Source: Cryptosporangium arvum DSM 44712 (GTDB lineage: Bacteria; Actinomycetota; Actinomycetes; Mycobacteriales; Cryptosporangiaceae). From it: a stretch of 64,000 bases of DNA. Below are positions 1-64,000 of the stretch, piece by piece. The first letter of the stretch is position 1; each line of letters begins with the position of its first letter. The position numbers and the translations under genes are program-made. The notes beneath the pieces are model-generated. The model was not told where the DNA came from, ran no database searches, and saw only the letters and a program-made list of their open reading frames with translations. The DNA lies in assembly GCF_000585375.1 (NCBI RefSeq), contig NZ_KK073874.1:6354894-6418893 (forward strand). Reading direction: 5' to 3'.

Positions 1-1
1 G

Positions 2-631
2 ACGATCGAGCACAACTATCGGCGGGCGGGCTGGATCGACCGGCTGGAAGCGTCCGGCCGGGACGTGCTGGGCTACCACCTGCCGGGACACGGGCCGGGG
101 ATCGCCCCCGACCTCCCCGACGGTGACACGATCGTCGACGACGTCCTGCGCCACCTCGGCGACCGGGACCCGGTGGACGCGATCGCGTTCTCCGCGGGAG
201 CGCAACTGCTGGCCGCGGTGGCCGCCCGGGAACCGAGCCGCTTCCGCACGCTCGCGTTGCTCGGCGTCGGCAACGGGGTGTTGCGGCCCGACGTGAGCGG
301 CATCGCGGCGCTCGCGGCCGCGTTGGGCCGCGGCGACGATTCCGGCGTCACGCGGGTGTTCCGGCGGGCCGCCCGGTCGGCCGGCAACGACGTGGACGAC
401 GTCCGCCGGTACCTGGAGATCCCGAAGCCGCCGGTCGCGGCGGACGCGCTCGCGAAGGTGCAGGCTCCGGTGCTCGTCGTGCTGGGCGAGCACGACTTCA
501 ACGCCCCCGCGGACGACCTGGTCGCGGCGTTCGGCCAGGCCTCGCTGCGCGTGCTGCCGGGTGTCGACCACTTCGGGCTGACGTCGGACGCGCGCTGTCG
601 GGAAGCGGTCCTGGCCTTCCTGCAGCGCTGA
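2..631 (+). CDS. Alpha/beta hydrolase, 5' end outside window
   Basis: The reading frame is open from base 2, so the N-terminus lies upstream; 209 residues are visible. The fold is that of an alpha/beta hydrolase: an early GYHLPGHGPG stretch resembles the oxyanion-hole loop, AFSAGAQ holds the likely nucleophile serine (the first Gly of GxSxG is replaced by Ala-Phe), LGEHDFNAP supplies the acid, and GVDHFGL near the C-terminus supplies the histidine. It probably hydrolyses a small ester, lactone or thioester in the cytoplasm; the substrate cannot be read from the sequence. Its position before MaoC-like hydratases may mean it belongs to the catabolic island. Confidence 0.85.
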   Translation, partial: TIEHNYRRAGWIDRLEASGRDVLGYHLPGHGPGIAPDLPDGDTIVDDVLRHLGDRDPVDAIAFSAGAQLLAAVAAREPSRFRTLALLGVGNGVLRPDVSGIAALAAALGRGDDSGVTRVFRRAARSAGNDVDDVRRYLEIPKPPVAADALAKVQAPVLVVLGEHDFNAPADDLVAAFGQASLRVLPGVDHFGLTSDARCREAVLAFLQR

Positions 632-841
632 TGCCCGCCGCGGTGGAGAGCCTGGTCGCCGAGTTGCCCGCGGTGGGCCCGCCGATCTCGGTGAGCGAGC
701 GCGCTCTCGTTCACCGCTCCCGGCCGGCGCGCGGAGGTGCGGGTCGCGCTGCGTGCCGCGCTGGGCAAGACGCCGGTGCACGAGAGCCGGCGGGTCCGGC
801 CGCCGAGAGCGTCCGTTGACAGCCCGACCGAACAAAAGTAG
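631..841 (+). pseudogene. Possible frame-shifted remnant or short hypothetical ORF
   Basis: An ATG overlaps the hydrolase stop (TGATG) and opens 62 codons to 819. The strong G/C third-position bias holds in this frame only to about 690. After that the bias sits in another frame, which stays open to a TAG at 839-841. This is what a single-base frameshift in a short, translationally coupled gene would look like. No family is recognised, and the region may simply be non-coding. Confidence 0.25.
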
Positions 842-844
842 AAA
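816..844 (+). promoter_or_regulatory. Sigma-70-like promoter for the MaoC pair
   Basis: A perfect TTGACA (816-821) is followed by a 17-base spacer and TAGAAA (839-844), 31 bases before the start codon of the first MaoC-like gene. A GGAGG ribosome site lies at 867-871. The local AT-rich stretch stands out from the surrounding GC-rich sequence. Confidence 0.55.
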
Positions 845-851
845 GTTGGGC

Positions 852-861
852 AAGTATCAAA
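852..861. promoter_or_regulatory. Weak copy of the TTGATA-type operator motif
   Basis: Read on the minus strand this is TTTGATACTT, matching 8 of 10 bases of ATTGATAGTT, the motif found before the ArsR-like gene and the CoA-transferase operon. It lies just downstream of the -10 box of the promoter at 816-844, where a repressor could block transcription. On its own the match is weak. Confidence 0.3.
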
Positions 862-875
862 GCAACGGAGGTTCG

Positions 876-1409
876 ATGCCCACGAACGTGTCCGACGAGA
901 TGCGCGGCGCGCTCGGCACCCTGCTCACTCGCCGGATCAGCTACCCCGTGGCGGAATCGGACATCCGCAAGTGGGCCCTCGCCGTGTACTGGCCGGAGAA
1001 GCCACCGCGCGAGTTCCTCGACGCCGAACGCGCACCGGAGGACTTCAACCCGTTCGCGTGGGCGGTCGCGAGGAGCGAAGCCGGCGGCCGCCCCGAACCG
1101 GACGCAGCGGTCGCGGGGAGCGAGGCCGGCGGCCGCCCCGAACCGGACGCGAACAGCGCGGACCGCACCGAGCGGCTCGCCGGTGTGCCCGGTCCCGGGC
1201 TGCGGTTCCAGCTCAACGGAGGCCTGGAGACCGAGTACGGCGTCCCGATCCGGCCGGGTGACGTGATCACCAGCGAGAACCGGCTCGACGGGTACTCCGA
1301 GCGGGAGGGCAAGCTCGGCCTCATGCTCTTCACGGTCACCGAGGACACCTGGACCAACCAGGACCGCGCGGTCGTGAAGCGCAGCCGCATGACGTTGATC
1401 CGGTACTGA
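876..1409 (+). CDS. MaoC-like dehydratase, N-terminal (FAS1-type) hot-dog subunit
   Basis: This 177-residue protein resembles the non-catalytic N-terminal hot-dog half of actinobacterial MaoC-type enoyl-CoA hydratases. The opening (ISYPVAESDIRKWALAVYW) and the closing segment with LFTVTEDTWTNQ are typical. It should pair with the next gene, 11 bases downstream, to form a heteromeric 2-enoyl-CoA hydratase for beta-oxidation, as ChsH1-ChsH2 do in cholesterol degradation. The ATG at 876 is preferred because GGAGG lies four bases upstream. A 15-residue duplication in the middle (1062-1151) is odd and probably a loop insertion. Confidence 0.8.
   Translation: MPTNVSDEMRGALGTLLTRRISYPVAESDIRKWALAVYWPEKPPREFLDAERAPEDFNPFAWAVARSEAGGRPEPDAAVAGSEAGGRPEPDANSADRTERLAGVPGPGLRFQLNGGLETEYGVPIRPGDVITSENRLDGYSEREGKLGLMLFTVTEDTWTNQDRAVVKRSRMTLIRY
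1062..1151. repeat. In-frame 45-base tandem duplication
   Basis: Two adjacent 45-base units (1062-1106 and 1107-1151) differ at only a few bases and encode AVARSEAGGRPEPDA and AVAGSEAGGRPEPDA. The duplication is in frame, so the MaoC-like subunit stays intact with a charged, Pro/Gly-rich insertion. Confidence 0.9.
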
Positions 1410-1420
1410 GGAGCGGGGCC

Positions 1421-1834
1421 ATGACGCAGCGGACCAGCACGGCGCCGGCCGAGGTCGGCGAGGAACTCCCGCCGTTCGTGCGGACCACCGGGTTCGAGAC
1501 CTGGAACCGGTACGCGGCGGTCAACGACGAGTTCGTGCCGATCCACATGGACGACGAGGCGGGCCGGGCGGCCGGGTATCCGACCGCGTTCGGCATGGGC
1601 AACCTGCAGTGGTCCTACCTGCACGCCCTCGTGCGGGGATGGCTGGCCGGCCGCGGCCGGATCGTGGCGCTCTCGTGCCAGTTCCGGAACCCCAACCTCA
1701 AAGGCCAGACCGTGACCGCCCGCGGGGTGGTGGAGGCCGTGCACGAGGACGGCACGGTGGAGCTCACGATCTGGACCGAGAACCAGGACGGCGCGAAGCT
1801 CGCCCCGGGCAAGGCCACCGTGGCCTTCGACTGA
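1421..1834 (+). CDS. MaoC-like (R)-hydratase, catalytic hot-dog subunit
   Basis: This 137-residue single hot-dog domain carries the MaoC signature around residues 38-62 (NDEFVPIHMDDEAGRAAGYP), with the catalytic Asp and His, then AFGMGNLQWSY. It should hydrate an enoyl-CoA as the active partner of the upstream subunit, 11 bases away. The compact sequence ends shortly after a typical GKATVAF strand. Together the pair would supply the hydration step of the catabolic island. The acyl substrate is unknown. Confidence 0.85.
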   Translation: MTQRTSTAPAEVGEELPPFVRTTGFETWNRYAAVNDEFVPIHMDDEAGRAAGYPTAFGMGNLQWSYLHALVRGWLAGRGRIVALSCQFRNPNLKGQTVTARGVVEAVHEDGTVELTIWTENQDGAKLAPGKATVAFD

Positions 1835-1923
1835 CCGACCACTTCCCGGGCTCACGACGACTATTCGGCCCACGGCCGCCGATGCAGGCCCGGGACAGCG
1901 TCGCAGGCCCGAGACGCCGCAGC

Positions 1924-1946
1924 GCCCGGGCCCGTACGGCCCGGGC
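1924..1946. terminator. Bidirectional hairpin between convergent genes
   Basis: GCCCGGGCC and GGCCCGGGC form a perfect 9-base stem around CGTAC. It lies between the end of the MaoC pair and the end of the convergent ArsR-like gene and has no T-run, as is common in high-GC actinobacteria. Confidence 0.6.
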
Positions 1947-1960
1947 CCTACAGAGCGGTG

Positions 1961-2389
1961 TCACCAGGTCAGCAGCGTGACCTCGGACTCGCGGCCCTCA
2001 TCGCCGGCCGCCTGACGCAGCCGGGTGGACGCGGTGGCGCGACGACGGCGGATCGGCGTCGGCTTGTGCTCGAGCCGGCCGGTGTCGGCGACCGCGCGCG
2101 GCTCCGGCGCGAGCGCCCAGACGTCGTCGATCAGGCCGCGCAGCACGTCGCGCCGCAGCGTGTAGTAGAAGTTCCGGCCCTGCTTGCGCGTCGAGATCAG
2201 CCCGGCCTGGCTCAGGATCTTCGTGTGGTAGGAGATGCTGGGCTTCGAGATCGGCAGCGTCTGCTCGAGCGTGCTGCACGCCAGCTCGTCGGTGGCCGCC
2301 ATCTGCTGCACGATGCTCCAGCGGATGGGATCGCCCAGGGCCTTGAAGATTTCGGTCGCGCTCGCCGCGTCCGCGGAAGGTGGAGTCAC
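1961..2389 (-). CDS. ArsR-family winged-helix transcriptional regulator
   Basis: The protein has an ArsR-type HTH: IFKALGDPIRWSIVQQMAA, the recognition region SKPSISYHTKILSQAGL, and a wing ending in GRNFYYTL. No paired-cysteine metal site is visible, so it may sense an organic ligand such as an acyl-CoA. The GTG at 2389 is preferred because GAGGAG lies six bases upstream. An in-frame ATG at 2440 would add 17 residues but has no ribosome site. The C-terminus is Arg-rich. It sits amid the acyl-CoA genes, and the shared TTGATAGTT motif makes it the best candidate regulator of the island. Confidence 0.85.
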   Translation of the reverse strand: MTPPSADAASATEIFKALGDPIRWSIVQQMAATDELACSTLEQTLPISKPSISYHTKILSQAGLISTRKQGRNFYYTLRRDVLRGLIDDVWALAPEPRAVADTGRLEHKPTPIRRRRATASTRLRQAAGDEGRESEVTLLTW

Positions 2390-2426
2390 TCGTTGCTCCT
2401 CGCTCAGCCCGGCTAGACTCCCTCGG

Positions 2427-2456
2427 CTAGCGCTAGACATTCATAGAACTATCAAT
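2427..2456. promoter_or_regulatory. Palindromic operator region before the ArsR-like gene
   Basis: A perfect palindrome CTAGCGCTAG (2427-2436) is followed by ATAGAACTAT (2443-2452), which overlaps AACTATCAAT (2447-2456). On the gene's own strand the latter reads ATTGATAGTT, the same ten bases found before the CoA-transferase operon. The site is just upstream of the regulator gene, so autoregulation is plausible. Confidence 0.5.
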
Positions 2457-2468
2457 ATACGCCTTCGG

Positions 2469-3260
2469 TCAGATTCCCCGGAAGTTGGGCGCACGCCGGT
2501 TCCGCTTCGCCTCGATGCCTTCGTGCAGGTCCTCGGTCGTCATCGTGACCGGCTGGGCCAGCGCCTCCCACTGCAGCGACGCTTCGAGACCGTGCGCGGC
2601 CTGCTCGAGCCCGGCCTTGGTGAGCCGGGTGGCGATCGGCGCGGCGCCGGCGATCTGTTCGGCGATCTTCAACGCGTGCGCCAGGACGTCGTCGGCGACC
2701 CCACCGATCAGGCCCCACTCGAGGGCCTCCTCCGCGAACACCTCACGGCCGGTGTAGAGCATCTCCCGTGCCCGGGCGACGCCGATCGCCTCCTGCAGCA
2801 ACCAGGTGGCGCCCATCCCGGCGTGGGTGCCGAGGTAGATGAACGGGGTGCTGAACATCGCGCCCGGCCCGGCGTAGCGCAGGTCGCAGGAGAGCGCGAG
2901 ACACGCGGCCGCGCCCACCACCGGCCCGTTGATCGCGGCGATCACCGGGAACGGCAGCGACCGCGGACGCAGCCAGGTGCGGTAGAACGGCAGCATCCGG
3001 TCGCGCAGGCGGTCGGTCGTGACGTCGTGGCCGGCGGCCTGGTCGAGCCAGGACAGATCCGCGCCGGAACAGAACGAACTGCCCGCACCGGTGACGACCG
3101 CGACCCGCGTCTCCCGGTCCTCGGCGACCTCCGCGATCGCCCCGGTCCAGGCGGCGGTCATCTCGCCGGTCATCGCGTTGCGCACGTCGGGCCGGTTGAG
3201 CGTGAGCAGCCGGACGCCCGGCGAAGGCTCATCGATCAGCACCGCGTCGTCCGTAGGCAT
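2469..3260 (-). CDS. Enoyl-CoA hydratase/isomerase (crotonase) family protein
   Basis: This 263-residue crotonase has both oxyanion-hole segments, SSFCSGADLS near residue 65 and NGPVVGAAACLAL near 112, which bind the acyl-CoA carbonyl. Of the two catalytic glutamates of true enoyl-CoA hydratases, the first is replaced by Phe (STPFIYLG) and the second is kept (AREMLYTG). It may therefore be an isomerase or another crotonase-type enzyme. The ATG at 3260 has an AAGGTGG ribosome site; a GTG nine bases upstream is possible. It lies between an aldehyde dehydrogenase and the ArsR-like regulator, all on the minus strand. Confidence 0.85.
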   Translation of the reverse strand: MPTDDAVLIDEPSPGVRLLTLNRPDVRNAMTGEMTAAWTGAIAEVAEDRETRVAVVTGAGSSFCSGADLSWLDQAAGHDVTTDRLRDRMLPFYRTWLRPRSLPFPVIAAINGPVVGAAACLALSCDLRYAGPGAMFSTPFIYLGTHAGMGATWLLQEAIGVARAREMLYTGREVFAEEALEWGLIGGVADDVLAHALKIAEQIAGAAPIATRLTKAGLEQAAHGLEASLQWEALAQPVTMTTEDLHEGIEAKRNRRAPNFRGI

Positions 3261-3289
3261 GGCAGCCACCTTAACCGTCGGTGGACAGC

Positions 3290-4729
3290 TCAGATCGCCA
3301 GGCCGACCAGCTTTTCCTCAAGGTATTCGTCGAGCCCGGCCGCCCCGCCCTCCCGGCCCAGACCGCTCTCCTTCGTGCCGCCGAACGGCGCCGCGGCCGC
3401 CGTCGGGTTGATGTCGTTGATGCCCACGATCCCGAACCGCAGCCCCTCCGACACCCGCGTCGCCCGCCCGATGTCGTTGGTGTAGACGTAGGACGCCAGC
3501 CCGTAGGTCGTGTCGTTGGCGGCCTCGATCACCGCGCGCTCGTCGTCGAACGGCATCACCGCGGCGATCGGGCCGAACGTCTCCTCGCGGTAGATCGCCA
3601 TGTCCGGCGTGACGTCGGTGAGCACGGTCGGCGCGTAGAAGTACCCGTCGTCCAGCCCCGGCCCGGCCAGCCGCACTCCCCCGGTCAGCACGTTCGCGCC
3701 GCGTGCACGGGCGTCGGCGACGTGCCGCTCCATCTTGCTCAGCGCGTCGGCGTCGATGAGGGGACCGATCCCGACGGCGGGGTCCAACCCGGAGCCGGCC
3801 CGCAGCGCGGCGACGCGCGTACGGAACGCCTCGACGAACCGGTCGTAGACCGGGCGCTGGACGTAGATGCGGTTCGGGCAGATGCAGGCCTGGCCGGTGT
3901 TGAGGAACTTCACCAGCGCGGCGCCCTTTGCCGCGCGCACCGGGTCGGCGTCGTCGAAGACCAGGAACGGGGCGTGGCCGCCGAGCTCCAGCGAGACCCG
4001 CTTCAGCGTCGCGGCGGCCCGTGCGGCCAACTGCTTGCCCACGTCGGTGGACCCGGTGAACGTCAGTTTGCGCACGGCCGCCGATTCCAGGAGGACCTCG
4101 CCGGTCGTCTCCGGGTCGCTCGTCGTCACCAGGTTGACGACGCCCGCAGGCAGGCCCGCGTCGTGGAAGATCCGGAACATCGCGACCGCGCACAGCGGGG
4201 TCTGCTCGGCCGGCTTGAGCACGATCGTGCAGCCGGCGGCCAGCGCGGGCGCGACCTTGCGGGTGATCATCGAGATCGGGTAGTTCCACGGCGTGATCGC
4301 CGCGACCACGCCGACCGGCTGGCGCAGCACGGTGAAGCGCTGGTCAGCGCGGGCCGACGGGATCGTGCTGCCGTACACCCGCTTCGCCTCCTCGGCGTAC
4401 CAGAGCAGGAAGTCCGCCGCGTAGCGCACCTCGTTGCGCGCCATCTTGAGCGGTTTGCCCTGCTCGCGGGTCATCAGCAGCGCGAGGTCGTCGGCACGTT
4501 CGCGCATCAGGCGGTACGCAGTGACGAGGAAGTCGGCGCGCTCGTAGGCGGTGCGCCGGGACCAGGGCTCGAACGCCGTCGCCGCGGCGTCGACGGCGGA
4601 GACCGCGTCGCACCGGTCGGCGTCGGCGACCTGCCCGATGACCTCGCCGGACGCCGGGTCGGTCACCGCGAACGTGCGCCCGTCGGCGGCGTCCTTCCAG
4701 GCCCCGTCCAGGTACAGAGTTCCGTCCAT
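3290..4729 (-). CDS. NAD(P)-dependent aldehyde dehydrogenase, succinate-semialdehyde type
   Basis: The 479-residue protein matches the full ALDH length and most resembles GabD-like enzymes. It has ITPWNYP (near 145), the cofactor lysine in IVLKPAEQTP, the general-base Glu248 in LELGGHAPF and the nucleophile Cys282 in NTGQACICPNR. It would oxidise an aldehyde to the acid in the cytoplasm. The ATG at 4729 is chosen because the homologous region (LYLDGAW) begins there; a TTG at 4744 has no better ribosome site. A GATAGTT motif lies 26 bases upstream. The actual aldehyde is unknown. Confidence 0.9.
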   Translation of the reverse strand: MDGTLYLDGAWKDAADGRTFAVTDPASGEVIGQVADADRCDAVSAVDAAATAFEPWSRRTAYERADFLVTAYRLMRERADDLALLMTREQGKPLKMARNEVRYAADFLLWYAEEAKRVYGSTIPSARADQRFTVLRQPVGVVAAITPWNYPISMITRKVAPALAAGCTIVLKPAEQTPLCAVAMFRIFHDAGLPAGVVNLVTTSDPETTGEVLLESAAVRKLTFTGSTDVGKQLAARAAATLKRVSLELGGHAPFLVFDDADPVRAAKGAALVKFLNTGQACICPNRIYVQRPVYDRFVEAFRTRVAALRAGSGLDPAVGIGPLIDADALSKMERHVADARARGANVLTGGVRLAGPGLDDGYFYAPTVLTDVTPDMAIYREETFGPIAAVMPFDDERAVIEAANDTTYGLASYVYTNDIGRATRVSEGLRFGIVGINDINPTAAAAPFGGTKESGLGREGGAAGLDEYLEEKLVGLAI

Positions 4730-4754
4730 CAGCGCGACCCGCAATCAAAGCGTC

Positions 4755-4769
4755 GATAGTTATGCAATC
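4755..4769. promoter_or_regulatory. TTGATAGTT-like motif in a divergent promoter region
   Basis: GATAGTTATGCAATC reproduces the GATAGTT core seen before the ArsR-like gene and the CoA-transferase operon. It lies between the divergent aldehyde dehydrogenase and 3-hydroxyacyl-CoA dehydrogenase genes, in an AT-rich stretch that also holds TATAGATACATAG (4829-4841). Confidence 0.4.
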
Positions 4770-4877
4770 ACCTAACGATAACGGACCCGCTGGACACCTG
4801 CCGCTTGTCCGGCCCCCGCCCCCTCCGGTATAGATACATAGACAACCTTGAAACTGGACTGGCGTGGAGGAACGCGT

Positions 4878-5738
4878 GTGCAGATCAAGCGGGTAGCCGT
4901 GGTCGGCTGCGGGACGATGGGCGGGGGCGTCGCGCAGGTCGCGGCTCAGCGCGGTTACGAGGTGGTCGTCGTCGAGAAGGACGCGGCGTCCGCCGAGGCC
5001 GGTCAGCAGCGCATCGCCGCCGGTCTCGACCGCCGGCTCGACCGCGGCCGCATCACCGCCGACGACAGGCGCCGCACCCTCGACCGGCTGCGCTTCGGCA
5101 CCGCCATCGACGCGATCACCGAGGCCGACCTCGTGGTCGAGGCCGTCTACGAGGACGTCGAGCTCAAGAAGAGCCTGCTCGCCCGGATCGACACGATCGT
5201 CGGCCCGGAGACGCTGATCGGCTCCAACACCTCGACGATCCCGCTGGTGGTCCTGGCCGGCGCGACGCGGCGCCCGGAGGCGATCGTCGGGCTGCACTTC
5301 TTCAACCCGGTGCCGGTGATGAAGCTGGTCGAGGTCATCAGGACCCCGATCTCGCTCCCGGCCAACGTCGAAAGCTTCGTCGCGTTCGCGAGAGACCTCG
5401 GCAAGACGCCTGTCGTCATCAACGACGTGCCGGGCTTCGTCGGCAACCTGCTCGTCGTCCCGTTCCTGCTCGACGCGGTCCGCGCGTTCGAACGCGGGGT
5501 CGCGCCGATGGAGTCGATCGACGAGGTGCTGCAACTCGGCTTCAACCACCGGATGGGCCCGTTCCGGCTCGCCGACCTGATCGGCCTCGACATCGTCCAC
5601 GACATGGCCGCCTCGATGTACGAGGAGTACAAGGATCCGAGGTACTTCCCGTCCCCGTTGCTGAAGCAGTACGTCCGGCTCGGCTGGCTGGGTCAGAAGA
5701 CCGGCCGCGGGTTCTACACCTACGACGGGGGCCGGTGA
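4878..5738 (+). CDS. 3-hydroxyacyl-CoA dehydrogenase (NAD-dependent)
   Basis: The 286-residue protein has a Rossmann domain starting with VVGCGTMGGGVAQ and the catalytic region GLHFFNPVPVMKLVEVI, with His140 and Glu152. A C-terminal helical domain follows (DVPGFVGNLL and a GRGFYTY end). Size and layout match 3-hydroxybutyryl-CoA dehydrogenases. It would oxidise the product of the MaoC or crotonase hydratases to a 3-ketoacyl-CoA for the DUF35-thiolase. GTG at 4878 is preferred because GGAGG lies seven bases upstream; a TTG at 4848 would add ten unconserved residues. Confidence 0.9.
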   Translation: MQIKRVAVVGCGTMGGGVAQVAAQRGYEVVVVEKDAASAEAGQQRIAAGLDRRLDRGRITADDRRRTLDRLRFGTAIDAITEADLVVEAVYEDVELKKSLLARIDTIVGPETLIGSNTSTIPLVVLAGATRRPEAIVGLHFFNPVPVMKLVEVIRTPISLPANVESFVAFARDLGKTPVVINDVPGFVGNLLVVPFLLDAVRAFERGVAPMESIDEVLQLGFNHRMGPFRLADLIGLDIVHDMAASMYEEYKDPRYFPSPLLKQYVRLGWLGQKTGRGFYTYDGGR

Positions 5739-5811
5739 TGGCGAAGACGCCGCTGCCCGTCCGGTCGACGGTCATCACCTGGTCATCGCACCTCTGAGCC
5801 AAGGACGTCCC

Positions 5812-6759
5812 ATGCGACGAGTACCGAAGAAGACCGGTGACTACGGCATCGGCATCATGATCCACACGATCCACATGACCGACGACGTCAAGAAGCTCAA
5901 CGACTTCTACCGCGACGTCTTCGGGGCACGGCTCTACCTGGGCGTGGACGAGCCCACCTATCTGCCGCCGGAGGACCGGTGGGCGAGCCTGATGATGGTC
6001 TCGGACCTGTGCGTCGAGACGATGGCCCCGAACCTGCCGGTCGACGCCACCAAGCCGGTCGGCAAGTTCTACTCGAAGTTCGGCCGCCATCTGCACTCGG
6101 TCGGTTACAAGGTCGACGACCCGGCCGGGCTGGCCAACTTCATGATCGAGCGGGGCATCTACATCGGTCGGCCGGGCGGCGGCAAGGTCGAGACGATGGA
6201 GCCGGGCGTGCACTACTTCTTCCCCAGCCCGCGGGACATGTTCGGCCTGATGGCCGAGATGTGCGTGATGGACATGCCCGGCGATCCGCGCCTGCTGCCC
6301 GGCTGGTCGGACCAGCAACGCGCCTGGGAGACCGATCACCCGCTGACGATCCGCCGGGTCGCGCACGTGATGCTCGGCGTCAAGGACGTGCGTGCCGCGA
6401 CCGAGTCGTACGTCAACCGGGTGCAAGCGATCCCCCTCCACCACGGCGTCGACGAGGTGACGCGGGCGACGTTCCAGATCGTGCAGCTCGGCGACTCGCT
6501 GCTCAAGCTGGTCCAGCCACTGGACGACTCGTCGGATCTGGGCCGTCACGTCGCGAAATACGGCAACATGATCTACGCCGTCACGTTCCGGGTCGCGGAC
6601 CTCGACTCGGCCGAACGCTGGCTGGCCCGGAAGAGCATCCGCACCCGTCGGCCGACCCCCACCACCGTCGCCGCCGACCCGGCCGACACCTGGGGCGCGC
6701 CCTACTTCTTCACCACGGAGCCCATCCCCGGCGACCCGTTCGAAGAACTGAACGACTAG
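5812..6759 (+). CDS. Double VOC (glyoxalase/dioxygenase-fold) protein
   Basis: The 315-residue protein contains two VOC modules. The first spans about residues 14-155 (MIHTIHMTDDVKKLNDFYRD to MFGLMAEMC), the second about 180-310 (IRRVAHVMLGVKDVRAATES to PYFFTTEP). Possible metal ligands are histidines in the first beta strand and in GVHYFF, plus Glu in MAEM. The family includes epimerases, glyoxalases and extradiol dioxygenases, and the sequence does not decide between them. An AAGGA site precedes the ATG. It lies 73 bases after the dehydrogenase and 10 bases before the next small gene, so all three may be cotranscribed. Confidence 0.75.
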   Translation: MRRVPKKTGDYGIGIMIHTIHMTDDVKKLNDFYRDVFGARLYLGVDEPTYLPPEDRWASLMMVSDLCVETMAPNLPVDATKPVGKFYSKFGRHLHSVGYKVDDPAGLANFMIERGIYIGRPGGGKVETMEPGVHYFFPSPRDMFGLMAEMCVMDMPGDPRLLPGWSDQQRAWETDHPLTIRRVAHVMLGVKDVRAATESYVNRVQAIPLHHGVDEVTRATFQIVQLGDSLLKLVQPLDDSSDLGRHVAKYGNMIYAVTFRVADLDSAERWLARKSIRTRRPTPTTVAADPADTWGAPYFFTTEPIPGDPFEELND

Positions 6760-6769
6760 GAGAACTCCG

Positions 6770-7081
6770 ATGCCCACCTACACCGTCGGACAGCGTCTGC
6801 GCAGCGCTGTCTCCAGCGTCGAGGCGATCGTCGTCAAGGTCCCGGAGGGGGACGTGACGATCTCCTGTGCCGGGGCGGCGATGCTGCGTCCGGACGAAGC
6901 GGCCGACGGCGCGCTCCCATCGGCCGACCCGGCGCAGCGGCACACGCTGCTGGGAAAGCGCTACCTGGACGCCGACAGCCGGCTGGAGATGCTGTGCGTG
7001 GCGGCCGGGCCCGGCGAGCTCGCGGTCGACGGCCGCACGCTGACGATCAAGACCGCGCAGCCGCTGCCGGCGTCGGACTGA
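6770..7081 (+). CDS. Small conserved-looking hypothetical protein (103 aa)
   Basis: I do not recognise a named family. The protein begins with a beta-rich section (YTVGQRLRSAVSSVEAIVVKVP, with a Cys in VTISCAGAAM) and ends with GELAVDGRTLTIKTAQPLPASD. There are no signal peptide or membrane segments. It has a good AGGAG site and follows the VOC gene by 10 bases, so it is probably its operon partner. Its predicted small beta-barrel character could suit a cofactor- or substrate-binding accessory protein, but that is a guess. Confidence 0.7.
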   Translation: MPTYTVGQRLRSAVSSVEAIVVKVPEGDVTISCAGAAMLRPDEAADGALPSADPAQRHTLLGKRYLDADSRLEMLCVAAGPGELAVDGRTLTIKTAQPLPASD

Positions 7082-7096
7082 CACCGGTGTCCGGTG
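7082..7096. terminator. Short hairpin between convergent genes
   Basis: CACCGG and CCGGTG pair around TGT. The overlapping GACACCGGTGTC (7080-7091) is a perfect 12-base palindrome. It lies in the 24-base gap between two convergent transcription units, so a small shared terminator is plausible; the stem is short. Confidence 0.35.
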
Positions 7097-7105
7097 CCGG
7101 GGGAG

Positions 7106-8299
7106 CTACCGGACCACGCCGCCGATCAGCTCCTGCATGAGCGAGGTGATCGTTCCGCGGTGCGCGCCCGCGGCGACCTGGCCACGCAGCCTCGGCAGGA
7201 AACGCGGAGCGCCGAAGGCCGCGACACCCACGACGGTGTCGCCGGCGAAGTAGGCGGCCACGGTGCCGCGCACCGGCCCCCCGGCCAGGCCCTCCCCGGT
7301 GAGCGGGAGGACGTTGTCGGCCAGGTCCGGCCGCCCGACGAGCTGGATCTTCAGCCCGAACTGGTCGGACCAGACGTACGGCACCGACGGGGGCGGCCGC
7401 TCCTGGCCGAGGAGGTCACGCGCGACGACCGCGGCCTGGTCGACGGTGGCCGTCCAGTGCTCGGTGCGGCAGCGGGCACCACGCACGTCGTCCCACCAGG
7501 CGGCGACGTCACCGAGCGCCCAGGTGTTCGGGGCGCCCTCGACCCGGCCGGTGCGGTCGCAGGGGACGCCGTCGGTGTCCAGGCCCAGCCAGCCGACGTC
7601 GGGCGTCGCGCCGATGCCCACCAGCACGACGTCGGCGCTCAGCCGGGTGGAGTCGGCCAGCTCCACGGTGTGCGCGTCGGCGAATCGGCTCAGCCGGGTG
7701 CCGCAACGCAGGTCGACGCCGGCTTCGGTGAACAGCCGACCGGTCAGCGCACCGAGCTCCGGCCCGAGCGCGTGCGCGGCGGTCGTCGGCATCGCCTCCA
7801 GCACGGTGACGTCCACGCCGCGCTGCCGGGCCGCGTGCGCCACCTCCGCGCCGACGAACCCGCCCCCGACGACCAGCAGCGACCGCGATTCGCCCAGGGC
7901 GTCGCGCAGCGCGGTGGCGTCGTCGAGCGTGCGCAGGGTCCGGACACCGTCCGGCTGGCCGGGGATCGTCCGGGCCCGCACACCGGTCGCGAGGACGACG
8001 GCGTCACCGGCGACCACCGATCCGTCCTCGAGTTCGACGGTGGTGTCGTGCAACCCGATCGCGGCGGCGCCGAAACGGTAGGCGACCCCCAGCTCGTCCA
8101 GGGCGGGCTTGTCGCGCAGGATCACCCGGTCGGGGTCCCAGACGCCGGACAGCACCTGCTTGGAGAGCGGCGGCCGGTCGTAGGGCGGGTGCTCCTCGGC
8201 ACCGATCAACGTGATCGGCCCCCGGTGCCCGTTGGCGCGCAACTGCTCCACGACCCGGACGCCACCGAGACCGGCGCCGACGACAACGACGTGCTCCAT
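7106..8299 (-). CDS. FAD-dependent ferredoxin reductase
   Basis: This 397-residue pyridine-nucleotide-disulfide-type oxidoreductase has an FAD dinucleotide motif (VVVGAGLGGVRVVE) and an NAD(P)H motif near 142 (LLVVGGGFVGAEVA). It also has the family marker PYDRPPLSK and the FAD-binding segment NTWALGDVAAWWD. It would pass electrons from NAD(P)H to the ferredoxin encoded three genes upstream, which feeds the P450. Its ATG lies one base past the thiolase stop, and GGAAGGA sits inside the thiolase end. It is the last gene of the ten-gene operon. Confidence 0.9.
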   Translation of the reverse strand: MEHVVVVGAGLGGVRVVEQLRANGHRGPITLIGAEEHPPYDRPPLSKQVLSGVWDPDRVILRDKPALDELGVAYRFGAAAIGLHDTTVELEDGSVVAGDAVVLATGVRARTIPGQPDGVRTLRTLDDATALRDALGESRSLLVVGGGFVGAEVAHAARQRGVDVTVLEAMPTTAAHALGPELGALTGRLFTEAGVDLRCGTRLSRFADAHTVELADSTRLSADVVLVGIGATPDVGWLGLDTDGVPCDRTGRVEGAPNTWALGDVAAWWDDVRGARCRTEHWTATVDQAAVVARDLLGQERPPPSVPYVWSDQFGLKIQLVGRPDLADNVLPLTGEGLAGGPVRGTVAAYFAGDTVVGVAAFGAPRFLPRLRGQVAAGAHRGTITSLMQELIGGVVR

Positions 8300-8300
8300 G

Positions 8301-9938
8301 TCAGTCCTTCCGGAGCAGCAGCACGCCGCTCGGGGTCAGGCCACCGCTGCTCACCACGGCGGTCCGGGCGCCGGCGACCTGACGCTCCCCCGCGTCGCCG
8401 CGCAGCTGCACGATCGCCTCCTGCAGCAGGCCCATGCCGTGGGTGCGCCCGTGCGAGAGCTGGCCCCCGTGGGTGTTGAGCGGGAGCACGCCGTCGCGCG
8501 CGATGTTCTTGCCGCCGTCGAGGAAGTCCTTGGCCTCGCCGATCCCGCAGAACCCGAGGGCCTCCAACCAGGACAGGCAGTTGAACGTGAACCCGTCGTA
8601 GAGCTGGGCGACGTCGACGTCGTCCGGGCGCAGCGAGGTGCGGGTCCAGAGGTGCGCGGCCGGGCCGAGCACCTGCGGTTCGTGGGTGGACGTGCTCTGG
8701 TCCCACTCGACGCGTTCGAGCAGCTGGGTGCCGACGGCCTCGACGCGCACCGGCGGCCGGCGCAGGTCGGCCGCGGTGCCGGCGGCGGACACGACCACCG
8801 CGATCGCCGCGTCCACCGGCACGTCGCAGTCGTAGAGCCCGAACGGCGTCGTGATCAGCCGGGCGCCCAGGTAGTCGTCCATGTCCATCGGGGCGCGGTA
8901 GACCGCGGTGGGGTTGAGGGCGGCGTTCGCGCGCTGGTTGAGCGCGATCCAGCCGAGCGTCTCCCGGGTGGTGCCGTACCTCCGGAAGTGGGTCTGCGCG
9001 TTCATCGCCAGCCCGTGCGCGGCCGACGTGGCGCCGAACGGTACCGACCAGCCGCTGTCGCCGGGCACGCGGCCACCCATCGGGGGGAGCTCGCCGCGCT
9101 TGGTCATCTCGTCGTGCGTCGACTGCCAGATCGTCCGGAAACAGAGCACGTGACGGGCCAGCCCGGCCGAGACCGCGAGCATCGCGGCGATCACCGAACC
9201 ACCCGGGCCGAAGGTCTCGGCGCCGCCGTTGTACCAGGTCGGCCGGATCCGGAGCGCGGCCTCCAGCGCGGCGACGCCACCCTCGCCGAAACCGCCGGCC
9301 GGGCCGCCGCCGGGGTAGGACGAGAGACCGTCGACGTCATCGAAGGTCAGGCCGGCGTCGGCGACCGCGGCCTCGCACGCCTGCACGGTGAGCACGAGCG
9401 GGTCGACACGCAGCCGCCGGCCGAGGTCCGAGGCCCCGACGCCGCTGAGCACCACGTCGTCCTCGAACTTGCGGGTGGTGAGCATCGGCCGGACCCTCGC
9501 CCGGATCTCCGCGGGGCCCTCCTCGTCCCCGGCGATCGGGCCGGTGCCGTCGATCGGGCGGAACAGCGGCAGCCAGACGTCCTCGACCTGCTCGAACTCC
9601 ACCCGCACCCGCTGTCCGGGTACGACGTCGTCGACGCCGACCAAGCGGGTGGTGAGCCGCACCCGCGGGTCCTCGTCCGGGGCGACCCGCGCGACGACGT
9701 ACGGCGGCGCCAGCCCGGGCAGCCCGAACCGGTGGTTCACCGTGGAGCTCACCACCGTCCCCTCGCCGGAGAGGTCCCGGATCTCCAGCGCGGTGCTCCG
9801 GCAGCGGGGACACGCGGGCTTCGGGGGGTGCACGAACCCCGCGCACGACGTGCACTGCTGCATCCGGAGCACGCCGTCGGCCCCGGCCCTCCAGTAGAAC
9901 TCGTTCAGGATCGTGACGTACGGCAGCGGCGCGGTCAT
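8301..9938 (-). CDS. DUF35 OB-fold/zinc-ribbon fused to an SCP2-type thiolase (probable acyl-CoA aldolase or thiolase)
   Basis: The 545-residue protein joins two modules. Residues 1-150 are a DUF35 module with a rubredoxin-like zinc ribbon (Cys29, Cys32, Cys43, Cys46) and an OB fold. From about 160 to the end it is an SCP2/lipid-transfer-type thiolase with VDGLSSYPGG, AQLYDGF (447-450) and NTHGGQLSHGR (488-498). The usual N-terminal nucleophile Cys position reads TFGPGG and has no Cys. Loss of that Cys, conserved Tyr and partnership with DUF35 are features of Ltp2-ChsH2 retro-aldolases in steroid side-chain degradation, where the modules are separate proteins. A C-C cleaving aldolase is inferred. 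Confidence 0.85.
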   Translation of the reverse strand: MTAPLPYVTILNEFYWRAGADGVLRMQQCTSCAGFVHPPKPACPRCRSTALEIRDLSGEGTVVSSTVNHRFGLPGLAPPYVVARVAPDEDPRVRLTTRLVGVDDVVPGQRVRVEFEQVEDVWLPLFRPIDGTGPIAGDEEGPAEIRARVRPMLTTRKFEDDVVLSGVGASDLGRRLRVDPLVLTVQACEAAVADAGLTFDDVDGLSSYPGGGPAGGFGEGGVAALEAALRIRPTWYNGGAETFGPGGSVIAAMLAVSAGLARHVLCFRTIWQSTHDEMTKRGELPPMGGRVPGDSGWSVPFGATSAAHGLAMNAQTHFRRYGTTRETLGWIALNQRANAALNPTAVYRAPMDMDDYLGARLITTPFGLYDCDVPVDAAIAVVVSAAGTAADLRRPPVRVEAVGTQLLERVEWDQSTSTHEPQVLGPAAHLWTRTSLRPDDVDVAQLYDGFTFNCLSWLEALGFCGIGEAKDFLDGGKNIARDGVLPLNTHGGQLSHGRTHGMGLLQEAIVQLRGDAGERQVAGARTAVVSSGGLTPSGVLLLRKD

Positions 9939-9989
9939 GCGGATTCCGTGACCGGCAGGGCGACCACGACCGTCATGGCTTCTTCTCCT

Positions 9990-11342
9990 TCAGAGCTGTG
10001 CGCTGGACGGGCGGACGGTGACCGGCTCGGCGAGACGCTGCTCGTCGACGATGCGCTGCATCCGCTCGATCGTCTCGTCGACGCCGGCCCCGAGCCGCGG
10101 GCCCGGGGTGAACGTGGCCGGCAGGTGTTTCATGCCGTTGATGACGCCGGTCGAGTCGTAGTGCACGGCGCCGTCCCGGTCGCACACGTAGTCCGGCATG
10201 CGGTCGAGCACGTGACGCAGCATCGTCTTGAACGTCGCCCTGGCCACGTTCGACCCGATGCACCGGTGGATGCCCAGCCCGAAGCTGGCGTGCCGATTGC
10301 CCTTGCGGTCCAGGTGGATCGTGTTGGGGTCCTCGAACACGGTCTCGTCCCGGTTGGCCATCGCCCAGGAGAGCCAGAGACGCTGGCCCTCCTTGAACTC
10401 GGTGCCGTTGATCTCGGCGTCGGTCTGGACGGTCCGGCCGTCACCGACCGCCGGGGTGTAGAACCGCAGGAACTCCTCGGTGGCCGAGTCACGCAGCGTG
10501 TCCCACTCGCGGTCGAGCCGGGCGCGCTCCGCCGGGTGCTCGGACAGCCACTCCAGGGAGTGCGCGGTCAGCGCGGTCGTGGTGTCGAACCCACCCCCGA
10601 TGATCAGACCGGCGGCCCCCAGGACGTCCTTGTCGGTGGGCGCGGCCCCGTTGATCTCCGCGCGGATCAGCCCGTCGATCAACCCCGGGCGGGGCTCGAC
10701 GCGGATCTTCGCGATCCACGACTCGGTGTGCGCCCGGGCCCGCATCATCTGCTGGAAGACGCGCATGATGTCCGGCGAGTCCGGCCGGGTGTAGACGCTG
10801 GCGTGCGAGGGCTCGCAGTGCACGGTCCAGGCCGCGAGCGGCATGCCGAGCATCGCCATCGTCAGCACGGCCGGGACGACGTTCGCCAGGTCGTCGACGA
10901 AGTCGATCCGGCCGGACTCGATCCGCTCGTCCAGCGCGGCGCGGGTGATCTCGTCGATGACCGGCTGCCAGCGCTTGACCGCCGCCGGGGACAGGTACGG
11001 GTTGAGCGCCTGCCGGTAGTGCCGCTGCTCGGGTGGGTCCATCTCCAGGAACCCGCCGATCGGGGAACCCGGACGACGCTGCGGCGGCGGGATGCTGATC
11101 CCCCAGTACCCGCGCTTGACCTCGTCCGGGTCGTTCTCGTTCGACAGCACGTCCGCCCGGCGCGCGATGTCGAACAGCTCTTTGTTCCCCGACACGAACC
11201 AGTAGCCGCCGTGCGCCTCGTTCCAGGCCACCGGGCACTTGCCGTGGTACTCGGTGGCGAGTTCCTGGAAGTCCTCCCGGTAGCGGTCGGAGTGCCGGTT
11301 GAGGTTGATCCTGGCAATCGCGCGCGCGTCGTCGATCGTCAT
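9990..11342 (-). CDS. Cytochrome P450 monooxygenase
   Basis: The 450-residue protein has all P450 landmarks: the I-helix GGGFDTTTAL (249-258), ExxR at Glu290-Arg293, and the heme loop FGLGIHRCIG with the axial Cys361. There is no membrane anchor, as in soluble bacterial class I enzymes. ATG at 11342 is chosen because GGAGGG lies just upstream and the P450 fold begins soon after; the frame is open further but Arg-rich. The ferredoxin gene is 11 bases upstream and the reductase two genes downstream, so the complete redox chain is encoded. It probably hydroxylates the entry substrate; which one is unknown. Confidence 0.93.
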   Translation of the reverse strand: MTIDDARAIARINLNRHSDRYREDFQELATEYHGKCPVAWNEAHGGYWFVSGNKELFDIARRADVLSNENDPDEVKRGYWGISIPPPQRRPGSPIGGFLEMDPPEQRHYRQALNPYLSPAAVKRWQPVIDEITRAALDERIESGRIDFVDDLANVVPAVLTMAMLGMPLAAWTVHCEPSHASVYTRPDSPDIMRVFQQMMRARAHTESWIAKIRVEPRPGLIDGLIRAEINGAAPTDKDVLGAAGLIIGGGFDTTTALTAHSLEWLSEHPAERARLDREWDTLRDSATEEFLRFYTPAVGDGRTVQTDAEINGTEFKEGQRLWLSWAMANRDETVFEDPNTIHLDRKGNRHASFGLGIHRCIGSNVARATFKTMLRHVLDRMPDYVCDRDGAVHYDSTGVINGMKHLPATFTPGPRLGAGVDETIERMQRIVDEQRLAEPVTVRPSSAQL

Positions 11343-11353
11343 GTGCCCTCCGC

Positions 11354-11545
11354 TCAGAACCGGATGATGGCCTGCTCGGGGCAGGTACGCGCGGCTTCCT
11401 TCGCGAGCGTCTCCGCCTCGGCGGGTACGTCTTCGCCGACGGCGTGCGCGTGGCCGTCGATGTCGGACAGTTCGAACAGGTTGGGCGCGGTCATCGCGCA
11501 CAGGGTGTGCCCCTGGCAGATGTCCGGATCGACACGAACCTTCAT
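11354..11545 (-). CDS. Ferredoxin, 3Fe-4S type, P450 partner
   Basis: A 63-residue ferredoxin with CQGHTLC (Cys10 to Cys16) and a distal Cys55-Pro, giving the CxxHxxC...CP pattern. The His in place of the second cluster cysteine is typical of P450-adjacent ferredoxins in mycobacteria, which bind a 3Fe-4S cluster. It would carry electrons from the FAD reductase at 7106 to the P450 immediately downstream. ATG at 11545 is the obvious start. Confidence 0.9.
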   Translation of the reverse strand: MKVRVDPDICQGHTLCAMTAPNLFELSDIDGHAHAVGEDVPAEAETLAKEAARTCPEQAIIRF

Positions 11546-11559
11546 GGGCTCAGCGCCTC

Positions 11560-12432
11560 TCAGACGTGGTAGTCCTGGAACTTCAGGTACGAACCGGCGT
11601 CGACGCGCATCTGCATGCCGGTGACGTAACGCGCCTCCTCGGAGGCCAGGTAGAGCACCATGTTGCTGATGTCGCGCGGCTCGACGTAGGGAACCGGCAT
11701 CAGCTGCTGGACATAGAACGCCGGCTCCGCGTCCTCGCGGGTCGGGTTCTCCAGGTCGGGGCGGAACGCCCGGTACATCGGCGGGCTCTGCAGCATCGGG
11801 GTGTTGCAGTTGGTCGGGTGCACGGCGTTGGCGCGGATGCCGCGCGGGCCGAGGTTGCGGGCCAGCTCGTGGACGAACTCGCACACCGCCTTCTTGGCGT
11901 ACTGGTACGACGCGCCGCCCGGGTCCTGGCCGACGCTCCCCGCCGCGCCGAGGCCGGCCCCGGTCATCGCGACCGCGGCCGACGCCGTGGCGATGATCGA
12001 CGCGCCCTCCTCGAGATGCGGTAACGAGGCGTGGACCGCGTTGATGACGCCGAGCAGGAGCGTGTCGACGCCGTCCATCCAGGCCTGGACGGCGGGTTCG
12101 CCCTTCATCGGGGCGATGCCGGCCTGCGCGACGACGACGTCGAGGTGACCGAGCTGGGCGATGCCCTGCTCGACCGCCGCGATCAGCTGCGCGCGCTCCC
12201 GCACGTCGGCCTCCACCGCGACGATGCGCCGGTCGAGCGCCTCGACGAGGGCGACGGTCTCCTTGAGGTCGTCGGAGGACGACATCGGGTAGTCCACCGT
12301 CGCGAAGTCCCGGCAGATGTCGACCGCGATGATGTCGGCGCCCTCTTCGGCCAGGCGGACCGCGTGACTGCGCCCCTGCCCGCGCCCCGCGCCGGTGACG
12401 AACGCGACCTTGCCCTCTACTCGACCCGCCAT
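11560..12432 (-). CDS. Mycofactocin-coupled-type SDR family oxidoreductase
   Basis: This 290-residue short-chain dehydrogenase has TGAGRGQG (13-20), the YxxxK pair Tyr176/Lys180 and an active-site Ser near 151. After beta-strand 2 it carries an insertion (VDICRDFATVDYPMSSSDDL) of the kind seen in SDRs that hold NAD tightly and pass electrons to mycofactocin. It would oxidise the alcohol made by the P450 to an aldehyde or ketone. AAAGGAG lies seven bases before the ATG, inside the preceding aldehyde dehydrogenase gene, whose stop is one base away. Mycofactocin genes are not in this window. Confidence 0.85.
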   Translation of the reverse strand: MAGRVEGKVAFVTGAGRGQGRSHAVRLAEEGADIIAVDICRDFATVDYPMSSSDDLKETVALVEALDRRIVAVEADVRERAQLIAAVEQGIAQLGHLDVVVAQAGIAPMKGEPAVQAWMDGVDTLLLGVINAVHASLPHLEEGASIIATASAAVAMTGAGLGAAGSVGQDPGGASYQYAKKAVCEFVHELARNLGPRGIRANAVHPTNCNTPMLQSPPMYRAFRPDLENPTREDAEPAFYVQQLMPVPYVEPRDISNMVLYLASEEARYVTGMQMRVDAGSYLKFQDYHV

Positions 12433-12433
12433 C

Positions 12434-13909
12434 TCAAGACTCCTTTGTCCGTGCCGTCGGCCAGGCGATGGTCTTCGTCTCGAGGAAGTCCTCGAGGCCC
12501 TCGGTGCCCCACTCGCGGCCGAGGCCGCTCTGCTTGTAGCCGCCGAACGGCGACTGGACGTCGAACCACATGCCGCCGTTGACGCCGACCGTGCCGGTAC
12601 GCATCCGGCGGGCCAGGCCCATCGCCCGGTCGAAGTCCGCGCTGTGCACGGCACCGGAGAGACCGAAGATCGTGTTCTCGGCGATGCGCAGCGCGTCCTC
12701 GTCGTCGTCGAACGGCAGCACCACGATCGCCGGGCCGAAGATCTCGTCCTGCGCCACCGACGACTTCGGGTCGATGTCGGTGATCAGCGTCGGCTCGACG
12801 TAGTAGCCCCGCTCGAACCGGTCCTGCGGCTTACCGCCGAGCACGACCCGGCCCTCCCGCGCGGCCGCCCGGTAGTAGCTGAGCACCTTGTCGCGCTGGG
12901 CGGCGTTGATGACCGGCCCCATGACGTTGCCGGGGTCCGCCGGGTCGCCCCACGGCATCTGCCTCATCGCGGCCTCGAGGATCCCGACCGCCTCGTCGAG
13001 CTTGTGCCGCGGCACGAGCAGCCTGGTCAGCGCCGCGCAGCCCTGACCGGCGTGCACGCAGACGCCCAGGGCCAGGCCGGGCACGATCTGGGTGAGGTCG
13101 GCGTCGTCGAGCACGACCGCGGCGGACTTCCCGCCCAGTTCCAGCGTGACCCGCTTGACCGTCTCGGACGCCGCCCCCATCACCGTGCGGCCGGTGCCGG
13201 TCGAGCCGGTGAGCGTCACGTGGTCCACGTCGGGGTGGGTCGCGAGGATCTGTGCCACGGCGTTGTCCGCGGTGGACACCACGTTGAGCACCCCGGCCGG
13301 CAGGTCGGTGTGCCCGGCGGCGATCGCCCCGAGCGCGAGCGCGCTGAACGGCGTGTCCGGCGCGGGTTTGAGCACCACCGTGCAGCCGGCCGCGAGCGCC
13401 GCCGCGGACTTCGCGATGTTCAGGTAGAACGGGTAGTTCCACGGCGTGATCGCCCCGACCACCCCGGCGGCCTCGCGTCGCACCACGCGGCTGGTGGCGG
13501 TGCCGTAGAACTCCTTCTCCGGCAGCGGACGCTCGAACTCGTAGCTGCCGAGCAGGTCGACGTAGTGGTCGATGAAACCGATCGGGCCCTCGAGCTGGAT
13601 CGCCCCGGTCAGCGAGACCGGGCTGCCGGCCTCGGCGACGACGATGCTCCGCAGCTCCTCGACGTTCGCGCGCAGGGCGTCGCGCAGCTGGGTCAGGCAG
13701 TGGCGGCGGAACTCGACGTCGGTCGACCAGGTGCCGGTGTCGAACGCCCGGCGGGCGGCGCCGACGGCCTTCTCGACGTCGGTCGCGTCGGCGTCGGGTG
13801 CGGCGCCGATCACCTCCTCGGTGGCCGGGTTGACGTTGTCGAACGTGCGGCCGCTCCCGGCCGCGACGAGTTCGCCGTCGACGAGCAGGCGTTCACCAAG
13901 CGATGTCAT
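12434..13909 (-). CDS. NAD-dependent aldehyde dehydrogenase
   Basis: A full-length 491-residue ALDH: ITPWNYPFY (near 155), cofactor Lys181, base Glu258 in LELGGKSAA, and nucleophile Cys291 in GQGCAALTR. It would oxidise the aldehyde produced by the neighbouring SDR to a carboxylic acid ready for CoA activation. Its ATG overlaps the stop of the upstream dehydrogenase by four bases, implying translational coupling. It belongs to a different ALDH subgroup from the enzyme at 3290-4729, so the two probably act on different aldehydes. Confidence 0.92.
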   Translation of the reverse strand: MTSLGERLLVDGELVAAGSGRTFDNVNPATEEVIGAAPDADATDVEKAVGAARRAFDTGTWSTDVEFRRHCLTQLRDALRANVEELRSIVVAEAGSPVSLTGAIQLEGPIGFIDHYVDLLGSYEFERPLPEKEFYGTATSRVVRREAAGVVGAITPWNYPFYLNIAKSAAALAAGCTVVLKPAPDTPFSALALGAIAAGHTDLPAGVLNVVSTADNAVAQILATHPDVDHVTLTGSTGTGRTVMGAASETVKRVTLELGGKSAAVVLDDADLTQIVPGLALGVCVHAGQGCAALTRLLVPRHKLDEAVGILEAAMRQMPWGDPADPGNVMGPVINAAQRDKVLSYYRAAAREGRVVLGGKPQDRFERGYYVEPTLITDIDPKSSVAQDEIFGPAIVVLPFDDDEDALRIAENTIFGLSGAVHSADFDRAMGLARRMRTGTVGVNGGMWFDVQSPFGGYKQSGLGREWGTEGLEDFLETKTIAWPTARTKES

Positions 13910-14718
13910 GACTGCGCTCCTGGGAGATCGAGCTCGGGGATCACGTCGGCCAGCGCGCGGTGCGCGCCGGCGAGCGCGCCGAGGTCACCGCCGAGGTCGG
14001 CCACGACCCGGCGCACGACCGCGACGTCCTTGCCGAGGAACTCACCGGCGGCGCGGGCGAAGCCTCCGACCGAGCCGGCGCGGGCCACACCGGCCAGCGC
14101 GAAACTGCTCGCGCTGCCCTGGGGCAGCGCGTCGAGCAGTGCTTTCTCATCGACGCCGAGCTGGGCGCCGAGGTCGACGGCGGCGGCGAGCAGGCCGATG
14201 TTCGCCGCGAACAGCGCGTTGTTGATCAGCTTGACGCGCTGCCCGTTGCCGCGCGGACCGACGTGCAGGATCGGGTCGCCGTACGCCCGCAGCGCAGGGC
14301 GGACCGCGCCGACCGCGCCGTCCGCGCCGCCGACCAGCAGGGTGACGGTGCCCGCGGCGACGTCGTGGGGGCCGCCGCTGACCGGCGCGTCCACCACCTC
14401 GATGCCGTGTGCGGCCAGCAGATCGGCGGTCGCCGGACTACCCGTGGTGTGCACCACCAGCACCGCGCCGGGGCGCATCGCCCCGATCAGTGCCGGCCCC
14501 ACCTCGCGGACCTGCTCGTCGGTGCGCACACCGACGAGCACCGCTTCGGCGTCGGCGGCCACCTCGGTCAGCGTGCCGACCGGGGTGGCGCCGTCGCCGT
14601 CCAGCGCGGCGTGCGCCGCGCCGGACCGTGCGAGCACCCGGACGTGGTGTCCGGCCCCGACCAGCCGCCGCACCATCGGACGCCCGATCCGGCCGGCGCC
14701 GACGAACCCGAGTCTCAT
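13906..14718 (-). CDS. 3-hydroxyisobutyrate dehydrogenase-like NAD(P) oxidoreductase, copy 1
   Basis: This 270-residue beta-hydroxyacid dehydrogenase has an N-terminal GFVGAGRIGRPM dinucleotide motif, the substrate-binding signature DAPVSGGPHDVAAGT near 120 and the catalytic Lys in RVKLINNAL. The C-terminal helical domain is complete. It would oxidise a beta-hydroxy acid, or reduce a semialdehyde. The gene at 15863-16675 has the same length and layout and flanks the amidohydrolase on the other side. Start and stop codons overlap both neighbours by four bases. Confidence 0.88.
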   Translation of the reverse strand: MRLGFVGAGRIGRPMVRRLVGAGHHVRVLARSGAAHAALDGDGATPVGTLTEVAADAEAVLVGVRTDEQVREVGPALIGAMRPGAVLVVHTTGSPATADLLAAHGIEVVDAPVSGGPHDVAAGTVTLLVGGADGAVGAVRPALRAYGDPILHVGPRGNGQRVKLINNALFAANIGLLAAAVDLGAQLGVDEKALLDALPQGSASSFALAGVARAGSVGGFARAAGEFLGKDVAVVRRVVADLGGDLGALAGAHRALADVIPELDLPGAQS

Positions 14719-15842
14719 CCGAAGTGGAAGAGGCGTCGGGCGTTGCCCTCGACGATCAGGCGCGCCTCGTCGTCGGGCACGTTCGCGAGCTGTTCACCGA
14801 GCACCTTGCGGGTGTGCGGCCAGTTGCAGTCCGAGTGCGGGTAGTCGCTCTCGAACAGGATCTGGTCGACGCCGATCGAGTGACGCAGATCGATGCCGTT
14901 CTGATCGGAGATGAAGGCCCCGTAGATGTGGTCCTTGAACATCTCCGACGGCTTGCGCTCCTGGTCGATGTCGCACCAGAACTTGTGCCGGCCCCAGGAG
15001 TAGTCCGCGCGCTCGAGGATGTACGGGATCCAGCCGATCCCGCCCTCGGAGAGCACGAACTTCAGGTTCGGGAACTTGTAGAACACCGGCGAGATCAGCA
15101 GGTCGACGCAGGCCATCATCGAGTTGATGCCGAACAAGGCGATCGTGACGAACATGTCGGCGTCCTGGGCGACGCCGCTGGGCGCGCCCCCGGATCCGAA
15201 GTGCACCGAGAGCGGCAGGTCGCGCTCCTCGGCGGCCCGCAGGATCGGGTCCCAGTGGTCGGTGTGGTAGCTCGGCAGACCGACGCGGTGCGGCGCTTCG
15301 AGGAAGCTCACCGACCTCGCGCCCTTGGCCGCGGTGCGCTCGATCTCCGTGACCGAGGCCTGGACGTCCCAGAACGGGATCATCACCAGCGGGATCTGCC
15401 GATCGGGCGCGTAGGCGCACCACTCGTCGAGGATGAAGTCGTTGTAGGCCCGGATGCACTCCGCGGCGAGCTCCTTGTCGTCGCTGGCGTAGAACGTGCT
15501 GCCGGCGAAGCCACCCATGTTCGGGAAGCAGAGCTGGGCCCAGACGCCCTCGACGTCCATGTCCTTGATGCGTTCGGAGATGTCGTAGCAGCCCGGACGC
15601 ATGTCGTCGTAGCTGCGCGGATCCATCCCGAACTCGCGGGGGTGCTTGCCGGCGACCGCGTTCAGCGCGAAGTTGCCGGACGGCTTGCCGTTGAAGATCC
15701 AGGTGTCGTTGCCGTCGGGCAACTTCTCGATCCGCGGTGCGACGTCCTGGTACTTCGCGGGCATGCGGTCGAGCCAGACGCGAGGGTGCTCGATCACGTG
15801 GTCGTCGACCGAGATGATCTTGGCGTCGTCGGGGAGCGGCAT
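14715..15842 (-). CDS. Amidohydrolase-2 family metal-dependent hydrolase or decarboxylase
   Basis: The 375-residue TIM-barrel protein starts with ISVDDHVIEHP, the family's N-terminal metal-site strand. It continues with LSVHFGSGG (a His ligand), SEGGIGWIPY and, near the end, ILFESDYPHSDCNWP with the conserved metal-site Asp. Relatives include 2-amino-3-carboxymuconate-semialdehyde decarboxylase-type enzymes and hydrolases of cyclic ketone or lactone intermediates. It could open a ring or remove a carboxyl in the pathway; the reaction cannot be fixed from sequence. It overlaps the downstream dehydrogenase by four bases and lies 20 bases after the upstream one. Confidence 0.85.
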   Translation of the reverse strand: MPLPDDAKIISVDDHVIEHPRVWLDRMPAKYQDVAPRIEKLPDGNDTWIFNGKPSGNFALNAVAGKHPREFGMDPRSYDDMRPGCYDISERIKDMDVEGVWAQLCFPNMGGFAGSTFYASDDKELAAECIRAYNDFILDEWCAYAPDRQIPLVMIPFWDVQASVTEIERTAAKGARSVSFLEAPHRVGLPSYHTDHWDPILRAAEERDLPLSVHFGSGGAPSGVAQDADMFVTIALFGINSMMACVDLLISPVFYKFPNLKFVLSEGGIGWIPYILERADYSWGRHKFWCDIDQERKPSEMFKDHIYGAFISDQNGIDLRHSIGVDQILFESDYPHSDCNWPHTRKVLGEQLANVPDDEARLIVEGNARRLFHFG

Positions 15843-15862
15843 CGCTCTTCCTCCAGATCCAG

Positions 15863-16675
15863 CTAGCGCGGGTGCTTCATCGACTCGAGCGCGGAGTCGG
15901 CGGCGGGGAGCACCGCGCCGGCGTCCACTCCGGCCGCGGCGGCGAGATCGACCGCGAGCCGAACGTCTTTCCGCAGGAGGGGCCCGGCGACCTCGGCCAT
16001 GCGGACGGCCGAGTACGGCTCGCCGGAGAGCAGCAGCGACGCGGCGAAGCTGTTGCCGCTGCCGGCGGCGAAGACCTGGTTCAGCGAGCCGAGGTCGACG
16101 CCCAGTTCGCGGCCCAGCGCGTAAGCGGCCTCGGCCACGCCGAGGTTCGCGGTGAGCAGCAGGTTGTTGAGGATCTTCGCGGCCTGACCGGCGCCGACCG
16201 GCCCGACGTACAGGAACGGGTTGGCGTAGGTGTCGAGGACCGGGCGGATCCTCTCGATGACGTCGGCGTCGCCGCCGGCCATCACGAGCAGCCGCCGCTC
16301 GGCGGCCGCCTGGCCACCGCCGCTCACCGGGGCGTCGACGACCGCGACGCCGTGGTCGGCGGCGGCGTCCGCGAGCGTCCGGCAGGTGTCGGGGTGCACG
16401 GTGCTGTGCACGACGATCACGGCGCCCGCGGCGAGGGTGCCGTGAATCTGCCCGCCGATCTCACGGACGTCGTCGTCGTCGCGGACGCACAGGCAGACGA
16501 CGTCGCTGGCCTCGGCCAACGCGGCCGGCGAGTCGGCCACGGCGGCCGCGGTGCCGGCGTACGGCTCGAGCGACTCCGGGCGCCGTGCCCACAGCGTGGT
16601 CGGGAAACCCTCGTCGACGATCCGCCGGGCCATCGGGCCGCCCTGGCTGCCGAGACCGATGAACCCGACCCTCAC
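15863..16675 (-). CDS. 3-hydroxyisobutyrate dehydrogenase-like NAD(P) oxidoreductase, copy 2
   Basis: A second 270-residue beta-hydroxyacid dehydrogenase, with GFIGLGSQGGPM at the N-terminus, DAPVSGGGQAAAERR near 120 and the catalytic Lys in AAKILNNLLL. It is clearly related to copy 1, but the Rossmann loop and C-terminal substrate region differ, so substrate or direction may differ. The GTG start at 16675 overlaps the CoA-transferase stop as GTGA, indicating translational coupling; no other start fits the fold better. Confidence 0.87.
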   Translation of the reverse strand: MRVGFIGLGSQGGPMARRIVDEGFPTTLWARRPESLEPYAGTAAAVADSPAALAEASDVVCLCVRDDDDVREIGGQIHGTLAAGAVIVVHSTVHPDTCRTLADAAADHGVAVVDAPVSGGGQAAAERRLLVMAGGDADVIERIRPVLDTYANPFLYVGPVGAGQAAKILNNLLLTANLGVAEAAYALGRELGVDLGSLNQVFAAGSGNSFAASLLLSGEPYSAVRMAEVAGPLLRKDVRLAVDLAAAAGVDAGAVLPAADSALESMKHPR

Positions 16676-17919
16676 GTGACCGCTCCGGCGATCTTGAACC
16701 CGAGCGACTTCTCGTCGGAGAAGCCGAGCTCGGCGAGGATCTCGTCGGTGTGCTCGGCGAACTGCGGTGCCCGGGTGAGCACCGCCGGTTTGCGGTCGAA
16801 CTGGACCGGGTTCGCGACCAGCTTCTGCGTGGTGCCCTCGACGTCGACGACCTCGGCGACCTGGCCGGTGGCCCGCAGCTGCGGGTCGTTGCCGAGCTCG
16901 AAGGTGTCCTGCACCAGCGCCCACTGGCCTTCCATCGTCGCCGCGGCGGCGAACCACTCGTCCTTGGTGAGCCCGGCCATGATCGCGGTGACCTCCGCGA
17001 CGGCCTCCAGCCCGTTGGCCATCAGCTTCCCGGTGGTGTCGAAACGCTCGTCGACGACCAGGTCCGGGCGGCCGACGGCCCGGCAGAAGTCCGGCCAGTA
17101 CCGCCCCGGCTGCAGCATGCACAGGTTGATCCAGCGCCCGTCGGACGTCCGGTAGTTGCCGGTCAGCGGGTTGTTCGGCTGTCCGCCCGCGCGGGGTGCG
17201 AACTTCGGCAGCGCACGCCCGGCCTGCAACGCCAGGTTGACGTTGAGCTGGATCGCCCACGCCCCGACGCCCAGCAGCGACACGTCGACGACCGACGGCT
17301 CCCCCGTGGTGGCCCGCGCGAACAGTGCGGCCGCGATGCCCCCGGCGATCGTCATGCCGCCGATGTTGTCGCCGTACGCCCCGCCCGGCGGCGGTGTCGG
17401 TGCGACCGCGCCCTCGGGGGTGAGCGCGTCGGCCGTGCCCGCGCGGGCCCAGTACGCGGTGCCGTCGTAGCCGCCGCTCTCGGCCTCCGGGCCGGCGTGC
17501 CCGAACGCCGACCCGACGACGAAGATGACGTCGGGGTTGACCGCCCGGACGTCGTCGAGGTCGATGCCGAGCTTGCGACGCGCGGCCGGCAGGAAGTTCG
17601 TGAGGAAGACGTCGCTGCGCCGGATCAGCTCGTGCAGCACCTCGGTGGCTTCCGGCTTCTCCAGCGAGAGCCCGAGGCTGCGCTTGCCCCGGTTGGGGCC
17701 CTCCATGATCGGCGCGAACGTCGACCCCTGGGAGATGACGTCGTGGCCCAACGCCTTGACCAGCCCGCGCTGGGCGTCACCCCGCTCGGCGTGCTCGATC
17801 TTGACGACGTCGGCGCCCCAGTCCGCCAGCACCGCACCGGCCGACGGCACGTAGGTGAACTGCGCGACCTCGAGAACCCGAACGCCTTCCATGGGCCTGA
17901 ACACGTGACGCACCCTCAT
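16672..17919 (-). CDS. CaiB/BaiF family (class III) CoA-transferase
   Basis: A 415-residue class III CoA-transferase. It opens with MEGVRVLEVAQF and VLADWGADVVKIE and has NRGKRSLGLSL and the conserved ESGGYDGTAYWARAG segment, with the catalytic Asp expected just upstream of or within this part. A GNYRTSDGRWINL motif follows. It would move CoA from a donor thioester to the carboxylic acid made by the P450/SDR/ALDH steps. It is the first gene of the ten-gene operon. ATG at 17919 is favoured because homology begins within ten residues; the frame stays open upstream to 18105 but that part is Pro/Arg-rich and unconserved. Confidence 0.9.
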   Translation of the reverse strand: MRVRHVFRPMEGVRVLEVAQFTYVPSAGAVLADWGADVVKIEHAERGDAQRGLVKALGHDVISQGSTFAPIMEGPNRGKRSLGLSLEKPEATEVLHELIRRSDVFLTNFLPAARRKLGIDLDDVRAVNPDVIFVVGSAFGHAGPEAESGGYDGTAYWARAGTADALTPEGAVAPTPPPGGAYGDNIGGMTIAGGIAAALFARATTGEPSVVDVSLLGVGAWAIQLNVNLALQAGRALPKFAPRAGGQPNNPLTGNYRTSDGRWINLCMLQPGRYWPDFCRAVGRPDLVVDERFDTTGKLMANGLEAVAEVTAIMAGLTKDEWFAAAATMEGQWALVQDTFELGNDPQLRATGQVAEVVDVEGTTQKLVANPVQFDRKPAVLTRAPQFAEHTDEILAELGFSDEKSLGFKIAGAVT

Positions 17920-18023
17920 CTCTTGGCCTGAAGGTGGAGGAGAGCCGAGGGGCGGCGACCAGCGGACCCGCGCTCCGGGCGGCCTCGCTGCGTTCCTCCA
18001 CATCGAAGAACCGCGATCATCGT

Positions 18024-18043
18024 ATAGTTCTAAAACTATCAAT
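18024..18043. promoter_or_regulatory. Palindromic operator before the CoA-transferase operon
   Basis: ATAGTT and AACTAT form a perfect inverted repeat around CTAA (18024-18039). The right arm continues into AACTATCAAT, identical over ten bases to the site before the ArsR-like gene at 2447-2456. It lies about 105 bases upstream of the operon's first start codon, a position suited to control by that regulator. Confidence 0.6.
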
Positions 18044-18093
18044 CTCAAGAGCCGGGAACAGGTGGGCGGCTGAGAATTTGGTTGAACGATGCA

Positions 18094-18117
18094 CGCTCCT
18101 AGCACGTGCTAGGAGCG
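18094..18117. promoter_or_regulatory. Perfect 24-base palindrome
   Basis: Each 12-base half (CGCTCCTAGCAC and its complement) matches exactly, with CACGTG at the centre and no spacer. It has no T-run and no gene end nearby, so it fits an operator better than a terminator. It lies 151 bases before the LacI gene and 175 bases before the CoA-transferase start. Confidence 0.65.
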
Positions 18118-18267
18118 CACCCTACGCGTGGCCCGGGTCACACGGAAGGCGCGATCCGCCTCGCGCGGGAAAACGCGGACGTCATCGGCCCAGGTGGGCG
18201 CGCGTGATGGCCGGAACGCACTACCTGCCGGACGCCCGGGTCACCGAGTTGTCGGTAGTTTGATCAG

Positions 18268-19263
18268 ATGGCCACCGCCCGCCGATCCCGCGTGACCAGC
18301 ACGGACGTCGCGAAGGCCTCGGGCTTTTCCCGGCAGTTGGTCGGTTTCGTCCTGAACAACACGCCGGGCCAGACGATCCCCGAGACCACGCGCGCGAAGG
18401 TGCTCCGGGCCGCGACCGAGCTCGGTTACGTCCCCCACGGCCCGGCGCAGGCCCTGCGCCGGGGCCGCGGGCGGACCGTGCTGCTCGCGATCCCCGACCT
18501 CCCGCAGGGCGGAACGATGGGCGACGTCATCGAGACGGCGGCGGACGAGCTGGCGGCCGAAGGGTTCACGCTCGTGACCTATCTCCTCGGTGCCGAGCAG
18601 CGCTCGCCGCGCGAGGTGGCCGCCGCGCTCACCCCGGTCGCGGTGGCCGGGATGCTGCCGTTCAGCGCGGCCGACGTCGCGACGTTCACCGCGAGCGGCG
18701 CGGCCGTGGTGCTGCCGCAGCCCGGCACCGGCTTCGGCTCGAACCTCGACGAGTCGATGCGTCTGCTCGGCGAACTGCAGGTCGAGTACCTGGTGAGCCG
18801 GGGGCACCGGCGAATCGTGTTCGCGGCGCCGGACGACGCGCGCACGTCCGGCCTGGCGTCCGGTCGCTACGAGGGCGCGCGGGCGGCCGCCGAGCGTCTC
18901 GGGTTGCCCCGGTTGAAGCGCCACGTCGTGCCGACGTCGGGCGCGGAGGACTCGGTGCGGGTCTGGCGTTCGGGCCGCCATCCGATCACCGCCGTCGCCT
19001 GCCACGGCGACGAGACGGCGTTCGCCGTGCTGGCGGCCGCGCGCTCGGCCGGGATGCGGATCCCCGACGACCTCGCGGTGATGGGCGCCGACGAACTGCC
19101 GATCGCGCGGTACGCCGAGCCGCCGCTCACCACGGTCTCGGTGGACGGGCGCAGCGCGGGGATCCGGCTCGCCCGCACGCTCGTCGACCTGCTCGCCGAC
19201 CGCACCCCGCCGCCGTTCGACTACCACGACGGCATCACGGTGGTCCCCCGGGTCTCAGCCTGA
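18268..19263 (+). CDS. LacI-family transcriptional regulator
   Basis: This 331-residue protein has an N-terminal LacI HTH (TSTDVAKASGFSRQLVGFVLNN, then the hinge GYVPHGPAQAL). A periplasmic-binding-protein-like effector domain runs from about residue 65, ending in VMGADELPIARYAEPPLTTV. It should bind a palindromic operator and respond to a small ligand. The perfect palindrome at 18094-18117 is a natural candidate, though its CACGTG centre is not the usual LacI CG-centred form. No sugar genes are adjacent; the divergent catabolic operon is the most likely target. Confidence 0.9.
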   Translation: MATARRSRVTSTDVAKASGFSRQLVGFVLNNTPGQTIPETTRAKVLRAATELGYVPHGPAQALRRGRGRTVLLAIPDLPQGGTMGDVIETAADELAAEGFTLVTYLLGAEQRSPREVAAALTPVAVAGMLPFSAADVATFTASGAAVVLPQPGTGFGSNLDESMRLLGELQVEYLVSRGHRRIVFAAPDDARTSGLASGRYEGARAAAERLGLPRLKRHVVPTSGAEDSVRVWRSGRHPITAVACHGDETAFAVLAAARSAGMRIPDDLAVMGADELPIARYAEPPLTTVSVDGRSAGIRLARTLVDLLADRTPPPFDYHDGITVVPRVSA

Positions 19264-19268
19264 ATCGC

Positions 19269-19298
19269 GAGGTGGGCCCGGCGTCCCGCGCCGACCTC
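19269..19298. terminator. Bulged hairpin between convergent genes
   Basis: GAGGT...CGGCG pairs with CGCCG-ACCTC around TCCCG, with a five-base bulge on the left arm. It directly follows the LacI stop and precedes the end of the convergent membrane-protein gene, so it could end both transcripts. Confidence 0.5.
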
Positions 19299-19319
19299 CC
19301 CCTCGCCTGCCGACGGAGT

Positions 19320-19991
19320 TCACCAGCCGCCGTCGAGCAGGCCGAGCAGACCCGGCTCCGGGTCGAGCGTCGTCGTGACGTTCGCGACCGTGACGACGAG
19401 CGCGCCGACCGCGAACAGCGCCGCGACGGTCACGGGGAGCCGGCCCACGCGGCGGCGGACGAGCACCACGGTGGCGACGAGGAACACCGCGGCCACGGTT
19501 CCGGCGGCCCCGACCATCGCGGCATGGTAGGCGGTGTAGCCGTCGATCATCCGCTCGAGCGCCGGGGAGCGGATCCCGGCCCGCAGCGCCGCGGCCGGTG
19601 CGCGCCGGTCGTCGGCGGACAGCAGCGGGAACAGCGACGCGAACGGGGCCACCGCACCCTGGACGTTGGCCATCACCGCCGCCAGCGCGACCGCGCCGAG
19701 CGCGACCACCGGCACCAGAGCCCACCGGGTGACCCGCCGGCCGAGCGCGATCAGCACGGCCAGCAGCAGCGCCGCGAGCAGGCCTTTCACCACGTGGTAG
19801 CGGAACCAGTGGTCGACGATCCGGGCCAGCTCGGGCGACAGGTCACCGGAGCCGGAGCGCCACCACGCGACGAACGCGGGCCGGAACGAGTCGTCCGCGC
19901 CGCTCCCGGCCACCCACCCGGGGACGACGACGAACGCGACGACGAGCGTCGCCGAGAGAAAAATGAGCACTTTACGCACGGGGAGAACCAT
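19320..19991 (-). CDS. Hypothetical membrane protein, about four TM segments
   Basis: The 223-residue protein has an N-terminal hydrophobic helix (KVLIFLSATLVVAFVVV), then a loop with DDSFRPAFVAWW and DHWFRYHVVKG, and three further hydrophobic segments around LLAALLLAVLIALG, ALVPVVALGAVALAAV and VFLVATVVLV/TVAALFAVGALVV. The soluble loop between helices 3 and 4 is Ala/Arg-rich. I do not recognise a family. Start at 19991 is chosen because the hydrophobic segment follows directly; a start at 20033 is possible. The gene stands alone between a terminator and the two-component genes. Confidence 0.7.
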   Translation of the reverse strand: MVLPVRKVLIFLSATLVVAFVVVPGWVAGSGADDSFRPAFVAWWRSGSGDLSPELARIVDHWFRYHVVKGLLAALLLAVLIALGRRVTRWALVPVVALGAVALAAVMANVQGAVAPFASLFPLLSADDRRAPAAALRAGIRSPALERMIDGYTAYHAAMVGAAGTVAAVFLVATVVLVRRRVGRLPVTVAALFAVGALVVTVANVTTTLDPEPGLLGLLDGGW

Positions 19992-20052
19992 CGCCCGGGC
20001 GGGACCGGACGCGCACGGGGGCCGGCCGCCCACTCCGTAGGTGGGGCCGGCC

Positions 20053-20688
20053 CTACCCGTTGAGGTACGCGAGCACCGCCAGGACCCGCCGGTGCTGGTC
20101 GTGATCGGGGGGCAGGCCGAGTTTGGCGAAGATGTTGCCGATGTGCTTCTCCACGGCGCCGGCCGAGAGCACGAGCCGCCGCTGGATCGCGGTGTTCGAG
20201 TGTCCCTCGGCCATCAGCCCGAGCACCTCCCGCTCACGGGCGGAGAGCGCGGGCAGCCTCCGCCGCGACGCGAGCAGTTCCGCGATCACGGCCGGGTCCA
20301 GGACGGTGCCCCCGCCGGCCACGCGACGCAGGCCGTCGAGGAACTCCCCGACCGCGGCCACCCGGTCCTTGAGCAGGTAGCCGATCGCGCCGGCGCCGTC
20401 GGCGAGGAGGTCGTCCAGGCCGGACGTCTCGACGTACTGGCTCAGCACCAGGGCCGGGGCTCCGGGTACCCGCGCGCGGGCGGCCAGCACCGCACGGAGG
20501 CCCTCGTCGGTGCGGCTCGGGGGCATCCGCACGTCGACGATCGCGACGTCGGGGCGGTGGGCGACGATCGCCGCGGTCAGCGCGGGCCCGTCGCCGACCG
20601 CGGCGACCACGTCGTGCCCCTCCTCGACCAGCAGCCGCACCAGGCCGTCCCGGAACAGCACCCCGTCCTCGGCGACGACCACCCTCAC
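20053..20688 (-). CDS. LuxR-type (NarL/FixJ) response regulator
   Basis: The 211-residue protein has a receiver domain with VVAEDG, the phospho-acceptor Asp in VAIVDVRMPP and the Lys in GYLLKD. A LuxR HTH follows, with LSAREREVLGLMAEGHSNTAI and VEKHIGNIFAKL. The GTG at 20688 overlaps the stop of the histidine kinase gene (GTGA), so kinase and regulator are translated together. Targets are not visible. Confidence 0.92.
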   Translation of the reverse strand: MRVVVAEDGVLFRDGLVRLLVEEGHDVVAAVGDGPALTAAIVAHRPDVAIVDVRMPPSRTDEGLRAVLAARARVPGAPALVLSQYVETSGLDDLLADGAGAIGYLLKDRVAAVGEFLDGLRRVAGGGTVLDPAVIAELLASRRRLPALSAREREVLGLMAEGHSNTAIQRRLVLSAGAVEKHIGNIFAKLGLPPDHDQHRRVLAVLAYLNG

Positions 20689-21620
20689 CGCGGGATCCGG
20701 GCCACGAGCGTCGTCGGACCGCCGACCGGGCTGGTGAGCGCCAGACGCCCGCCGAGCCGCTGGCCGAGTCCGGCCAGACCGTGGCCGGGCCGGATCGCCG
20801 CTCCGCCGATGCCGTCGTCGGTGACCGTGACCCGGCGGCGGCGGACCTCCACCCGGCAGTGCGTGGCCCCGCTGTGCTTCGCGACGTTGGCCAGCGCCTC
20901 GGCGACGACGAAGTACAGCGTGGTCTCGACCTCGGCCGGTAGCTCGTCCGGGACGTCCACCGACAGCGTCACCGGCACCGGCGAGCGGCGGACCAGCGCG
21001 GCCAGCGCCGCACGCAGACCCCGCTCGACGAGCACCGGCGGCGCGACCCCGCGCGCGAGCGCCCGCAGTTCGTCGAGCGCCTCGCGTGTCTGGGTGATCG
21101 CGTCGGCGAGGACGACCCGGGCACCGGCCGGGTCGGCGTCGAACCGGTGCTCGGCCCGGCCGAGGTCCAGGGCCAGACGCACCAGCCGTTGCTGCGGGCC
21201 GTCGTGCAGATCCCGCTCCAGCCGCCGGAGCGGGCTGACCCGCGGGGTCAGCAGCCGCCCGAGCAGCACCAGCGCGGCCCGGGCGGCGAACGGCAGCGTC
21301 AGCAGCAGCACCACCCCGACCACCGTGCCGAACACCATCCGGTCGGTGCGTGCCTGCAGCCCCAGCGTCAGGCTGGCCTGGTTGACGCCGTCGCCGAGCC
21401 GCAGCGTCATCGGCGCGAGCGGCGCCGGCGACGCGTCGTAGCGCAGCGCGCAGGTGGCCGCGGCCACGCCGACGAAGCACCACAGCGCGGTGAGCGCGGA
21501 GGTGAGGACGCTGAGCGGGAACGCCACCGCCGCTCGTGGCCACGACGACGCCCTCCTGACCACCAGCACCGGCGCCACCAGCAGCGACGCCGCATCGGTG
21601 AGCGGCCGCGGAACCATCAT
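20685..21620 (-). CDS. Two-component sensor histidine kinase (HisKA_3)
   Basis: This 311-residue kinase has two predicted membrane helices, around residues 32-55 and 95-118, enclosing a short extracellular loop. The HisKA_3 phospho-acceptor is LERDLHDGPQQRL, near residue 137. The ATPase has an N-box, ALANVAKHSGA, and a G-box, VTDDGIGG. The small sensing loop suggests that it detects membrane or envelope state rather than a large ligand. It is the first gene of a two-gene unit with the response regulator. Confidence 0.92.
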   Translation of the reverse strand: MMVPRPLTDAASLLVAPVLVVRRASSWPRAAVAFPLSVLTSALTALWCFVGVAAATCALRYDASPAPLAPMTLRLGDGVNQASLTLGLQARTDRMVFGTVVGVVLLLTLPFAARAALVLLGRLLTPRVSPLRRLERDLHDGPQQRLVRLALDLGRAEHRFDADPAGARVVLADAITQTREALDELRALARGVAPPVLVERGLRAALAALVRRSPVPVTLSVDVPDELPAEVETTLYFVVAEALANVAKHSGATHCRVEVRRRRVTVTDDGIGGAAIRPGHGLAGLGQRLGGRLALTSPVGGPTTLVARIPR

Positions 21621-21675
21621 GACGACCAGTAAACCCGGGGACGCGACCGCGGCACGATTTCAACATCACGTGGAG

Positions 21676-21688
21676 ACTGTTCTACAGT
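21676..21688. promoter_or_regulatory. Short dyad before the dehydratase gene
   Basis: ACTGT and ACAGT form a perfect inverted repeat around TCT, seven bases before the ATG of the threonine-dehydratase-like gene. The position would let a bound protein block transcription or initiation; the regulator encoded next door is a candidate. Confidence 0.35.
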
Positions 21689-21694
21689 TTGTTG

Positions 21695-22657
21695 ATGCTC
21701 GTTGATCTCGCCGCCATCGAGGCCGCCGCCCGGAACATCCAGCACGACGTCGTCCGGACGCCGACCGTCGAGAGCCCCGGGTTGACCGACCTGCTCGGCG
21801 TCCCGGTCACGGCCAAGCTCGAACTGCTCCAGCGCACCGGCTCGTTCAAGGCCCGAGGAGCAACCGCCAAACTGCGCTCTCTGGACGACGCCGAGCGCAC
21901 CGCCGGAGTCGTCGCGGTCAGCGGCGGCAACCACGGCATCGCGGTCGCGGCGATGGCCGACACGCTCGGCGTGAAGGCGACGATCGTGATGCCGCGGTCG
22001 GCGCCGCGCCGGGCCGTCGAACTGGCCCAGCGGCACGGGGCCGCCGTGCACCTGACCGCCGACGTCACCGAGGCGTTCGCGCTCAGCGCGAGCCTGCAGG
22101 CGGAGGGGCTGACGCTGCTGCACCCCTTCGACGATCCGATCGTGATCGCGGGCCAGGGCACGGTGGGTCTGGAGTTCGCGCAAGACGCCGGGCCGCTGAC
22201 CGACGTCCTGGTCAGCATCGGCGGGGGCGGCCTCATCGCGGGGGTCGCGGCCGCGCTGCGTGCGCTGCGACCCGGCGTGCGGGTGTGGGGGGTGGAGACC
22301 GAAGGGTCGGACACGATGGCCCAGGCGCTGGCGGCCGGCGCGCCGGTGACGATGGTGCCGACGTCGATCGTGACGACGCTCTCGCCGCCCGCGGTGACGG
22401 CGTTGACGTTCGGGCACGTGCGTGCGCTCGTCGAGGACGTGCTGGTGGTGACGGACGCGGAGGCCGTGCGGGGTTCGCTGGAACTCGCCGAGACCGCGAA
22501 GGTGTGGACGGAACCGGCCGCCGGGTGCCTCGTCCCGGCCGCGCGCCGGGTGATCGAGCGGGTCGGGGGGTCGTGCCGGTTGGGTCTGGTCGTCTGCGGC
22601 GGCAACGCGACGGTGGCGGACGTGCTGGCCTGGGCCGAGCGGTTCCACGTTGCGTGA
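21695..22657 (+). CDS. Threonine/serine dehydratase-like PLP enzyme
   Basis: The 320-residue fold-type II PLP enzyme has the PLP lysine in GSFKARGA, the substrate loop VSGGNHGIAVA and the phosphate-binding glycine loop SIGGGGLIAG. It lacks the C-terminal ACT-like domain of biosynthetic threonine deaminase, so a catabolic ammonia-lyase or racemase is more likely. It should convert a hydroxy amino acid to a 2-keto acid and ammonia. ATG at 21695 is taken as start; two TTG codons lie immediately upstream in frame. Confidence 0.88.
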   Translation: MLVDLAAIEAAARNIQHDVVRTPTVESPGLTDLLGVPVTAKLELLQRTGSFKARGATAKLRSLDDAERTAGVVAVSGGNHGIAVAAMADTLGVKATIVMPRSAPRRAVELAQRHGAAVHLTADVTEAFALSASLQAEGLTLLHPFDDPIVIAGQGTVGLEFAQDAGPLTDVLVSIGGGGLIAGVAAALRALRPGVRVWGVETEGSDTMAQALAAGAPVTMVPTSIVTTLSPPAVTALTFGHVRALVEDVLVVTDAEAVRGSLELAETAKVWTEPAAGCLVPAARRVIERVGGSCRLGLVVCGGNATVADVLAWAERFHVA

Positions 22658-23441
22658 CGAGGTGTCGTCCGGGGGCACGGGGTCGTCCGCGGGCACGGGG
22701 GCGTTCGCGGGCACTGGGTCGTCCGCGGGCACTGGGTCGTCCGCGGGCACTGGGTCGTCCGCGGACGCGGGGCTCGCCGGCGGGGGTGGGGCTGGGGCTT
22801 CGTGGGCCACGGCGGGGTTCGTGGCGGCGGCGGAGCGCGTGGTGGAGGCGTACCGGCCGTTGGTGGAGCCGCTGGCGGCGGCGCTGGCCCCGGGCGCCGA
22901 GGTCGTGCTGCACGACCTGAGCAAGCTGCCGAACTCGGTGGTCGCGATCGCGGGCGGGCTGAGCGGGCGCACCCCGGGCGCACCCGCCACCGATCTGGGC
23001 CTGCGTCTGCTCATGCAGGACGACCCCCCGGACCGGGTCATCGGCTACCGCACCGAGCTACCGGGCGGCATCGTCTGCCGTTCCTCCACTATCTTCCTGA
23101 GCGGCGACCACGACCGCCCGGTCGCCGCCCTCTGCCTCAACCGGGACATCACCCGCCTCAGCCAGGCCCGCGACCTGCTCGCCGAGCTCGTCGACACCCC
23201 CGAGGTCAGCGGCCACGACCGCTCGGAGACCTTCTACGACTCGGTCGAGAACCTGACCGAGGACCTGCTCCGGCGCGCGATCGGCGCCCAGGACGTGTCC
23301 GAAATGTCCAAAGCCGACAAGACCCGCGTGGTGAAGGACCTCGAGCGACGAGGCTTCTTCCTGATCAAAGAATCAGTCGAGCTGGCCGCCCGCACTCTGG
23401 GGGTCAGCCGGTACACGATTTACAACTACTTGAACGACTGA
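22650..23441 (+). CDS. YheO-type PAS/HTH transcriptional regulator
   Basis: After a low-complexity Gly/Ser/Thr leader (to about residue 50), the protein has a YheO-like PAS domain (RVVEAYRPLVEPLA, GAEVVLHDL, ALCLNRDIT). It ends with the family's HTH (ELAARTLGVSRYTIYNYLND). Such regulators often sit next to amino-acid or ammonia-lyase genes, and here it overlaps the dehydratase, whose substrate or product it may sense. The TTG at 22650 overlaps the upstream stop; because the leader is repeats, the true start may be further downstream. The leader is five 18-base units. Confidence 0.82.
   Translation: MRDEVSSGGTGSSAGTGAFAGTGSSAGTGSSAGTGSSADAGLAGGGGAGASWATAGFVAAAERVVEAYRPLVEPLAAALAPGAEVVLHDLSKLPNSVVAIAGGLSGRTPGAPATDLGLRLLMQDDPPDRVIGYRTELPGGIVCRSSTIFLSGDHDRPVAALCLNRDITRLSQARDLLAELVDTPEVSGHDRSETFYDSVENLTEDLLRRAIGAQDVSEMSKADKTRVVKDLERRGFFLIKESVELAARTLGVSRYTIYNYLND
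22674..22763. repeat. Five 18-base in-frame tandem repeats
   Basis: Five units encode GTGSSA, GTGAFA, GTGSSA, GTGSSA and GTGSSA. The last three are identical at DNA level. They form the N-terminal leader of the YheO-type regulator and look like a coding minisatellite prone to copy-number change. Confidence 0.9.
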
Positions 23442-23485
23442 CGTCCGGGCACCCCGTCGTCGCGCGGGCGAGCGACACTTGTGAC

Positions 23486-24628
23486 GTGCCGCCCACGTCG
23501 TCCCTCCGCAACCGCTCCGGCCTGATCGCGGCGGTCGTCATCGGCGCCGTGGCGGTCACCACCGGGATCGCGATCTTCGGCCCGGGCATCGAACCGGGGC
23601 CGCAGCGACCGCAGCCGGGGCCGAGCACGGTGCGGTGGAGCACCACCGTGAACCAGGTCGCGTTCGCCGACGACCGCACCGGCTGGGCGCTGACCCCCCG
23701 GTGCGAGTCCGTTTCGGAGTGCGACCCCGCGTTCTGGCGGACGCTCGACGGCGGCCTGACCTGGCAGGAGGTCTCGGTGCCCGCGAAGACGCTGGGGCGC
23801 GACTCCGGCGTGCAGGTGGTCGCGGCCGGGCCCCGGACGGTCGTGGTCGAAGCCGGTCGGCGCCGATGGCTCAGCAGTGACAGCGGGGACCACTGGAAAC
23901 GCGGGACAGCGGTCGGCTCAGTGCGGGCCGGGGCCCCACCTCCGTCGCGAGCCCGCCTCCGCGTGGGCTCCGGCACCCCTCCGGCATCCCGCGCCTCGAC
24001 GCCGTCGGGGCCGCAGCCGTCGGGCGCGCAGCCGTCGGGGCAGCGGCCGGGGCGGGTGTTGGCGTGGTATTCGCCGGAGAGCGGCCAGCCGACCGCCTTC
24101 CCGGCGCAGCCGGACTGGCAGCCGATCTCGATCTCGAGCGCGGCGGACGGCAGCGTCTGGGCCTCGGGCGGCAACAACCAGCTCGCGGTGTGGACCGACA
24201 CGTGGCGGGGGGCGCGTCCGGTACTCCCCCCGCCGCCGCGCACGTTCATCCAGGTCGCCGCGGTCGACCGGAACACCGCCTACCTCCTGGTGTTCGGCGT
24301 CGACGACGAGAGCCTCCTACGCCCGAGCGGCGTATCGCACACCGCCGACGGCGGCCGCACCTGGAAGCTCACCTCGCTGCTCGGTTCGAGCCTGCGCGGC
24401 AGCCGGGACGCGGCGACCGTCGGCGAGCGGCTGGTGGTGGTCGATTCGTCAGGAGGTGTCCAGCTCATCGGGCCGACCCCGAGCGCCCCCCGGACGGTGT
24501 CCGGAGCACCGGCACTCTGGTCGCTGGACTCGACCGGCGACCGCCTGGTCGGCAGCGGCCTGCAGGACGGCCGGTACTACGCCACCACGAACGGCGAACA
24601 ATGGACGGAACTGCAGCTCCCGGCGTGA
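23486..24628 (+). CDS. Membrane-anchored BNR/Asp-box repeat protein
   Basis: The 380-residue protein has one N-terminal membrane helix (residues 11-32, LIAAVVIGAVAVTTGIAIFG). A predicted extracellular beta-propeller follows, with at least four Asp-box-like turns: LDGGLTWQEV, SDSGDHWKRG, ADGGRTWKLT and TNGEQWTEL. A Pro/Ser-rich stretch (PSGPQPSGAQPSGQRP) interrupts it mid-way. Asp-box proteins include sialidases and photosystem-stability-like factors, but no catalytic residues are evident here, so a structural or binding role is as likely. The GTG start at 23486 places the helix directly after a short positive N-terminus. Confidence 0.75.
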   Translation: MPPTSSLRNRSGLIAAVVIGAVAVTTGIAIFGPGIEPGPQRPQPGPSTVRWSTTVNQVAFADDRTGWALTPRCESVSECDPAFWRTLDGGLTWQEVSVPAKTLGRDSGVQVVAAGPRTVVVEAGRRRWLSSDSGDHWKRGTAVGSVRAGAPPPSRARLRVGSGTPPASRASTPSGPQPSGAQPSGQRPGRVLAWYSPESGQPTAFPAQPDWQPISISSAADGSVWASGGNNQLAVWTDTWRGARPVLPPPPRTFIQVAAVDRNTAYLLVFGVDDESLLRPSGVSHTADGGRTWKLTSLLGSSLRGSRDAATVGERLVVVDSSGGVQLIGPTPSAPRTVSGAPALWSLDSTGDRLVGSGLQDGRYYATTNGEQWTELQLPA

Positions 24629-24661
24629 TTGGCGTTGGGTCGGGGCGGGTTCAATAGAGGC

Positions 24662-25180
24662 ATGGACAACGTGCTGCTCGTCGCGTTAGCGATCGCTGTC
24701 ATCGGTCTCGGTCTGATCGCCGCGGCACTCGCCGGACGGGACCGGCGGGACCACCGCACCGCGCGGCAGCTCGCGGCCGTCGAACGCAAACTCGACGCCG
24801 TACTCAGCCACCTCGGCGTCGACCTGACCGAGGTCTCCTACCCCGAGGTCGAGCGACTTCTCGCCGCGGGCAAGACGGTCCACGCGGTCAAGGAGTACCG
24901 CAAGGCGACCGGCGCCGGTCTGCTCGAAGCCAAGACCGAAATCGACCGCTTGGAACGCCGCCGCACCGCCACCTCCGCCCCGACCCCCGCCGCCACGCCG
25001 TCGCCGACCACCCCGGCCGCAGAACCCGCCGCGGCGGAGACGACCACCCGGCCGGCGGAGAAGCCCGCCCCGGCCGAGACGACTACCCCACCCGCGGAGA
25101 AGCCCGCCCCGGCGGGGACAACCACTGCACCCGCGGAGGCGACGACCGCACTGGCCGAGAAGCCCGCCCCTCCGGCGTAG
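24662..25180 (+). CDS. Membrane-anchored protein with a ribosomal L7/L12 C-terminal-like domain
   Basis: The 172-residue protein starts with a membrane helix (NVLLVALAIAVIGLGLIAAAL) and a short charged region. Around residues 60-100 is YPEVERLLAAGKTVHAVKEY and KATGAGLLEAKTEIDRL, which follows the pattern of the L7/L12 C-terminal domain (AGKK-A-K-VRE-TGLGLKEAK). The last 70 residues are a Pro/Ala/Thr/Glu repeat tail (AEKPAPAETTTP and variants). The domain may bind a GTPase or another partner at the membrane. ATG at 24662 follows the neighbouring stop by 33 bases. Confidence 0.75.
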   Translation: MDNVLLVALAIAVIGLGLIAAALAGRDRRDHRTARQLAAVERKLDAVLSHLGVDLTEVSYPEVERLLAAGKTVHAVKEYRKATGAGLLEAKTEIDRLERRRTATSAPTPAATPSPTTPAAEPAAAETTTRPAEKPAPAETTTPPAEKPAPAGTTTAPAEATTALAEKPAPPA

Positions 25181-25452
25181 TCGACCGGGACATCCGCCGG
25201 GCACCGACCGACGAGGCCGGCGCCTGACCCGAGAGGATCACCGCCCGGCCGACTGCGGTCACGCCGCCCCGCCGACCACCGCCGAATCGTGCCGGGCCGC
25301 GAACGACACCATGACCGTCGCCGAACGGCCCGGGCGCCGGCAACACATGAGCACCGGCGAAACAGGGCGCTGCACAGGACGCCGTGGGTGCGGCCGGGGC
25401 GGCTGGTGAGTCGGGCGGGTCCTCGAATTCCGGGAACCCGGGTCGGGGTGTG

Positions 25453-26376
25453 TCACGCCAGGCCTGGGGCATAGCTCCAGGTCGGCGGCAGCTCGATGGT
25501 GGGTGCCTGCATCGACAGATCGAAGTCGTCGACGCGGAATCCCGCGGCGAGCAGGGTTCGGAGCGCGGGATGCGGGCCGGGCAGGCACAGTGCGACGTGG
25601 TCACTGTCCAGCGCAGCGACGGCTGCATACAGTGCACCCGCCGCCGACCGCGGGTCGGAACACGTGAGGTGCGCCAGCACGCCGGGTACACCGGGTCGCC
25701 CGGCCCCCACGGCGGTCACCCGCTCCCCGTCCCGCACGACGAACGCCCTCCCCGCTCGCATCCAGTGCCGATAGACCGCCGCACGCCCACCCCCGTCCCG
25801 CCCCGGCCCGAGCCCCGCACCCGCGCCGAGGTCAGCGGCAACGCCCGAGCCCATGCCCGCACCGGCACCACGGCCGACGACGGCGCCGGACACCGCGTTC
25901 GGGTCCGCACCCCCTACCGGGGAGAGAGCGGCTTCGGTGGAGGCGGCAGTGGTGGCGTCCACCCGGTCGACCCGAAGCACGCCTCGGGGCAGGCGGGACA
26001 CCGGGCCGCTGAGGTACAGCAGCGGCCACGACGGCACCATCCCGGCGCGTGCGTACAGCGGCAGCGCCGACGGGTGTTTCGAGCTGAACGTGAACTCCAG
26101 CGGCGGGAGCGCACGCAGGAGCGCGGCGCCCACCCCGCGCGCGTGCACGGCCGGATCCACGAACAGGTCGGTGAGCAACGTCCCGAGGGGTGTCGGCAGC
26201 GCCCCCGCCCACCCCAGCACCGTGCCGCCCGACACCGCCACCTTCGCGTGCCCCTGAGCGCGGATCACCTCGACGTACGCCGGGTCGGCTCCGGAGTCCT
26301 CGTCGGACTGGCCGGTCGCGTGCGTGATCGCTCGGATCCCTGACAGATGCCCCGAATCCACCGCCCGAATCTCCAC
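25453..26376 (-). CDS. GNAT-family protein with two acetyltransferase-like halves
   Basis: The first half of the 307 residues is a GNAT domain with the acetyl-CoA loop VDPAVHARGVGAALL and the following YARAGMVPSWPLLYL. The second half has GNAT-like strands (AFVVRDGERVTAVGAG, VALCLPGPHPALRTLLAAGFRV) but no clear acetyl-CoA loop, so it is probably a substrate-binding pseudo-domain. A Gly/Ala-rich linker separates them. The acceptor is unknown. The GTG at 26376 is 17 bases from the divergent DUF1810 gene. Confidence 0.8.
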   Translation of the reverse strand: MEIRAVDSGHLSGIRAITHATGQSDEDSGADPAYVEVIRAQGHAKVAVSGGTVLGWAGALPTPLGTLLTDLFVDPAVHARGVGAALLRALPPLEFTFSSKHPSALPLYARAGMVPSWPLLYLSGPVSRLPRGVLRVDRVDATTAASTEAALSPVGGADPNAVSGAVVGRGAGAGMGSGVAADLGAGAGLGPGRDGGGRAAVYRHWMRAGRAFVVRDGERVTAVGAGRPGVPGVLAHLTCSDPRSAAGALYAAVAALDSDHVALCLPGPHPALRTLLAAGFRVDDFDLSMQAPTIELPPTWSYAPGLA

Positions 26377-26393
26377 CCGCCTAGTGTGACGCC

Positions 26394-26822
26394 ATGGACG
26401 ATCCCTACCGCCTCGGCCGATTCGTCAGCGCCCAGGACAGTGGCTACGGCTACGACTCCGTGCTCGCCGAGCTCCGCGCCGGCGAGAAGGTCAGCCACTG
26501 GATGTGGTACGTGTTCCCGCAGGTCAGCGGGTTGGGGAGCAGCTCGATGGCGCAGCAGTACGCGATCGGATCGCTGGACGAGGCGCGCGCCTACCTGGCC
26601 CGGCCCACGCTCAGGAAGCGTCTGCACGACGCGATCGACGCGCTGCTCGGCGTCGAAGGGCGCAGCATCACGCGGATCCTCGGGTCGATCGACGCGATGA
26701 AGCTCCGCTCCTCGATGACGCTGTTCGACGCGGCCGAACCGGGCGAACCGGCCTACCGGCGGGTCCTCGATCGGTACTTCGACGGCCGGACCGACGAGCG
26801 AACCCTGGAACTCCTGCGATAG
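26394..26822 (+). CDS. DUF1810 family protein
   Basis: This 142-residue protein has the DUF1810 hallmarks: RFVSAQDSGYGYDSVLAELR, HWMWYVFPQVSGLGSSSMAQQYAI and a closing IDAMKLRSSMTLFDAAEP, then YFDGRTDERTLELL. Length matches the usual 140-150 residues. The family is small, all-helical and of unknown function, often encoded singly in bacterial genomes. Homologues fused to calpastatin-like names give no reliable role. It is divergent from the GNAT gene, and the 17-base gap must hold both initiation regions. Confidence 0.85.
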   Translation: MDDPYRLGRFVSAQDSGYGYDSVLAELRAGEKVSHWMWYVFPQVSGLGSSSMAQQYAIGSLDEARAYLARPTLRKRLHDAIDALLGVEGRSITRILGSIDAMKLRSSMTLFDAAEPGEPAYRRVLDRYFDGRTDERTLELLR

Positions 26823-26871
26823 CCCGTGTGAGGATCGGCGGGTACCGCCCCCAGCGAAGGGACGCCCGCCG

Positions 26872-28437
26872 ATGAGTACCGCCGTCTCGCAGGCCCGTCA
26901 GCACGCGCTCGGCGACCTCCCCCGACGCTCGGCCCGCCGCTTCGGCGACAAGACCGCGATCATCGACGGCGGGACGCGCTTCACGTTCGCCGAGCTCGAC
27001 GCCGTCGTGGACCGCACGGCCGCGGCCCTGGACGCCGCCGGCCTGGTCAAGGGCGACCGGCTCGCGTTGCTCTCGCACAACTGCTGGCAGTTCGCGGTGC
27101 TGTCGTTCGCCACCGCGCGCCGCGGCGTCGTGCTGGTGCCGGTGAACTTCATGCTCAACCCCGAGGAGATCGCGTACGTCCTCGATCACAGCGGCGCGGT
27201 CGCGTTCGTCGCCGAGGACGCCCTGACCGCGACCGCGGAGAAGGCGATCGTCGCGTCGGCCGGGGCGGTGAACCTGCGGTTCGCGATCGGCACCGGCGAG
27301 ACGCAGCCCGGCTGGCGCGACTTCGCCGAGTGGACGTCCTACGACGGGCCCTTACCCGAAGCGGTCCTGGTCGGCGACGACGACCCGATCCGGCTGATGT
27401 ACACCAGCGGCACCGAGTCCCGGCCGAAGGGCGCGATCCTCACCAGCCGGGCGCTGCTCTGGCAGTACGCCAGCTGCGCGATCGACGGCGAGATGACGTT
27501 CGACGACGTCGAGGTGCACTCGCTGCCGCTGTACCACTGCGCGCAGCTGGACTGCTTCCTCAACGTCGACGTGTACACCGGCGCGACGAGCATCATCCTG
27601 CCCGCGCCCCAGCCGGCGGCGATTCTGCACGCGATCGAAGAGCACCGGGCGACGAAGTTCTTCGCGCCGCCGACGGTCTGGATCGCGCTGCTGCGGTCGC
27701 CGGAGTTCGACACCACCGATCTGTCGAGCTTGCGCAAGGGCTACTACGGCGCGTCGCCGATGCCGGTGGAGATCCTGCAGGAGCTCGCACGGCGCCTGCC
27801 CGGCGTCCGCTTCTGGAACTTCTACGGCCAGACCGAGATGGCCCCGCTCGCGACGATCCTCCGGCCCGACGAGCAGGTGCCGCAGGCCGGCAGCGCGGGA
27901 CGGCCCGCGATCAACGTCGAGACGATCGTGGTGGACGACGACGACGAACCGGTGCCGCCGGGAACGGTCGGGGAGATCGTGCACCGGAGTCCGCACGCCA
28001 CGCTCGGTTACTACCGGGACGAGGAGAAGACCGCCGAGGCGTTCCGCAACGGCTGGTTCCACTCCGGGGACCTGGGGGTGTTCGACGCCGACGGGTATCT
28101 ACGTGTCGTCGATCGCAAGAAGGACATGATCAAGACCGGCGGGGAGAACGTCGCCAGCCGCGAGGTGGAGGAGGCGCTCTACCAGCACGCCGGCGTCGCC
28201 GAGGTGGCGGTGTTCGGCATCGACCACCCGTACTGGGTGGAGGCGGTGACCGCGGTGGTGGTGCCGAAGGAGCCGGGCCTCGACCCCGGCGAGGTCGTCG
28301 CGTTCGGCAGGTCCGTGCTCGCCGGGTTCAAGGCACCGAAGTACGTCGTGGTGGTCGACGCACTGCCGAAGAACCCGAGCGGCAAGATCCTGAAGCGCGA
28401 GCTCCGCGACCGGTTCGGGCACCTAGGCCGCGAGTAG
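26872..28437 (+). CDS. Acyl-CoA synthetase (AMP-dependent)
   Basis: A full-length 521-residue adenylate-forming enzyme. It has the ATP-binding loop MYTSGTESRPKGA, the aromatic-AMP motif NFYGQTEMAP, the hinge DRKKDMIKTGGENV and the C-terminal catalytic lysine in NPSGKILKREL. It would activate a carboxylic acid as acyl-AMP and then acyl-CoA. The chain length cannot be told. It is not in the catabolic operon but could serve it, since that operon uses a CoA-transferase instead. A GAAGGGA site precedes the ATG. Confidence 0.92.
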   Translation: MSTAVSQARQHALGDLPRRSARRFGDKTAIIDGGTRFTFAELDAVVDRTAAALDAAGLVKGDRLALLSHNCWQFAVLSFATARRGVVLVPVNFMLNPEEIAYVLDHSGAVAFVAEDALTATAEKAIVASAGAVNLRFAIGTGETQPGWRDFAEWTSYDGPLPEAVLVGDDDPIRLMYTSGTESRPKGAILTSRALLWQYASCAIDGEMTFDDVEVHSLPLYHCAQLDCFLNVDVYTGATSIILPAPQPAAILHAIEEHRATKFFAPPTVWIALLRSPEFDTTDLSSLRKGYYGASPMPVEILQELARRLPGVRFWNFYGQTEMAPLATILRPDEQVPQAGSAGRPAINVETIVVDDDDEPVPPGTVGEIVHRSPHATLGYYRDEEKTAEAFRNGWFHSGDLGVFDADGYLRVVDRKKDMIKTGGENVASREVEEALYQHAGVAEVAVFGIDHPYWVEAVTAVVVPKEPGLDPGEVVAFGRSVLAGFKAPKYVVVVDALPKNPSGKILKRELRDRFGHLGRE

Positions 28438-28776
28438 GACGAAGAGCAACCCGAGCGCCGCCGGGAGGGCCTGGACGAACAGGATGCGGCGGCTCGCGGT
28501 CAGCGCGCCGTAGACGCCGGCGACGATGACGCAGCCCAGGAAGAACGTCTGGAACGCGACGTCGTCGCTGATCAGACCCCACGCCAGGCCGGCGGCGAGG
28601 AACCCGTTGTAGAGGCCCTGGTTGGCGGCGAGCGTGGTGGTGGCGCCGGCGAACTCCTCGGTGGTGCCGAAAGCCGCCCGGGTGCGCGGGGCACGCCAGA
28701 GGAACATCTCCAGCACCAGGATGTAGACGTGGATGGCGGCCACCAGGCCGACGAGTACCTGCGCGATCAGCGACAC
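28423..28776 (-). CDS. DUF1304 family small membrane protein
   Basis: The 117-residue protein has four hydrophobic segments and the family pattern: VLVGLVAAIHVYILVLEMFLW at the N-terminus, then FAGATTTLAANQGLYNGFLAAGL and LGCVIVAGVYGALT. DUF1304 proteins are small integral membrane proteins of unknown function. The GTG at 28776 begins just before the first helix; the frame stays open upstream, but that part is Pro/Arg-rich. Its end overlaps the acyl-CoA synthetase end by 15 bases in convergent orientation. Confidence 0.82.
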   Translation of the reverse strand: MSLIAQVLVGLVAAIHVYILVLEMFLWRAPRTRAAFGTTEEFAGATTTLAANQGLYNGFLAAGLAWGLISDDVAFQTFFLGCVIVAGVYGALTASRRILFVQALPAALGLLFVLLAA

Positions 28777-28828
28777 GCGCGTGAGCGTAACCAGCGGGTT
28801 CGGCGGATCGGCGGACGCCCCGGGCGGT

Positions 28829-29509
28829 TCAGCTTCCCTTGGGAGCGCGACGCCGGCGCGGAACCGCGACGGGGGCCGGGAAGTCCGGGGCCGGGGGCAG
28901 CGGCTGGAACGGGAGTTCACCGCGGTAGCCGACCGCCAGCGCGAGCTGCCGCCCGGCCAGCGTTCTCGCGCGGGCGGTGGTCAGCGCCGGGTCACCGGCG
29001 GTCAGACGCGTCGCGAGGCCTCCGAGCAGCGCCAGCGCGACGGTGGCGACGTCGTCGGGATCACCGTCGGTGAACAGGCCTTCGGCGCGCCCGGCGGCCA
29101 CGGTGGCCGCCAGCGGCTGCAGCTGCCGGTCGTTGAGCGCGGCCAGGGCCCGCGCGAGGTCGGGCGCGCCGGGGGCGCGGTGCTCGAGTTCGGCCCAGAG
29201 CCGCCACTCCAGGACGTCGTCGGCGGTGAGCGGGAGGCCGAAGTCGATCAGGTCGGCGAGTCGTTCGTCGGCGCGGGTGCGCCGGCCGGCCGCGGCGCGG
29301 CGCTCCAGACGCTGCTCGGCGACGCTCAGCGACTGGGTGAGCGCGTCGGTGAGCAGCTGCGCGCGGGACGCGAAGTGGTAGTGCAGCAGCGCGGTCGAGA
29401 CGCCGGCGTGCCGCGCGATGTCGGCCAGGCGCACACCGTCGAACCCGTCCTGGGCGATCAGTTCGAGCGCCGAGCGCAGGATGCGTTCGCGTGCCTCCGT
29501 GCCGCTCAT
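28829..29509 (-). CDS. TetR-family transcriptional regulator
   Basis: This 226-residue protein has a typical TetR HTH at residues 5-55 (REARILRSALELI-like opening, VRLADIARHAGVSTALLHYHFAS, RAQLLTDAL). The C-terminal ligand domain is Ala/Leu-rich, with a Pro/Arg-rich tail. It is divergent from the ureohydrolase gene, and the 88-base gap contains a 16-base near-perfect palindrome. The simplest reading is that it represses its own gene and the ureohydrolase until a guanidino compound or metabolite binds. Confidence 0.92.
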   Translation of the reverse strand: MSGTEARERILRSALELIAQDGFDGVRLADIARHAGVSTALLHYHFASRAQLLTDALTQSLSVAEQRLERRAAAGRRTRADERLADLIDFGLPLTADDVLEWRLWAELEHRAPGAPDLARALAALNDRQLQPLAATVAAGRAEGLFTDGDPDDVATVALALLGGLATRLTAGDPALTTARARTLAGRQLALAVGYRGELPFQPLPPAPDFPAPVAVPRRRRAPKGS

Positions 29510-29570
29510 GCGCGACAGCGTCCCACGCCCTTCCCTGACCTCGCGTCGAGGTCGTAGGCTCGGACCCGGC

Positions 29571-29586
29571 CTGATTTTAAAGTCAG
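29571..29586. promoter_or_regulatory. TetR operator candidate
   Basis: CTGATTTTAAAGTCAG is a 16-base inverted repeat with one mismatched pair. It stands out as AT-rich in this context, lies between the TetR gene and the ureohydrolase, and ends just before the ribosome site AGGAG at 29588-29592. Confidence 0.6.
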
Positions 29587-29597
29587 TAGGAGTGAGA

Positions 29598-30617
29598 GTG
29601 CCTCGCTACGGAGCCATGTTCGGTCCGGACGTCACGTTCCTCGGCGTCGACCGCTGCGCCCTGGACGACCCGGAGTCCTACGCGAACGCCGACGCGGTGA
29701 TCGTCGGCGCCCCCTTCGACGGCGGGGTCAGCCACCGGCCCGGCGCCCGTTTCGGGCCGCAGGCCATCCGTACCACCGACTACAACCCCCACGACGGCTC
29801 CCGTCCGTCGCTGGCGCTGCGCGTCGATCCCCTGCGGGAACTGCGTGTGGTCGACGCCGGGGACGTGGAAACCTACGCCGGGGACATCGAAGGCAGCCTC
29901 AAGGCCGTCGAAGCCGCGGTGACGACGATCGCGGCGTCCGGAGCCGTGCCGGTCGTGCTCGGCGGGGACCACACGATCGCGTTACCCGACATCACCGGCG
30001 TGGCCCACCACCACGGGTTCGGACGGGTGTCGGTGATCCACTTCGACGCCCACGCCGACACCGGCGACGTCGAGTTCGGACACCTGCACGGGCACGGCCA
30101 GCCGATGCGCCGGCTGATCGAGTCGGGCGCGGTGCGGGGTGACCGGTTCATCCAGATGGGGCTGCGCGGGTACTGGCCGGGGCCCGACACCCTGGACTGG
30201 ATGGCCGACCAGTACATGCGCTCGTACGAGATGAGCGAGATCGTCGCGCGCGGGCTGGACGTGTGCCTGGCCGAGGCGTCCGCGCTGGCGCTCGACGACT
30301 GCGACGCGGTGTTCCTCTCGGTCGACGTCGACGTGGTCGATCCCGGCATGGCGCCGGGGACGGGCACGCCGGAACCGGGCGGGCTGACCTCGCGCCAGCT
30401 GCTCGACGCGGTCCGGCGCCTCTGCCTGGAGCTGCCGATCGCCGGGCTCGACATCGTCGAGGTGTCGCCGCCCTACGACCACGCCGACGTCACCGCGTTC
30501 CTCGGGAACCGGATCGTGCTCGAGGCGCTGTCCGGAATCGCGGCCCGCCGCCGGGGCCTGGTCTGGGCACCCGAACGCCCGCTGCTCGACGGCCGGGGAA
30601 CGCGCCCGCCGCGCTAG
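29598..30617 (+). CDS. Agmatinase/arginase family ureohydrolase
   Basis: The 339-residue enzyme shows all manganese-binding motifs of ureohydrolases: GGDHTIALP, VIHFDAHADTGD and SVDVDVVDPGMAPGTGTPEPGG. It should hydrolyse a guanidino group to urea and an amine; agmatine, guanidinobutyrate or a related compound are candidates. The GTG at 29598 has AGGAG five bases upstream and directly follows the TetR operator, so repression would block initiation. The next gene is convergent and overlaps by four bases. Confidence 0.9.
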   Translation: MPRYGAMFGPDVTFLGVDRCALDDPESYANADAVIVGAPFDGGVSHRPGARFGPQAIRTTDYNPHDGSRPSLALRVDPLRELRVVDAGDVETYAGDIEGSLKAVEAAVTTIAASGAVPVVLGGDHTIALPDITGVAHHHGFGRVSVIHFDAHADTGDVEFGHLHGHGQPMRRLIESGAVRGDRFIQMGLRGYWPGPDTLDWMADQYMRSYEMSEIVARGLDVCLAEASALALDDCDAVFLSVDVDVVDPGMAPGTGTPEPGGLTSRQLLDAVRRLCLELPIAGLDIVEVSPPYDHADVTAFLGNRIVLEALSGIAARRRGLVWAPERPLLDGRGTRPPR

Positions 30618-31105
30618 GACGCCAGGCGTCGATAGGCGCTGCGGTGGAAGACCAGGGGTTCGGCGTCGGCGTCGATGCCGAGGTCGTGGACGCGGAGCAG
30701 GACGATGTGGTGGTCGCCGGCCGGGATCTCCTGTTCGAGCGAGCAGTCGAGCCACGCGGCCGCGCCTTCGAGGAACAGGGCCCGGTCGTCCGAGCGCCGC
30801 CAGCGCTGACCACCGAAGCGGTCGCCCTCCTTGGCCGAGAGCTGCCTGCTGGCCTCCGCGTGCCCGTCAGCGAGCACGCTGACCCCGATCCGGGACGCGA
30901 CGCGCAGCGCCGGCCAGGTGCGTGACGTCCGCGCGACGCAAACCGAGACCAGCGGCGGATCCAGCGACACCGAGGTGAACGACGAGGCCGCCATCCCGAC
31001 CGGGAACCCGTCGGGCTCGGCGGCCAGCGCGGTCACACCGGTCGGGAACGCGGCGAACACGCGGCGGAGACGGCCGGGGTCGGTACCGATCTGGGTGACA
31101 CTCAT
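30614..31105 (-). CDS. Flavin reductase (FMN-binding split-barrel)
   Basis: This 163-residue protein has the flavin-reductase pattern: RRVFAAFPTGVTALAA, GMAASSFTSVSLDPPLVSVC and a closing HHIVLLRVHDL. It would reduce FMN or FAD with NAD(P)H and hand it to a monooxygenase. The ATG at 31105 overlaps the stop of the upstream luciferase-like gene, and AAGGAG is eight bases upstream. That upstream partner is badly eroded, so the reductase may now serve another oxygenase. Confidence 0.9.
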   Translation of the reverse strand: MSVTQIGTDPGRLRRVFAAFPTGVTALAAEPDGFPVGMAASSFTSVSLDPPLVSVCVARTSRTWPALRVASRIGVSVLADGHAEASRQLSAKEGDRFGGQRWRRSDDRALFLEGAAAWLDCSLEQEIPAGDHHIVLLRVHDLGIDADAEPLVFHRSAYRRLAS

Positions 31106-31749
31106 GCGCGCTGCTCCTTCGCGACCGGCAGTGGCGGCACCGGCCAAGGTGGATCATTGATCGTTCGCCGCAGCTCCGGGGCGATCGCCGACGGGAACGG
31201 CTCGAGCGACTCGCGGTGCTGGGCGTCGGTGGGCCCGCCCGCGTCGGCGTGCAAGTGCATCACCGAGTGCCCGAACCGGTCGTGGTAGCGCTGGACCGTG
31301 TCGATCACCTGCTCCGGGCGGCCGATCAACGCGGAGCCGCGCTCGACGTGGTCCTCGAACGTGGTGAACACCGGCTGGGGGGCCAAAGATTTCGGGAAGC
31401 CGAGATTCGCCTCGAAGATCGGCCGGTGGACCCGGTAGGCGTCCGGGGACCCGGGGGTGGTGTGGTGGCCGGCGGTGCCCGCGACCGCGGTGGCCGGGTC
31501 GTGCCCGTCGGCGGCCAGCCGTTCCCGGGAGCAGCGGACGGCGCCGTTGCCCTTGCGCGCGGCGATGTGGCTGAGCACGACCGGCGGGGACGAGGAGACG
31601 GACGGCCGCTCGCGACGCTCGCCGACGCCCCGCTCCTCGGCGGGCCGGGCGCTCCCGATCACCTGCCGGAAGCGATCGTGGGTCGACACCGTGCGCCGGG
31701 TGAGCGGGTCGGGCGCGTGCACGATGAGCGTGATCGCGAGCAACTTCAC
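31102..31749 (-). pseudogene. Luciferase-like (LLM) flavin monooxygenase with internal in-frame deletions
   Basis: The start (VKLLAITLIVHAPDPLTRR) and the end (PVFTTFEDHVERGSALIG, then FGHSVMHLHADAGG) match LLM-class flavin-dependent oxidoreductases. Those are about 340 residues; this one is 215. Blocks are missing after the region GERRERPSVSSSPPVV and HIAAR, where the barrel core and its flavin-binding strands should be, and again before AADGHDPATAV. Yet no stop codon interrupts the frame, a GGAGG site precedes the GTG at 31749, and the stop overlaps the flavin reductase ATG. It is probably non-functional as an oxygenase. Confidence 0.75.
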
Positions 31750-32079
31750 CTGGCACCTCCTCCGGTCTCCTTTCCCCAGTAAACCAGTCTGGATTGTGGG
31801 TCGCCAGACGTCACGCTGTGATGCTCGACGTTGACGCACGGGCGAAGGCCTCCCTTGGCCGCTGTGCGCACGCGAGAGATATGTCTGCCGACCGGCCGGT
31901 TGGCACACCTGTCCCGTCTGAATTTCGGTCGACGAGGTGGGGCAGGCCGATCATGGGCGGACGCTGGTGCGGAACCGCGTCGCCGCCCGCTCGGTCCCTG
32001 ACCGTCCGGTGTGGCTCAACTGCCGCGAGAGGGTGACGATAAGGTCTCGCTCAGTAACTTCAGGCAGGGGGCCGACCTG
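31750..32079. other. Intergenic region upstream of the AIPR gene
   Basis: No convincing gene is seen. CCAGTCTGG (31784-31792) is a small dyad inside AAACCAGTCTGGATT, typical of TetR-like sites, and lies 35 bases before the eroded LLM gene on the minus strand. The segment 31850-32079 has mixed composition and no clear promoter for the AIPR gene. A GTG at 32011 is in frame with that gene and could be an alternative start. Confidence 0.5.
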
Positions 32080-33936
32080 ATGAGCGTTGTCCAGGCGCGT
32101 TTTGTGCGACGAACGATCGAGGATCGCTTCGACGGCCTGCTCGACCTGTCCGACCTAAGCACTCGCCCGCCGGACGCCCAGCAACAGGCATTTCTTAGCC
32201 GAGGGCTGGCCGCACTCGCCGTCCAGATCGAGCACCCCTCCAGCGACGCGGTCGCCGCGCAGGCCGTCTTCGACGGCCAGGACGATCAGGGCCTCGACGC
32301 GATCGCATTCGACACCCAGGCCGGCCGCCCGACGATCACGCTCGTGCAGGCAAAATGGAGCGACTCGGCCAAGGGCGGCTTCGGGGAAGCCGAAGTGCAC
32401 AAGATGCTCAACGGTCTGGACCTGATCCTCGACTTCAAATTCTCCTACTTCAACCGGCGTTTCCAGCCCCACGTCGCGGCGGCGCAGGCTGCGTTCGACG
32501 TCACCACACCCCGGATCACACTGCTGGCCGACATGTTCGAGGAACACCGACGCGGTCTTTTCGCCCGCAACATTCGCGAATCCCTCGACTTCACCGACGT
32601 CAACAACAAGATTCGCCAGACGCTGCTCTCCGAGCCGGAGAACCTCTGGTACTTCAGCAACGGCATCACGATGCTGTGCGACTCGATCAAGCCGGTCGGG
32701 CGGCCGGTCCTCGGCCACGTGGGGGAATTCCAGCTGAGCGGCGCGAGCGTCGTGAACGGGGCGCAGACCGTCAGCGCCATTCACAAAGCGTATGCGGCGG
32801 ATCCGTCGATCGCGGAGCGCGGCCGAGTGCTCGTCCGATTGATCTCGCTGGAAGATTGCCCGCCGGGATTCGGCGAGCAGGTGACCACGAGCACCAATAC
32901 CCAGAACCCGATCGTCGAGCGCGACTTCAAGGCGCTGGATCCGGCGCAACTCGCCCTCCGCGATCAGTTCGCGATCGACCTCAGCTTGATCTACGTCATC
33001 AAACGCGGCGAGCCGGTGCCCGACGCCGAGCACGGAACGTCAATCACCGCCGCGGTCGAGGCATTAGCGGCCACGCACGCCAACGCTGAATTCGCCGCCC
33101 GCGCGAAGCGCGATCTTTCGTCCCTCTGGCAGGACGATGCTTACGGCGAGCTTTTTGGGGCCGCTCCGAACGCCCACCGTGTCTGGCGGTCCGTCTTAGT
33201 AGTTCGCGCCGCACGGCACGAGTTGGCGCGCCTCCGCGAAGGACTCGTTTCGCGGGCAGACGCGATGGCTGTGACGGGTGACCTGCTGATCTCCCACGTC
33301 GTCTTTCGTCAGCTCGACCACAAGCGGATCGAAGACCCCGAATTCCACTGGGACAAGGAGCTCGAGCGGATTCCCTCCCTGGTCGAAGGAGCCTTGATCC
33401 GCTGCCTGGAGGCAATCAACGCCGAGTTCGGGGTCACCAGCCACATCATCGCCGCCGTGAAGAACTCCGAGCGCATTGAACGTGTCGCCCAGGCGGCGAT
33501 CGACGCTCTGCTCACCGGTGATTCCGTGCCCGAGCTCGACAGCGAGTACCAGGTCAGCGTCGCGAATCGGAAGAGCCGGCAGACCGACACGGTCAAAGTG
33601 CTGGTGGCGGCCGGCACGATCGCGGACGGAACGGTGCTCGAGTTCCGTCCGTTCAGCCGTCCGGAGCGGCGGGAGATGACCGATTGGCTAGCCGAGGACG
33701 CGGCCCGGAGCCTGGCCATCTGGCGCAACAGCAAGCGGAATCAGGTGCAGTGGCAGGCGGACGGGAAGTGGTACTCCCCGAGTGGTCTGGTTCGGCAGAT
33801 GCGGGCGATGGCGTCCGGCCGGGATCAAGCCGTGCAGGGAACACTGCACTGGCATGTTCCGGACCGAGGGTCGTTGAAGCAGATCGGCGATGCCGTCCAG
33901 CAGGAGCAGGATGCCGCAGCGGCCGAAACGTCCTAG
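32080..33936 (+). CDS. AIPR family (abortive phage resistance) protein
   Basis: The 618-residue protein matches the AIPR family. It has ENLWYFSNGITMLCDS, ASVVNGAQTVSAIHKAY and TSTNTQNPIVERDFKALD, in the usual order between about residues 180 and 300. Before these is a restriction-endonuclease-like stretch, DDQGLDAIAFDTQ then ITLVQAKW, resembling a PD-(D/E)xK core. AIPR proteins act in abortive infection, probably as nucleases. Third positions are less GC-biased than in neighbours, suggesting transfer. ATG at 32080 is favoured because the family start begins there; GTG at 32011 is an alternative. It ends four bases into the convergent neighbour. Confidence 0.85.
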   Translation: MSVVQARFVRRTIEDRFDGLLDLSDLSTRPPDAQQQAFLSRGLAALAVQIEHPSSDAVAAQAVFDGQDDQGLDAIAFDTQAGRPTITLVQAKWSDSAKGGFGEAEVHKMLNGLDLILDFKFSYFNRRFQPHVAAAQAAFDVTTPRITLLADMFEEHRRGLFARNIRESLDFTDVNNKIRQTLLSEPENLWYFSNGITMLCDSIKPVGRPVLGHVGEFQLSGASVVNGAQTVSAIHKAYAADPSIAERGRVLVRLISLEDCPPGFGEQVTTSTNTQNPIVERDFKALDPAQLALRDQFAIDLSLIYVIKRGEPVPDAEHGTSITAAVEALAATHANAEFAARAKRDLSSLWQDDAYGELFGAAPNAHRVWRSVLVVRAARHELARLREGLVSRADAMAVTGDLLISHVVFRQLDHKRIEDPEFHWDKELERIPSLVEGALIRCLEAINAEFGVTSHIIAAVKNSERIERVAQAAIDALLTGDSVPELDSEYQVSVANRKSRQTDTVKVLVAAGTIADGTVLEFRPFSRPERREMTDWLAEDAARSLAIWRNSKRNQVQWQADGKWYSPSGLVRQMRAMASGRDQAVQGTLHWHVPDRGSLKQIGDAVQQEQDAAAAETS

Positions 33937-35315
33937 CCGGGCCGTCGGTGCAGCATCGTGGTGAGGTCGCGCGCGAGGGCCGGCGCGTCGGCGACGACTA
34001 GTTGGTATTCGCGCACCACGACGCGGCCCGCGATCACGACGTGCCGGGGGCGGCGGCCCGGGTCGGTCCAGAGGAGCCCGCCGATCGGATCGGCCACCCC
34101 CGCGTCGGCCACTCCGGTGACGTCCCAGCACACGAAGTCGGCCGCCGCCCCCACCGCCAACGACCCGAGCACCACCGGCGCGCCGGTCCCGGCCCCGCCC
34201 GGACCGACGGACCCGCCCGGACCGACGGACCCGCCCGGACCGACGGACCCGCCCGGACCGGCGGCCGGGCCCGGGCCTCGGCCCAGGCCGGTGGCCGAGC
34301 CGGCGGTGGCCCAGCTCAGGACCTCGCGGGCGGAGACGGGGCGACCCGCCAACGGGGCCACCTGCAGGGCCAGGCGGGCGTCGGCGAGCAGGTGGCCGGC
34401 GTCGTTCGAGCCGCCGCCGCTGGTACCCAGCCCCACCGCGACCCCCGCGTCGGCGAACGACGCCATCGGCGCCACTCCCCACCCCATCGGCAGGTCGCAG
34501 CCGGGCGCGTGCGTCACGCTCACCCCGGCCGCGGCGACGCGTCGCACCTCCGACGGCGTCACGTCGCACAGGTGCGCGAGCGTCACGTCGGGCGCCAGCC
34601 AGCCCCACTCGTCGAGCAGGTCCAGCGGGCGCCGCCCGTACTTCTGCGCCGCGACCTGCACGTCCACCTGCTCGTTGGCCTGCGTCCGGCGGCGTAGCCC
34701 GTACCGCGCCGCCACCTCGCCGAGCAGCGCGAACGTCTCCTTCGAGTCGCTGTGCACCCCGGCCGGGCCGACGGCCACCCGGACGTGGTCGTCGGCCGGG
34801 AACGCGGACGCGATCGCGGCGGCCGACTCCGCGGCACGCATCGGGTCGTCCCCGGCGCTCCCCCGCACGAAGACCAGCCGGACGCCGAGCCGTCGCGCCG
34901 CCGCCACCACCGCGGACGCCAACCCGACGTCGTCGGACACCGACGCGCCCAACCAGGTCAGCTGGTGGTCCGCCACCGTGGTCACACCACGCAGCGCCGC
35001 CTCGGCCAACCCCACCGACGCGGCCGCGCCGGCCAGCTCGGCGTCCACCCCGGTACGCCGGTACGCCGCGCCCATCACGCGCAGCCACTCGCGCATCGGC
35101 ACACCCCGGGTGCCGGGGAGCGTACGGAACGCGCTCTGGAGCAGATGGTGGTGGGCGTTCACCAGCCCCGGCGTCACCACGCATCCCTCGGCCACCAGAA
35201 CGTCGTCATCGTCGGGGCGAGCGGCCACGAACCGGCCGGTCACCGGGTCGCACGCCAGATCCCCCGACGAATCGCCGCGGAAGTCCCAGCGGCGCACCGC
35301 GCCGACGACCCTCAC
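33933..35315 (-). CDS. ATZ/TRZ-type amidohydrolase with altered metal site
   Basis: The 460-residue protein resembles 8-oxoguanine deaminase and triazine hydrolases: VTPGLVNAHHHLLQSAFR, VTLAHLCDVTPSEVRR and SVTHAPGCDLPMGWGVAPM. The strand that normally reads HxHxxE reads RRTQANEQVD, so the metal-binding His is missing. The usual GVDGSASND reads GTSGGGSND, so the metal-binding Asp is Ser. It may bind rather than hydrolyse, or use altered chemistry. A repeat GPGGSV tract (34202-34273) lies near the C-terminus. GTG at 35315 overlaps the creatininase-like gene's stop; it is the last gene of a seven-gene operon. Confidence 0.8.
   Translation of the reverse strand: MRVVGAVRRWDFRGDSSGDLACDPVTGRFVAARPDDDDVLVAEGCVVTPGLVNAHHHLLQSAFRTLPGTRGVPMREWLRVMGAAYRRTGVDAELAGAAASVGLAEAALRGVTTVADHQLTWLGASVSDDVGLASAVVAAARRLGVRLVFVRGSAGDDPMRAAESAAAIASAFPADDHVRVAVGPAGVHSDSKETFALLGEVAARYGLRRRTQANEQVDVQVAAQKYGRRPLDLLDEWGWLAPDVTLAHLCDVTPSEVRRVAAAGVSVTHAPGCDLPMGWGVAPMASFADAGVAVGLGTSGGGSNDAGHLLADARLALQVAPLAGRPVSAREVLSWATAGSATGLGRGPGPAAGPGGSVGPGGSVGPGGSVGPGGAGTGAPVVLGSLAVGAAADFVCWDVTGVADAGVADPIGGLLWTDPGRRPRHVVIAGRVVVREYQLVVADAPALARDLTTMLHRRPG
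34202..34273. repeat. 18-base coding tandem repeat
   Basis: Three exact 18-base units (34202-34219, 34220-34237, 34238-34255) and a degenerate fourth encode GPGGSV-like repeats in the amidohydrolase, inserted between the metal-site Asp region and the C-terminal beta sandwich. Confidence 0.9.
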
Positions 35316-36061
35316 CGAGGGCTGAACCGCTGGGCTTCGCCGAGCACCGACGCCATCGTGTCGACCGCGCGCTCGAAGACCTCCCGGCCGTACTCCGCGG
35401 TGGCCGTGGAGGCGTCCCCGAGCACACCGTCGGCGTTGAAGTCCGACGACAGCCACCCGAAGCTGACCGGCTTGCCGAAGCCGATGTGCTCGTACCCGGC
35501 CAGGTGCTCGGGCACCCACCGGCCCGCGTGCTCCAGGTGCACGAGGTCGGGCCGCAGGTGCAACATGACCGACGTCTCGGAGTGACCGCCGTGGATGCCG
35601 AGGCCCTGTTCGGACGCCGACGAGGAGCCGGGCGCCGACGGGTGCGCGAGGAACGTCCGGAGCCCGAACTCCCGGCGCAGTTCCCGGCACGCCACCTGGC
35701 CGAGCGCCGAGTTGCCGCCGTGCGCGTTCAGCAGCAGCAACCGGCGCGCGGGCGTGGTCGCTATCGACCGTCCGATGTCGACGAGCGTACGCATCAGCGT
35801 GTCCCAGGAGAGCCAGATCGTGCCGGGCGACCAGGCGTGCTCGTCGGACTTTGTGTACGACAGCGCGGGCAGCAGGAGGGCGTCGACACCGCGTGAGCGG
35901 GCCAGCGGAACGGCCGCGGACGCCACCGCCGACGCTACGGTCAGATCGGTGGACACCGGCAGGTGCGGTCCGTGCTGCTCGATCGAGCCCAGCGGTAGCA
36001 CGATCACCGCGTCCGGATCGAGGGCGGCCAGCTCGGGCGCGGTGCGGTCGACGAAGTTCAT
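35312..36061 (-). CDS. Creatininase-family amidohydrolase
   Basis: This 249-residue protein has the creatininase metal-binding motifs: LPLGSIEQHGPHLPVSTDL near residue 25, LLLNAHGGNSALG near 118 and GIHGGHSETSVMLHL near 165. The family hydrolyses cyclic amides such as creatinine, removes formyl groups from pyrimidine or folate-like intermediates, or trims peptides (MftE). The neighbours point to a cyclic amide or heterocycle. Start and stop overlap neighbours by four bases. No mycofactocin genes are near, which argues against MftE. Confidence 0.88.
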   Translation of the reverse strand: MNFVDRTAPELAALDPDAVIVLPLGSIEQHGPHLPVSTDLTVASAVASAAVPLARSRGVDALLLPALSYTKSDEHAWSPGTIWLSWDTLMRTLVDIGRSIATTPARRLLLLNAHGGNSALGQVACRELRREFGLRTFLAHPSAPGSSSASEQGLGIHGGHSETSVMLHLRPDLVHLEHAGRWVPEHLAGYEHIGFGKPVSFGWLSSDFNADGVLGDASTATAEYGREVFERAVDTMASVLGEAQRFSPR

Positions 36062-37347
36062 TCGAGCTTCCCCGGGTTGAGCAGCCCTTTCGGGTCGGAC
36101 GTCGCGGCCTGCGCGCGGATCAGGTCCACCTGCCGGTCCACGTACCACTGGTGCGGGCTGTGCACGCCGACGCCGAGTTCCTCCAGCGCCGCGATCGCCG
36201 CGAGCACACCCTCCTCGGACGTGTAGTCGGCGACGATCATCCCCTGGATCCCCCGATGGCCCAGGTCGAGGTGGAACAGCGCGTTCGGCAGCGCCGCGCG
36301 GATCGCGTCGGGGGCGTCCCACAGCGGGTCACCGGCGGATTCCAGGTGGAAGCACGGATACCCGGACTGCTGGAGGAAGTAGACCGGGTGGTTGTACGAC
36401 ATCCCGGAGAGGAGATCGGTGGCCTCGACCCCGTCGAGCACCGCGGTGACCTCGCCCCCGGCCTCCGCGACCAGCACCGTGAACGCCGCGACCGACGCTT
36501 CCGGCAGGATCGCGCGCACGCTCACCCGGGTCCGGTCGACGGCGGGCGACGGCAGGTGCTCGACGAGCGGCACCTCGTCCAGCGACGCGAGCCGCGGGCC
36601 GAGCGGCCGGACGCGACGCAGGATGTCGGTGCCGGTGCGGTAGTCGTCGGTCGCGACGTAGACCGCACGCCAGTCCCGGGCGGGTTCGGTGGCGAGCGTG
36701 AGTTCGGTGAGCACCCCGGTGACGCCGTACGCGTGCACGTAGGGCCGGACGTCGGCGGGGGTGACGGCGGTCCCGCTCCCGTCGCAGGGCGCGACCGTCA
36801 CGGACTTCACGAACCCGTCGTAGGTCGTGCCGTGCTCGATCGTTCCGGTGCCCGCGCTGCCGCCGCCGACGAACCCGCCGGCGGTGGAGCCCTTGGTGGA
36901 CGGGAACAGCCAGAGATCCTGGCCGGTGGCCCGGACCGCGGCGTCCACCGCGGTGAGCTTCGCGCCCGGTTCGACGCGGACGTAGCCCTCGCCGACCTCC
37001 AGGACACGGTCGCATCGACGCAGGTCGAGGATGGCGCCGCCGGCGAACGGCGTCGCCTGGCCGTAGTTGCCGGTGCCGGCGCCGCGAGGCGTGATCGGGA
37101 CGTCGTGCTCGTACGCGGCGGCGAGGACGCGCGGGATCTCGGCCGAGGTCTCCGGCGTCACGACGAGCTGGGCGGTGAAGCGGCCCGGGGGCAGCTTCTC
37201 ACGCAGCACCGGCGACATCCGCGACCAGTCCGAGGACAGCTTGACCAGGTCGCCGGTACCGGTCGTCACGTCGCCGAGAGCCGCCACGAAGCCGTCGATC
37301 TGGGCCTGCGCCGGCACCGGGGGAAGCGGCGCACGGGTCACGGTCAC
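36058..37347 (-). CDS. FAD-linked oxidase (GlcD/PCMH-type)
   Basis: The 429-residue protein has a PCMH FAD-binding domain: VVTPETSAEIPRVLAAAYEHD, ITPRGAGTGNYGQATP, then FPSTKGSTAGGFVGGGSAGTG and YGVTGVLTELTL. A C-terminal substrate domain ends with GLLNPGKLE, typical of D-2-hydroxyacid dehydrogenases. It would oxidise a hydroxyacid or an imine-like intermediate with FAD. The GTG at 37347 overlaps the stop of the transporter binding protein gene. Its place in the operon suggests it acts between import and the amide hydrolases. Confidence 0.85.
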   Translation of the reverse strand: MTVTRAPLPPVPAQAQIDGFVAALGDVTTGTGDLVKLSSDWSRMSPVLREKLPPGRFTAQLVVTPETSAEIPRVLAAAYEHDVPITPRGAGTGNYGQATPFAGGAILDLRRCDRVLEVGEGYVRVEPGAKLTAVDAAVRATGQDLWLFPSTKGSTAGGFVGGGSAGTGTIEHGTTYDGFVKSVTVAPCDGSGTAVTPADVRPYVHAYGVTGVLTELTLATEPARDWRAVYVATDDYRTGTDILRRVRPLGPRLASLDEVPLVEHLPSPAVDRTRVSVRAILPEASVAAFTVLVAEAGGEVTAVLDGVEATDLLSGMSYNHPVYFLQQSGYPCFHLESAGDPLWDAPDAIRAALPNALFHLDLGHRGIQGMIVADYTSEEGVLAAIAALEELGVGVHSPHQWYVDRQVDLIRAQAATSDPKGLLNPGKLE

Positions 37348-38522
37348 GGGAGCGTCACCGACTTGTCGAGGAACCGCGTGTCGATGATGTCGGCGGCTTT
37401 CAGGCCGGCCTTCGGGGTGCCGCCGCTGGCCTGCAGCAGCGGGGCGAACGTGTCGATCGTCTGCTGCACCCGGGCCGGGTCCATGCCGCCGAGCGGACCG
37501 GACGTGTCGTCGGCGACGATCTTCAGGTCGGCCATCGTCTTCGCCGCGTACTTCGCGACGCCCTCGGAGTACGTCCAGCCGTCGTCGTACTTCTCGACGA
37601 CGTCGACGATCAGGGCGTTCGTGGTGTCGGGCCGTTCCAGGTAGTCGATCTGGGCGCGCTGCAGGATCGGCACCAGCTTCTTCAGACAGGGCGCGTTCTT
37701 CTCCAGGTCACCGGTGCGCACCGAGAGCGGCTCCGGGTAGACGGAGTACCCGACGTCGGCGAGCAGCTGGTAGGCCACCGGCTTGCCCCAGGCCCGCACC
37801 TCCTTCTCGTAGATGTACGGCTCCGCGGTGGCGAAGCCCTGCTGGGCGATCTTCGGGTCGCCGACGAAGCGGGCGGGCGCGCCGTCGTAGGACGTGTCCA
37901 GCTGGGACTTCGTGATCAGCCCGTTCTTCACCAGCAGCTCGGCGTAGAGCGTGCCCTCGGACACGACGATCGACGCCTTCTTCTTCCCGAGGTCGGCGAC
38001 CGTCTTCACGTCCGGGTAGGTCTTCGGGTCCCACATCAGCATCTGCGGGCTCTTGTTCAGCGGCGCGACGACCGCGGTCACCGGCTGCTTCCCGGACGCC
38101 GAGATCGCCTGGTCGGTGGTGACCAGGCCGAGCAGGATGTCCTGGTCGACGTACATCTGCGAGGTGACCGACTGGAAACCGATCGCGGCGCCACCGGCAC
38201 GCACCTCGACGTCGACGCCGGTGTCCATACCGCCGCTGACCAGCGGTCCCTTGACGCGCTTCTTCCCCGCGTCGACCGTGTAGCCGGCGCCGATCAGCGC
38301 GTACGCGGCGCTGTGTTCGGCTTCCGGCTCCCAGTCGGCCTGGACCACGACGGTCGCCGGGCAGACGTCCGAGAGGTCCTGCGCGGAGCCCTTCGGGGCG
38401 GCCGTCGCGGTGTTCGCGCCGCTGACCGCGGTGTCGTCGTCGGACGAACACGCGGTGACGAGCGCCGGCGCGAGGGCGAGCAGCAGGGTGGCGGCGAGCC
38501 GCCGACGGGCGATTTTGTTCAC
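37344..38522 (-). CDS. NMT1/THI5-like ABC transporter substrate-binding lipoprotein
   Basis: The N-terminus is a lipoprotein signal: positively charged residues, a hydrophobic run and the lipobox LVTACSS with Cys25. The mature part is an NMT1/THI5-type binding protein, with VVQADWEPEAEHSAAYAL, ASIVVSEGTLYAELLV and FVGDPKIAQQGFATAEPYIYEKE. Such proteins bring in thiamine precursors, sulfonates, pyrimidines or hydroxypyrimidines. With a cytosine-deaminase-like gene in the same operon, a pyrimidine-like or cyclic-amide ligand is likely. The stop overlaps the next GTG. Confidence 0.9.
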   Translation of the reverse strand: MNKIARRRLAATLLLALAPALVTACSSDDDTAVSGANTATAAPKGSAQDLSDVCPATVVVQADWEPEAEHSAAYALIGAGYTVDAGKKRVKGPLVSGGMDTGVDVEVRAGGAAIGFQSVTSQMYVDQDILLGLVTTDQAISASGKQPVTAVVAPLNKSPQMLMWDPKTYPDVKTVADLGKKKASIVVSEGTLYAELLVKNGLITKSQLDTSYDGAPARFVGDPKIAQQGFATAEPYIYEKEVRAWGKPVAYQLLADVGYSVYPEPLSVRTGDLEKNAPCLKKLVPILQRAQIDYLERPDTTNALIVDVVEKYDDGWTYSEGVAKYAAKTMADLKIVADDTSGPLGGMDPARVQQTIDTFAPLLQASGGTPKAGLKAADIIDTRFLDKSVTLP

Positions 38523-38547
38523 GTCATCTCCGGGGGTGGGGTTCGCG

Positions 38548-39384
38548 TCAGGCTCGGGACGTGCCGTACCAGCGGCCGATCACCGCGCGGTCGAGCGCGG
38601 TGAACACGGCGAAGATGGCCACGCCGAGGAACGAGGCCAGGAAGATCGAGGCGATCAGGTCTTCCGACTGCAGCCGCGACCGGTAGGTGTCGAGCAGCCC
38701 GCCGATGCCCGGTTCGCCCTGGCGGAAGAACATGTCGCCGACGACCGCGCCGATCACCGCCAACCCGGCCGACGTCCGCAGCCCGGTGAAGATCGACGGC
38801 ACCGCGGCCGGCAACTGCAACAGCACGAGGCGCTGCCAGCGGCCGGCCCGGTTGAGCGTGAACAGGTCGTGGGCATCGCGGTCGGCCGAATGGATGCCGA
38901 ACAGCGTGTTCGAGATCATCGGGAACAGCGAGATGATCACGCAGACGATGACCCGGCTGGTGAACCCGAACTGGAACCACAACCCGATCAGCGGCACGAT
39001 CGCCAGGATCGGCACGGTCTGGATCACCACCGCGTACGGATAGACCGCGCGCTCGATGAAGTCGGCCTGGCTCATCAGGATCGCGGTGAGGATGCCGAGC
39101 ACCACCGCGATGCCGAGGCCGGTGAGTGCGACGCGCGTGGTCAGCGCCAGTGCTTCGAGCTTCGGCTGCAGGTGGTCGGGGTCGAGCACGGCGACCGCGA
39201 GCACCTCGTCGGGCGGTGGCAGCAGGAACCGGCGTTGCTCCGAGAGCACCAGGTAGGTGACCCCGTACCAGATCCCCAGCCCGGCCAGGAGCGCGCCCAG
39301 CACCGGCAGGACGTTGCGCGTGATCCGCCGTTTCTTCCGCGGCGCGAGGGTCGGCGCCGTCTTCTCCAGGGTGGCCGCAGTCAT
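38548..39384 (-). CDS. ABC transporter permease
   Basis: The 278-residue permease has six predicted helices, from VLPVLGALLAGLGIWYG to the last (FLASFLGVAIFAVFTALD). The EAA-type cytoplasmic loop is around LFTLNRAGRWQRLVLLQLPAA. It matches the permeases of nitrate/sulfonate/taurine and thiamine-precursor importers and should pair with the ATPase whose stop its ATG overlaps. Downstream, 25 bases separate it from the binding protein. Confidence 0.9.
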   Translation of the reverse strand: MTAATLEKTAPTLAPRKKRRITRNVLPVLGALLAGLGIWYGVTYLVLSEQRRFLLPPPDEVLAVAVLDPDHLQPKLEALALTTRVALTGLGIAVVLGILTAILMSQADFIERAVYPYAVVIQTVPILAIVPLIGLWFQFGFTSRVIVCVIISLFPMISNTLFGIHSADRDAHDLFTLNRAGRWQRLVLLQLPAAVPSIFTGLRTSAGLAVIGAVVGDMFFRQGEPGIGGLLDTYRSRLQSEDLIASIFLASFLGVAIFAVFTALDRAVIGRWYGTSRA

Positions 39385-40127
39385 GAGTGGTGGCCCTCCA
39401 GTGCGTGCGAGACCTCGCCGGTGAGCGCCGCGAACTCCGGGGTGTAGCGCAGCTCCGGCGAGCGGGGATGCGGGAACGGCACCGGGACGTCGGCCGCGAT
39501 CCGGCCCGGTCGTCCCGTCATCACCACCACCCGGGTGGAGAGGTAGACCGCTTCGCTCACCGAGTGCGTGATGAACAGCCCCGCGAAGCCGCGCAGCTGG
39601 AACAGGCGCTGCAGCTCGGTCTGCATGCCGAGGCGGGTGATCTCGTCGAGCGCGCCGAACGGCTCGTCGAACAACGCGAGCTGCGGGTCCGCGACCAGCG
39701 CGCGGGCCAGCGAGACCCGCATCCGCATCCCCCCGGACAACTGCCGGGGAAAGCTCTTCGCGAAGTCGGTGAGACCGACGAGCGCGAGGGCTTCCGCCGC
39801 GCGCTCCGTCCGTTCTCTCCGGCCGACGCCGCGGAGCTGCCCGACCAGCGCGACGTTGCCCAGGGCCGACCGCCACGGCAGCAACGTGGGGTCCTGGAAC
39901 ACGAAGCTCGTGGTGGCCGCGGCGACGTCGAGCGTGCCGTCGGTGACGGTGTCCAATCCGGAGGCCAGCCGCAGCAGGGTGCTCTTCCCGCAGCCCGACG
40001 GTCCGACGACCGCGACGAACTCGCCGGGCGCGACGCTCAGGTCGACGCCGCTCAGCGCGGTCGTCCCGGTGTCGAACACCTTGCTGACGCCGGTGAACTC
40101 GAGCGCGGCTCTCGTGGTGGCGGTCAT
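39381..40127 (-). CDS. ABC transporter ATPase
   Basis: The 248-residue ATPase has a Walker A (GPSGCGKST), a Q-loop (FVFQDPTLLPW), the signature LSGGMRMR, a Walker B (LALFDEPFGALD) and the H-loop (ITHSVSEAV). It belongs to the nitrate/sulfonate/taurine type. It powers the importer with the adjacent permease and NMT1-like binding protein. Overlaps of four bases on both sides tie it to the operon. Confidence 0.93.
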   Translation of the reverse strand: MTATTRAALEFTGVSKVFDTGTTALSGVDLSVAPGEFVAVVGPSGCGKSTLLRLASGLDTVTDGTLDVAAATTSFVFQDPTLLPWRSALGNVALVGQLRGVGRRERTERAAEALALVGLTDFAKSFPRQLSGGMRMRVSLARALVADPQLALFDEPFGALDEITRLGMQTELQRLFQLRGFAGLFITHSVSEAVYLSTRVVVMTGRPGRIAADVPVPFPHPRSPELRYTPEFAALTGEVSHALEGHHS

Positions 40128-41404
40128 CGGCCCTCCGGACCTCTCGGGTGAGCGGGAACGCCGGTGGCGGCCGGTGCGGTGGCGGGCAGTGCGGTGGCGC
40201 TCTCGGTCCGGGTGCGGGCCAGGACGGTGCCGGCGCGCAGCACCACCCGCGCGTCGCCGGGGCCGGCCACCAGGCTGGTGAGCGACTGCACGGGGACGAG
40301 GAGCAGGTCGGCGACCGCGCCGTCGGCCGGCCCGGCGGCGGGCAGGTGCAGCGCCGCGCGGACGCCGCCGGTCACCGCCTCCAGCGCCTCGTGCGGATGC
40401 AGGTGGGCCGCGCTGACCAGCAGGGATGCCGTCTCCAGCGGATCGCCCCTGCCGACGGCGTTGAACGGGTCGCGCAGGTTGTCGCCACCGGCCGCGACCG
40501 TGATCCCGGCGTCGAGCATCGGCCGCACCGGGGCGATTCCCCGCGGCACCGAGTGCCCGTGGTCGCGTCCCTGCAGGTAGAGGTTGGTCTGCGGGAGCAC
40601 GACGACCGCGATGCCGGCTCGCGCGACCCGGTCGAGCGTGCTCGCGAGGCGCTCGGGCGGGAGCATCGAGAGGCGGACGCAGTGGCTGGCCGTGACCCGG
40701 TGCTGGAACCCGCGGGCGATCACCTGGTCGGCCAGGTCGGCCAGATCGAGGCCGGGGGTCAGGTCGAGCGTCTCATCGGTGTGCAGGTCGAGTGGGAGCC
40801 CGGCGCGTTCGGCGACGTCGAGCAGGCGTGCGGTCTCCGCCGCCGGGTCTTCGGCGAGGTGGGGCACGCCGCCGAGCAGGTCGGCGCCCTCCTTCGCGGC
40901 GGCCTCGACGACCGGTAACGGGGTCGCCGGGGAGATCAGGGGTACGACCTGGATCGTCAGGTGGTCCGCGAGCGCGTCCCGGAGCTCGAGCAGCGCGCGC
41001 AGGCCGCGCAGCGCGTCGCCGTCGGGTGGGACGTCCACGTGGGTGCGGATCGCGGTGACACCGGCGGCGGTGTACTGCCGGAGCGCGCGTCCGGCGCGGT
41101 CGCTGATGTCGGCGCCGTCGATCCCCGGCAGCATCCGGTGCCACTGCTCGACCGCCTCGACCAGGCCGTTGAGCCGGGTGGCGCCCCGGTCGACGGTGAG
41201 CGCCTTGTCGAGGTGCGCGTGCGGCTCCCCGAGCGCGGTCACGGCGAGCCAGCCCTCCGCGTCGACGTCGGCGCCCGGCGGGGTCCCGGTGCCGACGACG
41301 GTCCCACCGCTGATCGTCAGGTCGGTGGTCCGGCCGTCGAGGAGTTGGACGCCTCGGAGGTGGGCGACGCGGTCTCCGGGCCGGAGTGCGGACGGACCGA
41401 GCAC
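40124..41404 (-). CDS. Cytosine deaminase-like amidohydrolase
   Basis: This 426-residue amidohydrolase resembles CodA-type cytosine deaminases: EPHAHLDKAL supplies the two metal-binding His, then DLHTDETLD with a third His and catalytic Glu, VTASHC, and the GGDNLRDPF motif with the metal-site Asp. All catalytic residues are present. It could deaminate a pyrimidine or hydrolyse a cyclic imide. It is the first gene of the operon; the GTG start at 41404 has a weak GGGGAG upstream. The tail is Thr/Ala-rich. Confidence 0.88.
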   Translation of the reverse strand: MLGPSALRPGDRVAHLRGVQLLDGRTTDLTISGGTVVGTGTPPGADVDAEGWLAVTALGEPHAHLDKALTVDRGATRLNGLVEAVEQWHRMLPGIDGADISDRAGRALRQYTAAGVTAIRTHVDVPPDGDALRGLRALLELRDALADHLTIQVVPLISPATPLPVVEAAAKEGADLLGGVPHLAEDPAAETARLLDVAERAGLPLDLHTDETLDLTPGLDLADLADQVIARGFQHRVTASHCVRLSMLPPERLASTLDRVARAGIAVVVLPQTNLYLQGRDHGHSVPRGIAPVRPMLDAGITVAAGGDNLRDPFNAVGRGDPLETASLLVSAAHLHPHEALEAVTGGVRAALHLPAAGPADGAVADLLLVPVQSLTSLVAGPGDARVVLRAGTVLARTRTESATALPATAPAATGVPAHPRGPEGR

Positions 41405-41428
41405 GAGGCACTTCTCCCCTCGGGCAGA

Positions 41429-41447
41429 ATGTTGACCAGGTGAACAT
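41429..41447. promoter_or_regulatory. Palindromic operator in the divergent region
   Basis: ATGTT-ACC and GGT-AACAT form a 19-base inverted repeat (ATGTTGACCAGGTGAACAT) with one mismatched pair and a single central base. It lies 24 bases before the amidohydrolase operon start, where binding would block the promoter. Confidence 0.55.
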
Positions 41448-41467
41448 CGGCGAGGCTAGGCCGCGAA

Positions 41468-41524
41468 TGTTTCGTCGCGCGCAACGCCGGTGACAGCGCT
41501 GTTTCGCATCCGAAAGCTGTTTCG
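41468..41524. promoter_or_regulatory. Three TGTTTCG direct repeats
   Basis: TGTTTCG occurs at 41468-41474, 41500-41506 and 41518-41524; the last two sit in a larger repeat CTGTTTCGCATCCGA / CTGTTTCGTACCGA. They would be coding if the XRE-cupin gene started at 41490, but regulatory if it starts at 41547. The repetition favours a binding site. Confidence 0.45.
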
Positions 41525-41546
41525 TACCGAGGGGGAAGGACGAGAG

Positions 41547-42116
41547 TTGCGGCGACAGGCCGGGCCGGAAGCGCGGGCCCTGGGGGAGGTCATCCGGCAG
41601 CGGCGGCGGTCACTCGGGATGACGTTGGTGCAGGTCGCTGCGGTCACCGGGTTGTCGCACCCGTTCCTGAGCCAGCTCGAGCGCGGGCGGACACGGGGCA
41701 GCATGCGGACGCTGTTCCTGGTCGCGGAAGCCTTGCGCACCTCGCAGCAGGCGTTGCTCGCCGCCGCACAGCCGGCACCGGACGGGGTCGAGACGGTGGT
41801 GCTCGAGGTGGACGACGCGAGGTCGATCCCGGTCGACTCCGGTTCGGCGCGGTTGCTCGCGGAGGCACCCGGGCAGTTCGCGGTCACCGAGTTCCGGCTG
41901 CGGCCGCAGGAGTTCAGCGAGTTCTACGTGCACGAGCACGCGGAGCTGGTCTACGTGGCCTCGGGGAGGGTCGAGGCCCAGGTGCGGCCCGGGCCCGAGC
42001 AGCACGTGCTGCGTCCGCGTGACGTGCTGCGGATTCCCGGATCGGTACCGCACCGGTGGCGGGCGTTCGGGACGAGCGAGGCGGTGGTGCTGGTGACGCA
42101 CACGTTCACGTCATAA
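41547..42116 (+). CDS. XRE-type HTH plus cupin transcriptional regulator
   Basis: The protein has an XRE helix-turn-helix (ALGEVIRQRRRSLGMTLVQV, VTGLSHPFLSQLERGR) and a C-terminal cupin (FSEFYVHEHAELVYVASGRVE, PRDVLRIPGSVPHRW). Such regulators sense a small ligand in the cupin pocket. It is divergent from the seven-gene amidohydrolase operon and probably controls it. The TTG at 41547 has AAGGA six bases upstream; a GTG at 41490 would add 19 residues but would make the upstream TGTTTCG repeats coding. The choice rests on the ribosome site. Confidence 0.87.
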   Translation: MRRQAGPEARALGEVIRQRRRSLGMTLVQVAAVTGLSHPFLSQLERGRTRGSMRTLFLVAEALRTSQQALLAAAQPAPDGVETVVLEVDDARSIPVDSGSARLLAEAPGQFAVTEFRLRPQEFSEFYVHEHAELVYVASGRVEAQVRPGPEQHVLRPRDVLRIPGSVPHRWRAFGTSEAVVLVTHTFTS

Positions 42117-42117
42117 A

Positions 42118-42141
42118 CGGCGTATTCTAGGCAAAACGCCG
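42118..42141. terminator. Inverted repeat after the XRE-cupin gene
   Basis: CGGCGT and ACGCCG pair around a 12-base loop immediately after the XRE-cupin stop. It may end that transcript, or act as an operator for the next gene, whose ribosome site follows about 10 bases on. Confidence 0.4.
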
Positions 42142-42158
42142 CTTATCCGGGGGTTGAG

Positions 42159-42689
42159 ATGGCCGTCGTCGAATACCACTTCCCACCGACCACGGAGGCC
42201 GGGGGGCGTCCGGGGGCCGAGGCCTACCCGATGGCCGAGGTATGCCCGGGGGCCGAGGTGCGTCCTGGGGCCGAGGTCGCGCTGACCGGAGCCCCGGCGC
42301 GCCGGCCCGCGGTGTATCGCGCCCCGAGCACCCGCCTGGACCGCCCCTCCCCCGCGCACCGCGGTTCACTCGCCGAGTCTCCGCCGCCACGCCGATTCGC
42401 CGCCGCGGCGGCTCCCCGGCCGACGCCTCCACCCGTCGCCCGCCCGGCGGCCCGTCCCGCATCGACACCTCCGCCCGTCACCCGCCCGGCGATCCGGCCC
42501 GCGTCGGCGCCTCCGCCCGTCTCGCGGCCGACGGCCGTCCGGCCCGCGGCCTACCCGGTCGAGCCCCGCTCCGTGGCCCACCCGCAGTACCCGCAACCGG
42601 CCGTCGGTTACCCCGTGCTGATGCCGGTGGTCGTCGTGGTGCCGGTGGTGCCGGTCCGGGTGTCGGTCACGATCACGTTCGGCTTCTGA
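42159..42689 (+). CDS. Proline-rich hypothetical protein
   Basis: A 176-residue protein with a short N-terminus (MAVVEYHFPP) and a long Pro/Ala/Arg-rich middle (PPPVARPAARP and variants, at least four times). It ends with a hydrophobic C-terminus, VLMPVVVVVPVVPVRVSV, then TITFGF. No family is recognised. The hydrophobic end could anchor or insert it, but it is too Pro-rich for a normal helix. A GGGGG ribosome-like site lies before the ATG. Composition alone could produce such an open frame, so confidence is limited. Confidence 0.5.
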   Translation: MAVVEYHFPPTTEAGGRPGAEAYPMAEVCPGAEVRPGAEVALTGAPARRPAVYRAPSTRLDRPSPAHRGSLAESPPPRRFAAAAAPRPTPPPVARPAARPASTPPPVTRPAIRPASAPPPVSRPTAVRPAAYPVEPRSVAHPQYPQPAVGYPVLMPVVVVVPVVPVRVSVTITFGF

Positions 42690-43001
42690 GCTCGCGCGCA
42701 CGCGCCGTCGCCGCGTCGGCAGGTACGACTCGGTCATCGTCGACCACCACCGCCGGATACTGCTGGTGCCCGCCGAGGCCCCGCTCGACCGCTCGCGCAC
42801 CGTGGCCGGATGCACCACGATCCGCCGGCTCGGCCCGCGCCGGTGCCGCCGAGCCCGGAGCGGCTCGCCGACGGCTCCCCCTACGACAGGACGACTCCCC
42901 CTACGACGGCCGGAGCCGCTCGCCGACGGATCCTCACGACAGCCGGCGGACTTCGCCCAGCACGACCCGGCCGACCGGTCCGGCCGGGACCCCGGATCGC
43001 G
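42690..43001. other. Intergenic region with small direct repeats
   Basis: No supported gene. CTCCCCCTACGAC occurs twice within 42880-42905 and CGCTCGCCGACGGA-like words recur around 42860 and 42920. One frame from 42724 reads like a short protein core (RYDSVIVDHHRRILLVP) but has no start codon or ribosome site, so it may be a relic. Confidence 0.5.
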
Positions 43002-44000
43002 TCAGCGCCGGTACGCCCGGCCGATGGTCGTCGGTGAGCCGTCCGAGGCGTAGAGCGACGTGCCGCTGTTCCCCGGCGAGAAGATGAACCACGAGTACCG
43101 CTCGACGAACGGCAGACCGTCCATCATGGCCGTCGACGCGGTCACGAAAGCGGCCTGCTGCTCCGGTGAAGGGTGGCGCGGTGTCCCGGAGCTGAAGTCG
43201 ATGAGCGCGTACTCGGTGAGCCAGATCGGCTTGTTCCAGCGGTCGTGCACGGCCTGCAGGTAGCTCCGCAACTGGCGCACCGCGTTCGCGGTCGTGAAGT
43301 CCCCGCCGTACCAGTGCAGTGCGATGAAGTCGACCCGGTAGCCCTTGGCCCGCGCGCCCGTCATGAACTGGTCGAACCAGCTCCCGTCGGTGGCCGCGCC
43401 GAACGCCGGCGCCGGGCTGCCCAAGCGCATCCCGGTGTCCTGCAGCGACGGCCACAGTTCGAGGGCGCGGGCCGGCGAGAGGTTCGACTGGCTCGCGAAG
43501 TCGGGTTCGTTGAAACCGAGCAGCGTGTCGCCGCGCTGTTTCACCGTGGACAGCGTCCGCTCGTCGACCGAGTCCTCGCCCCAGATCATCGGCGTGAACG
43601 ACACGCCCGCGGGTGCGGGGACCGGATCGGTGCCCCAGGTGTAGTACCAGCCGGCGCCGGAGTCGCCCAGCGCCGTCTTCACCGCCCCGAAGTTGTTGAG
43701 CGCCGCGCCCCGCTTGCCGGAGACCGCACGCGGCCGCGCCGCCGACGGACTGGCCCCGGCACCGGCCTGCGCGGGCCCCACCGAAACCCGCGGACCCGCC
43801 GTCGACCCGGCCGTCGGCCCCGCCGTCGGCCCGGCCGTCGAACCCGCCGTCGAGACGAGCGCCGACGGGGAGGGCGTCGGATCGATCACCGCGGCGACCG
43901 GCGCGGCCGGACCGCCCGAGCCTTTCGCGGCCCATCCCCCGACGGCCGCGACGACCACGCCCAGACAGACGGCCAGGATCAGGAGCGCACGGCGGGACAC
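43002..44000 (-). CDS. Secreted glycoside hydrolase (GH128-like, Asl1 type)
   Basis: The 332-residue protein has an N-terminal membrane or signal helix (RRALLILAVCLGVVVAAVGG). A Thr/Ala/Gly repeat linker follows (STAG or PTAG tetrads, about residues 50-75), then a TIM-barrel catalytic core starting at KRGAALNNFG. Typical core motifs are LLGFNEPDF (acid/base Glu), ALHWYGGDF and WLTEYALIDF (nucleophile Glu). GH128 enzymes cleave beta-1,3-glucan, so a fungal or plant cell-wall role is plausible. The GTG at 44000 sits right before the helix; the frame is open further upstream. Confidence 0.85.
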   Translation of the reverse strand: MSRRALLILAVCLGVVVAAVGGWAAKGSGGPAAPVAAVIDPTPSPSALVSTAGSTAGPTAGPTAGSTAGPRVSVGPAQAGAGASPSAARPRAVSGKRGAALNNFGAVKTALGDSGAGWYYTWGTDPVPAPAGVSFTPMIWGEDSVDERTLSTVKQRGDTLLGFNEPDFASQSNLSPARALELWPSLQDTGMRLGSPAPAFGAATDGSWFDQFMTGARAKGYRVDFIALHWYGGDFTTANAVRQLRSYLQAVHDRWNKPIWLTEYALIDFSSGTPRHPSPEQQAAFVTASTAMMDGLPFVERYSWFIFSPGNSGTSLYASDGSPTTIGRAYRR

Positions 44001-44085
44001 CTCACCAGTCTCGATCGACCCTCGCGCACCGGACAGCAGGATGGTCCGGACACAAGACACTCATAAGGGACCGCCAAGGTTCGCG

Positions 44086-44367
44086 CTACCGCCGGTGCGC
44101 GTACGCCACGTAATCGCTCACCGGCAGCCCACGGTCGAGCGACCCGGAGTCGGCCCGGACCGACGTGACGTCACCGTCGGCCCGCGCGGTCAACAGCCAG
44201 GCCGCGACCAGCTCGCCGTCGCGGAACTCCGGTCGCCACCACGCGTCGCAACCGTCGCAGCGCCCGGCCCGCTCGTCCCCGACCGATTCCAGCCGCAACC
44301 GGCCGTGCGTGACGTCCGGGCAGAAGCCTTCGCTCAGCCGCGACGTCGGCGTGAACCGAATCCCCAT
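44086..44367 (-). CDS. Small hypothetical protein with a CxxC pair
   Basis: A 93-residue protein with a possible zinc or redox pair (RCDGCDAWW) and mostly beta-like segments (GELVAAWLLTAR, SDYVAYAHRR). Codon third positions show the usual strong G/C bias, and GGGGGG precedes the ATG, which supports a real gene. No family is recognised. It is divergent from the TPR gene by 66 bases. Confidence 0.6.
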   Translation of the reverse strand: MGIRFTPTSRLSEGFCPDVTHGRLRLESVGDERAGRCDGCDAWWRPEFRDGELVAAWLLTARADGDVTSVRADSGSLDRGLPVSDYVAYAHRR

Positions 44368-44433
44368 CCCCCCAGTGTCCGGGTGGCACGAAGTGGGGAT
44401 CAAACCGCCACCACCGGATGACACGGTGCTCTG

Positions 44434-47046
44434 GTGACGATTTCCGATGCCGGCGAACTCCGCCGACTCCGAGCCGCGGCCCCGGCCGCCGAAGAAGAGA
44501 TCAGCAACGACCCGGCCGGCTGGCCGTGGTGGGCCGGGTCGCTGCCCCAGGTGCTCGACGTGGCCACCCGCGTCCTGAGATCCGGGTCCGCCACCGAGGA
44601 CGACCACCGCGCCGCGGTCTGGCTGCTGCTCCAGGCGTCCGGCTATCTGGTCGAGGTCGAACGCCCGGACGAGTCGGTGGAGGCGGCCGGGACGGCGGTG
44701 CGGGCGGACGAGGCGCGGTTCGGCCCCACCCATCCCGACACGCTCCGCAGCAAGGAAACACTCGCGGGTGCGCTGTCCGAGACCGACCGGCTCGATGAGG
44801 CGCGGGAGCTCATCGAGTCGGTCCTCGCGGACCGCGTCACCGTGCTCGGCCCCGACCACCGGGAGACGCTGCGTGCCGCGGACACCGCCGCCCTCGCGGC
44901 CCTCGACCTCGGGGAGATCGACGAGGCGATCACCCGCTTCGAGGGGGTCCTCGAGGCCCGGCGGCGCGTGCTCGGCGACGAGCACCGCGACTGCCTGGTG
45001 ACCCGGCACAACCTCGCCTACGCGTACGTGGAGGACGGCCGGCCCGAGGACGCGATCCCGATCTACACCCAGGTGTACGACGCCTCGGTGTCGCTGCTCG
45101 GCCCCGCGCACCCGGAGACGCTCTTCACGTTGAAGGCCCTCGGCGACGCCCACGTCGACGCCGACCAGCCGGCCGAGGCGGCCGAACGCTTCGCGGTGGC
45201 CTACCGGGTGCGACGACGGGTCTTCGGCGAGGACCACCCGGAGACCCTGGTCACCCGGCACGGGCTGGCCGACGCCTGCTTCGGTACCGAGCGCGCGAAC
45301 GAGGCGGTGGCGCACCTGGAGGACGTCGTCGCCCGCTGGCGCGCACGCGGGGACCGGGAGGACGTCCGCCTGCTCAACGCGGTGCACGACCTGGGCTGCC
45401 TCTACTACCTCACCGACCGGGACACCGCGGCGGCCGAGTTGTTCGAGGAGTTCCTGCCCGAGTTCCGGACGGCGCTCGGCGAGGACTCGGCCCGCACGCT
45501 CTACGCCTCGGCCGGCGTCGCGAGCCACTACGTCGACACCGGTCGGGACGACGAGGCCCTGGTCCTCTACGAGCGCACGCTCGCCGCCTGCGACCGGCAC
45601 TACGGTTCCGGCCACCAGCGGTCGCTCCAGCTGCGGTACGAGCTAGCCACCCTCCACGCCGACGCCGGCCGTGACGACGAGGCGATCGTGGAGTTCGAGC
45701 GGGTCCTGGAGGGCGAGCGGACGCTCCACGGCCCGCACCACGAGGACACCGAGCAGACCCGCGCGGACCTCGTCCGGGCCTACCAGCGGGCCGGGCGCTC
45801 CACCGACCAGGTGCGGCTGCTGGAGCGGACGCTCAGCGAGCGCACCGACCCCGACGACCCCGGGACGCTGCAGATCGCCCATCAGCTGGCCGACGCGCTG
45901 GAGGACGACGACCGCCCCGAGGACGCGATCCGCCACTACGAGCCGACGCTGGCCGCGCGCCGGCGCGTACTGGGCGACGACGACGCGGCGACGCTCGTCA
46001 CCGCGGCCAACCTCGCTTACACCTACCGGAGGGTGCGGCGGCACGACGACGCGATCGCGCTCTACCGGGAGGTGCTCGCGACGGCAGGCGCGGTGCACGG
46101 CGCCGACCACCCGGAGACGCTCACCGACCGGCACCTGCTGGCCGGCGCCTACCTCGACGCCGAGCGGTACGAGGAGGCGATCGCGGAGTTCCGGCGGGTG
46201 CTGGACGGCCGCACGGACCGGCTCGGCGCCGACCACCGCGCGACGCTGCTGAGCGCGGAAGGACTGGCCTACGCGTTACGTGAGTCCGGCCGGGTCGAGG
46301 AGGCGGTGGCCGCGTTCGAGCGCGTGGTCGACGGCTACCGCCGGGTCGTGGGCACCGACGAGCCGGAGACGCTGTACGCGGTACGCGGGCTGGCCCGCGC
46401 CCACCGGAGGGCCGGCCGGGCGCACCGGGCGATCACGACGTTCGAGGAGCTGGTCGCCCGGCAGCGGACGGTGTTCGGCGAGCGGCACGAGGAGACGCTC
46501 GACACGCTGCACGAGCTGGCCGACTCCTGCCTGCGCGCGGACCGGCCCGACGACAGCGTGTTCTGGTACGAGTGGGCCGTCCGGGGGTACCGGGACACGC
46601 TCGGCGACGACGACCCGGTCACGCACGACGTCTGGTGCGGCCTCGCGGACGCGTTCCTCGCCGCCGACCGGCCGGACGACGCGGTCGGCGTCTACACCCG
46701 GGTGCTCACCGCGCGGCGGTTGCTCTGGGGCGAGGAGCACAAGGAGACGCTCGTCACCGCGCACAACCTGGCCCACGCCCACCAGAGCGCGGGCCGGCTC
46801 CCGGAGGCGATCACGCTGTACGAGGGTGTGCTCGACGACCGGCGCCGCGTGCAGGGCGAGGAGCACGAGGGCACGTTGATCACCGCGCACAACCTGGCCA
46901 CCGCCTATCTGGCGACCGGCAGGGCCGAGCGCGCGGCCGAGCTGCACGAGCACGTCCGCACGACGGCGGCCCGCGTGCTCGGCCCCGACCACCCGCTCGC
47001 GCTGGAAGCGGGCCTCTTCCTCGACGAGGCCCGGGGCGAGGGCTAG
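44434..47046 (+). CDS. Large TPR-repeat protein (kinesin-light-chain type)
   Basis: After a short N-terminal region, the 870 residues consist almost entirely of about 19 TPR units of 42 residues. Each has an A-helix around EA(I/V)..YE.VL..R, a linker G.DH.(E/D)TL and a B-helix around A..LA.A. This is the TPR_10/TPR_12 pattern seen in kinesin light chains and bacterial effector-like proteins. No enzymatic or NB-ARC ATPase domain is present, so it is probably a scaffold or sensor. GTG start at 44434; no ribosome site stands out. The end overlaps the convergent FAD reductase gene by four bases. Confidence 0.85.
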   Translation: MTISDAGELRRLRAAAPAAEEEISNDPAGWPWWAGSLPQVLDVATRVLRSGSATEDDHRAAVWLLLQASGYLVEVERPDESVEAAGTAVRADEARFGPTHPDTLRSKETLAGALSETDRLDEARELIESVLADRVTVLGPDHRETLRAADTAALAALDLGEIDEAITRFEGVLEARRRVLGDEHRDCLVTRHNLAYAYVEDGRPEDAIPIYTQVYDASVSLLGPAHPETLFTLKALGDAHVDADQPAEAAERFAVAYRVRRRVFGEDHPETLVTRHGLADACFGTERANEAVAHLEDVVARWRARGDREDVRLLNAVHDLGCLYYLTDRDTAAAELFEEFLPEFRTALGEDSARTLYASAGVASHYVDTGRDDEALVLYERTLAACDRHYGSGHQRSLQLRYELATLHADAGRDDEAIVEFERVLEGERTLHGPHHEDTEQTRADLVRAYQRAGRSTDQVRLLERTLSERTDPDDPGTLQIAHQLADALEDDDRPEDAIRHYEPTLAARRRVLGDDDAATLVTAANLAYTYRRVRRHDDAIALYREVLATAGAVHGADHPETLTDRHLLAGAYLDAERYEEAIAEFRRVLDGRTDRLGADHRATLLSAEGLAYALRESGRVEEAVAAFERVVDGYRRVVGTDEPETLYAVRGLARAHRRAGRAHRAITTFEELVARQRTVFGERHEETLDTLHELADSCLRADRPDDSVFWYEWAVRGYRDTLGDDDPVTHDVWCGLADAFLAADRPDDAVGVYTRVLTARRLLWGEEHKETLVTAHNLAHAHQSAGRLPEAITLYEGVLDDRRRVQGEEHEGTLITAHNLATAYLATGRAERAAELHEHVRTTAARVLGPDHPLALEAGLFLDEARGEG

Positions 47047-48260
47047 AGCTCGGTCAACGGGACACGTTCGTCGCGGAGCCGGTCGGGAGCCACCACCGGC
47101 CGCTCCGTGGCGAGCCTCCACAGCGGATCGCCGTCGTCCCAGGCGTTCACGTTCAGCACCCCATGCACGGCCCCGCCGACCAGCCAGAACGCGTACCAGG
47201 AGCCCTCCGGGTCGTCGCCGCGCAGAACCACCTCGGCCTCGGGACCGGCGGGGTCGACCCAGCCCCGGTACTCGAACCCCAGCTCGTACTGGTCGGAGAA
47301 GAAGTACGGCACGCGGGTGTAGGGCTCGGGCGCGGCGCCGGTCAGCGCCGCGCCCAGGTACCGGCCGTGCTGCTGCGCGACGTCCCAGTGTTCGACGCGT
47401 ACGTGCGTGCCGTGGACGGGGTGGTCGACGGCCGCGATGTCGCCGATCGCGACGACGTTCGGGTCCGACGTGCGCAGCGTGGCGCTGACCGCCACCCCAC
47501 CCGCGGCCTCGGTCAGCCCGGCGGAACGGGCGAGCGCGAGCCGTGGGGACACGCCGGTGGCCAGCACGACCACGTCCGCGTCGACGAACCGGTCGGCGAG
47601 CGCCACGCCCCGGTCGGTGATCCCGGTGACGTCGGCCCGGAGCGTCACCGCGACGCCCTTCGACCGGTGCAGGCCGAGCAGCCGCTCGCTCACCGCCGCC
47701 GAGCCGAGCACCGAGAGCAGACCCGGTCCCTTCTCCAGGATCTCGACGTCACACCCCTGCTGACGCAGCGACGCGGCGACCTCGCAGCCGATCCAGCTGC
47801 CACCGACGATCGCGACCTTCGCCCCGTCCGCGGCGGCCGAGCGGATCGCCAGCGCGTCCTCGAGCGTGCGCAGCACGTGGGCCCGGTCGGCGCCCTCGAT
47901 CGGCGGCCGCCGGGGCTCCGCGCCGGTGGCCAGCACCAGCGTGTCGTACGGGAGCCGCTCGCCGCCGTCGAGCGTGACCGTGCGCCCGCCCGCGTCCACG
48001 TCGGTGACCGTCGTGCCCGGGCGGAACGTGACCTCCCGGTCGGCCCAGGCGGCCGCGTTCCCGCCGTCGAGCACCCAGTCGGGTTCGTCGCTGCCGCCCT
48101 GCATCAGCTTCTTCGACAGCGGTGGCCGTTCGTACGGCGCCGCGTGCTCCGCGCCGACGAGCGTGACCGACCCGTCGAAACCGTGCTCCCGCAGCGCGAG
48201 GGCGGCGGTGCCACCCGCCAGGCTCGCACCGACGACGACTATCCGCTGATCCGTCATCAC
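47043..48260 (-). CDS. FAD-dependent ferredoxin reductase-like oxidoreductase
   Basis: A 405-residue enzyme with the FAD motif VVVGASLAGGTAALAL, the NAD(P)H motif KVAIVGGSWIGCEVA near 152 and the marker PYERPPLSKKLM. The FAD-binding DPNVVAIGDIAAVD and the C-terminal WVDPAGPEAEVVLRG follow. It is a second member of the same family as the reductase at 7106, but with no P450 nearby. It may serve a dioxygenase or P450 encoded elsewhere. Start at 48260 or 48257 (two adjacent ATG codons). Confidence 0.88.
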   Translation of the reverse strand: MMTDQRIVVVGASLAGGTAALALREHGFDGSVTLVGAEHAAPYERPPLSKKLMQGGSDEPDWVLDGGNAAAWADREVTFRPGTTVTDVDAGGRTVTLDGGERLPYDTLVLATGAEPRRPPIEGADRAHVLRTLEDALAIRSAAADGAKVAIVGGSWIGCEVAASLRQQGCDVEILEKGPGLLSVLGSAAVSERLLGLHRSKGVAVTLRADVTGITDRGVALADRFVDADVVVLATGVSPRLALARSAGLTEAAGGVAVSATLRTSDPNVVAIGDIAAVDHPVHGTHVRVEHWDVAQQHGRYLGAALTGAAPEPYTRVPYFFSDQYELGFEYRGWVDPAGPEAEVVLRGDDPEGSWYAFWLVGGAVHGVLNVNAWDDGDPLWRLATERPVVAPDRLRDERVPLTEL

Positions 48261-48371
48261 CCAGGCCTACCACGACGGGGCCGCACGCAGAAGCGCGTGC
48301 TCCAGCGCACGCGGCCGCGCGGTGGCCGTCGGAGGCGCCGGACCGGCCGATCCCGGCCTACTGTCGACACC

Positions 48372-49058
48372 ATGTCAACAATTTTGTTCGTAGTGACCGG
48401 CGCCCGGCACTGGACGCTGAAGGACGGCACCCAGCACCCGACCGGCTACTGGGCCGAGGAACTGCTCGCCCCGTACGACGCGTTCACGCGGGCCGGGCAC
48501 ACCGTGGTGTTCGCGTCGCCGGGCGGCGTGACCCCGGTGCCCGACCGCGGCAGCCTCGCCCCCGACGCGAACGACGGCCGCACCGACGTCGAGGACCGCC
48601 TGAACGCGATTCCCGAGCTCAAGGATCCGCTCGACCTGGCGGAGGTCGACGTCGCCGACTACGCCGCGGTGTTCTACCCGGGCGGCCACGGCCCGATGGA
48701 GGACCTGGCCGTCGACGCCGACTCCGGCCGCCTGCTCGCCGCGACGCTCGACTCCGGCAAGCCGCTGGCGGTCGTCTGCCACGGCCCGGCCGCGCTGCTG
48801 GCCGCGCGCCGCCCGGACGGGACGTCGCCGTTCGCCGGGTACCGCCTCACCGGGTTCACCAACGCCGAGGAGACCCAGGCCGGGCTGGCCGAGAAGGCTC
48901 CGTGGCTGTTGCAGGACCGGCTGACCGCGCTCGGCGTCACGTTCGACGAGGGACCGGCCTGGCAGCCCCACGTCGTGGCCGACCGGAACCTCTACACCGG
49001 CCAGAACCCGGCGTCGTCGGCGCCCCTCGCGGCCGAGGTGCTCACGCACCTGTCCTGA
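48372..49058 (+). CDS. Hsp31/DJ-1 family protein (type 1 glutamine amidotransferase-like)
   Basis: This 228-residue DJ-1/PfpI-fold protein has the acid site in HPTGYWAEELLAPY (near Glu29) and the nucleophile elbow LAVVCHGPAALL with Cys136 and His137. These form the Glu-Cys-His triad of Hsp31-type glyoxalase III/chaperones. It would detoxify methylglyoxal or act as a stress chaperone. The start at 48372 is an ATG and the N-terminus matches the family (STILFVVTGA). It stands alone and is probably stress-controlled, though no site is visible. Confidence 0.9.
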   Translation: MSTILFVVTGARHWTLKDGTQHPTGYWAEELLAPYDAFTRAGHTVVFASPGGVTPVPDRGSLAPDANDGRTDVEDRLNAIPELKDPLDLAEVDVADYAAVFYPGGHGPMEDLAVDADSGRLLAATLDSGKPLAVVCHGPAALLAARRPDGTSPFAGYRLTGFTNAEETQAGLAEKAPWLLQDRLTALGVTFDEGPAWQPHVVADRNLYTGQNPASSAPLAAEVLTHLS

Positions 49059-49131
49059 CGACGGCCCCCCGCGGTTCGCCTCGCCGATACATAGTGGAGG
49101 CGAGGGATCACGATACGTGGGGGGAAATCCG

Positions 49132-49809
49132 ATGAGCTTCCAGCGGCGGCCCCGCGCGTTCGGCCCGCGCAACCGGGGTGTGTGGATCCTGCTCATCGTG
49201 ATGCTCGTGGTGCTCGCGCTGTCCTGTTGCGCCGGTCTGATGGTGTCGATCGCGCAGCAGGGCGGCGACGATCCGGCGCCGGCCGAGTCCCCGTCGGCGA
49301 AGGCCGCGGCGGCGGCGCCCGGCCGGCTGACCGTCCCGAACCTGGTCGGGGTCCGCCTACCCGACGCCGAGGAGAAGCTGACCGCGCTCGGCTTCGGGAA
49401 CCCGCGGGTCGAGGACTCCAGCGGGCGCGACCGACCGGTGCTCAGCCGCGCGAACTGGGTCGTGCGGAGCCAGGATCCGAAGCCCGGCGCGTCGGTGGCC
49501 GGATCGACGACGGTGACGCTGCGCGTCAGCAAACCCACCGACACGGCTCCCACCGGGGCGCCGTCCGAGGGGGTGGTCCCGGACGTGGTCTGCCGTGACC
49601 TGCAGGCCGCGCAGGACGCGATGCAGGCGGCCGGGTTCTTCGTGCTGGCGTCGGCCGACGGCACCGGCCAGGGGCGGCGGCAGTTCGTCGACCGGAACTG
49701 GGTCGTCACCGACCAGTCGGTGAAAGCGGGGACGCGGCCGGTGCGCTCGACCCGGGTGCTGCTCACGGTCGTGAAGATCGGCGAGGCGAACGACGCGTGC
49801 GCTAGCTGA
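49132..49809 (+). CDS. Membrane-anchored protein with two PASTA domains
   Basis: The 225-residue protein has a short cytoplasmic N-terminus, one membrane helix (GVWILLIVMLVVLALSCC...) and two PASTA-like domains: LTVPNLVGVRLPDAEEKL to TVTLRVSK, and VVPDVVCRDLQAAQDAM to LLTVV. PASTA domains bind peptidoglycan or beta-lactams and occur in Ser/Thr kinases and penicillin-binding proteins; here no kinase or transpeptidase is attached. ATG at 49132 is preferred because GGGGGG is close upstream. It may be a cell-wall sensor or adhesin. Confidence 0.85.
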   Translation: MSFQRRPRAFGPRNRGVWILLIVMLVVLALSCCAGLMVSIAQQGGDDPAPAESPSAKAAAAAPGRLTVPNLVGVRLPDAEEKLTALGFGNPRVEDSSGRDRPVLSRANWVVRSQDPKPGASVAGSTTVTLRVSKPTDTAPTGAPSEGVVPDVVCRDLQAAQDAMQAAGFFVLASADGTGQGRRQFVDRNWVVTDQSVKAGTRPVRSTRVLLTVVKIGEANDACAS

Positions 49810-50914
49810 GCGCGAACGCCGCGATCCGCGTCGACTGCAGGAAGTGGAAGTTGTCGTCGGAGACGAGCAGCACCGTGCGCCGGCCGTCGGGCCGGTCCGG
49901 GCCGAGCGTCGCGCCCTCGAAGTTGTCGACGCGCAGCCCCGGGGCGTCGTCCAGGTCGAGCAGGAGCTTCTTCGTCATCGCGGTCGCGCCGGACAGGGAG
50001 TTCCGGCCGAGCACGTCGGTGGCGTTCCGGGTCTCGGCCAGGAAGATGCGCACCGTGATCCGGTACCGGTCGACGACCGCGGCGCGCTCCAGCACGAGGT
50101 AACGCCCGCCGCCGAGCGCGACCAGGTCGGACAGCCCGTTCGTGTCGCCGGAGTCGGCCTCGCGCGGCTCGGCGAACAACGGCTCCAGCGGGTACGCGTA
50201 CTGCGCGACCGGGCGCCCGGTCGCGGTGTCGTACTCGGTGACGCGGGTCAGCGCACCGGCCTGCGCGGTCGGGTTCGGACCGTCCTGACGCAGCGGCTCC
50301 TCCATGCCGACGGCGAAACGCTTCCCGTCGGGGGTGAACGAGATGCCCTCCAGGGCCTGGTTGCGGCGGGGGCCCTTCCCGGGCGCGATCGTCAGCTCGT
50401 CCGGGATCGGCAGTTTCCGCACATACGCGCCGGACGGTTTCGCGATCCGCACCGCCGGGTCCAGCAGGTTGTCGCTGCGCTCGCCCTCGTCGACCCAGTA
50501 GAGGTCACCGTTGCCCGGGTGGACGGCGATGCCCTCCGGGTCGGGCGGAACGGCGCCGGACGCGAGCGACGGGAACGTCGAACCGTCCCGGCGGCGCAGT
50601 GGCGCGGTGCCGGTGAGTTTCGCGGTGACCTTCCGGTCGGACACGTCGATGTCCGCGGTGTAGAGGCGCGCCGGGTCGCGCTCCGAACGGTCGTCGCTGA
50701 TCAGGTAGTAGCGCCCCGAGCGCCGGTCGTAGCTGATTCCGGACAGGCCACCGACCGTGGTGCCCCCGAACTCGGGTGAACGCGGAATCGTCGTGTCGCC
50801 GAGGAACTCCAGCGCGGGCCCTGCGGCCTTCGTCGGCTCGGCGTTCGGCTCCGCGTCCTCCCGGCAGCCGGTGAGGAGGAGCACCACCAGGAGAAGAAAT
50901 GCCGCAGACCGCAC
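49802..50914 (-). CDS. Phytase-like (esterase-like activity of phytase) lipoprotein
   Basis: This 370-residue protein starts with a lipoprotein signal (LLLVVLLLTGCRED) ending in the lipobox LLTGC. The mature domain is a predicted beta-propeller: GGLSGISYDRRSGRYYLISDD, DPEGIAVHPGNGDLYWVDEG, NQALEGISFTPDGKRFAVG and a closing VDNFEGATLGPDRPDGR. These are hallmarks of the phytase-like family annotated as esterase-like activity of phytase. It would act outside the membrane on a phosphate ester or as a binding protein. It overlaps the end of the PASTA gene by eight bases, convergently. Confidence 0.85.
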   Translation of the reverse strand: MRSAAFLLLVVLLLTGCREDAEPNAEPTKAAGPALEFLGDTTIPRSPEFGGTTVGGLSGISYDRRSGRYYLISDDRSERDPARLYTADIDVSDRKVTAKLTGTAPLRRRDGSTFPSLASGAVPPDPEGIAVHPGNGDLYWVDEGERSDNLLDPAVRIAKPSGAYVRKLPIPDELTIAPGKGPRRNQALEGISFTPDGKRFAVGMEEPLRQDGPNPTAQAGALTRVTEYDTATGRPVAQYAYPLEPLFAEPREADSGDTNGLSDLVALGGGRYLVLERAAVVDRYRITVRIFLAETRNATDVLGRNSLSGATAMTKKLLLDLDDAPGLRVDNFEGATLGPDRPDGRRTVLLVSDDNFHFLQSTRIAAFALS

Positions 50915-50982
50915 GGGAATGAGAGTAAGTGCTTCCGCAATTCGTACTAGTGAAGCATCCGTGTCGTCGTGGGGAGAGCGCT

Positions 50983-51786
50983 ATGACCGTCGCCGCTGAC
51001 ACCTTCGTCCAGGAGTGGGAAGACTGGTACGCCAAGCACCAGCGCGTGCTCGGCGATCCGCACGGCTTCCTGGCGATCACCAGCCTCAACTGGCTCGACG
51101 AGAACCCGCAACGGTTCCCGGACGCGCCGGGCGCGTGGTCCACCGGTCCCGACGGCGTCGTCGTCGACCTCGAGCCGGGCGAGGAACTCGTCGTGGACGG
51201 GGAGACGATCACCGGGCGCCACGGCTTCGGCGTCGTCGCCGAGCGCGCGAGCCTCTACCCCACCTCGGGCGACGCGGTCATCGAGGTCGCCAAGCGGGGC
51301 GGGAACGACATCATCCGGCCGCGCCACCCGGAGAACCCGCTGCGGACGAACTTCGACGGCACGCCGGCGTACGCACCCGACCCGCGCTGGGTCGCGACCG
51401 GCGTCTACGTCCCGTTCGACGAGCCGCGTCCGACGACGGTGGGCGCCGCGGTCGAGGGACTGCAGCACGTGTACGACGCTCCGGGCGAGATCCGGTTCAC
51501 GCTGGAGGGCCGGGAGCTCACGCTCACCGCGTTCAACGGCTACCAGCCCGGCACGCTCTCGGTGCTGTTCACCGACGCCACGTCGGGGGTCACCACGTAC
51601 GCGGCGAACCGCTCGCTCGCGGTCGAGGCCCCGGCCGAGGACGGGACGGTGACGCTCGACTTCAACCGCGCGGCGAACCTGCCCTGCGCCTACACCGACC
51701 TGGCCACGTGCCCGCTGCCCCCGGCCGAGAACCGCCTCCCGATCGCGATCGAGGCCGGCGAGAAGATCCCCACCGAGCGGCTCTGA
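50983..51786 (+). CDS. DUF1684 family protein
   Basis: This 267-residue protein has the DUF1684 pattern: WEDWYAKHQRVLGDPHGFLAITSLNWL, an FDGTPAYAPDPRWVATGVYVPF core and the closing NRAANLPCAYTDLATCPLPPAENRLPIAI. Family members are about 270 residues and of unknown function. There is no signal peptide. ATG at 50983 follows GGGGAGA by five bases; a further-upstream frame is open but unsupported. It is divergent from the phytase-like lipoprotein. Confidence 0.85.
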   Translation: MTVAADTFVQEWEDWYAKHQRVLGDPHGFLAITSLNWLDENPQRFPDAPGAWSTGPDGVVVDLEPGEELVVDGETITGRHGFGVVAERASLYPTSGDAVIEVAKRGGNDIIRPRHPENPLRTNFDGTPAYAPDPRWVATGVYVPFDEPRPTTVGAAVEGLQHVYDAPGEIRFTLEGRELTLTAFNGYQPGTLSVLFTDATSGVTTYAANRSLAVEAPAEDGTVTLDFNRAANLPCAYTDLATCPLPPAENRLPIAIEAGEKIPTERL

Positions 51787-51798
51787 GCCCGCGGGGGT

Positions 51799-51826
51799 GG
51801 TCCGGGGCTCCGACGAGCCCCGGACC
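51799..51826. terminator. Strong 12-base hairpin
   Basis: GGTCCGGGGCTC and GAGCCCCGGACC pair perfectly around CGAC, 12 bases after the DUF1684 stop and before the end of the convergent small gene. This is the strongest terminator-like structure in the window, though no T-run follows. Confidence 0.7.
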
Positions 51827-51833
51827 AGCGGCG

Positions 51834-52118
51834 TCATTCCGCCAGGGCGCCCCGCCGCCGTTCCACCGACGACACGACGCCCGGTAGTCCGGACAACGCG
51901 TCGCTGACCGCACCGAGCACGTGGTCGGCGTCCCGCCGGTCGCCGAGCCCGTCCGGTGCACCCACCGCGTGCTCCAGATAGGTCACCAGCGCGCTCAACG
52001 CCTGCGCCGCGTAGGCCGTCCGCACCGGGCTGTGCGGCCCCACCAGGGGCCAGTGACCCGCGACGACGGAGTAGCCGTCGATGTCGGTTCCGATCTGATC
52101 TTCCACCGTCATCACCAT
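51834..52118 (-). CDS. Small hypothetical protein, 94 aa
   Basis: The protein starts MVMTVEDQIGTDIDG, then has a helical core (AYAAQALSALVTYLEHAV and HVLGAVSDALSGLPGVVSSV). No family is recognised. Third-position bias fits coding. There are no membrane segments. ATG at 52118 is taken; the ATG two codons later would also serve. It is alone, with 92 bases to the AAA ATPase gene upstream. Confidence 0.6.
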   Translation of the reverse strand: MVMTVEDQIGTDIDGYSVVAGHWPLVGPHSPVRTAYAAQALSALVTYLEHAVGAPDGLGDRRDADHVLGAVSDALSGLPGVVSSVERRRGALAE

Positions 52119-52210
52119 TCGAACTCGTACCAGGTGCGCCCCCGCCGCCGGTCCCTACCCGCCGGAACGCCGCCTATGCGCAGGCACGAGTTCGGTCTTG
52201 ATCGACCTGC

Positions 52211-52795
52211 TCAGCTCCAGGCTTCTTCGGAGAAGCGGACGTCCTCGTCGGCCAGGACGTCGTCGATCAGGTCGGTACGGTGGTCCGGGTCGCCCGGCGG
52301 GATGTCGACGAGTTCGTAGCCGCAGCTCTCGTAGGCGGTGCGGTGGATCTCCTCGGACCGCTTGGCGTCGGCTTCGCTGATCCGCCGGGGCGGCGTGGGC
52401 CCGGCCGGGCCCCAGCGCGCGACGAAGAACACCAGCGGCTGGTAGATGCCGCTCTGCACGACCCGGTTGACCTCGGTGCGCAACGCCCGGGTCATCGGTA
52501 AGCCGGAGTAACGTGCGAACGCGAGCGTGCAGATCGGCGACCGGTCGAAGAGCTGCACACCGCCGCTGTCGATCGGGAGCTGTTGCTGACGTTCGTGCTG
52601 CAGGCGGATGACCGCGTCGACGAACCCCGCGTCTTCCTCCGGCGCCTCGACGCCGAGGGCCCGCTGCTGGGCGACGACGTCGGCGGCGGCTTCCTCGACC
52701 ACGGAGTAGCCACGCTCGGCCAAGGCGTGAAGAATCGTCGTCTTCCCGCATCCCGGCGCTCCGGTGAGGATGTACCGACGCACACCACTATTCAC
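52211..52795 (-). CDS. AAA-family ATPase (P-loop, AAA_28-like)
   Basis: The protein starts VNSGVRRYILTGAPGCGKTTILHALAERG, so the Walker A motif is near residue 12. It continues with VVEEAAADVVAQQRALG, a likely sensor strand (GGVQLFDRSPICTLAFARYSG) and the end ESCGYELVDIPPG. Such small P-loop proteins resemble nucleoside kinase-like ATPases of unknown role. GTG at 52795 or 52783 are both possible; neither has a strong ribosome site. It is divergent from the M20 peptidase gene, 47 bases away. Confidence 0.8.
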   Translation of the reverse strand: MNSGVRRYILTGAPGCGKTTILHALAERGYSVVEEAAADVVAQQRALGVEAPEEDAGFVDAVIRLQHERQQQLPIDSGGVQLFDRSPICTLAFARYSGLPMTRALRTEVNRVVQSGIYQPLVFFVARWGPAGPTPPRRISEADAKRSEEIHRTAYESCGYELVDIPPGDPDHRTDLIDDVLADEDVRFSEEAWS

Positions 52796-52842
52796 GCAGT
52801 GATCGGCGACAGAAGCAAGCCGCTGTTCCGGAGGTTCACGTG

Positions 52843-54141
52843 ATGACCGGACCACGGGCCGTGGACGAGGTCGTCCCGCTCGCCAGTGCCTTGATCCGTA
52901 TCGACACCACGAATCTCGGCGACCCGGACGCTCCGGGCACCGAACGCGCCGCGGCCGAATTCGTCGCCGAGCAGCTGAGCGACGCCGGTTACGACCCGGA
53001 TTACGTCGAGTCCGGGGCCCCGGGCCGGGGCAACGTCGTCGTGCGGCTCCCCGGCGCCGACCGCGACGCGGGCGCGCTGCTGATCCACGGCCATCTCGAC
53101 GTCGTTCCGGCCGACCCGGCCGAGTGGACGGTCCATCCGTTCTCCGGCGAGGTCCGCGACGGTTACCTCTGGGGGCGCGGCGCCGTCGACATGAAAGGCA
53201 TGGTCGCGATGGCGCTCGCGGTCGCGCGCCAGTTCCGCCGCGACGGCACGGTGCCCCGCCGCGACCTCGTCTTCGCGTTCCTCGCCGACGAGGAGGCCGG
53301 CGGCCGGGTCGGCTCGCAGTGGCTGGTCGAGAACCGCCATGACCTCTTCGAGGGCGTCACCGAGGCGATCGGCGAGGTCGGCGGCTACTCGGTGACGCTC
53401 GGCGGCCGGCGGGCCTACCTCGTGCAGGTCGCCGAGAAGACGTCGTTCGCGCTCAGCCTGGCCGCCCACGGCCGCGCCGCGCACGGCTCGATGCTGCACG
53501 AGGACAACCCGGTAGCCCGGCTCGCCGACGCGGTGGCCCGGCTCGACCGGCACCGGTTCCCGGTGGTGCTCACCGATCCGGTCCGCGCGTTCCTGCGTGG
53601 CGCCGCGTCCATGCTCGGTACGTCCGACGACCCGGACGTGGTCGTCGCGCGCCTCGGACCGCTCGCCCGGCTCATCGGGGCCACGCTCCGGGACACCGCG
53701 AACGTCACGATGTTGCGGGCCGGCGTGAAGTCCAACGTGGTGCCGTCGGTGGCTCGCGCCGAGGTCGACTGCCGGGTACTCCCGGGCCGCCGGGAAGCGT
53801 TCGAACGCGAGATCGTCGAGGTGCTGGGGCCGGGCATCGAGGCGACCTGGCGGCACCTCCCGGCGTGGGAGACCCCGTTCGACGGTCCGATCGTCGACGC
53901 GATGGGCGCCGCGGTGACGGCCGAGGACCCCGGCGCCCGCCTGCTGCCGTACCTGCTGCCCGCCGCCACCGACGCGAAGGCCTTCCAGCGGCTCGGCATC
54001 CGCACGTTCGGCTTCACCCCGCTGCGGCTTCCGCCCGAGCTGGATTTCTCCGCGCTGTTCCACGGCGTCGACGAGCGGGTGCCCGTCGACGCCCTGCGGT
54101 TCGGCGTCCGCGTGCTCGAACGGTTCCTAGCCGAGGCCTAG
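52843..54141 (+). CDS. M20 family metallopeptidase (deacylase/dipeptidase type)
   Basis: The roughly 432-residue protein has the M20 motifs: LIHGHLDVVPAD near 80, GRGAVDMKGMVAM near 110, and AFLADEEAGG near 147, which supply the zinc ligands and catalytic Glu. A dimerisation domain follows from about 190. It would remove an acyl or amino group from a peptide or N-acyl amino acid. ATG at 52843 is eight bases after GGAGG; the overlapping GTG at 52840 is also possible. The end overlaps the convergent nucleoside hydrolase gene by 15 bases. Confidence 0.9.
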   Translation: MTGPRAVDEVVPLASALIRIDTTNLGDPDAPGTERAAAEFVAEQLSDAGYDPDYVESGAPGRGNVVVRLPGADRDAGALLIHGHLDVVPADPAEWTVHPFSGEVRDGYLWGRGAVDMKGMVAMALAVARQFRRDGTVPRRDLVFAFLADEEAGGRVGSQWLVENRHDLFEGVTEAIGEVGGYSVTLGGRRAYLVQVAEKTSFALSLAAHGRAAHGSMLHEDNPVARLADAVARLDRHRFPVVLTDPVRAFLRGAASMLGTSDDPDVVVARLGPLARLIGATLRDTANVTMLRAGVKSNVVPSVARAEVDCRVLPGRREAFEREIVEVLGPGIEATWRHLPAWETPFDGPIVDAMGAAVTAEDPGARLLPYLLPAATDAKAFQRLGIRTFGFTPLRLPPELDFSALFHGVDERVPVDALRFGVRVLERFLAEA

Positions 54142-55113
54142 GCGTGCGTCCGCGTTCGCCAGCACGTCGGTGAACTCGGCGAGGAACGCGGCCTGGTCGA
54201 CGTCGAGTACGACCTTCGTCGCCGGGGCGTCGACCAGGGGGAAGGCCGGGAGCTCCAGCTCGGCGGTACGCATCAGGCGGGCGCGGACCGCGTAGCCGTC
54301 GTCGCGCACGTTGACCGGCCCGTCGGCGGTGCGGGTGGCCCACTCCGGGTGCAGCAGGATCCCGGCGGCGAGCGGGTCGTGCGCCGAGCAGATCCGGCGG
54401 CCCCACTTCTCCTGGTAGAAGTCCAGGTAGTAGCCGAGGATCGCGGAACAGAACGACGTCACGGGGCCGGGCCGGTCGGCGAGCGCCGCGATGAACTCCT
54501 CGTCGAGGATCGCCGGCGTCGTCACGTTGACGCCGACCATCACGATCTCGCTGCGCTCGGCGGCGTACACCACCGCGGCGGCCTGCGGGTCGGCGTCCAC
54601 GTTCGCGTCGACCTCGAGGATCGTGCCGGCGGGCTGGTACGGCCCCGAGCCGCCCATCACCACGATCGAGCGGTACCGGGTGAGCACCTGCGGGTCGATC
54701 GCGATCGCGTCGGCGAGGTTCGTCATCGCGCCGAGCACCAGCAGGTCGACCTCGCCGGGCCGCTCCTGCCCGATGCGCACCAGCGCGTCCGCGGCCGACT
54801 CCTCCGCCTGCGTGCTCGGGATCCGCTCGAGGCCCAGGTCGCCGAGGCCGTCGTAGCCGTGCACGTGGTGGGAGTAGCGGGGTTCCTTGCCGGAGATCGG
54901 GCCGGGCCGGCCGAGGTGGATCGGGACCCCCTCGACGCCGCACAACCCCAGCACGTGGCCGACGTTCACCGCCGAGTCCGCGGTCGAGCAGTTGCCGTGG
55001 GTGGCGGTGATCGCGACCAGGTCCACGCCACCGACCGCGGCGAGGTACACCAGCGTGAGCGCGTCGTCGATACCGGTGTCGGTGTCGACGACCACGGCGC
55101 GGCGGGACGTCAT
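54127..55113 (-). CDS. Nucleoside hydrolase (IunH/RihA-type)
   Basis: This 328-residue enzyme opens with VVVDTDTGIDDALTLVYL, the calcium-binding aspartate cluster of nucleoside hydrolases. It continues with ITATHGNCSTADSAVN, LLVLGAMTNLADAI, IVVMGGSGPYQ and AHDPLAAGILLHP with the closing Asp/His. It should cleave the N-glycosidic bond of an imported nucleoside to give the base and ribose. It is the last gene of the importer operon, and its ATG overlaps the permease stop, which supports that role. Confidence 0.92.
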   Translation of the reverse strand: MTSRRAVVVDTDTGIDDALTLVYLAAVGGVDLVAITATHGNCSTADSAVNVGHVLGLCGVEGVPIHLGRPGPISGKEPRYSHHVHGYDGLGDLGLERIPSTQAEESAADALVRIGQERPGEVDLLVLGAMTNLADAIAIDPQVLTRYRSIVVMGGSGPYQPAGTILEVDANVDADPQAAAVVYAAERSEIVMVGVNVTTPAILDEEFIAALADRPGPVTSFCSAILGYYLDFYQEKWGRRICSAHDPLAAGILLHPEWATRTADGPVNVRDDGYAVRARLMRTAELELPAFPLVDAPATKVVLDVDQAAFLAEFTDVLANADARLGLG

Positions 55114-56054
55114 CGGGTTCCTCCTGTGGCTTCGACTGCGGTGGGTTCGGGGAGCGGATCGGGGCTCCGGCGCTTCCAGCGGGCCGACGTCAGGATCAGC
55201 GCGATCAGCGTGATCACGTACGGCGCGGCGTCGGTGGCCTGCTGCGGGAGGCCGAGGCCCTGCAGCCGGAAACCGAACGCCTCGGCCGCGCCGAACACGA
55301 GGCTGGCGGCCAGCACGAGCCCGGGACGTCCGCGGCCGAGCATCACGGCGACGACCGCGACCCAGCCGCGGCCTGCGGTCATCTGCTCGCTGAACAGCTG
55401 CACGTTGCCCAGCGCGAGCTGCGCGCCGGCCAGGCCGCAGAGCCCACCCGCGACGAGCACCGCGGCCTGCTGATATCCGTTCACGTTGACGCCGAGGCTA
55501 CGGGCGGCGTCCGGGTTCTCACCGATGCCACGCAGACGCAGCCCCGCCGGGTGTCGCGCCAGGAAGACTCCGAGCGCCGGCACCAGCAGCAGGCTCAGCA
55601 CGACAACCCAGCTGCTGCTCGCGAGCACGTCACCCAGGATCGGGACGCGACCCAGCCAGGTGTCGCCGAGGCGTCCGAGGCCGGCCAGGTCGGGGCTGCT
55701 GTAGGTGCCGCTGGTGCCGAGCAGCGAGCGCAGCAGGAAGCCGGTGAGGCCGACCGCGAGCAGGTTCGTCCCGATCGCGAGCACGATCGGATCGGCACGC
55801 AGCCGGATCGACCCGACGGCCAGGATCAGCGCGGTGAGCACGCCCGCGCCCACCGCCGCGGCGACGCCGAGCAGCGCGCTGCCGGTCTTCGCGCTGACCG
55901 CGACCGCGGTGAAGCAGCCGAGCAGCATCTGGCCCTCGAGGCCGATGTTGAAGACGCCGGCCCGGGCGCAGAGGGCGCCGCCGAGCGCGGCGAGCAGCAC
56001 CGGCGCGAGCGCGATCAGGACCGCCGCGACGAAACCGAGCGTGAAGACGTTCAC
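55110..56054 (-). CDS. Nucleoside ABC transporter permease (YufQ/BmpC-type)
   Basis: This 314-residue integral membrane protein has about eight hydrophobic segments, beginning with VAAVLIALAPVLLAALGGALCAR and the characteristic GVFNIGLEGQMLLG. Later segments carry ADPIVLAIGTNLLAVGLTGF and RGIGENPDAARSLGVN. It matches the second permease of nucleoside importers of the BmpA/NupNOPQ class, related to the BranchedChain/ribose permease fold. Start and stop overlap the neighbouring genes by four bases. Confidence 0.9.
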   Translation of the reverse strand: MNVFTLGFVAAVLIALAPVLLAALGGALCARAGVFNIGLEGQMLLGCFTAVAVSAKTGSALLGVAAAVGAGVLTALILAVGSIRLRADPIVLAIGTNLLAVGLTGFLLRSLLGTSGTYSSPDLAGLGRLGDTWLGRVPILGDVLASSSWVVVLSLLLVPALGVFLARHPAGLRLRGIGENPDAARSLGVNVNGYQQAAVLVAGGLCGLAGAQLALGNVQLFSEQMTAGRGWVAVVAVMLGRGRPGLVLAASLVFGAAEAFGFRLQGLGLPQQATDAAPYVITLIALILTSARWKRRSPDPLPEPTAVEATGGTR

Positions 56055-57103
56055 CGGGCCCCCGCCTTCGTCTTCGCGCGGTAGGCCTGCACCGCGACGA
56101 TCAGCACGAACGTGATGACGACGCTCGCCTGGATGATCGCTGTCAGCTGCCGGGGGATGCCGACGTCGCGTTCCATGCCGGTGCCGCCGACCTGCAGCGC
56201 GGTGAACAGCATCGCGCCGGCGAGCAGCCCCGCCGGGCGGCCGGACGCGATCAGCGCCACGGTGACGCCGGTGAACGTGTATCCGGGCGCGACGAGCGCG
56301 CCGTCGATGAACCGGTAGGGCGGGCCGGCGACGATCATCGCGCCGGTGAGGCCGGCGATCGCGCCGCTGGCCGCCAGCGCGCCGCTGGTGCGGCGGTTCA
56401 GGTTGATGCCGACGTACTCGCCGAAACGGAGGTTCGCCCCGAGCGTGCGCAGGTCCAGGCCGGTGGCCGTGCGCGCGTCGACGATCCAGTACGCGGCGAA
56501 CAGCAGCACCGCCACGACCAGGCCGAGGTTGACGTAGGCGTTCGCGGGCAGCGACGGCAGGTGCATCGCGTCGGGCAGGCGCGGGGTCTGCGGGATGCCG
56601 GTGCCCTTGTCGGTGAGCGGGTAGCGCGCCAGGTACGACGCGAAGCTCACGGCCGGGAAGCCGAGCAGCAGCGTCGAGATGATGACCGGGACGCGGCCGA
56701 AGCGGGCCAGCGGCACCGCGAGGTACGCCCAGGCCGCCGCGGCGGCGGCGCCGGCCAGCGCGGCCAGCGCGTAGCCGGCCAGGCCCGCGTCCGGCAGCGC
56801 GATCGCCACCGCGGCGGCGGTGATGCCACCGAGGACGAGTTGCCCGTCGCCTCCGAGGTTGAACTCGCCCATGCGCAGCGGGATCGCGAAGCTCACGGCC
56901 ATGCCCAGGATCGGCGCGAACGCCGCCGCGAGGTAGGGCAGGTTGGTGTCGAGCAGGATGCCGCGGAACAGCGCCTCGTACCCGGTGAGCGGGTTGGTGC
57001 CCGCGCTGAGCAGCACGATCGCCCCGACCAGGAAGCTGGCGACCAACGCCGGCAGCGCGGCCCCGGTGACGGCCCGCCGACCCACTGCCGTCAGCGTGCT
57101 CAT
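56051..57103 (-). CDS. Nucleoside ABC transporter permease (YufP-type)
   Basis: The 350-residue permease has an N-terminal helix (AALPALVASFLVGAIVLL) and the family motif MGEFNLGGDGQLVLGGI near residue 95. Further helices lead to LNRRTSGALAASGAIAGLTGA and a last helix VVITFVLIVAVQAYR. It pairs with the 55110 permease to form the channel. The ATG at 57103 overlaps the ATPase stop. The frame is open upstream, but that part reads as Arg/Ala-rich and unconserved. Confidence 0.9.
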   Translation of the reverse strand: MSTLTAVGRRAVTGAALPALVASFLVGAIVLLSAGTNPLTGYEALFRGILLDTNLPYLAAAFAPILGMAVSFAIPLRMGEFNLGGDGQLVLGGITAAAVAIALPDAGLAGYALAALAGAAAAAAWAYLAVPLARFGRVPVIISTLLLGFPAVSFASYLARYPLTDKGTGIPQTPRLPDAMHLPSLPANAYVNLGLVVAVLLFAAYWIVDARTATGLDLRTLGANLRFGEYVGINLNRRTSGALAASGAIAGLTGAMIVAGPPYRFIDGALVAPGYTFTGVTVALIASGRPAGLLAGAMLFTALQVGGTGMERDVGIPRQLTAIIQASVVITFVLIVAVQAYRAKTKAGAR

Positions 57104-58608
57104 GTGTCCTCTCCCGGTGGAGTCAGCGCCGGAGCCTCGTCGGTGGCGTTGGTCATGGCCTCGCCGAGGCGTTGTTCGGAGAGGTCGGCGCGGTCGAACG
57201 CGGCCACGAAGCGGCCGTCGACCATCACGTGCACGCGGTCGGCGAGCGCGATCAGCTCGCTCAGCTCGTTGGAGACCAGCAGCACGCCGTGCCCGGCGGC
57301 CCGGTAGTCCAGCAGCTCCCGGTGGATGTACTCGATCGCGCCGATGTCGACGCCCTGGGTCGGGTTCTCGGCCACCAGCAGCGGCGCCCGGTGCTCCAGC
57401 TCCCGCGCGAGCACGACCTTCTGCGCGTTGCCGCCGGAGAGCGAGGACACCGGGGCGTCCGGCCCGGCTCCCCGCACGTCGTGCCTGCGCATGAGCTCGG
57501 CCGCGAACTCCCGGAGCCGGGCCGGTTTCAGCCACCCCTTCCGGAAGTGCCCGACGGCCAGGTTCTCGGTGATGCTCAGCGATCGGGCCGACCCGACCGC
57601 GCCCCGGTCCTCGGGGACGTAGGCCAGCCCCGCGGCCCGCCGCCGCCGCAGGTCGGCTCGACTGACGTCGGCCGAGGCGATCCGCACCGTGCCGGACGCC
57701 GACCGGAGCCCGACCACCGCCTGCACCAGCTCGCTCTGGCCGTTGCCGGCGACGCCGGCGATCCCGACGATCTCCCCCGCGCGCACGGTCAGCCGGTCGA
57801 CGTGGACCGGCGCCGCACGCAGGTCGGTCACCTCGAGCACGGCCTCCCCCGGCTCGTGCGGCGCGTCGTTCGTCGCCGCCTCGATGTCCCGGCCGGTCAT
57901 CAGGTGGGCGAGCTTCGCGGGGGTGGTCGCCGCGGTGGCGAGCGAGTCGACGACCGCGCCCCGGCGCAACACCGTGACCCGGTCGCTGACCTGCATGACC
58001 TCGTCGAGCTTGTGGGTGACGAGCGCGACCGCGGTGCCCCGCTCCGCCAGCCGCCGGACCGACGTGAACAGCAGCGCGGTCTCGGCCGGCGTGAGCACCG
58101 CGGTCGGCTCGTCGAGGATCAGCACGTCGGCGCCCCGGTAGAGCGCCTTCATGATCTCGACCTGCTGACGCAGCCCCATCGGCAGCGACGCGACGGTCGC
58201 GGCGGGGTCGAGCGTCGACCCGTACTCCTCGACCAGCGCGGCGACGCGTCGGCGGGCCCCGGGCCGGTCGAGGAAGCCCCGCTTCACCGGTTCCGCGCCG
58301 TAGATCACGTTGTCGGTGACCGACATGCTCTCGAACAGCTGGAAATGCTGGTGGACCATGCCGATCCCGGCGGCGATGGCGGCTTTCGGCGAGTCGAAGC
58401 CGATGTCCTCGCCGCGGGCCACGATCCGCCCTTCGTCGGGCCGCACGCTGCCGTACAGCACCGACATCAGCGTCGACTTGCCGGCGCCGTTCTCGCCGAC
58501 GATCGCGTGCACCTCGCCGGCGCGCAGTTCGAGGTCGACGTCGTCATTCGCGACGACCGGGCCGAACCGCTTGGTGATCCCGGCGAGGCGCACACGAGCG
58601 TCGGTCAT
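57100..58608 (-). CDS. Nucleoside ABC transporter ATPase (two nucleotide-binding domains)
   Basis: The 502-residue ATPase has two fused domains. The first has GENGAGKSTLMSVLYG, an LPMGLRQQVEI signature and LILDEPTAVLTP. The second has a degenerate P-loop (GVAGNGQSELVQAV), a signature with LSGGNAQKVVLAREL and a Walker B reading LLVAENPTQGVD. This unequal pair is typical of ribose- and nucleoside-type importers. ATG at 58608 is clear. It powers the BMP-type importer. Confidence 0.93.
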   Translation of the reverse strand: MTDARVRLAGITKRFGPVVANDDVDLELRAGEVHAIVGENGAGKSTLMSVLYGSVRPDEGRIVARGEDIGFDSPKAAIAAGIGMVHQHFQLFESMSVTDNVIYGAEPVKRGFLDRPGARRRVAALVEEYGSTLDPAATVASLPMGLRQQVEIMKALYRGADVLILDEPTAVLTPAETALLFTSVRRLAERGTAVALVTHKLDEVMQVSDRVTVLRRGAVVDSLATAATTPAKLAHLMTGRDIEAATNDAPHEPGEAVLEVTDLRAAPVHVDRLTVRAGEIVGIAGVAGNGQSELVQAVVGLRSASGTVRIASADVSRADLRRRRAAGLAYVPEDRGAVGSARSLSITENLAVGHFRKGWLKPARLREFAAELMRRHDVRGAGPDAPVSSLSGGNAQKVVLARELEHRAPLLVAENPTQGVDIGAIEYIHRELLDYRAAGHGVLLVSNELSELIALADRVHVMVDGRFVAAFDRADLSEQRLGEAMTNATDEAPALTPPGEDT

Positions 58609-59645
58609 GCCGCGGCCGGGTCCTTCACGACCAGCTTGCCGGAGACGATCTGGTCGCGGACTTCCTTGACCTTGGTCAGCACGTCCTGGTGCTGGGCGAT
58701 GACGCAGCCGGAGCTGGCCACGTCGGCCTCCAGGCCGGTCAGGCCGACGCCGTCCTCCTTGAGGCCGTACTCGGTGACGCCGCCGGGCTTGCCGTCGAAG
58801 ATCGCCTTGACCGCGTTCTGGATCGCGACGTCCACACGCTTGATCGCGTTGTCGACGACGACGCCGGGCTCCTTGCCGCACTCGTTGACGTCGACGCCGA
58901 ACGCGTAGAAGCCACCGGCCTTGGCGGCCTGGAAGACGCCGGTGTTACCGCCCGAGGAGGCGGCCATCACGTAGTCGACGCCCTTCTGGGCCAGCGTCTC
59001 GGCCTGGGCGTTCGCCCGCGCCGGGTCGCTGAACGGGTTGTTGCCACCGACGAAGAGCGGGGTGAACGTCGACTTCGGGTTCACCGACTTCGCGCCCTCA
59101 CCGAACGGGTCGGTCCAGCGGTGGATGAAAGGCGAGTCGAGCGCGGCGACGGCGCCGAGCGCGTTCTTCTTGGTCAGCAGACCGGCCTCGACGCCGGCCA
59201 GGTACACCGCCTCGTACTCCTTGAACCGGGCGCAGGTGAGGTTCTTGGCCGGGTTCTCCGGGCACGAGTCGACCTGCAGGAACTGCTGGTCGGGGTTGTC
59301 GACCGGCGCGGTCTTCATGAGGTCGTCGAAGTTGAAGCCGATCGCGACGATCAGGTTCGGCTTCGCGTCGATCGCGGCCTGCAGGTTCTGCGAGATGCTC
59401 GTCGGGTCGGTGCTCTCGTACACCTTGACGTCGGCGTTCGCGGTCTTCGCGGCGGCCTTGGAGCCGTCGACGGAGAGCTTCAGGAACGCGTCGACGCCGA
59501 CGGGGTTCGGGGTGATGACGACGATCGACTTCTTGGCGCCATCGGCGCTCGAGCCGGACTCGGCGCTGCACCCGGTAGCGGCGACCGCCACGACGGCCGC
59601 GCCCAGGGTCAGGGCCAATAACTTGGCGTGACGACGTAACCGCAT
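58605..59645 (-). CDS. BMP-family nucleoside-binding lipoprotein
   Basis: A 346-residue lipoprotein with a signal ending VAVAATGCSAES (lipobox). The mature part follows the BMP family of nucleoside-binding proteins: SIVVITPNPVGVDAFLKLSV, FDDLMKTAPVDNPDQQFLQVD, YLAGVEAGLLTKKNALGAV and DYVMAASSGGNTGVF. It captures a nucleoside for the importer and is the first gene of a five-gene operon. Two inverted repeats in the 121-base gap to the GntR gene are likely control sites. Confidence 0.92.
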   Translation of the reverse strand: MRLRRHAKLLALTLGAAVVAVAATGCSAESGSSADGAKKSIVVITPNPVGVDAFLKLSVDGSKAAAKTANADVKVYESTDPTSISQNLQAAIDAKPNLIVAIGFNFDDLMKTAPVDNPDQQFLQVDSCPENPAKNLTCARFKEYEAVYLAGVEAGLLTKKNALGAVAALDSPFIHRWTDPFGEGAKSVNPKSTFTPLFVGGNNPFSDPARANAQAETLAQKGVDYVMAASSGGNTGVFQAAKAGGFYAFGVDVNECGKEPGVVVDNAIKRVDVAIQNAVKAIFDGKPGGVTEYGLKEDGVGLTGLEADVASSGCVIAQHQDVLTKVKEVRDQIVSGKLVVKDPAAA

Positions 59646-59673
59646 TCCTGAGTTCTCCTACCAGCAGTGTGGG

Positions 59674-59728
59674 GTATGCTCCCGGCAGCATACGGAGTTG
59701 ATCAGTGATTGAACAACTTCCACTGATC
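59674..59728. promoter_or_regulatory. Two inverted repeats between the nucleoside importer and the GntR gene
   Basis: GTATGCT and AGCATAC pair perfectly around CCCGGC (59674-59693). GATCAGTG and CACTGATC pair perfectly across 13 bases (59700-59728). They lie in the divergent control region and suit GntR-type operators for both the importer operon and the regulator. Confidence 0.6.
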
Positions 59729-59766
59729 GCTAGGCTAACGCGCGTACGGTTATCCTTGGCAGGAGT

Positions 59767-60486
59767 GTGACCATCACCAGGCGTCCGGTGCGACCAACCG
59801 CACTTCCGGAAGTGATCGCGGCGTCGTTACGGGAGCGCATCGGGGTCGAGTGGTCCACCGGGGACCAGCTGCCGAGCGAGGCGGAACTCGCCGCCGAGTA
59901 CGCGGTCAGCCGGCACACGATGCGGGCGTCGCTGCTCGCGCTGCAGCGGGCCGGGCTGGTGACGACACGCCACGGATCAGGCACGTTCGTGACGCGGTAC
60001 AACTCGTCGATCCGGGCCGGGCTGCAGGAGCTGCGCTCGCTGCACGATCTCATCGCCCAGCAGGGCCACCGCCCGGGCGCGTCCTACCGGTCGCGCCGCC
60101 GGCGCGTGGTCACGACGTCCGAGGCCGAGCTGCTCGAGCGCGGCGCCGCGTCGGAGGTCTACGAGATCGAACGCGAGATCACCTCCGACGGCCGGACGGT
60201 GGCCTTCGACTACTCCGTGGTCGCCGCGGACGCGTTACCGGGCGACGCCGACCTGTCCGGCTCGCTGTTCGAGCAGTACGCGAAGGTGAACGCGCTGCCC
60301 GATCGGGCGGTGGCGCGCGTGCGTGCGGTGCTGGAGCCGTCGGTGGGATGGGGCGCGGGGCGGCATCCCGACGGTTTGTACCTGCTGCTCGACCAGGTGC
60401 AGTACCTACCGGGGGGACGCCCGCTCTCCCACTCACGCATCTACTTCCTCGACGAGGGTTTCGAGTTCCTCCTCGTCCGCAGCTGA
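59767..60486 (+). CDS. GntR/HutC-family regulator with UTRA domain
   Basis: This 239-residue protein has an N-terminal GntR HTH (LPEVIAASLRERI, DQLPSEAELAAEYAVSRHTMRASL, GLVTTRHGSGTFV). A UTRA ligand domain runs from about 90, ending SHSRIYFLDEGFEFLLVRS. UTRA regulators often control sugar or nucleoside uptake. It is divergent from the BMP nucleoside importer, so it is probably that operon's regulator, sensing a nucleoside or its product. GTG at 59767; the ribosome site AGGAG is unusually close. Confidence 0.92.
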   Translation: MTITRRPVRPTALPEVIAASLRERIGVEWSTGDQLPSEAELAAEYAVSRHTMRASLLALQRAGLVTTRHGSGTFVTRYNSSIRAGLQELRSLHDLIAQQGHRPGASYRSRRRRVVTTSEAELLERGAASEVYEIEREITSDGRTVAFDYSVVAADALPGDADLSGSLFEQYAKVNALPDRAVARVRAVLEPSVGWGAGRHPDGLYLLLDQVQYLPGGRPLSHSRIYFLDEGFEFLLVRS

Positions 60487-60510
60487 GCCCGCTCCGCGCG
60501 CGGGGTTCAG
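60483..60510. terminator. Hairpin between the GntR gene and the convergent SDR gene
   Basis: CTGA...CCCGC pairs with GCGGG...TCAG across the stop codons of two convergent genes (loop TCCGCGC). It could end both transcripts. Confidence 0.45.
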
Positions 60511-61154
60511 TGGGCGAGGTTCACGTGGGCGCGGTGGTGGGCGCCCTTCTCGATGAGGTCGACGAAGCCGAGCGCGTAGTCCGCACCGGAGATCGCGCCG
60601 CCGTCGGACGGGGCCACGGACACCTCGTCGCCGACCCGGTACGCGCCCCGGCGCTCGCCGGGCGCGAAAGAGCCGAACATCCGGGCCGGGCTCACGAACA
60701 CCCAGTTGAGCGTTTCGGGCGTCGCCGGGAGGTCCTCGACGACCAGGCCGGCACCGGCCAGCACCTCGGTGTGCAGCTCGGCCGGGACGTGGGTGAGGTC
60801 CTCGACGAAACGCGGGGCCCCGGGCGCCGGGCGCAGCGACGAGAAGCCTCCGACGACGTACAGCGTGGCGCCCTCGGCGTCGGCCAGGCGGGCGGCGGTG
60901 CCGGTGACGGCGCGGAAAGTGCCGGCCAGCGGGCCGCGCGGCGCGAGCGCGGCCACCACCACGTCGGCGCCTCGGACGACGGCGGCCAGCGCGGCCTCGT
61001 CGGTGGCGTCACCCTGGACGTAGGTGACACCCGGGACGGGCTCGGTAGGCGCGGAGCGGCTGAACGCGGTGACCTCGTGACCGCGCCCGGCGGCCTCCGC
61101 GACGATTGCCGATCCGGCGTAACCGGTGCCGCCGATGACGACGATGCGAGACAT
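60507..61154 (-). CDS. NmrA/NAD(P)-binding atypical SDR
   Basis: This 215-residue protein has the dinucleotide motif VVIGGTGYAGSAIV, then EVTAFSRSAP, GATLYVVGGFSSL and LNWVFVSPARMF. It lacks the YxxxK catalytic pair of classical SDRs. It resembles NmrA-like and flavin-reductase-like oxidoreductases, often found beside HxlR regulators and induced by redox or electrophile stress. It is divergent from the HxlR gene, and the shared promoter region has an inverted GGTTACC/GGTAACC pair and the palindrome GAGACCAGGTCTC. Confidence 0.85.
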   Translation of the reverse strand: MSRIVVIGGTGYAGSAIVAEAAGRGHEVTAFSRSAPTEPVPGVTYVQGDATDEAALAAVVRGADVVVAALAPRGPLAGTFRAVTGTAARLADAEGATLYVVGGFSSLRPAPGAPRFVEDLTHVPAELHTEVLAGAGLVVEDLPATPETLNWVFVSPARMFGSFAPGERRGAYRVGDEVSVAPSDGGAISGADYALGFVDLIEKGAHHRAHVNLAH

Positions 61155-61186
61155 GATGTGCCCTTCTTCCCCACGGGGTTCGACAT

Positions 61187-61239
61187 GGTTACCGTAAGAG
61201 ACCAGGTCTCCAGCGGGAAGAAGGCACTTCGTGGTAACC
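61187..61239. promoter_or_regulatory. HxlR-type operator candidates
   Basis: GGTTACC (61187-61193) and GGTAACC (61233-61239) form a widely spaced inverted repeat, and GAGACCAGGTCTC (61198-61210) is a perfect 13-base palindrome about a single central base. They lie in and just past the divergent gap, overlapping the first codons of the HxlR gene. Confidence 0.5.
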
Positions 61240-61614
61240 ACCCAGGTAGACGCGGTGATCGCGGGTGATCCGTATCACGCCGACTGCCCCACCCGGCGCA
61301 TTCTGGATCGCGTCGGCGACCGGTGGACCGTCCTCGTCGTCGGTGTGCTCGGCGACGGGGACGCCCGCTTCTCCGAGCTGCGCCGCCGGATCGAGCGGAT
61401 CTCGCAGAAGATGCTGACGCAGACGCTGCGCAGCCTCGAACGGGACGGGCTGGTGCGGCGCACGGTCTACCCGGAGGTGCCGGTCCGGGTCGAGTACGGC
61501 CTCACCGACGCCGGGCGCACGCTGCTGGAGCCGCTACGGGCCCTGCGCCAGTGGTCGATCGAGCACCGCGACGAGATCGCGGCCGCACAGGCGGCCTACG
61601 ACCGCACCGAGTGA
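61231..61614 (+). CDS. HxlR-family transcriptional regulator
   Basis: A 127-residue winged-helix regulator with the HxlR signature: an N-terminal redox-type Cys in YHADCPTRRILDRVGDRW, then FSELRRRIERISQKMLTQTLRSLERDGLV and a wing ending in VRVEYGLTDAGRTLLEPL. The conserved Cys often senses quinones or aldehydes. It probably represses itself and the divergent NmrA-like oxidoreductase. GTG at 61231 has AAGAAGG upstream. Confidence 0.92.
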   Translation: MVTTQVDAVIAGDPYHADCPTRRILDRVGDRWTVLVVGVLGDGDARFSELRRRIERISQKMLTQTLRSLERDGLVRRTVYPEVPVRVEYGLTDAGRTLLEPLRALRQWSIEHRDEIAAAQAAYDRTE

Positions 61615-61628
61615 CCCTCCGCGGCCGT

Positions 61629-61665
61629 CGAGGCCCGCCCCAAATGGAGCCGGCGGCGGGCCTCG
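61629..61665. terminator. 11-base hairpin between the HxlR gene and metQ
   Basis: CGAGGCCCGCC and GGCGGGCCTCG pair perfectly across a 15-base loop, directly after the HxlR stop and six bases before the end of the convergent metQ gene. A bidirectional terminator is likely. Confidence 0.65.
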
Positions 61666-61671
61666 GACGCC

Positions 61672-62472
61672 TCAGAACGCCGCGAGCACCGAGCCCGAGT
61701 ACTTGTCCTCGATGAACTTCTTCACCTCGGGCGAGTGCAACAGCTTCTCCAGCTTCACGACACGCTCGTCCTTCTCGTCCCCGGCCCGGACGACGAGCAG
61801 GTTCGCGTAGGGGTTGTCGGTGCCGCTCTCCAGCGCGAGGGCGTCCTCGGCCGGGTTGAGGTCCGTCTCGATCGCGTAGTTGCCGTTGATCACCGAGACC
61901 GCGGTGTCGTCCAGGCTCCGCGGCAGCTGCGCGGCTTCCAGCGCCTTGAACGTGAGCTTCTTCGGGTTCGACGCGATGTCCCGCTCGGTCGCGTTGACGC
62001 CGACGCCGTCCTTCAGCGTGAGCAACCCGTTGGCGGCGAGCAGGTTCAGCGCCCGGCCCGAGTTCGAGGGGTCGTTCGGGATCGCGACGACGCCGCCCTC
62101 GGGGACGGCCGTGAGGTCCTTGACCTTCTTCGAGTACAGACCGAGCGGCTCGATGTGCACCGGCGTCAGCGCGGTGAACTTGTAGCCCTTGGCTTTCACT
62201 TCCTCGGCCAGGTACGGCTTGTGCTGGAAGTAGTTCGCGTCGAGTTGCTTGTCCTGCAGCGCGACGTTGGGCTGGACGTAGTCGTTGAACTCGACGATCT
62301 CGAGGTCCAGGCCTTCCTTCTCGGCGAGGTTGTCCTTGATGTACGTCAGGATCTCGCCGTGCGGAACGGGGCTGACCCCGACCTTGAGCGCGCCGTCGGA
62401 CGACGTCCCGGAGTCACCGCCGCAGGCGGCGAGCCCGAAGACGAGCGTGAGGGCGACCAGGAGGCGACGCAT
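61672..62472 (-). CDS. metQ: MetQ/NlpA methionine-binding lipoprotein
   Basis: The 266-residue lipoprotein has a signal ending in LAACGGDS (lipobox LAAC). The mature part has typical MetQ motifs: LKVGVSPVPHGEIL, VEFNDYVQPNVALQDKQLDANYFQH, and VAIPNDPSNSGRALNLLAANGLLTL. It binds D- or L-methionine for the MetNI importer encoded immediately upstream. It is the last gene of the metNIQ operon, eight bases after metI. Some homologues bind other ligands, but the operon context supports methionine. Confidence 0.9.
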   Translation of the reverse strand: MRRLLVALTLVFGLAACGGDSGTSSDGALKVGVSPVPHGEILTYIKDNLAEKEGLDLEIVEFNDYVQPNVALQDKQLDANYFQHKPYLAEEVKAKGYKFTALTPVHIEPLGLYSKKVKDLTAVPEGGVVAIPNDPSNSGRALNLLAANGLLTLKDGVGVNATERDIASNPKKLTFKALEAAQLPRSLDDTAVSVINGNYAIETDLNPAEDALALESGTDNPYANLLVVRAGDEKDERVVKLEKLLHSPEVKKFIEDKYSGSVLAAF

Positions 62473-62480
62473 GGGTTTCC

Positions 62481-63137
62481 TTATCGGTGGGAGAGACGGC
62501 GAACGATCAGATCGCCGAGCATCTGGATGAGTTGGACGAACACCACGAGCACCACGACCGTGGCGACCATGACCTCGGTCTCGAAGCGCTGGTAGCCGTA
62601 GCGGATCGCGAGGTCACCGAGGCCACCGCCGCCGACGACGCCGGCCATCGCCGAGTAGCCGACGAGCGCGACGACCGTGATCGTCAGGCCCGCGACCAGA
62701 CCCGGCCGGGCCTCGCGGAGCAGCACCTTCCCGACGATCTGGCGACGGGTGGCGCCCATCGCCACGGCGGCCGCGACGACGTCGGGCGGCACGTCACGGA
62801 TCGCGGACTCGACGATGCGGGCGAAGAACGGGATCGCCCCGATCGTCAGCGGCACGATCGCCGCGGACGTGCCGATCGTGGTGCCCACGATCGCGCGGGT
62901 GAACGGGATGACCGCGACCAGCAGGATGATGAACGGCAACGACCGGCCGACGTTGACGACCAGCCCGAGCACCGCGTTCACCGGCGGTGCGGTCAGCAGG
63001 CCACCGCGGTCGGTGAGCACGAGCAGCACGCCGACGAGCAGCCCGCCGACGGCGGTGAGCACCGTGGAGACGCCGACCATGTAGGCGGTCTCCTGCAGCC
63101 CGACGCCGAGGATCTCACTGAGTTCCGACCAGGTCAT
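62481..63137 (-). CDS. metI: MetI methionine ABC transporter permease
   Basis: The 218-residue permease has five hydrophobic helices, from VSTVLTAVGGLLVGVLLV to the closing ATVVVLVVFVQLIQMLG. The MetI-type EAA loop DVVAAAVAMGATRRQIVGKV is near residue 120, and RSLPFIILLVAVIPFTR is typical of the family. It forms the channel with MetN. ATG at 63137 overlaps the metN stop by four bases. Confidence 0.92.
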   Translation of the reverse strand: MTWSELSEILGVGLQETAYMVGVSTVLTAVGGLLVGVLLVLTDRGGLLTAPPVNAVLGLVVNVGRSLPFIILLVAVIPFTRAIVGTTIGTSAAIVPLTIGAIPFFARIVESAIRDVPPDVVAAAVAMGATRRQIVGKVLLREARPGLVAGLTITVVALVGYSAMAGVVGGGGLGDLAIRYGYQRFETEVMVATVVVLVVFVQLIQMLGDLIVRRLSHR

Positions 63138-64000
63138 GCGGCCACCTCCACCAGGGCGCCGTGATCGCGGAGGTAGGCGATCAAGGGCTGGGCCGCGGAC
63201 CGGTCGCCGGGCAGCGCCAGGCGCAGACGCCCCGCGCGCACCGCGGCGAGCTGCTCGACCGCGCCGCTGAGGATGCGGACGTCGGCGTCGAACCGGCGGA
63301 CGAGGCCGGCGAGCAGCGCGTCGTCGGCGTGCGTGCCGCTGACCGTGACGTCGACGACCGTGGTCCCGGGCACGTCCGGTACCGGCCCGAGCGGGAACAG
63401 CCCGCGGGTGAGCTCGCTGCCGGGCGCCGTCAGCAACTCCGCCACCGGGCCCGACTCGACGAACCGCCCGTTGCGCATCACCGCGGCCGAGTGGCACGCC
63501 TGCTTCACCACCCCCATCTCGTGGGTGATCAGCAGGATCGTCAGGCCCAGCCGACGGTTGAGGTCCTGCAGCAGGCTGAGGATCGAACCGGTGGTGTCCG
63601 CGTCCAACGCCGAGGTCGCCTCGTCCGACAACAGCACTTTCGGACGTCCGGCGAGCGCACGGGCGATCCCGACGCGCTGTTTCTGGCCGCCGGAGAGCTG
63701 CGCGGGGTACGCCCCGCCCCGGTCGCCGAGCCCGACCAGGTCGAGCAGCTCGGCCACCCGTTCGGCCCGCTCCGCCCGGCCCACCCCGGTGACCTCCAGC
63801 GGGAGCGCCACGTTGCCGGCGGCGGTGCGTGACGAGAGCAGCGCGAAGTGCTGATGGATCATGCCGATGCCGTGCCGGGCCCGGCGGAGCTCGCCGACGG
63901 ACAACGACGTCAGCTCCGTGCCGTCGACCGTGATCGTGCCGGCGTCGGGCCGCTCCAGCAGGTTGACGCAGCGCAGCAACGTGCTCTTGCCCGCGCCGCT
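63134..64000 (-). CDS. metN: MetN methionine ABC transporter ATPase, 5' end outside window
   Basis: The frame is open to the edge, where SGAGKSTLLRCVNLLE shows the end of the Walker A motif, so only the first few dozen residues are missing. It has an MIHQHFALL Q-loop, the signature LSGGQKQRVGIARAL, VLLSDEATSALD and the H-loop LLITHEMGV. The C-terminus has an ACT-like NIL domain (VVDVTVSGTHADDALLAGLV). That domain binds methionine and inhibits transport in this family. It pairs with MetI. Confidence 0.92.
   Translation of the reverse strand, partial: SGAGKSTLLRCVNLLERPDAGTITVDGTELTSLSVGELRRARHGIGMIHQHFALLSSRTAAGNVALPLEVTGVGRAERAERVAELLDLVGLGDRGGAYPAQLSGGQKQRVGIARALAGRPKVLLSDEATSALDADTTGSILSLLQDLNRRLGLTILLITHEMGVVKQACHSAAVMRNGRFVESGPVAELLTAPGSELTRGLFPLGPVPDVPGTTVVDVTVSGTHADDALLAGLVRRFDADVRILSGAVEQLAAVRAGRLRLALPGDRSAAQPLIAYLRDHGALVEVAA

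Follow-up and report, generated by a model that had tools for sequence, protein, structure and literature searches.

Gene content and layout of the operon

Within the window (the whole stretch of 64,000 nucleotides that was analysed), positions 7106-17919 hold ten genes, all on the minus strand, running from the start of a CoA-transferase gene at 17919 to the stop of a ferredoxin reductase gene at 7106:

16672..17919, minus strand: CoA-transferase family III (CoAT; CoA_transf_3, PF02515, 4e-77)
15863..16675, minus strand: beta-hydroxyacid dehydrogenase 1 (HIBD1; NAD_binding_2 and NAD_binding_11, PF03446/PF14833)
14715..15842, minus strand: amidohydrolase-fold protein (AMH), predicted dinuclear oxygenase (Amidohydro_2, PF04909)
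13906..14718, minus strand: beta-hydroxyacid dehydrogenase 2 (HIBD2; NAD_binding_2 and NAD_binding_11, PF03446/PF14833)
12434..13909, minus strand: aldehyde dehydrogenase (ALDH; Aldedh)
11560..12432, minus strand: mycofactocin-coupled SDR
11354..11545, minus strand: small ferredoxin (FD; Fer4_15, PF13459/PF13370)
9990..11342, minus strand: cytochrome P450 (PF00067)
8301..9938, minus strand: DUF35-thiolase fusion (D35T), predicted retro-aldolase (zf-ChsH2, OB_ChsH2_C and Thiolase_C_1)
7106..8299, minus strand: ferredoxin reductase (FDR; Pyr_redox_2, PF07992, PF14759)

The original prediction of ten co-directional genes was borne out, and Pfam families were consistent with the assigned names for all ten. 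Its description of the genes as mostly overlapping was too strong, since six of the nine junctions are gaps (1, 1, 11, 14, 20 and 51 bases) and only three are overlaps, each of 4 bases. Among the NCBIfam matches listed for 20 proteins, the only cut-offs passed were those of TIGR03971 and NF005875 (the latter by a flanking gene, below), which fits the earlier statement that no gene here is specifically a steroid gene. TIGR03971 was passed by the SDR (341.7 bits, cut-off 300), in agreement with the predicted mycofactocin type; MftC is found in the same genome (661.3 bits, cut-off 265), and the nearest solved chains of the SDR carry the name carveol dehydrogenase. The model nearest to ALDH was TIGR04284 (Rv0768-type), which was not passed (638.7 bits, cut-off 775), and HIBD1 was under the cut-off of all models among the matches listed. 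In the P450, D253-T254-T255 and C361 were invariant in an alignment of nine rows. A hairpin scan of positions 6900-18400, which had little power, returned no minus-strand site and one plus-strand site, with 1.9 in shuffles.

Three features lie at the head of the operon:

18268..19263, plus strand: LacI-family regulator, divergent from the operon (PF00356/PF13377)
18094..18117, no strand: 24-base perfect palindrome, candidate operator
18018..18049, minus strand: promoter-like block TTGAGA-18-TACGAT, containing a second palindrome (18024-18039)

The core of the 24-base palindrome has one exact copy in each of four genomes, always at this locus, and the promoter-like block is identical across four genomes but for one base. 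The promoter match is weak on its own, since one site was found as against 0.3 in shuffles. Palindrome and LacI-type regulator together would give direct access to the natural inducer.

Flanking genes and extent of the unit

Downstream of the operon, the following genes were identified in the window:

6770..7081, plus strand: DUFx, 103-aa conserved protein (18-row alignment)
5812..6759, plus strand: two-domain VOC protein (homologue in Amycolatopsis L059)
4848..5738, plus strand: 3-hydroxyacyl-CoA dehydrogenase (HBDH; NF005875, 322.3 bits, cut-off 319, passed)
3290..4744, minus strand: second aldehyde dehydrogenase (ALDH2), SSADH-like (TIGR01780, 584 bits, cut-off 646)
2469..3269, minus strand: enoyl-CoA hydratase/isomerase (ECH; PF00378)
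1961..2440, minus strand: ArsR-type regulator, adjoining ECH (the same in loci L071, L200 and L059)
753..1834, plus strand: MaoC-type hydratase gene pair (753-1409 and 1421-1834; from profile families and related loci)

The MaoC, crotonase and HAD genes expected nearby correspond to 753-1834, 2469-3269 and 4848-5738, with 'HAD' read as 3-hydroxyacyl-CoA dehydrogenase. DUFx had no match in Pfam or in a PDB fold search at E ≤ 0.001. In Blastococcus, ALDH2 stands immediately after D35T. An acyl-CoA dehydrogenase (ACAD) pair is found just beyond the window edge and in related loci; its nearest models, IpdE2 (146 bits, cut-off 450) and PimC (147.5 bits, cut-off 623.85), were not passed, and the nearest model of the larger member was that for pimeloyl-CoA dehydrogenase (PimC), far below its cut-off. 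The claim that the ten genes contain every step was not supported: related loci add the ACAD pair, a CoA ligase, the MaoC pair, an enoyl-CoA hydratase, a second ALDH and DUFx. Judged from gene content across these loci, the whole unit is about twenty genes.

Conservation and co-occurrence

Co-occurrence in other genomes, the lack of which had been set beforehand as refuting the operon, held in sister genomes, in Blastococcus and in genome counts. All ten genes recur in three sister genomes of the same genus. Each of these has two P450s, and two of the three space the genes more widely, with as much as about 430 bases separating P450 from D35T. Nine of the ten, order kept, are present in two Blastococcus records, and because the set recurs in both groups the gene order is not due to chance. 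A shortened version in Amycolatopsis L059 retains CoAT-AMH-ALDH-SDR-P450; D35T, HIBD, FD and FDR were not found in its 10-kb flanks.

At the cut-off used, 38 of 38 genomes with D35T also had an AMH relative, AMH being present overall in 42 of 249 genomes; counted by genus, the coupling was 8 of 8, within 11 of 68 genera. A D35T relative lay near AMH in 46 of 80 AMH loci, as against 0 of 40 control windows, and 34 of the 80 had none. Two Rhodococcus plasmids carry the order AMH-small ORF-D35T-CoAT. In Massilia and Sphingomonas the immediate neighbour of AMH is a thiolase-like gene, and in Massilia MaoC and ECH genes immediately precede AMH; in Sphingopyxis L142 no thiolase gene was listed within 20 kb of AMH.

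AMH resembles dinuclear oxygenases

The solved sequences nearest to AMH are DitZ (8uyr, E 2e-73) and PtmU3 (6omp, E 5e-41), far nearer than ACMSD, and the same two structures were matched in fold by Foldseek (E 1e-35, TM 0.92 and E 3.5e-25, TM 0.82, respectively). The fold match is not discriminating, because PF04909 decarboxylases match too: the decarboxylase ACMSD (TM 0.70-0.74) scores like the oxygenases SfbO and AibH (TM 0.71-0.75). All seven positions of the dinuclear metal site are present in AMH (D13, H15, H214, E266, D333, H336 and D338), comprising the six metal ligands of ARO-type sites and the acid at AibH2 D342. The ligand positions were taken from the available part of PMC7782822, according to which the extra acid (D338 position) is conserved only in binuclear members. 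In an alignment of 84 rows including the window's AMH (4 of 87 hits from those loci having been dropped by an identity and length filter), the seven positions were intact in 82 rows and the D338 acid was present in all 84. The Blastococcus operon copies were short of one ligand in all three genomes seen (E266Q in L071; H214N in L072, of which L191 is the same gene, and also in G240, with loci L190 and L200).

AMH thus shares its fold and seven ligand positions with PtmU3, AibH2, SfbO and DitZ, and a CoA ester, as for PtmU3, is its likely substrate. It differs from them in its presumably catabolic operon and in the accompanying P450-type ferredoxin and reductase; no Rieske partner occurs among the ten genes, in distinction from the three-component AibH1H2GF type. 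One Rieske gene is present at the related locus L051. The likeness to DitZ and PtmU3 and the seven metal-site residues suggest that AMH, labelled an amidohydrolase in the original prediction, is more likely an oxygenase; because of that match, its reading as a plain hydrolase was demoted to a rival.

D35T lacks the thiolase cysteines

The closest solved relative of D35T is the cholesterol aldolase Ltp2 (6ok1, E 6e-47). With the steroid side-chain aldolases Ltp2-ChsH2 and Sal-Shy it shares DUF35, a thiolase-like fold and the base Tyr, but it is a single fused chain. Its zinc finger (C29, C32, C43 and C46; zf-ChsH2 match) is of the form C-x2-C-x10-C-x2-C as in ChsH2, whereas that of Shy is Cys3His1. 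D35T carries Y447-D-G-F and R498, where Ltp2 has YDHF and Tyr344 (diagnostic residues from the available part of PMC12329534) and Sal has YDCY and Gln352; Gly449 occupies the position of the catalytic Cys304 of Sal. There is no Cys in residues 189 to 265, and the nucleophilic and second catalytic Cys of SCP2-type thiolases are absent, and a thiolytic role was rejected on this ground. YDGF is kept in 64 of 71 D35T relatives of at least 330 aa. The missing thiolase cysteines, together with YDGF and Arg498, argue that D35T probably acts as a retro-aldolase different from both Ltp2 and Sal, and that its earlier label as a thiolase should be revised.

Comparison with known systems

Literature searches, judged from their listings, showed no description of the pathway. 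The aib operon for 2-aminoisobutyrate in Rhodococcus wratislaviensis likewise has an amidohydrolase-fold oxygenase, a 3-hydroxyisobutyrate-type dehydrogenase and an ALDH; it differs in its small amino-acid substrate and Rieske electron partner, and the available part of its description showed neither CoA chemistry nor an aldolase. The igr-type module for the cholesterol side chain combines a P450, a heteromeric ACAD, a MaoC pair and DUF35-aldolase logic. These elements are common to the present locus (compared with the available part of PMC12329534), which adds AMH, CoAT, the HIBDs and DUFx and passes no steroid model. Gene sets with an Rv0768-type ALDH and a mycofactocin SDR are matched by the SDR and only approached by ALDH. 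The Rv0768-Rv0771 region of M. tuberculosis, considered at one point as a direct counterpart, was rejected as such, ALDH being under the TIGR04284 cut-off.

Proposed pathway and alternatives

We predict, with a probability of about 0.5, that the locus is a regulated operon for the breakdown of an alicyclic or terpenoid-type compound, acting by an oxygenase-aldolase route. A methyl group would be oxidised by the P450 with its own ferredoxin and reductase, the alcohol taken to the acid by the mycofactocin SDR and then ALDH, and the CoA ester formed by CoAT. AMH, whose step the original prediction had left open, is placed by inference at the beta-carbon of the acyl-CoA, which it would hydroxylate with O2 much as PtmU3 hydroxylates C-5 of a diterpenoid-CoA (PMC10127204, available part). 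D35T would then cut the alpha-beta bond by retro-aldol cleavage, ALDH2 would oxidise the released aldehyde, and the remainder could pass through beta-oxidation by the flanking ACAD pair, MaoC pair, ECH and HBDH. Gene content and order, conservation, metal-site residues, the missing thiolase cysteines and the co-occurrence are observed, whereas we infer all reactions, the step order and the substrate class, and HIBD1 and HIBD2 fall outside the proposed steps; the hydroxylate-oxidise-activate-cleave logic of one unit, as first put forward, is supported.

A more speculative extension, which we hold to be rather doubtful, is that AMH and D35T form a general O2-dependent bypass of beta-oxidation for acyl-CoAs with a quaternary alpha-carbon, where no dehydrogenation is possible. 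A gem-dimethyl ring would be opened after conversion of one methyl to the CoA ester, the SSADH-like ALDH2 would oxidise the semialdehyde, and the ACAD pair would take over the dicarboxylate formed. If the oxygenase-aldolase reading is right, it would explain the passage of quaternary carbons in terpenoids, and the enzymes known to cleave C-C bonds would gain a class; the 'amidohydrolase + thiolase' annotation common in actinobacterial genomes would mask an oxygenase-aldolase pair for branched carbon skeletons, for which a YDGF aldolase close to a PF04909 protein with all seven ligands could serve as search marker.

Against the AMH step stand the conserved ACAD and MaoC pairs, which could supply the beta-hydroxyl without it, and the MaoC and ECH genes preceding AMH in Massilia; the idea that the operon has no ACAD and hence needs AMH is weakened by the ACAD pair described above. 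The ligand lost in the Blastococcus copies, the AMH loci that show no D35T relative (Amycolatopsis L059 among those without D35T in the flanks) and the lack of a Rieske partner in the operon also count against the proposed route. Possible, if less favoured, is a conventional steroid-type side-chain removal, in which P450, SDR, ALDH and CoAT would yield the acyl-CoA, the ACAD and MaoC pairs would install the beta-hydroxyl for retro-aldol cleavage by D35T, and AMH would act elsewhere, for example on a ring carbon. The relation of D35T to Ltp2 is consistent with this, as are AMH relatives near KstD-like genes (both below cut-offs) on a Streptomyces plasmid and in Amycolatopsis. No steroid equivalog cut-off was passed among the NCBIfam matches listed, however, and the AMH-D35T-CoAT run of the two Rhodococcus plasmids holds no listed ACAD or hydratase, yet their gene tables are incomplete, and in BH4 AMH is preceded by an enoyl-CoA hydratase at a distance of 2 kb and by an ACAD at 5 kb.

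Returning to the predicted oxygenase role of AMH, we consider it unlikely that the protein is a true PF04909 hydrolase or decarboxylase, opening for instance a lactone or ring product: its fold is common to ACMSD-type decarboxylases (TM up to 0.74) and ligand loss is tolerated in the Blastococcus copies, but its sequence is far closer to DitZ and PtmU3, and the acid particular to binuclear members is universal in the alignment. That the unit is biosynthetic and tailors a terpenoid, as the biosynthetic PtmU3 (PMC10127204, available part) might suggest, appears highly improbable: a scan of 40 proteins from the operon and its surroundings showed no terpene synthase or prenyltransferase family, beta-oxidation genes flank the operon, and two plasmid relatives sit upstream of ABC transporter genes.

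Operon layout and regulatory region

The single-contig genome of Cryptosporangium arvum DSM 44712 (9,195,993 bases) carries ten genes on the minus strand, from 17919 to 7106, in the order CoAT-HIBD1-AMH-HIBD2-ALDH-SDR-FD-P450-D35T-FDR. Here CoAT denotes a CoA-transferase, HIBD1 and HIBD2 beta-hydroxyacid dehydrogenases, AMH an amidohydrolase-fold protein, SDR a mycofactocin-coupled SDR, FD and FDR a ferredoxin and its reductase, and D35T a DUF35-thiolase fusion. The gene families originally assigned were borne out by Pfam for all ten. Three of the nine junctions are 4-base overlaps, and the other six are 1 to 51 bases wide. A hairpin scan returned no terminator-like hairpins on the coding strand of the operon, which says little, as chance expectation was only 1.9 on both strands. 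Only one promoter-like site was found in 6900-18400, upstream of CoAT (0.3 in shuffles). A LacI-family gene (18268-19263) diverges from the operon, and two features lie between it and CoAT:

18094-18117, 24-base perfect palindrome
minus strand, 32-base block, TTGAGA-18-TACGAT, the hexamers flanking a second palindrome

The 32-base block is identical, bar one base, across four genomes of the genus, in which the palindrome core CTAGCACGTGCTAG has one exact copy per genome, always at this site. Copies with one mismatch lie 120-135 bases off in two genomes (with an extra SDR gene between LacI and CoAT, or at that place), and one further such copy occurs elsewhere in the genome of C. arvum. With up to one mismatch allowed, the core pattern matched 1 to 2 times per genome and strand and its backward-read control 2 to 9 times, so that the position of the core, and not the number of copies, constitutes evidence. 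Elsewhere in the window, an AIPR-family gene (PF10592; 32011-33936) is located inside the 2-kb stretch of lowest G+C (0.653).

Conservation in related genomes

All ten genes are present in three sister genomes (73 to 94% identity), where junctions are wider in places (P450 to D35T about 430 bases in L040) and the operon holds two tandem P450s (loci L039, L040 and L041) relative to one in C. arvum. Two Blastococcus loci (L071 and L072) keep the order from CoAT to D35T, preceded by ACAD1-ACAD2-CoA ligase and followed by ALDH2 (a second, SSADH-like aldehyde dehydrogenase) and DUFx (a 103-aa conserved protein). In Amycolatopsis acididurans, a single-direction stretch (L059) reads ECH-ALDH2-DUFx-VOC-ACAD1-ACAD2-CoA ligase-CoAT-AMH-ALDH-SDR-P450-MAOC1-MAOC2, within which no HIBD, FD, D35T, FDR or LacI gene was found. 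The same flanking genes are located in C. arvum at 753-7081 of the window and at a further locus (L196), on both strands. Since they recur with the operon in related loci, the functional unit comprises about twenty genes instead of the ten of the original prediction.

C. arvum carries one further cluster (L042, 5634000-5653999), with homologues of AMH (79%), SDR (65%), D35T (63%), ALDH (62%), CoAT (48%), DUFx (48%) and P450 (30-32%).

Coupling of AMH and D35T

Among 249 genomes of the order, D35T was detected in 38 (E<=1e-60), AMH in 42 (E<=1e-90) and P450 in 36 (E<=1e-90). AMH was present in all 38 D35T genomes, and the three occurred together in 34, counts that exaggerate independence because a single genus accounts for most of the genomes. 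At the genus level, all eight D35T genera fall inside the 11 AMH genera, out of 68. For 36 of 41 fused D35T genes (36 genomes) an AMH was located on the same contig, at up to 10 kb in 12 cases, 15 kb in 25 and 50 kb in 35.

A D35T relative (at least 28% identity) was found in 46 of 80 AMH loci and in none of 40 control windows; at 40% and 50% identity, 40 and 26 loci remained. SDR (46 vs 2), ECH (30 vs 2), CoAT (29 vs 1), ALDH (24 vs 1), FD (23 vs 0), DUFx (18 vs 0) and P450 (15 vs 0) were also enriched. No significant enrichment was seen in this comparison for HIBD1, HIBD2, FDR, LacI, HBDH, VOC or ALDH2; AMH loci thus do not, as a rule, carry exactly the ten genes of the operon. In 43 loci with an AMH-D35T pair at 36% identity or more, the two genes are no more than 1 kb apart in 7 and no more than 3 kb apart in 10. 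On two Rhodococcus plasmids, ABC transporter genes come after the run AMH-small ORF-D35T-CoAT, and Mycobacterium branderi has the order AMH-Gfo/Idh-DUF35-hydrolase-ALDH-CoAT-thiolase. AMH adjoins a thiolase-like gene in Massilia and Sphingomonas, in both cases surrounded by other beta-oxidation genes; in Streptomyces (L143) the two are about 11 kb apart, and in Sphingopyxis (L142) no thiolase gene was listed within 20 kb of AMH. At L140:7780-8016, L208:8708-8929 and L143:16143-16388, AMH is directly followed by a small gene (about 73-81 aa), which on the two Rhodococcus plasmids separates AMH from D35T.

DUFx (6770-7081, plus strand) represents a family of about 100 aa ending in LP(A/S)SD, with no match in Pfam or among solved folds. 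In 17 of its 18 AMH loci DUFx lies no more than about 0.9 kb from the mapped gene closest to it (AMH, ALDH2 or CoAT); in L042-L044 DUFx adjoins D35T.

Predicted functions of AMH and D35T

The solved relatives closest to AMH in sequence were DitZ (2e-73; its PDB title states only manganese-substituted DitZ from Rhodococcus rhodochrous) and PtmU3 (5e-41), followed by SfbO-type and AibH proteins (about 1e-18 to 1e-20). The predicted fold (pLDDT 91) likewise matched DitZ (TM 0.92) and PtmU3 (TM 0.82) best; the values for SfbO and AibH (0.71-0.75) are no better than those for ACMSD decarboxylases (0.70-0.74), so the fold discriminates nothing beyond DitZ and PtmU3. Seven metal-ligand positions, taken from PMC7782822, are all present in the AMH of the window and complete in 82 of 84 rows (window counted), the exceptions being the Blastococcus operon copies (E266Q in L071, H214N in L072). 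In a wider row set, where six partial rows lack the first two positions due to a later start of the extracted frame, H214N recurs in a third Blastococcus genome (G240), and D338 is replaced by Glu in one Massilia paralogue. Three Blastococcus genomes thus have an operon AMH that is one ligand short (either E266 or H214), and this is the chief result against a uniform oxygenase role of AMH. At L051:3496-6148, near a D35T relative, two PF04909 genes are followed by a Rieske ferredoxin gene, the same arrangement as in AibH1H2G.

The closest solved relative of D35T was Ltp2. According to PMC12329534, the catalytic residues are the Tyr of YDHF and Tyr344 in Ltp2, and the Tyr and Cys of YDCY in Sal. 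D35T instead has YDGF (from Y447), with Arg498 at the position of Tyr344, and no cysteine in residues 189 to 265. The fetched loci supplied 71 distinct relatives with a length of 330 aa or more; YDGF was present in 64 (37 fused, 27 not fused) and YDCF, YDSF or YDAF in three, and the motif search returned nothing for the other four. Retro-aldol activity is predicted for D35T from these sequence features.

Proposed pathway and substrate class

Every enzyme of the operon is a member of a known superfamily. Judging by the enzyme families and by the occurrence of MftC in the genome, the reactions would proceed from P450 through SDR and ALDH to CoAT. We infer that AMH would then act, followed by D35T, by analogy with PtmU3 and with Ltp2 and Sal, respectively. 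PtmU3 is described as carrying out O2-dependent hydroxylation of a diterpenoid-CoA at C-5 (PMC10127204) and is termed a beta-hydroxylase (PMC7782822). Production of the beta-hydroxyl by the ACAD pair and the MaoC pair, leaving AMH without this role, is an alternative that we consider less likely. No description of the gene combination, the aldolase signature or the oxygenase assignment in a catabolic operon was found in the open-licence papers covered by the literature search.

As to the substrate, KstD-like genes near two related loci, both below the cut-offs, hint at ring compounds. The SSADH-like ALDH2 and the IpdE2- and PimC-like ACADs, all below the cut-offs, would fit ring opening.
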